Made by a program: the position numbers and the translations under genes | In this document: in pieces, positions 1 through 33,260 of the stretch | Numbering within the stretch: position 1 is the first letter of the stretch | Layout: every line of letters begins with the position of its first letter | Source of the DNA: Punctularia strigosozonata HHB-11173 SS5 | Taxonomy: Eukaryota > Basidiomycota > Agaricomycetes > Corticiales > Punctulariaceae | Direction: 5' to 3' | DNA length: 33,260 bases | Assembly: GCF_000264995.1 (NCBI RefSeq) | Contig: NW_006767446.1 | Coordinates: 636,479 to 669,738 of the forward strand | Notes under the pieces: generated by a model | Database searches by the model: none | The model's input: the letters and a program-made list of their open reading frames with translations, nothing else | What the model was told of the DNA's origin: nothing

Positions 1-399
1 GAGAGACTCGGGAGATCGCCTGATTTGTTCGGGTGAGGGATGTGTTGTGTAGAATGGCTGTGCACCAGAGGCGAAGAGGATGTGGAGAGGATGACCTAAA
101 TAGGAAGGTCAAAGACTAAATTAGGATGGGCTCCACTAGTGAGCTCCAGAGAATGTAAGGGAAGATAAAGCAGACGACAATACTGCAACTATTGCAGTGG
201 ATAGACGAATATAGTGCAACTTAGCACTATAGGGGAGGGCAGATTCGAGGGGAAAAGAGTACTTGCTCATTACTACTACAAAGACAGTACTTATACCTAC
301 TGGGTCGCGGCTATGTTACTTCTGAAACGAACTATATACGACAGTTCATATACAACTCTTTAGTTCTAACGAACGATCTACTTGATAAACGAGGTGGCA
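1..399. other. No gene seen; 3' flank of left inverted copy
   Basis: I see no supported gene here. The stretch lies downstream of the minus-strand orphan gene that ends at 783, so it may be its 3' flank or the outer part of the same repeat. The matching outer part of the right copy lies beyond the window end, so the outer boundary of the inverted repeat cannot be placed. Confidence 0.5.
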
Positions 400-400
400 A

Positions 401-620
401 TAGGCGATATATGAGAGGTTGAAACGAGGTACTTGCAATCTATCTATTTTGGGTACTAGTACAAAACACAAACATGAAACAGCCTAAGACGATATACGAG
501 CACGATGACGATGACGATATACGAGGGACTAACGATCTACTAGACGATGACGATATACGAGTTTCTTGACGATATACGAGGGTCCTGACGATATACGAAG
601 TTCCTGGCGATATACGAAGT
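401..620. repeat. Short tandem array of GACGATATACGAG units
   Basis: A 13-nt core, GACGATATACGAG or close variants, recurs at about 488, 513, 549, 568, 586 and 605, with a looser copy near 401. The later units are spaced about 19 nt apart. The array sits just 3' of the orphan gene of the left inverted copy. The minus-strand reading is a low-complexity RISSSSS-like peptide that I do not believe is a gene. Confidence 0.75.
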
Positions 621-782
621 GTGGAGTGAGCAATATACAAATGGGCAACAATATACACGAATCTGAAACGACACTAGTCCAAGATCAGAAATATACTTAT
701 ACAAAGGGAAATCTTATCATGCGGTTATCGTAACCATAAATATTCTTGCAAGAAAGGCATGTCCAGTATCTGGATGCCTAGT

Positions 783-1760
783 TCAAAGGGCGGCGCGGGA
801 TTCTTCCTCCAATATTTGGAGAGCGGTGTTATCCTTCCCCTCGATATAGTCGGCTATCAGGGGATATAAGCATGGGTGACCCATAAATAGGGACGAGCGG
901 GTCATATTGACGGGTATGTTTTCAGGGCGGAGGCGTCGATCGTTGAGAGGGAGGAGAGGAAGGGAGTGTCGTTGTAGATGTAAAGTGACGTTGGTAGCAA
1001 CCACTAGTTTTGCGGTGGCAACAGGACAGCCGAAGGGAAGTGGTCCATATTCCTTCTTGATGGGAGGCAGCTGTGGTTCGCGCTTATTGTCGCCATACTT
1101 GGCGACAACGACGAGGTATCCTACTCCTGAATCGACGGGCATACGGCTTCTTGAAGCGGCGATACGATAGTACGCGTCGGCCATTTGCCCAAAGATATTG
1201 TCGTGCGAGCGGTATCTCTTGCGTAGCCGCGTGACGTAGATGATGTAGTCTCCGACCTTTTCTTCTAGGATGTAAGAGATACAGGCGCTAGCGGCCATTA
1301 TCTTGTTTCCAAACATAAGACATAATCGTATTACGTTGCCGGGCTGCAGGAGGTTGGTAGTAAATGGAGGACCGTCGAGTAGGAAGAAGATTCGTGGATC
1401 ATGTAGCCACAGGTTGAGTGCTACGAACTGCAAACATAGAGGAGGTGCGCGAAGGAAAAGGTCGGCTGCCTCGATAGGCTGGTAGGGAGAAGCTCTGGGC
1501 GGGCGTGTTTGGTATTCTGGTACAAATTCGACAGTAGTAGTGATGTGGACCTCGATGTGGTTGACCTTTTTGGGGCACTGCGGAAACAGAACCCTGATGT
1601 ACTGAGGGAGTGACGACCTCTCGGCCTGTGCGAGAAGCGCAGTGGTCTCGTTATCGGCTAGCGGAGTGCGTTCGAGTAGGTGAGGATCGACAGCGAAGGG
1701 CTTCGCCCATCTTGTTAGACTACGCCATATATGTTTGGCAATTGCTTTAAACACTTGCAT
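783..1760 (-). CDS. Orphan protein of the repeated element, 325 aa
   Basis: This is a single-exon ORF of 325 codons starting with ATG at 1760 (MQVFKAIAKHIW) and ending with TGA at 783-785 (ESRAAL). I do not recognise the family. The protein has no obvious signal peptide or catalytic motif. It is rich in Leu/Pro with a basic N-terminus, and its middle part (YLVVVAKYGDN) could be a beta-rich core. A second copy on the right edge is open over the 292 codons visible, with about nine amino-acid differences. Several are CpG-type transitions, e.g. Arg to Cys and Pro to Leu in this copy. Two open copies suggest recent spread and a protein under constraint, probably that of a mobile element or multicopy family. 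Function unknown. Confidence 0.75.
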   Translation of the reverse strand: MQVFKAIAKHIWRSLTRWAKPFAVDPHLLERTPLADNETTALLAQAERSSLPQYIRVLFPQCPKKVNHIEVHITTTVEFVPEYQTRPPRASPYQPIEAADLFLRAPPLCLQFVALNLWLHDPRIFFLLDGPPFTTNLLQPGNVIRLCLMFGNKIMAASACISYILEEKVGDYIIYVTRLRKRYRSHDNIFGQMADAYYRIAASRSRMPVDSGVGYLVVVAKYGDNKREPQLPPIKKEYGPLPFGCPVATAKLVVATNVTLHLQRHSLPLLPLNDRRLRPENIPVNMTRSSLFMGHPCLYPLIADYIEGKDNTALQILEEESRAAL

Positions 1761-1846
1761 GCTGACTGGGTAGTTGGTGAGTACGGTGGGGGTTGCCTGT
1801 TCCTGAACGCATGTTATGGGTATGGCGTCTACGCGTCACGACTTTC

Positions 1847-1860
1847 TAATCACGTGATCA
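1847..1860. promoter_or_regulatory. Palindromic CACGTG site upstream of orphan gene (left)
   Basis: TAATCACGTGATCA is a one-mismatch version of the perfect 14-nt palindrome TGATCACGTGATCA found in the right copy at 32284-32297. It lies about 90-100 nt upstream of the start codon in both arms. CACGTG is an E-box that fungal bHLH factors can bind. A role in transcription or in transposase binding is inference. Confidence 0.4.
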
Positions 1861-1920
1861 CAGTACGTTGTGAATTTGGGTGTTTTGGCTATGTCCGAGC
1901 GCCAAACAGATTTGGTGCAC

Positions 1921-3647
1921 GACAACGTTACAATGTCCTGGCCATTGAAGCTGGCACAGCAAGAATGGAGACCGACTATCTGAAGCTCAGTAATCTACAT
2001 CCGGAGACTGCACGTTACCCATCGCGCCTGACAAGGCGCCAACGATTCAATGCCTGGATGTTCCGACGTGATCTCGTCACCCAAGTGGAGAACTTCCACC
2101 ACTTCCGTAGGGAGTTAGGGGAGCTGGAGATAGTCAACAAGCCAGTACCAGATGAGGAGATTGCGCAGACAAAACAGGTGCCGTTACGGGCCGAAAACTA
2201 CCCGCAGGGGACAATCCAAGGGAACATTGATGCATTGGTCGCATTTTTAAGGCAAAGTGGTTTGGGTGACATACCTGGTCTGCGCAATATCGCGGAATAT
2301 GTCGTCTTGGTGCATGGTGATTTGCTCACAGGCGAGCGGATCCATCAGATTCAAGCCTCAAGATCCATCAAAGACTCACCATCGGTGCAATTCTGGTCCC
2401 TCATCTTCGTCATGGGTCTGTTTCACCTTAAGATGGCATGCGCGGATGCAATCTGGAAGATCTTCTTGATGCCGTCCAGCTCGCGAGATGACCCTAATTT
2501 GTTAATCAATCACATCGCACAAATCCGACCAAGGGACACAGGTACTTTTACAAGCAAGACGGGCCCAGGCTTTCGCCGGATGCACGAGGTCATACAACAT
2601 ATCGGCACCGTGTCTCGAGTCGATTGTTGGTGAATCAAAGCTCAAGCTGTTCAATATGCATCGTTGGAAGATTGGGCGGTGTCGAATCCAAGTTGGGATG
2701 ACGTCGTAAAGCTCTCCTACGAGCTTGCACGCAATAACGTGGCGGATCGGCAATTTCACCGCAATACCTTGAATGCGCTGCCCATCGCATTGCGCAATCA
2801 GGAGTGAGAGAACCTATTACTCCGTCAGCAGTACTTTCTCCTCTACGAGGAGCTCACATACGCACTCAACGTGGGAGATATCGGACGTGTCGAACTTTGC
2901 ATGGTACCTTGGGCCTTCATCTTCAAAGGCTGCGGAAAGCATAAATATGCTAATCATATCATTACCTTCCTCCATGACCTCCACGTTGTCTATCTGGAGG
3001 GCTTGAGGTGCGTCATTCAAACGGAATACATGCCGATCCTGCTCATGTCGTGTTCCAGACAGGCAATCCAGAAGAATATGTTGTGTAATCCTACCGGCAA
3101 GCGGAATTCACGGCGTCCGATTGACTGGCTTGTTGAGCTGAACAATCTGTATATCAAGGTCTGAGCTTTGCACACAGAGTTCTATGGGTTAGTGCTAATG
3201 CGAGAGCAGAACATATACGGTGGGAGTTTCTCCAACCGCACTGTCAACCACATCCTCAAAGAATCGCCGCTCATCGCGGCATACCAACACGTTTGTGGGC
3301 AATTTGAACAGATCTTCCTGCTCGACCGACGGTCTACCAAACATGCAACCCCGGACATGAGACGGACGTTCGAACAGCTGGCGGCATACATGAGATCTAA
3401 CCGGACTAACGAACACGTGAAAGGTTGCAAGGCGAAGCATCCTATCCCCAACGCGATGGCAGACAGGATGGCAGACTTGATATTGAATATGTCGATGGCT
3501 GGCGGTATGACGGATCTTCCAGATGATGGTTTGCGGGCGGATGGACTTGCACATGCGGAGGAGGGAAGTGATGTGGCAGCCACGGTTGATGTTGTGGAAG
3601 GTGACGAGGTCCTGCGTCTTGAGATCGAAGACTTGGCTGTGGAATAA
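1921..3647 (+). pseudogene. DUF6589-family protein, 5'-truncated with two TGA stops
   Basis: One frame runs from the inner edge of the left inverted arm and reads as a typical basidiomycete DUF6589 protein. Recognisable parts are AEYVVLVHGDLLTGERI (about 2305-2355), LFHLKMACADAIW (about 2420-2460) and IQHIGTVSRVDCW (about 2590-2630). Next come LRQQYFLLYEELTYALNVGD (about 2820-2880) and IDWLVELNNLYIK (about 3120-3158). A 51-nt intron (3159-3209, phase 0, with a CTAAT branch) leads to NIYGGSFSNRTVNHILKESP. In-frame TGA codons at 2631-2633 and 2805-2807 stand where the family usually has Arg, so CGA to TGA is likely. The N-terminus is missing and replaced by repeat sequence. DUF6589 genes are multicopy in mushrooms and probably transposon-linked, but the biochemical role is unknown. 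The last ~45 codons overlap an opposite-strand gene and may not belong to the family. Confidence 0.8.
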
Positions 3648-4750
3648 AAACATTAGTTAGGTATGAGGACTTGCATATCGGCGGTTATGAATGCGACATA
3701 CCTGCTCGTCCCAACCTCCGACCTGAATCTGCGTCCCTCTGTGCCTGGACAAGTCGATGATGGGCGTCGCAAGGCCACACGCGTATGTATGTCCCTGCAT
3801 GCCGAGTTGCGAGGGTGAGTCGACGCAAACGTTCGCGTGTGCCGTAGTGAACACGCTGTGGACGAAACAATCGGCAGCACTCATTGGAGGAATCGCTGTG
3901 GATCCTGGCATGGGTGCCAGATCCATGACGGACTCTTCGCCGATAATGAATGGCTGTTCGTGTATCGTTTGCCGAGGGATTGCAATTGCGACATCGCGAC
4001 CGGTGTTGCGTGAGTGGGATGCAACGGTGTGCGTTGCGAGATGCGTCGCATGGACGGGGAGATCGGCGCCATTCGAGGTCATCGTCGAAGACGTTGGCGG
4101 CTGGTGGTATGGCGTCGGATCGTGTGGATGTTGAAATGAGAATGGATGAACTTGCAGAGGTGGAGGAGGGAAGTGATGGGGCAGCGACGGTTGATGTCGC
4201 GGAAGGTTGCGAGGCCCTGCGTCTTCAGATGGAAGGCTCAACTGCAAAATGAAAGCATCAGTTAGTACGAGGACTTGTGTGTTAGTGGGTGTGAATGCAA
4301 CGCACCTGCTGGTCCCAACCTCCGACCTGAATCCGCATCCCTCTGTGCCCTGACAAATCGATGGTGGACGTCGCAAGGTGGCCTGCGTATGTATTTCCCT
4401 GCGCGCTGAGTTGCGAGGGTGCGTCGACGCGAACATTTGTGTGTGCCATGGTGTACGCACCGTGGACGAAACAATTGGTGGCACTCGTCGAAGGAATTGC
4501 CGTGGATCCCGGCACGAATGCCAGGTCCATGACGAACTCCTTGCCGATGACGTATGGCTGTTCGTGCGTTGTATGCTGGGCGATGTTGGCTTCGGTATGT
4601 TGTGGGCGACTCTCCGCGTTGAAGGCCGCGTTGTGTGGCGCGTCGCGACGTGGCACCTCCCGGGAATTGATGTTCGTGATGCCGGCGTTTGTGCTTACAA
4701 GGTCTGCTTGCTTCGCATTAGCAAAGAGTCGAAGAAGGAAAAATGAACGT
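3442..4750 (-). CDS. Modular protein from tandem exon-intron duplication, unknown function
   Basis: I do not recognise this protein. Three exons on the minus strand join in phase 0: about 4750-4306, 4241-3702 and 3636-3442 (TAG stop at 3442-3444). The introns are 4242-4305 and 3637-3701. Each module ends in a conserved block: HEQPFIIGEESVMDLA, then PGSTAIP, CFVH, VD.PSQL, TYA and finally IQVGGWDEQ followed at once by a splice donor. The next exon opens with EDAGPRNLPRHQPSLPHHF and a Pro/His-rich tract. Between modules, the differences fall mainly on the third codon positions of the minus frame, which supports coding on this strand. The start is unclear: the frame stays open to about 4750 with no certain ATG. 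The 3' end overlaps the DUF6589 remnant antisense. It could be a tail of the neighbouring helicase transcript. Confidence 0.5.
3537..4570. repeat. Tandem direct duplication, ~604-bp period
   Basis: Sequence from about 3537 to 3967 recurs at about 4141 to 4571, roughly 80% identical by eye. The two splice donors of the minus-strand modules sit at 3701 and 4305, giving a period of 604 bp. The duplicated unit contains the end of one exon, an intron and the start of the next, so it is an exon-intron unit duplication. Confidence 0.85.
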
Positions 4751-4767
4751 ACAGCTGCCAGTGTGGT

Positions 4768-6295
4768 TCATCGATATGTTTGAGAGGTTTTCCTTGTCAG
4801 TTTGAGGAAGGTCGGATTGCTGGGCACGATTACTTGGGTGTTTCGGGCATTGCTTTGAAGACTTCTCTGCAGAAATGTCAGTAGATGTGCATGACCATAG
4901 TCTGATGCTTACTATGGCCATTGCCTCCGCAGGCCGTGCAATTGTCGACCGACCGAGACTGTCGCGCACGACCTGCCCGAGCTGATGTTGCAAGCCGAGT
5001 CTCGTTCTCCAGAGCTTCTTTGGGTGGTCTTGAATTGACGATAAGTTTGAGGATTTCGTGACCGAATGTGTTGGCATGATCTGAGCGCCAGCGCGTCCCT
5101 CATATGATATCTTCAGTGGTTTTGATCTTGCCATAGTGGGCGCAGTCCACGATACGTCGCACCAGCGCATCTGAGAAGAATAGCGCAGAGCTGAAAATTT
5201 CGAATGCGCCATCGCCCAGCGCTCTGCGACCCGCTTCCTCCCGCCAAGCAAAGAGGGCATTGCACAAAGCTTTGTCGTGATCGTCCGAGGTGTAAGGCTT
5301 GATCGTTACACGGCGCATTCCAGGAGTGGGCTTCCTGGGCGGCGGGACTGTTCCAAGCTTTGCGTACTGTCCAGGATCACAGATGTCGCAGCAGGAAACA
5401 GGCATGCGTGGAGCACAGCGCAGACAACCACCGGCTTTGGAAGAGTCGCATATCTGATGGTCAGATGCTAATGAAGGTGTGAGAGTAAGCATGTGACTAT
5501 GATATGTAGCACACCTTTCTGACTCTCCTTTGCGTCGAAACATTCAAGAAGAGGCTCACGTCGACATCTCCACTCAGCGCGACTATGGGCATTGATCAAA
5601 TTGTCGACAGTCAGGTCAAGTTCGTCCTTGGATTTTGCTTCAACAGCGGAGCTCTTGCGAAGTGCATGATAGAGCTGATGTCGCTCTTCACGTTGTTCAT
5701 CCAACGAGGGATTGCGGTTCTCATTACTGTTTCCGGTACTGGATGTACGAATGTCAGTCTGGTGTGCTCGTTCATCCGCTGCCATCTCCTTTCGAGCACG
5801 TTTTGCTGGAGCTCTTGTTGGAGTGTCTCTGTCCACCGCCGCCTTCCGCTTATTGCTTGCTTGCTGTCTCTTCACCTTCGCCTTCACTGCCCATTCTCTC
5901 TCCGAATCAAAGTGCTTCGGCTCTGCAAGGAGGAGAAAGAAGCCCATCTCGTCAACACCTCTGGCTGCCCGTCCACTCCGTTGTTGAAGCTCTTCCGTGG
6001 TGAGACGTGCTCGATATTGTACTACAATTTGAATCCCATGTTGATCCATTCCCTGCAGTTCTCCAATGAGCTGGATTCTGGCGACGAACTGACCACTTAC
6101 CATGCCGTAGGCATCCGTCGCAGATATACCCCAAATGGTACCATCCTTGAACTGGTTCATAACCTGTTCTCGGAATTCTGGTGACATACGTGAGTGGAAC
6201 CACTTGACCTTTTCCTTAAGGTGTAACGGCAGGCGTGCACACAATTGTTTAGCTGCACCCTCTGCTTCTAAGCAGCTGTCGTGGAATACAACCAT
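4768..6295 (-). pseudogene. RecQ-like DNA helicase, C-terminal part (interrupted)
   Basis: This is the second half of a fungal RecQ-type helicase on the minus strand. Visible are KWFHSRMSPEFREQVMNQF, motif V as ATDAYGM joined across a 48-nt intron (6053-6100) to GMDQHGIQIVVQYRA, and motif VI as QQRSGRAARG. A basic linker (NKRKAAVDRD..PAKRARK) follows. A 47-nt intron (5468-5514) then leads to a Cys cluster, GGCLRCAPRMPVSCCDICDP, which is usual for this family. A TGA at 5100-5102 interrupts the frame after IKTTEDII. The frame goes on sensibly (RWRSDHANTFGHEILKLI, then NCTACGGNGH and an intron near 4865-4915) to a stop at 4768. The gene is broken by the 6296-9361 insertion, by this stop and by a missing motif I upstream. 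Such helicases are multicopy in mushroom genomes. Confidence 0.85.
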
Positions 6296-6309
6296 CTGAG
6301 AAAAATCCC

Positions 6310-6560
6310 ATGACTATACAGCACTACATAGTCCAATATAGCATCCATAGTTTCATAGCAATGTCAATTTGTATGGGTGCTATGGAGCTGCCTGCAGTTG
6401 CTATAGAGGTACCTGCCAGTGCTATAAAGTGCTATGGGTGCTATAGATCACACTGCCATGGCTATATAGCACAGAGCCAATGCTATGGGCATTACAGATA
6501 CTATGGCAATTTGGTAGTCATCATATGCTCAGTAGATGCTATGATTAATCAGACAAGAAA
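6310..6560. repeat. Subterminal CTATAGC-type repeats (left end of 3-kb element)
   Basis: Repeated short motifs such as GGTGCTATGG, TGCTATAG and CTATATAGCAC fill the stretch in both orientations. The same motifs fill the opposite end at about 9060-9345. Such subterminal clusters are typical transposase-binding regions, but that role is inferred. Confidence 0.65.
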
Positions 6561-6714
6561 TTAAAATACTTCAATAATGATTAATTTTGAAAGCAAATAT
6601 TTGAATTGCATAACTGTCTACAAGATTACACTCCTAGTGCTACCAGCCAGCTTACGTAAGCATCTCACACAAACATAACCATACATAGGTAGCGTCGGAG
6701 GCGAGGGTGGCTGT

Positions 6715-6870
6715 GAGGGGTGAGATGCGACACCCGACCACGTTGGCGGCTCGGGCTCGGGGCTGGCAGAGGGCGGGCGTGGGGCACGGGGCACGAGAGG
6801 CGACACCGAGCCTGACCGCTTTGGCGGCTCGGGCTCGGGGCTGGTCAAAGGCGGGCGCGGGATGGGGTGG
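6715..6870. repeat. GC-rich hairpin iterons, left of captured gene
   Basis: Two to three copies of a unit containing GACCACGTTGGCGGCTCGGG occur here, followed by GCTCGGGGCTGGYMRAGGCGGGCG. The same iteron occurs about eight times on the other side of the captured gene (8150-8760). GAGCCYGA and TCGGGCTC can pair to form a hairpin around the GTTGG loop. Confidence 0.7.
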
Positions 6871-7017
6871 GAGCCGTGCCAGGCTCGTCGACGGGGGAGG
6901 CAGCGGGGACGGGGGAGGCAGCGGGGTCGCGGCTTGTTGAGGGTGGTTTTGATGTTCCGATGAGCGGACTTGAGGGTTGAACCACATTCTGAGCCGCGTG
7001 TTACTGCACCTGGGAGG

Positions 7018-8150
7018 GGGCAGGGGTCAACGCGCCGGAGAACACGCTCTTGGTCACCGCGCCCCCGCTCTGGACCTGGCTGACGATGCCCTTCCAGATC
7101 AGCTCCCACACGGCGGGAACGCCGACCATGATCGTCGGCTTGAACGCGACCATGTCGCCGGAGCAGCCGCGGATGGACTGGTCCGTCAGCGTCTTGATGC
7201 GGCCGTAGCCGATGGTCATGCCGACGAAGAAGAGGCAGAGCTCGACGATGTATTTGAGGATGTGCGTGAGCGGGAGGTAGGCGAGGAAGGCGTCGTCCGT
7301 GTTGAAGTGGTGCCCGAGCAGCTTGTACAAGGTGCCGATGACGGCGATCGCGTCCGAGTGCGTGATGACGATGCCCTTCGGCGCGCTGGTCGTGCCCGAG
7401 GTGTACATGATGCACGCGACCGAGGACGGCGTTGGGAACCGATCTTTGGTCGTGTCGGGGGAGAGCGGCTTTCCCCGCATGGAGCTCGTTGAGGGTGAGC
7501 ACCTGGATGTTCTCCCTCATCTGCTGGATGGAGTCAAGCACGGAGGGCTTGGCCTCGCCGGAGTAGATCACGATCCGGAGCGAGGGCGTGTTGCCGATGA
7601 CCTTGGCGAGAACGGGGAGGAGTTCGGCGTCGGTGTAGACACCGCCGCAGTTCAGTTCGTTGAGCGAGTGCGTCTGGCCGGCTTCGCCTAGCAAATCATA
7701 GGCAGTTGCGATGGCTGTGGAGATGGACGCGCAGGTGTGCGCGACGAGTTGCCAGTTTAGGCTGAACGGTGCGCCCATTCAGTACCTGTAAAGGGAGATA
7801 CACGCTTGTCGGACGCACCTGGTAGACGCATAGACGTTGAAGGTGTCGTCTGCGGTGACGCCGAGGTCGACGAGTCCCCTTGCGACCTCAGACACGGCCT
7901 CCTGGACCTCGAGGTAGTTCAAGTACTTGTAGTTGCTCAGCTGGAAGTACTTCCACTTCTTCGTCTCCTTGACCTCCTTCCCGCCGACGTTCTTCGTCAC
8001 CTCCTTCTCCTCCTTGATGATGTCGACGACGTCGTGCCAGCCAAGCGCCTTCTTCGTCCCGTGCGTCCGCGCGGCATAGAGGACGCAGTTGTGGATAGTC
8101 TCAATGCCCTCGAGCGGCTGCTTGAGGGGCTTGTCGGCGCAGACGACGTC
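7018..8150 (-). pseudogene. Captured fragment of long-chain fatty-acyl-CoA synthetase
   Basis: The minus strand encodes the N-terminal and central parts of a FAA-type long-chain fatty acid-CoA ligase, which activates fatty acids through an acyl-AMP intermediate. Exon A (about 8150-7819) reads EGIETIHNCVLYAARTHG, then KKWKYFQLSNYKYLNYLEVQ and LGVTADDTFNVYAST. A 57-nt intron (7762-7818) joins in phase to SLNWQLVAHTCASISTAIAT. The P-loop-like AMP-binding motif is YTSGTTSAPKG (about 7405), followed by FLAYLPLTHILKYIVELCLF and FKPTIMVGVPAVWE. A frameshift near 7481-7486 separates LTLNELHA from RGKPLSPDTT. The start codon and about the last half of the enzyme (all the C-terminal adenylation motifs) are absent. 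It lies inside the 3-kb TIR element, so it is a transduplicated, non-functional piece. Confidence 0.88.
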
Positions 8151-8760
8151 GAGCCCGACCACTTTGGTGGCTCGGGCTTGGGGCTGGCAGAAGGTGGGCG
8201 CGGGGCGCGGGGCACGAGAGGCAAGACCGAGCCTGACCACGTTGGCGGCTCGGGCTGGGCAATGGGTCGAAGGGCGGGGGCAGGATGGGATGCGACGCCG
8301 AGCCCGACCGCGTTGGCGGCTCCGGCTGGGCGGCGGGTCGAAGGGCAGGAGCCGACGCCGAGCCGGACCACATTGGCGGCTCGCGGCTCGGTGTTGGGTA
8401 GTGAGCACCAGCCCGACCACGTTGGCGGCTCGGGCTGGGCGGCGGGTCAAAGGGCGGGGGCGGGGTGAGATGCGACACCGAGCCCGACCGCGTTGGCGGC
8501 TCGGGCTCGTGGCTGGTCAAAGGCGGGTGAGGGGGCTGGCAGAAGGTGGGACGCGGGGTGGGAGCCATGGGGCGAGAGGCGACGCCCGACCGCGTTGGCG
8601 GCTCGGGCGAGGGACTGGTCGACAGGTGAGGGCGGGGGCGGAAGCTGCGCCGAGCGCGACCGCGTTGGCGGCTCGCGCTCAGGGCTGTTCGAAGGGTGTG
8701 GGCTCGACCAGCCCAGCTGGGCTGGTCGAAGAGGCAGAGGCGAGGGAGCGTCGACAAGGA
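8150..8760. repeat. Tandem GC-rich hairpin iterons, ~55-75 bp spacing
   Basis: A core like GAGCCCGACCGCGTTGGCGG followed by CTCGGGCT repeats at about 8152, 8227, 8300, 8360, 8411, 8480, 8583 and 8655. The arms GAGCCCGA and TCGGGCTC are exact complements, so each unit can form a stem-loop. Spacers are G-rich (GGCGGGTCRAAGGGCGGGGGC). Long ORFs across this block are by-products of the composition, not genes. Confidence 0.8.
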
Positions 8761-8814
8761 TCACAGCTTGTCGAGGGCGAGGGTGCGGGGGCAGGGGCGT
8801 GGACTTGTGTTGAC

Positions 8815-8900
8815 GGGCCGCGTCAAACATCAGTCACGTGACCGTTGGTTGGTGTCAATGGGCCACGTCAACATCGGTCACGTGACCGTTGGTCCAAACC
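8815..8900. repeat. 45-bp direct repeat with TCACGTGA palindromes
   Basis: GGTCACGTGACCGTTGGT-like units with TCACGTGA at 8833 and 8878 lie 45 bp apart, each preceded by GGCC(A/G)CGTCAA(A/C)AT. The second site extends to the 10-nt palindrome GTCACGTGAC. They mark the edge between the GC-rich interior and the AT-rich right end of the 3-kb element. Confidence 0.7.
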
Positions 8901-8989
8901 CGATTTTTGCTAAGTCCACATTGACCCTAATACTGTGCCATGGTTAATTAGAATGTATGTATATAAGCTTATATGATACTATGGCCCTC

Positions 8990-9350
8990 ATACTTCACTG
9001 TACAGGCTGACTATTACCTCAAAACTAATGGATCATAACATAGTGTGAGTTGGAAAGTCTGCTATAGTTGCTATATAAGTATGTACCAAAACTATGTATG
9101 CTATATAGACATATATCCAAAGCTATGGGTGCTATATTGATGTCACTATGAGCTATGCATTGCTATATAGCTGGTGTATTAAGCTATAAATTGCTATGTA
9201 GCACCCCATAGCGACCATCATAGTCTACATAGCACCCCATAGCAACTGTCATAGTCTACATAGCACTCCATAGCAGCTAGCTGATCACTCCATAGTGCAC
9301 ATAGAGCTACTATAGCAACAATAGTTCAAAGGGGCAGCTATATAAATTTG
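8990..9350. repeat. Subterminal CTATAGC-type repeats (right end of 3-kb element)
   Basis: Motifs such as GTGCTATAT, CTATATAGC and three tandem units of CATAGTCTACATAGCACYCC with short spacers (about 9200-9275) lie in this AT-rich stretch. They mirror the left end of the element at 6310-6560. Confidence 0.7.
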
Positions 9351-9361
9351 GGTTTTTTCAG

Positions 9362-9945
9362 ATGACAAACTTTGGTGGGGGGTGGTCCTCGTCTGTCCCC
9401 TCTGGGATAAGGAAATCTAGATCACGATAGCTTGTTGCTGCGTGCTCAATCCGTTGGACGGCGATATGGATATTCGGTCGGTCGTTACTCTGAATAATTT
9501 GTGTAGTCTTATCTGGTCGCAGGTGTAGAATTCGCGATACTTCAGATTGTGTCCAGTGATCCATGATTGCGGAAGCCGCGAGGGTAGGGACTGTATTCTC
9601 TGCAAGAAAACGGGTTGAGCCCAATTGAAGGTAATCTGCACGGAAATCCTTCCAATGGGCGACACAGTGGGCCTCATCGTACACAAAGTACGCTAGGTTT
9701 CGTATAAATGGTGAATGCACCCATAACTTCTGAAACGGACTCTTCTCTCCGTGCAACAGCTCTGGATTCATGACAAGCACGCAGTATTTCAAGGCACGGA
9801 TCTCCTAAGACTTCATCAGTACAGCTTACATTCGATTCTGTAAAAGTAGAAGTACTTCAAATGTAGCTGAGTTGGCATCTCCACCTCTGCCCGTACTTGT
9901 TCTTCGGTCCATTTACGTGGTAGTTTGGATGCAGAAGTTGACAGC
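9362..9945 (-). pseudogene. RecQ-like DNA helicase, N-terminal part (motif I missing)
   Basis: On the minus strand, exon 9804-9362 reads EIRALKYCVLVMNPELLHG, then motif II as YFVYDEAHCVAHWKDFRADY and SNDRPNIHIAVQRI, ending PPPKFV at the 3-kb insertion. An AG acceptor precedes it at 9805. Upstream, near 9875-9940, a short stretch reads KLPRKWTEEQVRAEVE, matching the start of the helicase core in this family. The segment that should lie between, with Walker A (motif I, GxGKT) and motif Ia, about 80-100 residues, is absent: only about 75 nt separates the two. The helicase could not have bound ATP normally, so it was probably dead before or besides the insertion. Confidence 0.75.
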
Positions 9946-10379
9946 GTGTGTGCAAATGAAGCATGAGTGGATGCCATGTGTTACGATGATGTCGAAGTAC
10001 GCTGGAACTCATGAAAATAAATCGTGTTCTGCACTTCGACAAGACCCTACGGTAGGTCTCTGTGGTGTGCCGAGCAAGCCGTGTGAGTTCGCCGAGTCGT
10101 GCCGCAATTTGAAATTGCAAGTTTGGCCAGCCGCTCTATCGTGTTGTGCTCCTGGTTTCCGCATCAAAAAAAGGAAGGCATATGAATCTCTCATAATCAA
10201 GAAGCATTACTCTATTTGGCATCATCCCCTAACCGGTGGGACTTGATAGAATTAAGCCTCACGTCACGCCCAGGAGCTACAACGCAATACGAGCAGTGGT
10301 TTAGGAGCCTGACTAGCAGCTAGGGTACAGCAAGTAGTAGCTTCAGCATATTATTGACTCGACACTAGCCATCTGAGAC
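9946..10379. other. Intergenic, no gene recognised
   Basis: This lies between the helicase remnant (minus) and the gag-like gene (plus). Short ORFs on both strands have no recognisable family features. It may contain the lost 5' end of the helicase gene and the promoter of the next gene. Confidence 0.4.
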
Positions 10380-11797
10380 ATGCCTCCGTGGGCCCCGCGG
10401 GACAACCCCTTTAACAAGCCCCACTATCGGCTCAACCGGGCAGCGCTGGTCGAACTGGTGGAAGCCCTCGGCGTCGACCCTGGAGGGAACGTCCACGACC
10501 TCAAGGCACGGACGAAGCAGGCCTTGCTCGATTGCAAGGATGAACTCATCGATCACCCGTCTTTCACAGCCCTTTACACGGACAGGGAGAACAACGAACA
10601 CCTCCAAGGTCGCGTCCAGGACACAGAAGACGAGGACTCAGAACGGCAAGGCTTAGCCGAGACCCAAGAGCAAAGCCTCCCGTCCGTGTCCACACGCTCT
10701 CACTCGCGGACACCTAGCCAACGTACGAACTCGCAAAGGCTGCAGACATGCTCGGAGAGCAGAGGGAGAGAATCACTTCGCTCGGCGCGGGCACGGGCAG
10801 AGACACAACCGCTCCCTCCCCCGACATCATCAGGTGAGCAATACACCTCACTGAGTCCTTCAACATGCCTCCTTCCTTGCTTTCCCGGCCTTCTTACCAG
10901 ATGTAAATTACCACCTTGCTCGTGTTCTTGCTACACACCTCCACATCCTTGCTACAGCTCGAGCCATACATTCTTGCTAGCCCCTTCCTCGGCACACCTG
11001 CTACCGGTCCAGCGGACTCACAGAAAATCCCAGGGCATCAGAGCACCAACCACGAATTCGGGTCAGAGTCGCCCAGCCCAGAGCCGGATGAGCTGGAAGA
11101 CTCTGGCGACCAACCCTGCCCAGGGCGTGGGGCCGCACGACACCCACGTCTTTCGTCCACGGCACCCAGGGCGGCACCCCGTCAACAGGCTCGTCACGTC
11201 AACGAGTTCCCGACCGTGCACGCCTCTCCGATCCCATTATCATCGCGAGGCCGGCCGGCACGTGTCGCCGGGGTCGTAGCAGACGTCAACTACTACGTCA
11301 TTCCTCAACAAATATGTGACATTTTCGAGAGGGGCCACAGGAGGCACGTACCTCTTCATCACCTCATGGACGCTGCCTGCATGGCCCAAGGCATCAACAC
11401 GAACGCGAACCTGGCAAATCTGTGGCAGATCGAATCCGGGGGCCTAGTCCCAGTTCAGCAGCCGCTCTCGCCGGAAGGTGAGATGCAACTTTCGTTCGCC
11501 GAGTGGCTCCAAGCGTGGCAACGCTACCTCCAGTTGTTTGAGGAGTATCTCCCTCACGAATACCTGGACTGGTTCACCCATCACGAGAACATTCGCCTGC
11601 GCCGCGGCGTCAGCAGCGAGAACGTCTGGCCTGTCTGGCTCGCATATGACATCGAGATTCGCAGACGCTGGCTCAATACCCCCATCGATCCACGCAAGCA
11701 TCATTGCGCGATCTGGGATGATCTCTATATCGCTCACCTCGGGAGGAGAGTACTCCAGCCGCACAGCCCTGGCACTTGCTTATGTACAAAAAACTGA
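10380..11797 (+). CDS. SAP-like / gag-like retroelement protein, 3'-truncated
   Basis: ATG at 10380 opens a SAP-like helix pair (LVELVEALGVDPGGNVHDLKAR, about residues 20-41), a DNA-binding fold, followed by a Ser/Pro/Arg-rich linker. An intron of about 179 nt (10834-11012) joins in phase to a second exon ending at 11797, giving about 412 codons. The second exon contains FAEWLQAWQRYLQLFEEYLP, then VWPVWLAYDIEIRRRW and HHCAIWDDLYIAHL. This W-rich helical pattern is common in gag-like proteins of basidiomycete retroelements. No zinc knuckle, reverse transcriptase or integrase follows. The last few codons and the TGA come from the inverted repeat starting near 11775, so the original gene was probably cut there. 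The intron choice is mine and less sure than the exon content. Confidence 0.5.
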
Positions 11798-11830
11798 TAA
11801 TTTTCAGTGTGCCATGTGGAGAAAATCATG
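11775..11830 (+). repeat. Left terminal inverted repeat of KDZ element
   Basis: CTTGCTTATGTACA is followed by A-rich spacer, CTGATAAT, TGTGCCATGTGG and AATCATG. The reverse complement of 31056-31112 shows the same blocks in the same order (CTTGCCAGTGTACA, CTGATAAT, TGTGTCATGTGT, AATCATG). Over the inner 37 nt, 29 positions match by eye. Confidence 0.6.
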
Positions 11831-12110
11831 ATAAATGCACAGCCCCTGATCCTGTACAGGCAGTCTGTGAGACAGGTAGATGGTCTGTACATGCCGGTCT
11901 GCGGTCTGTACAGCGACTGTGTACACAAGAAGTGTTCGACAGATTTTCACCGCGTGTACAGCGACTATGTACACAAGAAGTGTTCGACAGATTTTCACCG
12001 CGTGTACAGCAACTGTGTACACAAGAAGTGTTCGACAGATTTTCACCATGTGTACGGAAACTGTGTACATAAGGAGTGTTCGACAGATTTTCATTACACG
12101 ACACTGTACA
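11782..12110. repeat. TGTACA-rich subterminal array with 48-bp tandem units
   Basis: About four tandem units of 48 bp (about 11907-12098) each carry TGTACA near the start and again about 14 nt later, then AAGWRGTGTTCGACAGATTT. With the units before and after, about eleven TGTACA palindromes occur within ~330 bp. Because 48 is a multiple of three, all frames stay open across the array and give spurious repeat peptides on both strands. A matching TGTACA cluster lies at the other end of the element. Confidence 0.8.
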
Positions 12111-12349
12111 CAGGAGACATTGACAAATGTTCATGGGCTGCCTGGTACACGAAATGTAGTCTGTACCACACAACCGCCTTCTCCTCCCGGTCACGTGCAC
12201 AACTTCATTGGTCTTATGTTACACAGGGCGACTACGCATATCTTACGGTACATGAACTAGTCATAATCACAAAAAACTACGGTGTCCCATCCGAGCACGC
12301 AAAGAGCGTACATAGGGGCGGCGTGGATGAAAACATGCCGCACCCGGCA

Positions 12350-13300
12350 AGGTGGCATCGACGAACGGGTCGACGATGAAAGGTCTTGAGAGAGAGAGAA
12401 GCATTGATGCCAGCAACGGTCCGGGGACGGTGGCGAGGAGCACATCCGCGACGAGTATCTTGAAGGACGGTTTTGTAGTCAGGACTTGGCTGGAGGCCGC
12501 GTCGACAAATGCGGGCAATGTCCACCACAAAGGCCGCGTCGACGAACATGTCAACAGGAAGGCCATGTCGACGAACAAGTCCACGCAACGGTCTTGAGGA
12601 GGGGTGCGGGTGCGGGCCGCTGCGATGACCAGACTCGGCGTCGATGACGAAGGTCTTGAGAAGGATGGGTGTCCACCCTGTCCCTCGCGATGGGAGGAGA
12701 TCACGTCGTTGTGTGCGCCGACACAAGGGTCTTGAGGAAGGATGCGGGTCCGAACCACCGCGATGACCGGACTGGCATCGACGGAGGTCTCCCAAGAATG
12801 ACGTGAGTTGTGCGCCGCGCGATGACGATGCACGATATCGACGGAGTCTGGAAAGTAAGCTGGGCATCCGGCTCCTTGCAATGGTCAGAGGCGAAGTCGA
12901 TGAACACGTCGATGCGATGGCGTTGAGGAAGAGTATGAGTCCGGGTCCGGGCGATCGCAATGACCAGACCCAGTGCCGACGGCGAAGGTCTCGTGAGAAG
13001 GACGGGCATCCACCCTGCCCCTCGCGATGAGAGGAGGTCGCGTTGTCGCGTCCGCGAACGCAAGAGTCTTGAGGAAGGATGCAGGTCCGTACCACCACTA
13101 CGAGCTGACCAGCGTCGAAAGCAAAGGTCCTGATAGAAGGATAAGCATCCGCCTCGCGATGCGGAGGTGCCCACACAGAGGCCATGAAAGAAAGTTAGAG
13201 ATCCGTCCCATTGCGAGAGGCAGAAGCGATGTCGACGTATTCGTTGACGCAACGGTCGAGGGAAAATGCGAATGCGACCCGGCACGATGACCACACGTGG
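12350..13300. repeat. Degenerate GC-rich repeats (~338-bp direct repeat)
   Basis: About 12669-12772 and 13007-13113 are roughly 80% alike: TCCACCCTGYCCCTCGCGATG, then GTCTTGAGGAAGGATGC and GTCCGWACCACC. Looser copies of the GTCTTGAGGAAGGATG motif occur near 12370, 12450, 12590 and 12650. The minus strand is open for about 300 codons at 12277-13185, but its peptide simply repeats the same motif. I see no protein family, so I list it as a repeat. Confidence 0.6.
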
Positions 13301-14639
13301 CGTGCACAGCTTCGAGCAAACACCTCCAAAGCGGAAGGGCATCTGCGGTAACGACTTCGGAACTCGTCATTGCAATCCCAAGCAATACTGCAAACAGACG
13401 TCGTCAATCATGCCGCTCGGGCCCACATCTCGGCCGCAAACCAGAGCTCTACAGAGACATGTCAATCACGCCGAAATACAGCAGGAAGACCAGACCTACC
13501 AAGTAGATATGCATCACTTCACAGGTGATCAAAAGACTTATATGGTAGGTCGACGTGCCAACAAAAATGCACTTCATGAACACACAACCCCCCGCTATGA
13601 AGGGGGGGCCACCCTCACACATCACAGAAGCCACCGCATGCCGTGACGAACTTCAAGCATTGAACTTGCATAATCATTGCAGAGCGACGGGTACGGCATA
13701 GACTAATATCCGACAGACAATCGACCATCGCGGGAGGCGAACAGGTTTTCAACAGAGGGAGCGGGAACGCGTAAGCGGAGGAACCTAGACAAGCCAACAG
13801 TGAGCAATACACATTCCGTACACGAAGAAAGAGACGCACCTTCCAACCACCCAGCCTCAATCACTCGAGGCCCACAGAAGTCGCCCTCCGCGGGTAAGGG
13901 ATACCCGAGTTCGAGCGGCGTCCAACGCTCGCAACACCACTACGGCAGACCAACAGACCATTCATCATCGATGAAACGACGTGAACATGAGACGGCCTAG
14001 GCGCAGCGGTAGATCAATCGTCAGAAGGGCAACATGGAAGTAACGCGCGCACCATAGACAATTGAAGATCGACGCTCCACAGCGCCAAGGTGTCGCCCAA
14101 TGGAAGATATATCATTGCCCGCTCCGACGACACCAGCGTTCATGTTGGGCGACCACGGAATGGACAAACAAATCGAGGAGCCGCTGCGTGGACAGAGAGC
14201 CCCCTCACGCCGGAGGGGGATGATCGTGGTTCAGGACAAGGAGCGGTAAGCGAGGGCGCATCGTAATATAGGCATCCTGATTGATATCACGTGATCTTAG
14301 CAACCGTACGACTAAGGCCGTTTTATTTGATTGGCCACTTGGATGATACGGCGGATGCCGAAGCGCACGTGCACATACGGAGAAACGCGGGAGCGTGGAC
14401 TTGCGCCAAAACTTATCTCTGATCGATACTTGGGATTAGACGGGTTGACATTACCCATATGAGGGGATGGTTTAAGATACAGAAGATGTATGTACGTCTT
14501 AGATATATCATAAAGGCATTCACATAAACGTGGTAAAAACGAAAGCATCTCAGTAAACGTTGCGTAGCAAAAGCCTGTATCAAGAGGTAATTAACGATAA
14601 CTTGCAGCTGTTGAAGCTACTTGCAGATAGCATGTGAGG
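13301..14639. other. No recognisable gene
   Basis: ORFs here are short and lack family features or convincing exon chains. A CACGTG palindrome (ATCACGTGAT) is at about 14286. I see nothing else to annotate. Confidence 0.4.
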
Positions 14640-15240
14640 GATGCGGGTGGCGAGTCTGATAACGCAAGAGCGGCGGCACGTTGAGGCGGCGGCGGCGGCG
14701 GGTAGAGTATATGACAGCAACGGCATTACGGAAGCGGCGAGTTAAATAAGGTCAAAGCGGCGGCGGCGGCAGCGTGTTGAGTATACGACAGCGGCGGAAT
14801 GGCGCAGGCCTTGACGGCGGCGAGTTAAATAATGCGAAAGCGGCGGCACGTTAAAGGTGGCGGCAGCGGCAGTATTGCGGAGGCCTCGACGGCGGGGAGT
14901 TTGATAACACGAAAGCGGCGGCGGCGGCGGCGGCGGTGGCGGTGGCGGCGTGTAGAGTATGCGACAGCGACGGCATTACGGAAGGCTCGACGGCAGCGAG
15001 TTAAATAGGGCCAAAGCGGCGGCGGCGGCGGCGGCAGCGTGTTGAGTATATGACAGCAGCGGAATGGCGCAGGCCTTGACGGCGGCGAGTTAAATAATGC
15101 GAAAGCGGCGGCACGTTAAAGGCGGCGGCGGCGGTATTACGGAGGCCTCGACGGCGGGGAATATGATAACGCGAAAGTGGCGGCACGTCGAAGGCGGAGG
15201 CGGAGGCGGCGGCGGCGGCGGCGGCGGCGGCGGAATATAC
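14640..15240. repeat. GGC trinucleotide satellite block, ~264-bp higher-order unit
   Basis: Interrupted (GGC)n tracts, up to about 11 units near 15195-15232, alternate with fixed spacers such as GAGTTAAATAATGCGAAAG, GTATTACGGAGGCCTCGACGG and GAGTATATGACAGC. The spacer order repeats: the first of these occurs at about 14823 and 15087, giving a period near 264 bp, over about 2.2 copies. Poly-Pro or poly-Arg ORFs across it are artefacts. It lies just past the 3' end of the 956-codon gene. Confidence 0.85.
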
Positions 15241-15378
15241 GATAGCAATGGAAGTGGTTGATCATGCAGTGGTGGCAGTTGTCGTGTCGATAGGTGTCGA
15301 CGATTGAAATGTTCATGGTAGCGATAAGTATTTCGTGGTCGTGTTCGTTCGTAGCGGAATCTACAATATCCAAGGCAC

Positions 15379-18300
15379 CTAGCGAGACCTATCATGATGA
15401 TGAGCTCTTGATGTCTAAGGCGGACATGGATGAAGAGTCACTCACCTCGTCTTCGCCCCCTTCTTCGCTTTGTTCACCGACGTTGAAGCGCTCGCGGCGA
15501 CTTTGGTACTGAGTTGTATGCAGGTTAGGACACTGTCGGAAATGGGCAAGGCAATAGATCAATTACTCACCGCGATGAACGGCGAGGAGCCGCGGCTCGT
15601 TTTGCCTTCTTCTTGGGCGGCGCATCGACTTCCTCAGAGTCGTTGTCGTCTTGTTCGTTGTCAGCTGCATCGTCGTCCAGCGGGAGGCTGTCCAACGCCG
15701 GATCGTTCATCCGACTTTGAAGGTGTGGATCAAGCAAAACGGCGGTCATGGCCTTGAGTGACCATTCCATGTCACCCGCAATTTCTTCGAGCGTCGCGAA
15801 CTGTTCATCCGTTTTGGCATTGAAAAAGCCCCATTTAAGCGTCATGATGAGGAGGTAGAATCCATTCTTTGCGTTGCAAGGAAGACTGCCCCAATAGATT
15901 TTCCCCTCTGTCCGTGCGAACGGCATCGATTCCCCCCTCCACTTCGGGTTCAGGAATTTATACCATCCGACGAAGTTGACGAGGAAATCAGGCATCTCGT
16001 CGATGACGGGTATACGGTCCACCCCGCGCTTATTGTTTTGCCACCACCCGACGGCGCGAGGACGCAGCTTGTAGGTCGGATAGTTGCGCTGCACAAATAA
16101 GTATGGTCAGTTCACGCATGAAGCATCCCCTATACAACATACCATATCACGCTCGCCGCCGGCGAATCCTTCGGCGATTTCGTATGCTTCAAAGGCCGGG
16201 ATAAGCGTCTCATAACACGTAGTCCGTCGCCAGCTTGTCGGAAGTCGGAGATGAGCAATGGCGGTCTTCAACCAGTTCGGAGCGTCTGAACATGACTCAA
16301 TTGTCTTCGGTCGGGAGGCAGCGACGAGGGCCAAGTATGCCATTTGCCTGGGTGGGTACTCCGGGATTGACGACATTGACGCGTTTGCCGCGGCAGCACG
16401 TGAAGGACATGGCGTGCGGTCGCTTTCGGCGCGCGGAGTAGAGTCCTTTTGCATGGTATGAGAGTCGCGGTTGGGAGAGATTAAGGCGGGGTCTGGGGTG
16501 GGGGCGAAGTGAGCCCACATCTCATCGTCATCGTTGCTTTGCGGAGTGTCGAATGTGACAGGAGGCAAGCGGGCGCGAGACACAAGCACAGCGGGAGCGG
16601 TGGCAGGAGGGGGTCGTGAAGGCGATGAGTCCGGTTGCCCCCCCTCGAGCAAGCCATCGGCCGCTGGTCTTCGCGGAATCCTGGGAACAGCGTAAGACAC
16701 GCCGGCGAAGCTGTCATCGTCTTCCTCGTCGGTGTCATCAACCACACGGCGGGACTTCTTGATCGGACGTGGTTTGGGCCTCATTCGTTGAGACGGTGCG
16801 GTTGGTGTAGTCATCCCCGCAAGCAATGGTAACCCGGGTATTGGCACCGATGAAGACGTGGTTTCTGACACTGTCGAAGGTGTTGTCGAGCCGGTAATAG
16901 AGCTTACAAGCGACGCCGACCTGGACGCGCGAGGGGCAGTGTCGGAGGTGAATGCCGATGCCGACATGGTCGCGGATGTAGTCGCTGATGTAGAGGTAGA
17001 CGAGGATGTGGTCGTAGCGTTAGATATTGACCTTTGAATTGCCTTGTCAACGCCGTCGCCGTGCGGAGTACGCGGTCCAGGAGTGGTTGTTGTGGAGGGC
17101 GTATTGAATTTCGTCGCTGGAATTTTGACCAACTCGTTCGCGTATGCGGGTGCTTTTGCCTTACGCTTGCGTTTCGGCTTCGGTGTCTTCTGCTTGGCGA
17201 CGGATCCAGTGTCCGACGTCTCGGTGGAAGCGGTGATCTGACGTGGGGAATCGCCTTGCTGGTTCGCGGCGCTCATCGAGGCGATCAACTCCTGAGCGTC
17301 CTTCTCGTTGTTTACCCTCCGGAGAGATATTTTGGCACGATCTTCTAGTGCTGTACAACACACCAGTCAGCCAAGGGTAGAATTCAACGGGATGTAACAC
17401 TTACAGTAATGGAGGTCTAGATACTGCGCAAACAGAACGAAGACACTGCCTTGATAATCAGGGACAAACTCCTCGAAACTTCGCCCATCGGGCAACCTGC
17501 CGTCCGACCACCTGCTGCCTGTCAATACGGAGAAAAGATGCCGGCGGCAACGGACTTACGCAACGATGGTGAAAGCACCGTCCTGCCCTGGGGTAGGGCC
17601 TCCAAGTATCCGGAATGATATAAAGCCGGATGCTTCGTTCACCGCTTTGGCCTCAAGCTGGATAAGCTCCGGTAGACGTTTGATGGCCCTGAACAAAATG
17701 CCGTTAAGGTTTAACGACGATGGCGATCGGTTCATGTTACTCACTCATCGTAACGAAGGGCTCTATCGAGATCGCTCTCGTTACCCGGATTCGCGAGCTC
17801 CATCGCGTACCCCTGTTTGGCCTTGTGACGATAATCCTCAACCGCTTGCTTGACCTCAGGCGACTCCTTCTCGAGGCGTTCCGTGAGCCACCGTGCGTAG
17901 TCGTTAACCGGTATATCCTTGCCCTTGCCCTTGCCTTTGGCCTTCGACGCGCTCTCGGCTTCGTTCTAACCCTGACCCTCGCGCGTTCCTTGGCCCTCGC
18001 CCTCTCCTGCTGCGAGTTCTTGAGCAGCGATGAAGCTCGCGAAATCCGCTTTGACTTGCGGATACAGGTCAGCGTACGCGAAACACGCCTTCTGGAGATT
18101 CTTCGGCTTGGAAGCTTTGAGCTTGTCGAAGCCCGTAGCCGCCGATGATCCGCCGTCGTTGCGGCACTTGTTCAGGAGCCACTGGTGAATTTGCTGTTGA
18201 AGAACTAAGTACCTCATTCACCGCAAGACGTGGACACGTTCACTCACAACCTGACGCCTTACGCGCCGATCATTGAAGCTTTGCAGTTCGGAGGCCGCTG

Positions 18301-18634
18301 CGGTGTCCTCGCCGACGGCTGCGAGCTCCTTCGGTGTGAAACGGATAGCCTCCGGAAACCTCTCCCAGTAGGCGTCCCATGTCCTCTTCATGAAGTGGGG
18401 GATGCTATTCGGGCTCTTCTTGCCTGCCCTGCGAGCCGCTAGGAACCCAGATTTCCGCGCGTCGAGAAATTCCCTGTCTTCTGCAGAGGTCCAACGTGAA
18501 CCAGGCTTGTACTCTGGCATGTCGTCAATGATGAAGCCATTGTGCTCATAAACATCCAAGACGAGACTAGCAAGGTTGGTGGACGTGGCGAGCTTGGTGA
18601 GGTCGGTGGATTCAGAGTCCGAGGCCGTGGACAT
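15379..18634 (-). CDS. Uncharacterised basidiomycete multi-domain protein, ~956 codons, one in-frame TAG
   Basis: Eight exons on the minus strand join in consistent phase: 18634-18248, 18193-17745, 17688-17560, about 17511-17405, 17350-16143, 16088-15571, 15508-15446 and 15388-15379. Seven introns of about 48-62 nt have GT..AG ends. The N-terminus has RWTSAEDREFLDARKSGFLA and HFMKRTWDAYWERFP, a Myb-like or TE-associated helical pattern, then VRRQVQIHQWLLNK. Next is a WSDGRLPDGRSFEEFVPDYQ block. Exon 5 is a long Ser/Thr/Pro-rich region with basic clusters (KPKRKRKAK). The C-terminal block is LRPRAVGWWQNNKRG with FVGWYKFLNPKWRG, then an acidic tail and KKKAKR. A family with this GWW block recurs in mushroom genomes, but I know of no assigned function. 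TAG at 17966-17968 (codon ~205) interrupts exon 2 although the frame continues, so the copy may be a pseudogene or the stop a single mutation. Confidence 0.75.
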
Positions 18635-18806
18635 CACAACCAAGGAGATGGGAATGTTCGCTGTAAACCCGTGGTTGGGAGAAACGACGGACTCAAGGCG
18701 AGCTGGCAGAGGCACGTGATACGTATCCACGCGTGGCGCAGTCTCCCCAGTCCAACCTCGTGTATCCACTCCTCCAAGTCTTCATTCCAGCTACCACCGC
18801 ACTATC
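18635..18806. promoter_or_regulatory. 172-bp divergent promoter region
   Basis: This short spacer separates the ATG of the 956-codon gene (minus) from the ATG of the 239-aa gene (plus). It presumably holds both promoters. A GGCACGTGATACG stretch near 18711 contains a CACGTG E-box. No TATA box is evident. Co-regulation of the two genes is inference. Confidence 0.45.
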
Positions 18807-19672
18807 ATGTCGCAATTGAACCAGAGAGGGGGCAGATCGGTACGTTCGGCTCACATATCTGCTATCTCCGATCTCTCATAGCACTTTTGCAGCCGTCCGC
18901 TCGAACAGTGAGCGACCCGGCAACAGTGTTAGGCACGGTAATGGAGGCTATCCTTCGTGGTAAGTGCTCCTTGTGTTTGTATAAGCTAAGCTGACCTCTC
19001 CTCAGCTCATGGTGTCGTTCTTGACGCTAGCAACATCACCCGCGGACCCTGTGCATGCATGTGTCACGGTGCATGCAATGGGCCCCCATCCCCGACCGCA
19101 CAGGGTGGCGCATCGTCGAGTCCACCCACATACGTCGAAAATCCCCCGGCTCAAGCATCTCGGAAGCGGGGCAATAGACCGGGACGAACCCCGGATTCAA
19201 ATTCGAGCGGTGGCCGCACCGCGCGAAGAAACAATTCCACGATAGCTTCTGGTTCTGTATTTGGTTCACCTCCACGACACGTCTGTCCCGCTTGTATCCA
19301 ACTGATAGCTGAGCAACATCGCTATCACACGAATATGGTGGAAGCCGAGCTATGGGAGCAACCTACGGGACCCGACACCGAGCATGGCACTATCCACGCA
19401 TTCGGGATGCGAGGCGAGCATTACCACTGGCCAGCAAACGGCGCCCAGGGCCCGTTCTACGTGGTAACTGCCGGCTCGGCTGTCGGTATATTCACAAATC
19501 GGTACGTTACTTTGTTTTGCGAAGATCCAGCTACTTACGCCATTCCAGTTCATTGGTGACGACTATCACTAGTTTTACTGTGTCATACCATTCCGTTCAC
19601 TATGATTTCAAAGAGGCTTACGACGTTTGGCACGCCGCCTTGGCTGGGAGCACCGTTACGGTCATATACTAG
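18807..19672 (+). CDS. RNase H1 N-terminal-like (viroplasmin-like) domain protein, 239 aa
   Basis: Four exons are 18807-18839, 18893-18959, 19006-19501 and 19549-19672. Introns of 53, 46 and 47 nt join in phase, and the stop TAG is at 19670-19672. The protein has a small N-terminal helix (VLGTVMEAILRAHGVVLDAS), then a Cys-rich CACMCHGACNGPP stretch. A basic Ser/Pro-rich linker and a CPACIQL pair follow. The C-terminal domain reads FYVVTAGSAVGIFTNR, then HYDFKEAYDVWHAALAG. This matches the pattern of the RNase H1 N-terminal hybrid-binding fold (YVV.G..GI....., then F....EA...W), which in other proteins binds RNA-DNA hybrids or dsRNA. There is no RNase H catalytic domain. The gene is intact, divergent from the 956-codon gene and convergent with a second gene of the same domain type. 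Confidence 0.75.
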
Positions 19673-19848
19673 ATCGCGGACCAACATTTTCGCGACGTCA
19701 TATTGTCACACTACCTGCATACGTGTCACCGTGTACCAAACACTCCTCTTACTGTTCACCACCATACTCATATGCAGGATAAGCCTGAATTCATGGAGCC
19801 AACACGCGTAATATATGCTACGAGCCGTATGATATTGACATGAACATC

Positions 19849-21685
19849 TTAACGAGGTACAACTAAGACCTCCCGTGCCTCCAGAGCGCGCAAAAACGCA
19901 TCTCGCGCCTGAGCGAAGGTCCGATATCCCTTAAAGCTATTATTTGGACAACCGAGAACTTGGTGCGACGTGTCGGGCCTGATTCATGAAATCAGATGGA
20001 GTGGATTACGCAATACAGATGTATGAAGCTTACCAATCCCTCCAGATGCCCACATTGTAGCCGATCCTAACCGCGAAGTACTTTCCAGGACCATTTTGTT
20101 CGTCTGGTGGGGGTATGTGAAACTCGGTCACCTCAGGATACATGGAAGACAGAGTACGAGGAGTAGGGGCATCATCACGCGGAGCAGGGGGCACGGACAA
20201 CCGAGTATCGATCCTCGATGGAGTGTCAGCTGAGGAAGGAGCACTCGAGGATGTCGATACGTCAACAGAGGACAGGCCACATGCCGACAATGGTGCAGAT
20301 GATGGCGGCGGCAGCTCGTAGACGGAGTACGCTGGGGGAGGCGATTGGGGGGGCCGTTCTCGAGGAACAGGCGCGGCATTGAACACGTTCGAACGCTGCG
20401 GCGAATACCACCGTCCACGCATGGGGGTCCGAGGTCGATCTGGGAATGGGCCGGTTCGATTGGTAGAGGCGCCAGGATCCGTCGAAGGGACGGTGGGCCG
20501 GGGTGTCAAGTTCCAACCACGGGAATACGAATGAGACGACAGGCTATGGGGTGTATGGGTGTGGGCGGCATTGTTGATAATAGATGGCTGCCTCGCTGAG
20601 GCTGGGGTCGGAAGTCGCTCGTCAGGCGGTCTAACACCAAGCCGTCCGGCGCCGGCAACAAGCAGAGAATCGGCGGGAGGACCTGGGGACCCAGGAGGAG
20701 AAATGAGGGGAGGTGACGTAGTACCAGGCGAATCGCTTGGCTCGCGGCTTGTGGGTGACAAAACAGCATCGCCAGACGCCAACTCCATAAGACTGCGGGC
20801 ATCAGGGTCGTTTGCGTCCCATTCCCAGGACGGATGGATTTCGACGTGAGGTGGGAGCTGGTGTTGGGCGGGAGGATGCAACTGGGTGTGGATTGGATAA
20901 ATGGGGCCCTCGCTGCGCGGTGTCGACGAACGAGGTGTCTCCTCGCGACGAAACTTGGATTGGCGTCGGCCATGGGCGAATTCCCGACCTTGGCTGCAAG
21001 CAGTAGAGCTTGGGCGCTCGCCTCGGTATGCGGCGAAGGACATATCAGCACTGGAGGCCCCGTCGCTGGAGGATGTACGAACAGAGCCGTAGGTGGAACA
21101 AATCCCACGTCCCAACGGGGCGGAGGCGGCCAGATCCATCCTTCGATTGGTCCTAGAAGTACCTCTACCGCGGTGTACCGTGGCCACTAGAGATCCGCCA
21201 ACCTGTGGGCGCGGTGCTTGGGTGGCAGCGATGGTGGCCTCTGTCGATGCGCGACCGGCCACCGACAGATTGTGTAAAGCGGACGTCTCAGCAGGGGAGG
21301 GCGGGTAGTAAAGATCATCATCGGAATCGTACACCGGATTGCACGCGTTTTCTACGAGCGCGGCTAGTTTTTATATTCAGCAATGCGGTGCACAAAGAAC
21401 AATGAAAATATTCACTTTCAGCGAGTCCTACGATGACAGACTCCACGTCGAGATTCGGATTCTGGCCTTCACAGTGGTGAGTATGACAATCCATCGGATA
21501 CCAGAGCAATACGTACTATCCTCCAGAAATTCGAGCAGAGAGCCCACGTTGTGCACGCAATTTGTGCGTAGAGCCTCTAGGAGCTCTTGACGATCGCCTG
21601 GGCGGAGGTCGGCATACTGCTTCGCAGTCAATGGTGGTGTAACGGAATCAGCTCTGGAACTTACCCGCTTCTTCCTGTTCGTCAT
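19849..21685 (-). CDS. Pro/Ser-rich protein with C-terminal RNase H1 N-terminal-like domain, 559 aa
   Basis: Four exons on the minus strand are 21685-21517, 21466-21416, 21363-20034 and 19978-19849. Introns of 50, 52 and 55 nt keep phase, and TAA is at 19849-19851. The N-terminus (about residues 1-80) is MTNRKKRVSSRAD, then YADLRPGDRQELLEALRTNC and an acidic DSDDDLYYPPSP. A long disordered Pro/Ser/Arg-rich middle of about 400 residues follows. The C-terminal ~60 residues read KYFAVRIGYNVGIWRDW, then LGCPNNSFKGYRTFAQARDA. This is a good match to the RNase H1 N-terminal / viroplasmin fold (V..G...GI...W......V.G.....FK.F....A). No nuclease domain is present. The gene faces the 239-aa gene tail to tail, 176 bp apart. 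An RNA-DNA-hybrid-related role is inferred only from the fold. Confidence 0.8.
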
Positions 21686-23224
21686 GCGGGAGGGCTGGTG
21701 GACGACGACAACTGCAGAGAGCTTGGGGAACAACGGGATTAAAGAGAAGAAATGTGAGACCGGTGATCGGAAAAGAAGTATCCGGGTCCCCGTGAAAGAA
21801 GCATGTCACGACGATGTGAAGACAATGTGAAGGACAAGGTGAAGGATGCGTGATGGAAGGGCAGCGGCCTTCTTCATCATATCCGACCTGTTCCGGTGAC
21901 ATACAAAACGAACCCATCCCGCCACGCGTGCGCAATGCAAGCGTCCAATTGACGTTGTAGCTCAGAATCAGGTCCTTCGAAAGGTACGCCCGCGATCGAT
22001 CAACACAAGGCCTCAGCGCCGTAGTGTACTGACACAGCAGTCTCATTGCCGTCGAGTGTGCATGGCCGAGGAGGAAAACTGACCGAGTTGGATGGCGAGG
22101 CCCATATTTCACAGCACAAGAACTCAGACGGTAGTGAAACGTTTGTGGATGGGCAGAGGGTATTCCGCCCATGTTGTGGCTTCTATAGTAACTATCAGCT
22201 GAGACAACTTGGCTCATTGATCATACGTACTTGCGCCGCGGATAAGGAGAAGAAATGCGGCTTTCATGAATCCTCGTGTCTAGAAGCGCCCCAGTGATGT
22301 CGACGCCGCAACTTTGGATCGAAGTCAGGTCGCCGACTTTGCGACTATCCGCTCGACCACCGCGCCCAGTCGCGCGAAGCGAGCCGTGAGTCGGGGCATA
22401 CTGTATTAGGCATGCTGCCTTGATGCCGCATTCAACGTCCGAGTGTCGGAGTGCCATAATATTAGACTCCGAATCCACTGCCCTTCGGCATATCACGTGT
22501 TTTGCGACTAGCCGCATGATCCGCGACTTGGGACGTGACATGCGGCTACTTGGACATCACTGAAGCGCCCAGACGTCCCCCCTACTGTTGTGTCTAGGTG
22601 ATGTCGTCTGAGCTGGTCAGCGATCCCGTAGTCAGATTGACTTGCTTGTACCAACTTGAGAATGCTCGCCCCCATGTTCGCTGTCCGGCCATGGGTTGAC
22701 CATTCAGTGACTGCGAATATTGGACAGTCTGGAACGAGTTGCCAGCGGCGACGATTCCACGTAGACAGAGACGCAAATTTGGCGGAGGAGCTCATCAAAT
22801 GTCGCAAGTGGGAAGGTATGATGCAGGGTTGTCCGTGGATGGACCGATGTTTTCTGACGTTTCTAGACTGCAAGTAAACTCCCACGGTCAGAAACAGGCT
22901 TCTCCACGGATATTCGTAAACAACCCTGGGATGATCGGTTCTGTGCTCATCCTTTGTGATCGCAACCATGCCCCAAAGCGTCTCAAGATGGGGCAATGTG
23001 AGAAGTGGTATAGGTCATAGTCAGAATAAGATAACATGGATAATCGTACAGTATGAAATAATGATACGGTGTAAAACGAGATTACATATGAGGAAGTCCC
23101 CGCCTTGGTCCAGGATTTGCGCGAAGAAAGGCTGAGCGCACCTACATAAAGACGAAAACAAGTTGAGATGGGCAAACGACAGAAGGTCGGTAGACGTACA
23201 AACCAAGAGCCCGGATGAAGCTAG
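21686..23224. other. 1.5-kb gap without a supported gene
   Basis: Minus-strand ORFs of 189 and 162 codons (21648-22217, 22508-22996) lack recognisable motifs and do not join into a convincing chain. A weak tRNA-like stretch on the minus strand (about 22295-22366) has an A-box-like TGGTCGAGCGG and a TTCGATCC element but does not fold properly. Otherwise I see nothing. Confidence 0.4.
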
Positions 23225-23700
23225 TTAGGCAGTAACTCGAGTTCTTCTCCCCTTTTGCCCATGATCACACAGAGTCTGAAATTGGCGAGTGATAAGACCC
23301 CGGAGATAGGCGTTCAACAAGTCAAGGCAGGCCTCCCAAGCCATGAGACCAATTTGGTCAGGGTCAGCACATCTCTGGCAACACGCCGTGATCGCGCCTT
23401 GCTGGTTACGTCGTAGTGGGCGAAGATCATGTCGATTTTCTTCTTTTCGGCCTCCTTGTGAGGGAGGTTGGTTATAATATCCGAAACGGGCTGTTCACAG
23501 AATGGGAGACGGTCTAGAAAGTGAAGCGACCTCGTCGCACTTGGTGCTGCTGGAATTGTCCCAGCCGCGCAATGGAGTTCCCATAATCTCCTGAACGTAC
23601 GAGCAACATCGATTGCAGCGGAATAGGGCTTACGATGTATGAGCAGTGAGGGGTAGAAGACAAGGGATGTGTTACATCCATCCATTGCTGGAGGAGACAT
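23225..23700 (-). CDS. Small two-exon protein, unknown function, 146 aa
   Basis: ATG at 23700 begins MSPPAMDGCNTSLVFYPSLL. Exon 1 (23700-23410) includes AAIDVARTFRRLWELHCAAG and NLPHKEAEKKKIDMIFAHYD. A 35-nt GT..AG intron (23375-23409) joins in phase 0 to exon 2, with DQIGLMAWEACLDLLNAYLR and a basic end GQKGRRTRVTA, stop at 23225-23227. Without the intron the frame closes shortly after. The protein is mostly helical and amphipathic. I do not recognise a family. It lies within the KDZ element between the RNase H1-domain genes and the transposase. Confidence 0.5.
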
Positions 23701-25414
23701 GCATTCCTCGCTAACTACTTATAGTGTTTATAACTTTACGGACATCTGGTGAGGCTCATACACCCACAGTGTACATCGTTCACTCGCGGTAACCGACGGC
23801 AATCGGAAATACTCGAAACGCAGGGCATATATATGCGTCCGAAATGTCGGTGGATGTGAGATGTGCCTACGACGACCTACACGATCATCTAGGCCATACT
23901 TACTTATGTGCTCTGTCGTTCCATGTCTACCTGGGTATTAAAGTATCTTCATGAGATTTGTGGTCTTGTCTATTGTTCAAGTTCCTGCGCAGATCGTTGC
24001 TATCGTCGAGGTTCCGGGTTGCGAACTACGCATGAAAGGCAGATCTGGGATTGATCGGTCGTCCGATCGCGGCCACTCACACACTAACACCTCTCAAATC
24101 CGGCAACTCCTTACACACTTCAAACTCATCTCCCAATGAGAAGATTATTATCAACCTTAGGGCACGGCTTGGCCGCTCCGTGCACACCAGCTGTCTGCGT
24201 CATTTTATTAGTCGGAGTTGCTTTGCGTATTCTAAGTCATATCAAACTTAGCAGACGGAAGCATAAAATGCCTTAAGCAGTTGGTATGCCGATCGGCAGC
24301 TGCGGTCTCCACGGCACGTGACAAGCCTCTGGCCCATCCCGCACGACCAAACAACCGCCACAGCGACGACGTTGGCTGACATCTCCGGCCCCTGCAATCA
24401 TATTCATCCTCGCTACCTCGTTACACATGCTCAGACCCCGCCAGAGATGCTGCTGTCATGCACGCTCATCGGTGGCGGTCACCGTCCGAACCACCATATT
24501 GGGTATCGAGACTCCCTTTCAGCAAGCAACCCGCGTGCTTCGAACGTACAGTAAGTCTTTCACCGTATATGCGTAATGAACCGACTTGATGTTACGATAG
24601 GATAATCACTGTCCTGTTTTTGGTCCTCATTCTGCATGATTTTTTCTTTCGATGGGGGTCTCGCGTGTCGCTCTCGGAGCACCTTAAACACGTATGTCCT
24701 GCATCACCCCATGTTATGAGTGCTGCCTATTGACGTATTTCTATCAGCATGCCCCGTACGTGTTAACAATTACATACTTCCGGTTGGTCCTCTTCTCCCA
24801 ATCATACCCGCTATATCTCGACTTCGCTCATAATCTTCCGTTGATGTTGGACAGGCATGACGCACGGGTTTGCTGGGACCATCCATCAAAACACTGGAGT
24901 GAATGATGCGGAACCATTACCGTTCCTCAGCTCGGACGGATGTGCGAGGCCAGGTGTGTTTGTGGTAGTAATGCAAACGGAATCGCTAATGAATCAGCTC
25001 AAATCAGGTATCCAGTTACATCATATTGACAGTGGTTTCCAGCTATATCAACTGGTCGGTGCACTGGCCCGCACGGCTTCTTTTCGACATCAAGCTCACT
25101 TCACCCTGCAGCGTAATCATACCGCCTTCCGACATGAGCAACTTCGTTGCCTCAGTCAATCATTCTAGGAGCTGATTACGCCCCGATGCCTTACGGTGGA
25201 TCCGACCACACCGCAAATTGAAGGAATAGGGCCCTGCCGACCGTGTCACTGTACGTCATTTCTGTTCATGTTTCACATCCAGACAGTAGGCTGCGATACT
25301 CTTCACATTACACGACACTGGCCGTGTTGTTTATCCTATATGTCTTCTCCTGTTGTTGCCGATTCTGACTTCTTTTATCCCCCACTGCTTTACCAGTCAG
25401 TGCTTTGTTTTGCC
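23701..25414. other. Region upstream of transposase, no firm gene
   Basis: Short plus-strand ORFs at 24318-24554 and 24857-25168 look spliceable (for example AG at about 24854 before MTHGFAGTIHQNTGV), but I could not assemble a family-supported gene. The final ~200 bp before 25415 should hold the transposase promoter. Confidence 0.4.
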
Positions 25415-28400
25415 ATGAAGAGGAAGCGCAACGTTCCGACCGTTGACGTCGTTGGCAACAACCTTGTGCGCCAGCTACATGTTGACCGTGATAATCGAGG
25501 ACGCACGACGCTTCGGTCCACTTCGTCAGTTGTAGCGCCTGTGAATATCTCTCTGCGGATGAACGGTGTGCCCCCATCGGAGACTGCGCAGGGTAAGGCA
25601 GGGTCATCCGAGCCAAAACCCACCGCTGCCAAATGCACCCCGGCACCGTCGACGGATAACAAGGCAACTGTCCCGAAGGCTACCAAAACTACCATCGGGG
25701 TATGTTCAGACACCAGTCGTGCCGGATATGATGTGGGATGTTAACTTAGTTCTACGTTAGTCACAAATCGCGACATGGATCCCTCACCGCAACGACTACT
25801 TGGATGCGCTCTTGGCCCATGAGGCACCCGGTCTCAAGCAAAATACGTTGAAATGTCAAACCGTCGTTCACAACGACGATGGGACCACCCGTGCGTGTGG
25901 CACGCCCAGTCCGACCATCAGATGCCGCGATTGCTTCAGCTGCCAGACCATCGAATGCGTCCAATGTTGTCTGCGACGCCATAAAGACTTGCCGTTTCAT
26001 CGTATCGAGGTACGCTGCGTCCAGGTTCCTGGAGTGCAACCTTTGATCCAGATATCAGCAATGGAACGGTCATTATTTCAAGCGTACCAGCCTTCATGGC
26101 TTAGGCTACAAGCTCCACCTCTGTCGTTTCGGTGCGAAATGTTCGAATTCTACGCCCGGCCCCCGGAACTTCGTCGTATTCCATACCAATGGTCACCATC
26201 GCCTGCGCCTCATCTACTGTGGGTGCGGCACACCCGTCAAGTCCGAGCAGCTTCTTCTATTTCGTCTGTTTCCTGCGACAACGGCTGAACCTCGGACGGC
26301 CTTCACGTTCGATTGTCTCAACACTTTTCACCTGCTCAATTTGCAAGGCAAGCTCACGTTGCACGATTACTATCAAGCTATGATTCGAATGACGGACAAC
26401 ATGGAACCTGCGCCTGGCATTGTACGTATTTCGCTAGGCCAAGATACTATACGGCTCATGCTCGCATTACAGTGGAGGTACCATGACGCCATCCTTGCCG
26501 TCCGTGAGTGGCGTCATTTGAAGATGCTCAAACGAGCCGGCAGGGGTAACGATCCGTCAGGAATACGAGGCACACCTGTCGGAGGACTTGCCGTGGAATG
26601 CCCCGCGTGTCCGCATCCCGGTCGCAATCTCCCAGACAACTGGGAGACGGATCTGCGCAGGTCGTACCTATCAGTTGTTACACAGCGCAAGTACTTATTA
26701 CTACATCAGATGGTTGTATACCCAGTTCATCGGGGTGGACGCTTGCTTTAAGCTGAAATTGAGGGATCGTGGCTTCCAAGACCCGGCTTTAGGCGATGGC
26801 TTGGCATATTTTGTTTCCGATGTGCAATATAAACACCACCTTAAAGAATGTAGTGATGGTGTCGAGGAGGTAAGACACGTCTCTTATGAGGCCAGGACCT
26901 TTGTTTAGCAAACGTACAGGATGTAGAACCCTGCGACGCGCATCATCATGCGGTCAGCCAGATGAACACTAAGAACAACAACAAGAAGGTGCTTGTGACC
27001 GGGCTCGGAGCAGTGGTGTGCGCGCGGCATTCTCTCATGAGGAAGAATGCGGTCGCCGATCTGACTAAAGGCGAGCGGTACGTTCTTCTCGTAACACCTA
27101 TGCACAGTTGTTGACGAAAGGTGCGACAGACAAGTCACGATGGACTACATCTTCTGGTCTACGCTGGCAGACTCGAATATATCGATGGTGGTAGCGTCGT
27201 ACGATATCGCTTGCTCCTGGTCTATTCACTTGATGGATCGACTACGACGAAATTACGCAGACAAACTGGTTCAGAAGTTCTCCAGGATTGGGTTCATCTT
27301 CATGGTGCCGAAGGTACATCTTCCCAGTCATGGAAAGAAATGCCGACGGTTATACGACTTTCAACACCAGCCGCATGTCGGTCGCACACACGGAGAAACT
27401 ATAGAGCAGCAGTGGGCTCATCTAGGCGGGGTGGCGACCAGTACCGTCGAGATGGCTCCGGAAGGTCGGCGTTCTGCCCTCGAGGATCACATGGGTAATT
27501 GGAACCACGTCATGAAGATCAATATGGGTACGGCTACCAGTTCTCATGATAGACGCATTCACTGAGGCTTCTGATGGGGTAGGCAAAAATATGTTTTGGT
27601 CACTGACAGAAGCCCTGAACCAAAGCGTCAAGCATCGTCAACTTTACGAGGATTTGTCAAGCACCTTCGATGAAGGCACCATCCAGAGGTGGACGGGCCT
27701 CATCCACGCGTTTGAACGGGACAAAAAGGCAGGGAAGGATCCATATGCCGAACCCGAGCAATGTATGTGCTGTCGATGTCCTCGCTGATTCATTGGTGGA
27801 GGTTGACGTCCGTTTCACAGCGCAGACATATGATCAGATCCGGAAACGACTCGAAGACGAGGAGAAGGCGACTGAAAAAGATTCAGAATCGGATGGCTCA
27901 ACGTTGCAACATGATTTCTCACCATCGGAGTACGTTCAGCGCGCTCTAAAGCTCCTCGATAGACAGTATGTCACCCCCACGGCCCCATCATTCGAGTACA
28001 GTGAGCTAAGTTCCATTCAGGCGCGCCATGACACGCGACATAGCGACACAGCAAGCAGAGCACCATTGCACCACGGCCGATTTGCAACGGAAGCGTGAGG
28101 TGTTCCGAAGCGATGTCAGGAGTCTCACAAAGGTTGCCGTCCTATTCATGCCGTGCCTTGCTCTGGCTTCGGAGGATGAAGAGGTTTTGCCATCTACATC
28201 TAGAAGTATCGTCCATCTTCCATCCTCCCTGGTCGCCGCGGGCCTTCCGCTGTCGGGCTGCGTGTCGGGTATTGTTCGCGCCGAAGAACAGATGCGTACT
28301 GCGGAGGCGGCGGACGCCCTCGAAGCTCTCTGTAGAATGAGACGCTCGTATATGGGGCTGATCCACAAGTACAAGGTTAATGTCTTCGGTTCAACGTCCG

Positions 28401-29167
28401 CCAATACTCGTTCCCGGGCCGTTCTCAAGGGCGTGGGTCGCAAAATACATCTCTTGGCCCTGAAGTATCGCGATGCACGTTTGGCGCTTGTGGCTCTCAA
28501 CCCGAAGGGCTCGTGGCGCGATTTCCTACTCGAGCTTCGAGATGACGACATCCGCGGCCCTTATCCAGAGGAGGACGAAAGAGAAGGGCGTCGCGAAGAC
28601 TCCTGGATATGGCGATCACGAGGACGTCTAGTACGTCAGGTGCTGAAGCTTGATGGGTCTGTGGATGGCATGCGGCTCAGCGCCGAGGAGGAACTGGACG
28701 AGACCATGCTGTATATGTGGGCAGCTGCGCGCGCCCGCTTTCTCCGATGGCAGGAGGAAGTGCACCTCCTGGTCGAGGAGATGCGGCGGATCATCGCATT
28801 CCTTCATTGGCAGGCCGACTCATGGCTGTCCAAGCGTGGCTCTCGTCATGGAGTGGTCATCTCGTTCGCTGCCGATTGCTACGCTTCCAGACAGGCTGAT
28901 CAATGCCGTGCGCTCGCCGCCAGTTTCGTGCAGCGATGGGCACCACTACTGAAGAGGACGGGTCATGGAGAACCGTGGATCCACGAATATGTTTCGTCTT
29001 TGGAGAACACCTCACTTGAGGACAGGGACGAGGAGGCGGTTGATGAGGAACTGGTAGACGCAGAGGACGAGAATGAGGATGGGGACCAAGATGAGGACCA
29101 GGATGTGGGCCGCAAGAACGCTGTTTTGGACGCTACTGACTATTCCGTATATCTAACAACCGACTAG
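25415..29167 (+). CDS. KDZ-family transposase with CxC2 zinc cluster, ~1,100 aa
   Basis: Ten exons join in consistent phase: 25415-25699, 25761-26009, 26059-26421, 26473-26660, 26710-26869, 26920-27077, 27130-27527, 27553-27762, 27821-27965 and 28021-29167. The basic N-terminus (MKRKRNVP) is disordered. Exon 2 holds the CxC2 cluster: IRCRDCFSCQTIECVQCCLR then HKDLPFHRIE. The KDZ core follows: LGYKLHLCRFG, VVFHTNGHHRLRLIYCGCG, AFTFDCLNTFHLLNLQGKL and VREWRHLKMLKRAGRG with ECPACPHPGRNLP. Next come RWLYTQFIGVDACFKLK, VVCARHS (~res. 446-452), MVVASYDIACSW (~487-498), VPKVHLPSHGKKC (~527) and VGRTHGETIEQQW (~551). The C-terminal helical part has EALCRMRRSYMGLIHKYKVN, LRDDDIRGPYPEED and an acidic end. 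KDZ proteins are RNase H-fold DNA transposases, nuclear and cut-and-paste. All introns are 49-61 nt except one apparent 25-nt gap (27528-27552), which may instead be a frameshift. Confidence 0.95.
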
Positions 29168-30019
29168 AATGAGTATGGCGTAGCATTTCGCAATATGTAG
29201 CGAATGTGATTGATCGTTCAGTATCAATATACAGTCACGTGCGACGTGTGATATATATGTATGAGCGTGATGCCACGTATTTCTTGTCCTGAACCACGAC
29301 TTGCATCTGCTTTTAACTCGACTAACGGTGTCCGTTCCTCGTATGTGGATGGTGTTTGTGCAATAATGGATGTCCATGAGAGAATTCCTCGGTGCGTCCA
29401 GAGGTATCTCGTGTGTTGGGGGCTGCGCTAACTATTTCCCATCTGCTCAGTCGTCCGGCGATTCACGAGATGACGCTAGCCTCATCCAGTTTCAGCGGGC
29501 GCGGTTGCTATGTTCATGTGGTTGATTCGGTTATGCCACATCATGCAGTCGTGCTGGACGTTTGTCCGTGAAGTCGATTGGGCATCAATGTCCTACTCAA
29601 CAAACGCTCGTCATCAACGCAGCGCACATACTCAGTTATTCGTGCCTCGGACGCCGTACGGGGCTTGGAGTCGTGGCTGACGTAGCACCCAGGACTCGAG
29701 ACCACCGGTGTGTTCTTCATTGTTCGAAGTGCCTGCCCGATCTCATCAGGCTTGTTCGTTCTTCAGTCTTTGCAATAGGCTGTGAACCCCTCCCAATCAA
29801 TCATACTTCTCAGGTGTTCTGGTGAGCCATGACGATGTTCATTCCACTCCCTCGTACTAATCGTACACTCTTAGGTTGCTTGCCTGCATGATGCTATTCG
29901 CCATCGTCTGGCCATCTTTGACGACGCAACCCTTTCGCCGCTTTCTCAATGATGTTGCTATCGACAAGACCGCCCACCATCGTCAAGCCCCAACCATCCC
30001 TCGGGATGCAACCATTCCA
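29168..30019. other. 3' flank of transposase, no gene seen
   Basis: I see only short ORFs without family features. The transposase terminator should lie just after 29167 in AT-rich sequence (29160-29290). Confidence 0.4.
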
Positions 30020-30520
30020 CCATCAGGTCGTCGACGAATGGCCCTCGCCTAGACCATCCAGGACGTTGGTCCTCACCCAGGTGTAGCCTCCACGCCCCCG
30101 AGTTGTCGACTTGCGGGCACCTTGCCTCATACGATGTTCTATGGCATGACCCTTTCTATTCCGCATCATCAATGGAATCCTCGCCTGCTGCGAATACGCA
30201 GCATCGGTTGTCTCCGACAATTCCGAGGATAGTGCCACTTGCTCGGTTAATCCAAGGCATGTCGTCGACGTCACCACCGTCCACCGTTTTCAAGCCCCAC
30301 CTATCCTCTATTATCTCTTGACGCGGACGTGCCATCATCATGTCCTCCTCGCCCAGACCGTCCAGTATGTCGGGCCCTACTTCGGTGTCGCCTCCACGCT
30401 TCCGAGTACTCGGCTTGCGGGTACCTCGCTTTACACGATGTCCATGGCATGGCATTCTATGATTGCGTCATCGACGGAGCCGTCGCTGAGGATATCCGGC
30501 ATAGGCCATATCTACAGGAT
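30020..30520 (-). repeat. Tandem duplication, ~304-bp period, possibly coding on minus
   Basis: About 30030-30200 recurs at about 30335-30510; AGACC(A/G)TCCAG sits at 30051 and 30355. On the minus strand both copies read HRxxxGxRKxxTRxRGGxTxVxxxxLDGLGE, and the segment between reads DDMPWINRASGTILGIVGDN. This conserved minus-strand peptide suggests exons of a modular gene, as seen at 3442-4750. I could not place a start, stop or introns. A weaker third copy of the start of the unit appears near 30555. Confidence 0.5.
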
Positions 30521-30799
30521 ACGGGCACTTCGTCACTTTGCTAGCGGCCTGTCTCCGTCGCCCAGATTGTCGATCGTGGTCTCAACGTCTTGTTGCACAC
30601 CCCCGCTTGGCTTCGCCATGGTTAGTGTTATGTTCTCGCACCTGTCGTCAGCAAGTCGCTGATATGTCTCTAATGCAGTCTGATCATTCCCAGCTTTTCA
30701 GTTCGCCGTGCTGTAGTTATTGCGCGGTAACTTTCCTTGCCGCCCAACACTTCATCCATGTCCGCTGCCTCATGTACGGTGGACTGATTGCTGCTGGAT

Positions 30800-31112
30800 A
30801 TGCATGTACATAATGTTCCTCATACTCATCGGCGCAGTGTACGTTTGGGAACTAATTGTACAGGCTGGTGTCAAAAGTTATGTGGCCCGCGGTGTACAGG
30901 ATCGGCTGCAGATATTGCTCCCACCGTCTGCACATGCAACAATATACCAGTACTCGCTTCGGGTGTGTGTGTGCAGATATGTCTGTACAGGACGTACATG
31001 TACACGGACCAGTGCTGATAGCAGTAACATACAGCCGTGAAGTATGTGTTATTTGCATGATTATAGACACATGACACATTGATTATTATCAGCTCGGCTG
31101 TACACTGGCAAG
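30800..31112. repeat. TGTACA-rich right subterminal array of KDZ element
   Basis: TGTACA occurs at about 30804, 30857, 30894, 30983, 30999 and 31099, often as CTGTACAG or ATGTACA. It mirrors the cluster at 11782-12110 and is far above the one-in-4,096 chance rate. The site is palindromic, so orientation does not matter. Transposase binding is inferred. Confidence 0.7.
31056..31112 (-). repeat. Right terminal inverted repeat of KDZ element
   Basis: Read on the minus strand from 31112, the order is CTTGCCAGTGTACA, CTGATAAT, CAATGTGTCATGTGT and AATCATG, matching the left end at 11775-11830 with about three quarters identity by eye. Similarity fades outside this span. Confidence 0.6.
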
Positions 31113-31814
31113 GCCCAGCATTGTTGCAACACAAATCTACACAAAGCTACGGTATGATAACACTATAAGACACATTCGATCCAATGCGGGGACTTCAAAA
31201 CGACAGTTGAAGTCCATGCCGCGCCTTTCATATTCTCAATTGGAGAACTGAGCTAACTCAGTAACTTTCTGTGCTTCTTCTGTCGCATATATCCTGGTAG
31301 ATGCACTACGATATTGCTACAGCTCGATGATAATGTACAATGATCTTAGATTACTGTCATACGGTTTAAATCACACCGTTTACTTCAATACATAACAGAC
31401 TCGAACTCACGTTCAGAACACGAGTTTGAGTGCATCGTACATAATAATCCTGCACGACACAACTACGGATTATGCGCAGGTCAGCAGGGTAAGGATGCCG
31501 ACAGTAGACTCGTTCGAGTTCGGGGTTTGCTGGATGGACTGGCTGCCAATGGCGCGCAAGCACACTGTCCTGTGGATGCTTGCCCTGAAATCTGCTTTAG
31601 TGAATCTTCCTACCTGTGACTGCTTGTGTTATCACTTCGGGGTATGCATTGCGTGTACTCTATCGCGCTTGAAAGCCAACGTTCTCAAGAGACATTGACT
31701 ACTTGAATTTTGGAGCCGCTTTGGGATTGTTCCGCAACTTATCTAGATCCCACGCCTGCGAATACTTGAAACGTTGCTCTCAGCCACCTAATCTCAGCTG
31801 TCCTCTTTGCCGTC
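31113..31814. other. Intergenic, no gene seen
   Basis: AT-rich sequence with short ORFs only. It lies between the inferred right end of the KDZ element and the next exon-like ORF. Confidence 0.4.
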
Positions 31815-32153
31815 ATGGCTCGTTGTTCCACCGTTACTGGCTCCAGTCGAAAGCGAACACGGACTGAACTCCCTCGAATCAAGTCAGTCAATGACAAAGC
31901 GCATCACGTGATGCAGACTCATAGGGCGATCACTCTCCGGGTCAACGTGGGCGGTCGTCTCAGAGGGACCGAACGCAATACGCATGCGACTCGTTTGCTC
32001 TCTCCGGACCTCGAAAATGAGCACCAATTGATGGATATGGATGGTCTGTATGGTGATACCGCTGGAACCGAGCTGCCGCCACCTAATAAGAGAACGGGTC
32101 GGCGTAAGACGAAGAATGCCAACAAGACACTTGGTGTACGTCTGCAATGGTAG
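31815..32153 (+). pseudogene. Orphan N-terminal exon, cut by right inverted arm
   Basis: ATG at 31815 opens a basic, disordered peptide (MARCSTVTGSSRKRTRTELP) with HRAITLRVNVGGRL, LLSPDLENEHQLMDMDGLYG and NKRTGRRKTKNANKTLG. A good donor (GTGTACGT at about 32133) follows that last motif, and an AG acceptor lies near 32189. Only about 25 nt later the right inverted arm begins and no family domain follows. The composition resembles N-terminal exons of KDZ-type transposases of basidiomycetes, so this could be the stub of a second transposase gene. That assignment is tentative. Reading through the donor gives a stop at 32153. Confidence 0.4.
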
Positions 32154-32283
32154 ATTCTGCGAGTGTCCAGAGCTGACATTGACAAAAAGCATCGCATGTC
32201 CTTGTGGCTGCCGTATCGCTGTCGCGCACCAAATCTGTTTGGCGCTCGGACATAGCCAAAACACCCAAATTCACAACGTACTG

Positions 32284-32297
32284 TGATCACGTGATCA
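32284..32297. promoter_or_regulatory. Perfect 14-nt palindrome TGATCACGTGATCA (right)
   Basis: It lies about 87-100 nt upstream of the orphan gene start, at the same place as the near-palindrome in the left arm. It contains the CACGTG E-box. Its role is inferred. Confidence 0.4.
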
Positions 32298-32383
32298 GGA
32301 AGTCGTGACGCGTAGACGCCATGCCCATAACACGCGTTCAGGAACAGGCAACCCCCACCGTACTCACCAACTACCTAGTCAGC

Positions 32384-33260
32384 ATGCAGGTGTTCAAAGC
32401 AATTGCCAAACATATATGGCGTAGTCTAACAAGATGGGCAAAGCCCTTCGCTGTCGATCCTCACCTACCCGAAGGCACTCCGCTAGCCGATAACGAGACC
32501 ACTGCGCTTCTCGCACAGGCCGAGAGGTCGTCACTCCCTCAGTACATCCGGGTTCTGTTTCCGCAGCGCCCCAAAAAGGTCAACCACATCGAGGTCCACA
32601 TCACTACTACTGTCGAATTTGTACCAGAATACCAAACACGCCCGCCCAGAGCTTCTCCCTACCAGCCTATTGAGGCAGCCGACCTTTTCCTTCGCGCACC
32701 TCCTCTATGTTTGCAGTTCGTAGCACTCAACCCGTGGCTACATGGTCCACGAATCTTCTTCCTACTCGACGGTCCTCCATTTGCCACCAACCTCCTGCAG
32801 CCCGGCAACGTAATACGATTACGTCTTATGTTTGGAAACAAGATAATGGCCGCTAGCGCCTGTATCTCTTACATCCTAGAAGAGAAGGTCGGAGACTACA
32901 TCATCTACGTCACACGGCTACACAAGAGATACCGCTCGCACGACAATATCTTTGGGCAAATGGCCGACGCGTACTACCGTATCGCCGCTTCAAGAAGCCG
33001 TATGCCCGTCGATTCAGGAGTAGGATACCTCGTCGTTGTCGCCAAGTATGGCGACAATAAGCGCGAACCACAGCTGCCTCCCATCAAGAAGGAATATGGA
33101 CCACTTCCCTTCGGCTGTCCTGTCGCCACCGCAAAACTAGTGGTTGCTACCAATGTCACTTTACATCTACAACGACACTCCCTTCCTCTCCTCCCTCTCA
33201 ACGATCGACGCATCCGCCCTGAAAACATACCCGTCAATATGACTCGCTCGTCCCTATTTA
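32384..33260 (+). CDS. Second copy of orphan protein, 3' end outside window
   Basis: ATG at 32384 (MQVFKAIAKHIW) opens 292 codons without a stop up to the window edge, co-linear with residues 1-292 of the left copy. I count nine amino-acid differences, including Leu/Pro, Arg/Gly, Cys/Arg (twice), Asp/Gly, Thr/Ala and Arg/His. Some fit CpG to TpG change in the left copy, and the Arg/His fits the same change here. About 33 codons should remain beyond the edge. Function unknown. Confidence 0.8.
   Translation, partial: MQVFKAIAKHIWRSLTRWAKPFAVDPHLPEGTPLADNETTALLAQAERSSLPQYIRVLFPQRPKKVNHIEVHITTTVEFVPEYQTRPPRASPYQPIEAADLFLRAPPLCLQFVALNPWLHGPRIFFLLDGPPFATNLLQPGNVIRLRLMFGNKIMAASACISYILEEKVGDYIIYVTRLHKRYRSHDNIFGQMADAYYRIAASRSRMPVDSGVGYLVVVAKYGDNKREPQLPPIKKEYGPLPFGCPVATAKLVVATNVTLHLQRHSLPLLPLNDRRIRPENIPVNMTRSSLF

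Follow-up and report, generated by a model that had tools for sequence, protein, structure and literature searches.

The window analysed here, a stretch of 33,260 nucleotides from Punctularia strigosozonata (C14:636479-669738 of a 33.57-Mb genome in 32 contigs, with N bases adjoining it on the contig), contains one KDZ-type DNA transposon of 19,360 bp at positions 11764-31123. It has the form CAGCCCTGG...CCAGCATTG, i.e., CA..TG tips: the left tip CAGCCCTGG starts at 11764, and CAATGCTGG starts at 31123 on the other strand. The ends are placed there because a copy of a repeat in the left flank stops at 11763 and the tip sequence starts at 11764 and 31123; an ungapped alignment of the tips and 7-bp target duplications at the same tips in two related elements (C3 and C5, see below) complete the basis for these boundaries. 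The flanking repeat copy (10312-11763, + strand) lies outside the element and is cut at the insertion point. Repeat comparisons show it to be a 92% copy of a sequence whose alignable length, in two other copies, is about 3.4 kb; the position matching 11763 is read through in all seven other repeat copies listed, and the window copy alone stops.

The tips are the outermost parts of inverted terminal repeats at 11764-11830 (+ strand) and 31056-31123 (- strand). Local alignment of 11769-11830 with the reverse complement of 31056-31118 gave a score of 52, versus a maximum of 34 in 2000 shuffles, and two of 259,500 control window pairs from the same two regions reached 50, both being the repeat itself. 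A chance terminal repeat is thereby ruled out. A preliminary description of this DNA had recognized the inverted repeats as ~56-nt sequences at 11775-11830 and 31056-31112; they are real, but fall 11 bp short of the element's end on each side. The TGTACA clusters that it reported at both ends are likewise present, with 11 sites at 11783-12110 and six at 30805-31104 (maxima of 3 and 4, respectively, per 600 bp in 500 shuffles), compared with two in the 18.2 kb between the outer 600-bp ends.

Near the right end, the element encodes a KDZ transposase (25340-29167, + strand; 1,115 aa, 10 exons), as had been proposed. It has the KDZ core (PF18758, E 3.7e-53, 180.9 bits vs a cut-off of 26.6) and the associated cysteine cluster CxC2 (PF18803, E 2.7e-32). 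A Pfam scan of ten single reading frames gave no match, and the matches of the transposase and of the G3 protein described below emerged after exons were joined. All gene coordinates given here rest on simple splice models made in this analysis.

Three further genes, which we call G1, G2, and G3, occupy the left half of the interior. G1 (15442-18634, - strand) encodes a protein of about 930 aa (929 aa in a homology-guided splice model) and corresponds to the 956-codon gene of the preliminary description; at one spot near 17966-18040 the model needs a GC-donor intron, or else reads a stop. G1-like proteins are presumably common unnamed proteins of mushroom genomes. G2 (18935-19672, + strand) has conserved cysteine motifs and is about 230 aa long in the C5 relative; the start of its first exon was not located in the window. 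G3 (19849-21685, - strand; 531 aa in the splice model) has an RNase H1 N-terminal (hybrid-binding) domain at its C-terminal end (PF01693, E 1.7e-9), which is also found in the G3 of C5. None of the three G3 genes is listed in a six-frame genome search with PF01693 at E <= 0.001; an intron cuts the domain. Of the two RNase H1-domain genes of the preliminary description, G3 carries the domain; G2 shows just a short motif resembling it, and its Pfam scan gave no informative match and none to the RNase H1 domain. Profile comparison with solved structures gave nothing credible for G1 (best E 0.54) or G2 (best E 0.2) and weak RNase H1 matches for the G3 domain (E 0.029-0.054). The 146-aa gene of the preliminary description is not supported: the sole such frame listed in the element (17708-18148, + strand) is antisense to G1, with 329 of its 441 nt over G1 exons. 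No gene common to the three long copies was seen in the interior at about 21.7-25.3 kb, a stretch that is partly N in C5.

Two loci in the same genome encode close relatives of the window transposase, as judged from a search in which 41 of 73 candidates were scored. Both lie in elements with window-type tips and perfect 7-bp target duplications: C3 (C3:1074418-1095888; 21,471 bp; duplication GGCGTCT) and C5 (C5:1894119-1914855; 20,737 bp, 889 of which are N; duplication TTTTGTT). The three long elements, about 20 kb each, have four genes in common by translated comparison, with order and orientation kept: G1, G2, G3, and the KDZ/CxC2 transposase, the last modelled as two gene pieces in C3. C3 and C5 are divergent relatives of the window element (the G1 of C3 is 45% identical to that of the window and 54% identical to that of C5). 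Both combine what the preliminary description proposed to look for in other copies, namely common ends, a short target duplication, and an unchanged gene order, and they show that a block of this kind is mobile as a whole. The proposal of that description that the interval is a single element therefore stands, with boundaries 11 bp further out.

A pattern built from the six tips of these elements matched the whole genome eight times: at the six source tips, at one left tip on C18, and at one lone position on C2 (the same pattern read backwards, as a control, gave three matches). The C18 match belongs to a derivative of 2,561 bp with both tips and with TGTACA sites at either end; the modelled proteins do not match it, and it lacks a 7-bp target duplication. 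All eight ends of the window element, C3, C5, and C18 could be aligned across elements. Within the first 25 bases, the two ends of an element agree at 17 positions in the window, C3, and C5 and at 18 in C18. When 70 bp of each end are compared, the inverted repeat scores strongly in the window element (52, shuffle maximum 31), is borderline in C3 (33, maximum 32), and does not exceed shuffles in C5 (26, maximum 28) and C18 (24, maximum 28); among these four, it is clear beyond the first 25 bp in the window copy only. The TGTACA arrays are a consistent property of the long elements. The left 600 bp hold 11, 10, and 11 sites in the window, C3, and C5, respectively, and the right 600 bp hold 6, 5, and 6, versus 0.07-0.09 per 600 bp between the ends. 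The first two sites, at element positions 20 and 90, are common to all three, and the arrays are possible transposase-binding sites.

The PF18758 core and the associated CxC2 cluster are features of the KDZ superfamily, and the tips are those of Kyakuja: CA..TG in all four elements, with a 7-bp duplication in two of the four (C3 and C5; the window copy and C18 have none). In the available text of Kojima 2025 (PMC12730594), the two families Kyakuja-1_LB and Kyakuja-2_LB have CA..TG tips, 7-bp duplications, and a TET/JBP gene, and lack terminal inverted repeats (TIRs). The window element, C3, C5, and C18 differ from them on this last point, having degenerate inverted tips, together with TGTACA arrays. 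Zisupton and Dileera, also of the KDZ superfamily, make 8-bp duplications according to the part of that paper that cites them, whereas at C3 and at C5 the two flanks share 7 bp. The element thus appears to be a KDZ transposon with Kyakuja-type ends, the subgroup being placed by tips and duplication length rather than by a tree.

The closest parallel in that source is the TET+ Kyakuja of Agaricomycotina, delimited in 2025 with a TET/JBP gene as companion: it likewise combines a KDZ transposase, 5'-CA..TG-3' tips, a 7-bp duplication, and a further gene inside the element, but the companion is TET/JBP there and G1-G3 in the window-type elements (PMC12730594, as far as available). We considered and rejected a TET/JBP gene inside the element, as the modelled proteins scanned gave no Pfam match to such a dioxygenase and the four Tet_JBP matches in the genome all lie outside these elements. 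The Cryptococcus elements KDZ1, KDZ2, and KDZ3, which moved in the laboratory, are described in the accessible sections of PMC12810828 as about 11, 9.2, and 10 kb long, with TIRs of 241, 139, and 169 bp and duplications of 8 bp (KDZ1) or 4-8 bp. They belong to the same superfamily but have CxC1 where the window element has CxC2, and those sections report no G1-G3-like gene module. The mushroom Marasmius oreades has abundant KDZ elements with characterised TIR motifs, and the available part of the report mentions no gene module (PMC8290104). More broadly, we found no description of the G1-G3 module in the portions available of the KDZ/Kyakuja literature searched (PMC12730594, PMC12810828, PMC8290104, PMC12062965, and PMC7473861); the founding paper, Iyer et al. 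2014, was outside this search and may mention related proteins.

Codon comparison of the window, C3, and C5 was carried out for the G1 C-terminal exon, the G2 main exon, and the transposase (a partial model in C3), using well-aligned codons only, which lowers dN. Across these, dN is 0.16-0.50, pS is 0.66-0.82, and dS ranges from 1.6 to saturated. These codon alignments show selective constraint on the predicted G1, G2, and transposase genes, of the same order on G1 and G2 as on the transposase. Given these dN values and the saturated synonymous sites, the window element, C3, and C5 are therefore old separate lineages rather than recent duplicates. For each gene tested, dN is lowest between C3 and C5, in the case of G2 barely so (0.247 vs 0.248 and 0.304). 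The target duplications of C3 and C5 are perfect despite the age of the lineages, a pattern that would fit low-copy elements, long-lived or horizontally acquired, that moved recently.

Genome searches at E <= 0.001, which give lower bounds on counts, placed 17 of 18 G1 matches, all six G2 matches, and six of nine matches of the G3 C-terminal piece within the three long elements. Two other G3 matches fall in an array of RNase H1 domains on C6, and the last adjoins a KDZ gene at C5:868k. The remaining G1 match, at C17:31035, is a distant G1 relative that also adjoins a KDZ gene. The order at C17 is G1 (-), a gene with a hybrid-binding motif (+), and KDZ (+), the middle gene having the strand of G2, not of G3. 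There are two G1 matches at this locus, one of them weak (E 0.11), and its KDZ protein is 33-39% identical to the C5 transposase. No tips of the window/C3/C5 family were recognised there, in a stretch in which 7,471 of 19,000 bases are N. Genome-wide, the 48 KDZ matches form 29 loci as grouped here, 11 of which have no match in the transposase search (41 of 73 candidates scored).

We consider it very probable that 11764-31123 is a large KDZ cut-and-paste unit with Kyakuja-type ends that carries a shared gene set, a conclusion drawn from one genome. That the inverted repeats are fortuitous or unrelated, with a KDZ relic lying near ordinary host genes, is extremely improbable: the window copy does have no duplication, but the shuffles and control pairs argue against it, and C3 and C5, which have the tips and the gene set of the window element along with perfect duplications, refute it. 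We give equally little credence to a larger mobile unit bounded by the long, nearly identical inverted pair that surrounds the element (884-1931 and 32213-33260, 97%). The sequence of this pair has seven further single matches elsewhere in the genome, which already point to copies that do not enclose the element, and C3 and C5 end at tips of the 11764/31123 type with duplications, so the pair was rejected as a boundary.

The history of the window copy is a separate matter. Where C3 and C5 have their duplications, the window element is flanked by AGCCGCA and TTGCAAC, so this copy lacks a target duplication. The other half of the interrupted repeat was not found in the right flank (31124-33260), nor does a detached half occur among the 10 matches listed genome-wide. 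Given the absent duplication and the missing half of the repeat, the right junction has probably been rearranged, most simply through deletion or recombination on that side at a later time. A chimera, in which halves or flanks of different insertions recombined or the right junction was deleted after insertion, has about an even chance of being the case. The missing duplication and the cut repeat in the left flank without its other half on the right speak for it; against it, the two tips of the window copy are more alike than the tip pairs of the other elements, as expected for a pair from one element. A chimeric origin would in any event concern the history of this copy and not the nature of the family.

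The preliminary description regarded the genes beside the transposase as cargo. They do lie inside a mobile unit, but in view of their distribution, the C17 locus, and the constraint on G1 and G2, G1-G3 seem to have belonged to the element for a long time and not to be casual cargo, and we lean towards their being its own accessory factors. In the opposite case, G1-G3 would be passengers: host genes that the element picked up long ago and carries along, without any contribution to its mobility. In favour of this, no role in transposition is known for any of the three, and the RNase H1 N-terminal domains in the C6 array, away from the elements, are a possible source of G3. Passenger genes nevertheless seem unlikely to have kept their order in three long elements despite saturated synonymous change, and in part at the distant KDZ locus on C17. 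Moreover, apart from the C17 G1, neither G1 nor G2 has another match in the genome at E <= 0.001, and both are under constraint of the same order as the transposase.

We infer the following course of transposition. The CxC2-KDZ transposase would bind the subterminal TGTACA arrays and cut at the CA/TG tips, with insertion by a 7-bp staggered break. G1, G2, and G3 ride inside the element, have been kept with the transposase over a long divergence, and are probably accessory nuclear nucleic-acid-binding proteins that would build the transposition complex or counter silencing, G3 acting through its RNA:DNA-hybrid-binding domain. A more specific proposal, which we advance tentatively and rate somewhat below an even chance, is that the elements form an old Kyakuja-type lineage with a fixed multi-protein kit that is required to transpose or to evade silencing based on RNA or chromatin; besides the transposase, the kit would consist of G1 as a large nuclear factor and of G2 and G3 as proteins carrying hybrid-binding-type motifs.

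For a KDZ element of roughly 20 kb, the ends are now known exactly, the target duplications of two relatives being the proof, and candidate arrays for transposase binding have been identified. Its companion genes remained linked to the transposase over a divergence that saturated synonymous sites. Should the proposed kit be real, it would amount to a eukaryotic cut-and-paste system with several subunits and offer an alternative to the TET/JBP route. With G1-G3 as a second, unrelated companion module, one can test if accessory proteins are required by large fungal DNA transposons for their mobility or for evading silencing.

The target into which the window element inserted is a repeat of ~3.4 kb, a copy of which occupies window positions 10312–11763 at its left flank; further copies lie at L008–L011, and an open frame runs within this repeat. 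Farther left are gene fragments on the minus strand. Helicase pieces at 5468–6313 and 9358–9804, which we take to be RecQ-like, matched Helicase_C (E = 1.1e-11) and DEAD (E = 2.2e-5, slightly below its cut-off) in a Pfam scan. A fragment of an AMP-binding enzyme (7001–7516; PF00501, E = 3.9e-26) sits in a stretch carrying 43-nt direct repeats (6618–8516). On both sides the element is flanked by a 1,048-bp inverted pair with 97% identity (884–1931 and 32213–33260). Searching the genome with this sequence returned nine matches, including the two in the window and one at the extreme start of contig C15.

Within the element, a dense GCG-rich minisatellite (14680–15240) lies just downstream of the 3' end of G1, which encodes a protein of ~930 aa. 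RNase H1 N-terminal domains like that of G3 also occur elsewhere: a domain search of the genome gave six matches at 2020033–2025873 of contig C6, and the G3 domain may have come from this array.

The element family has a 2,561-bp derivative on contig C18 (386832–389392; loci L061 and L062), which retains the family's tips and TGTACA arrays and lacks the genes. Ten high-scoring KDZ loci, e.g., C7:1260110 and C9:224721, had no match among the 41 of 73 candidates scored in the genome search with the element's transposase, and these probably constitute a second KDZ group.
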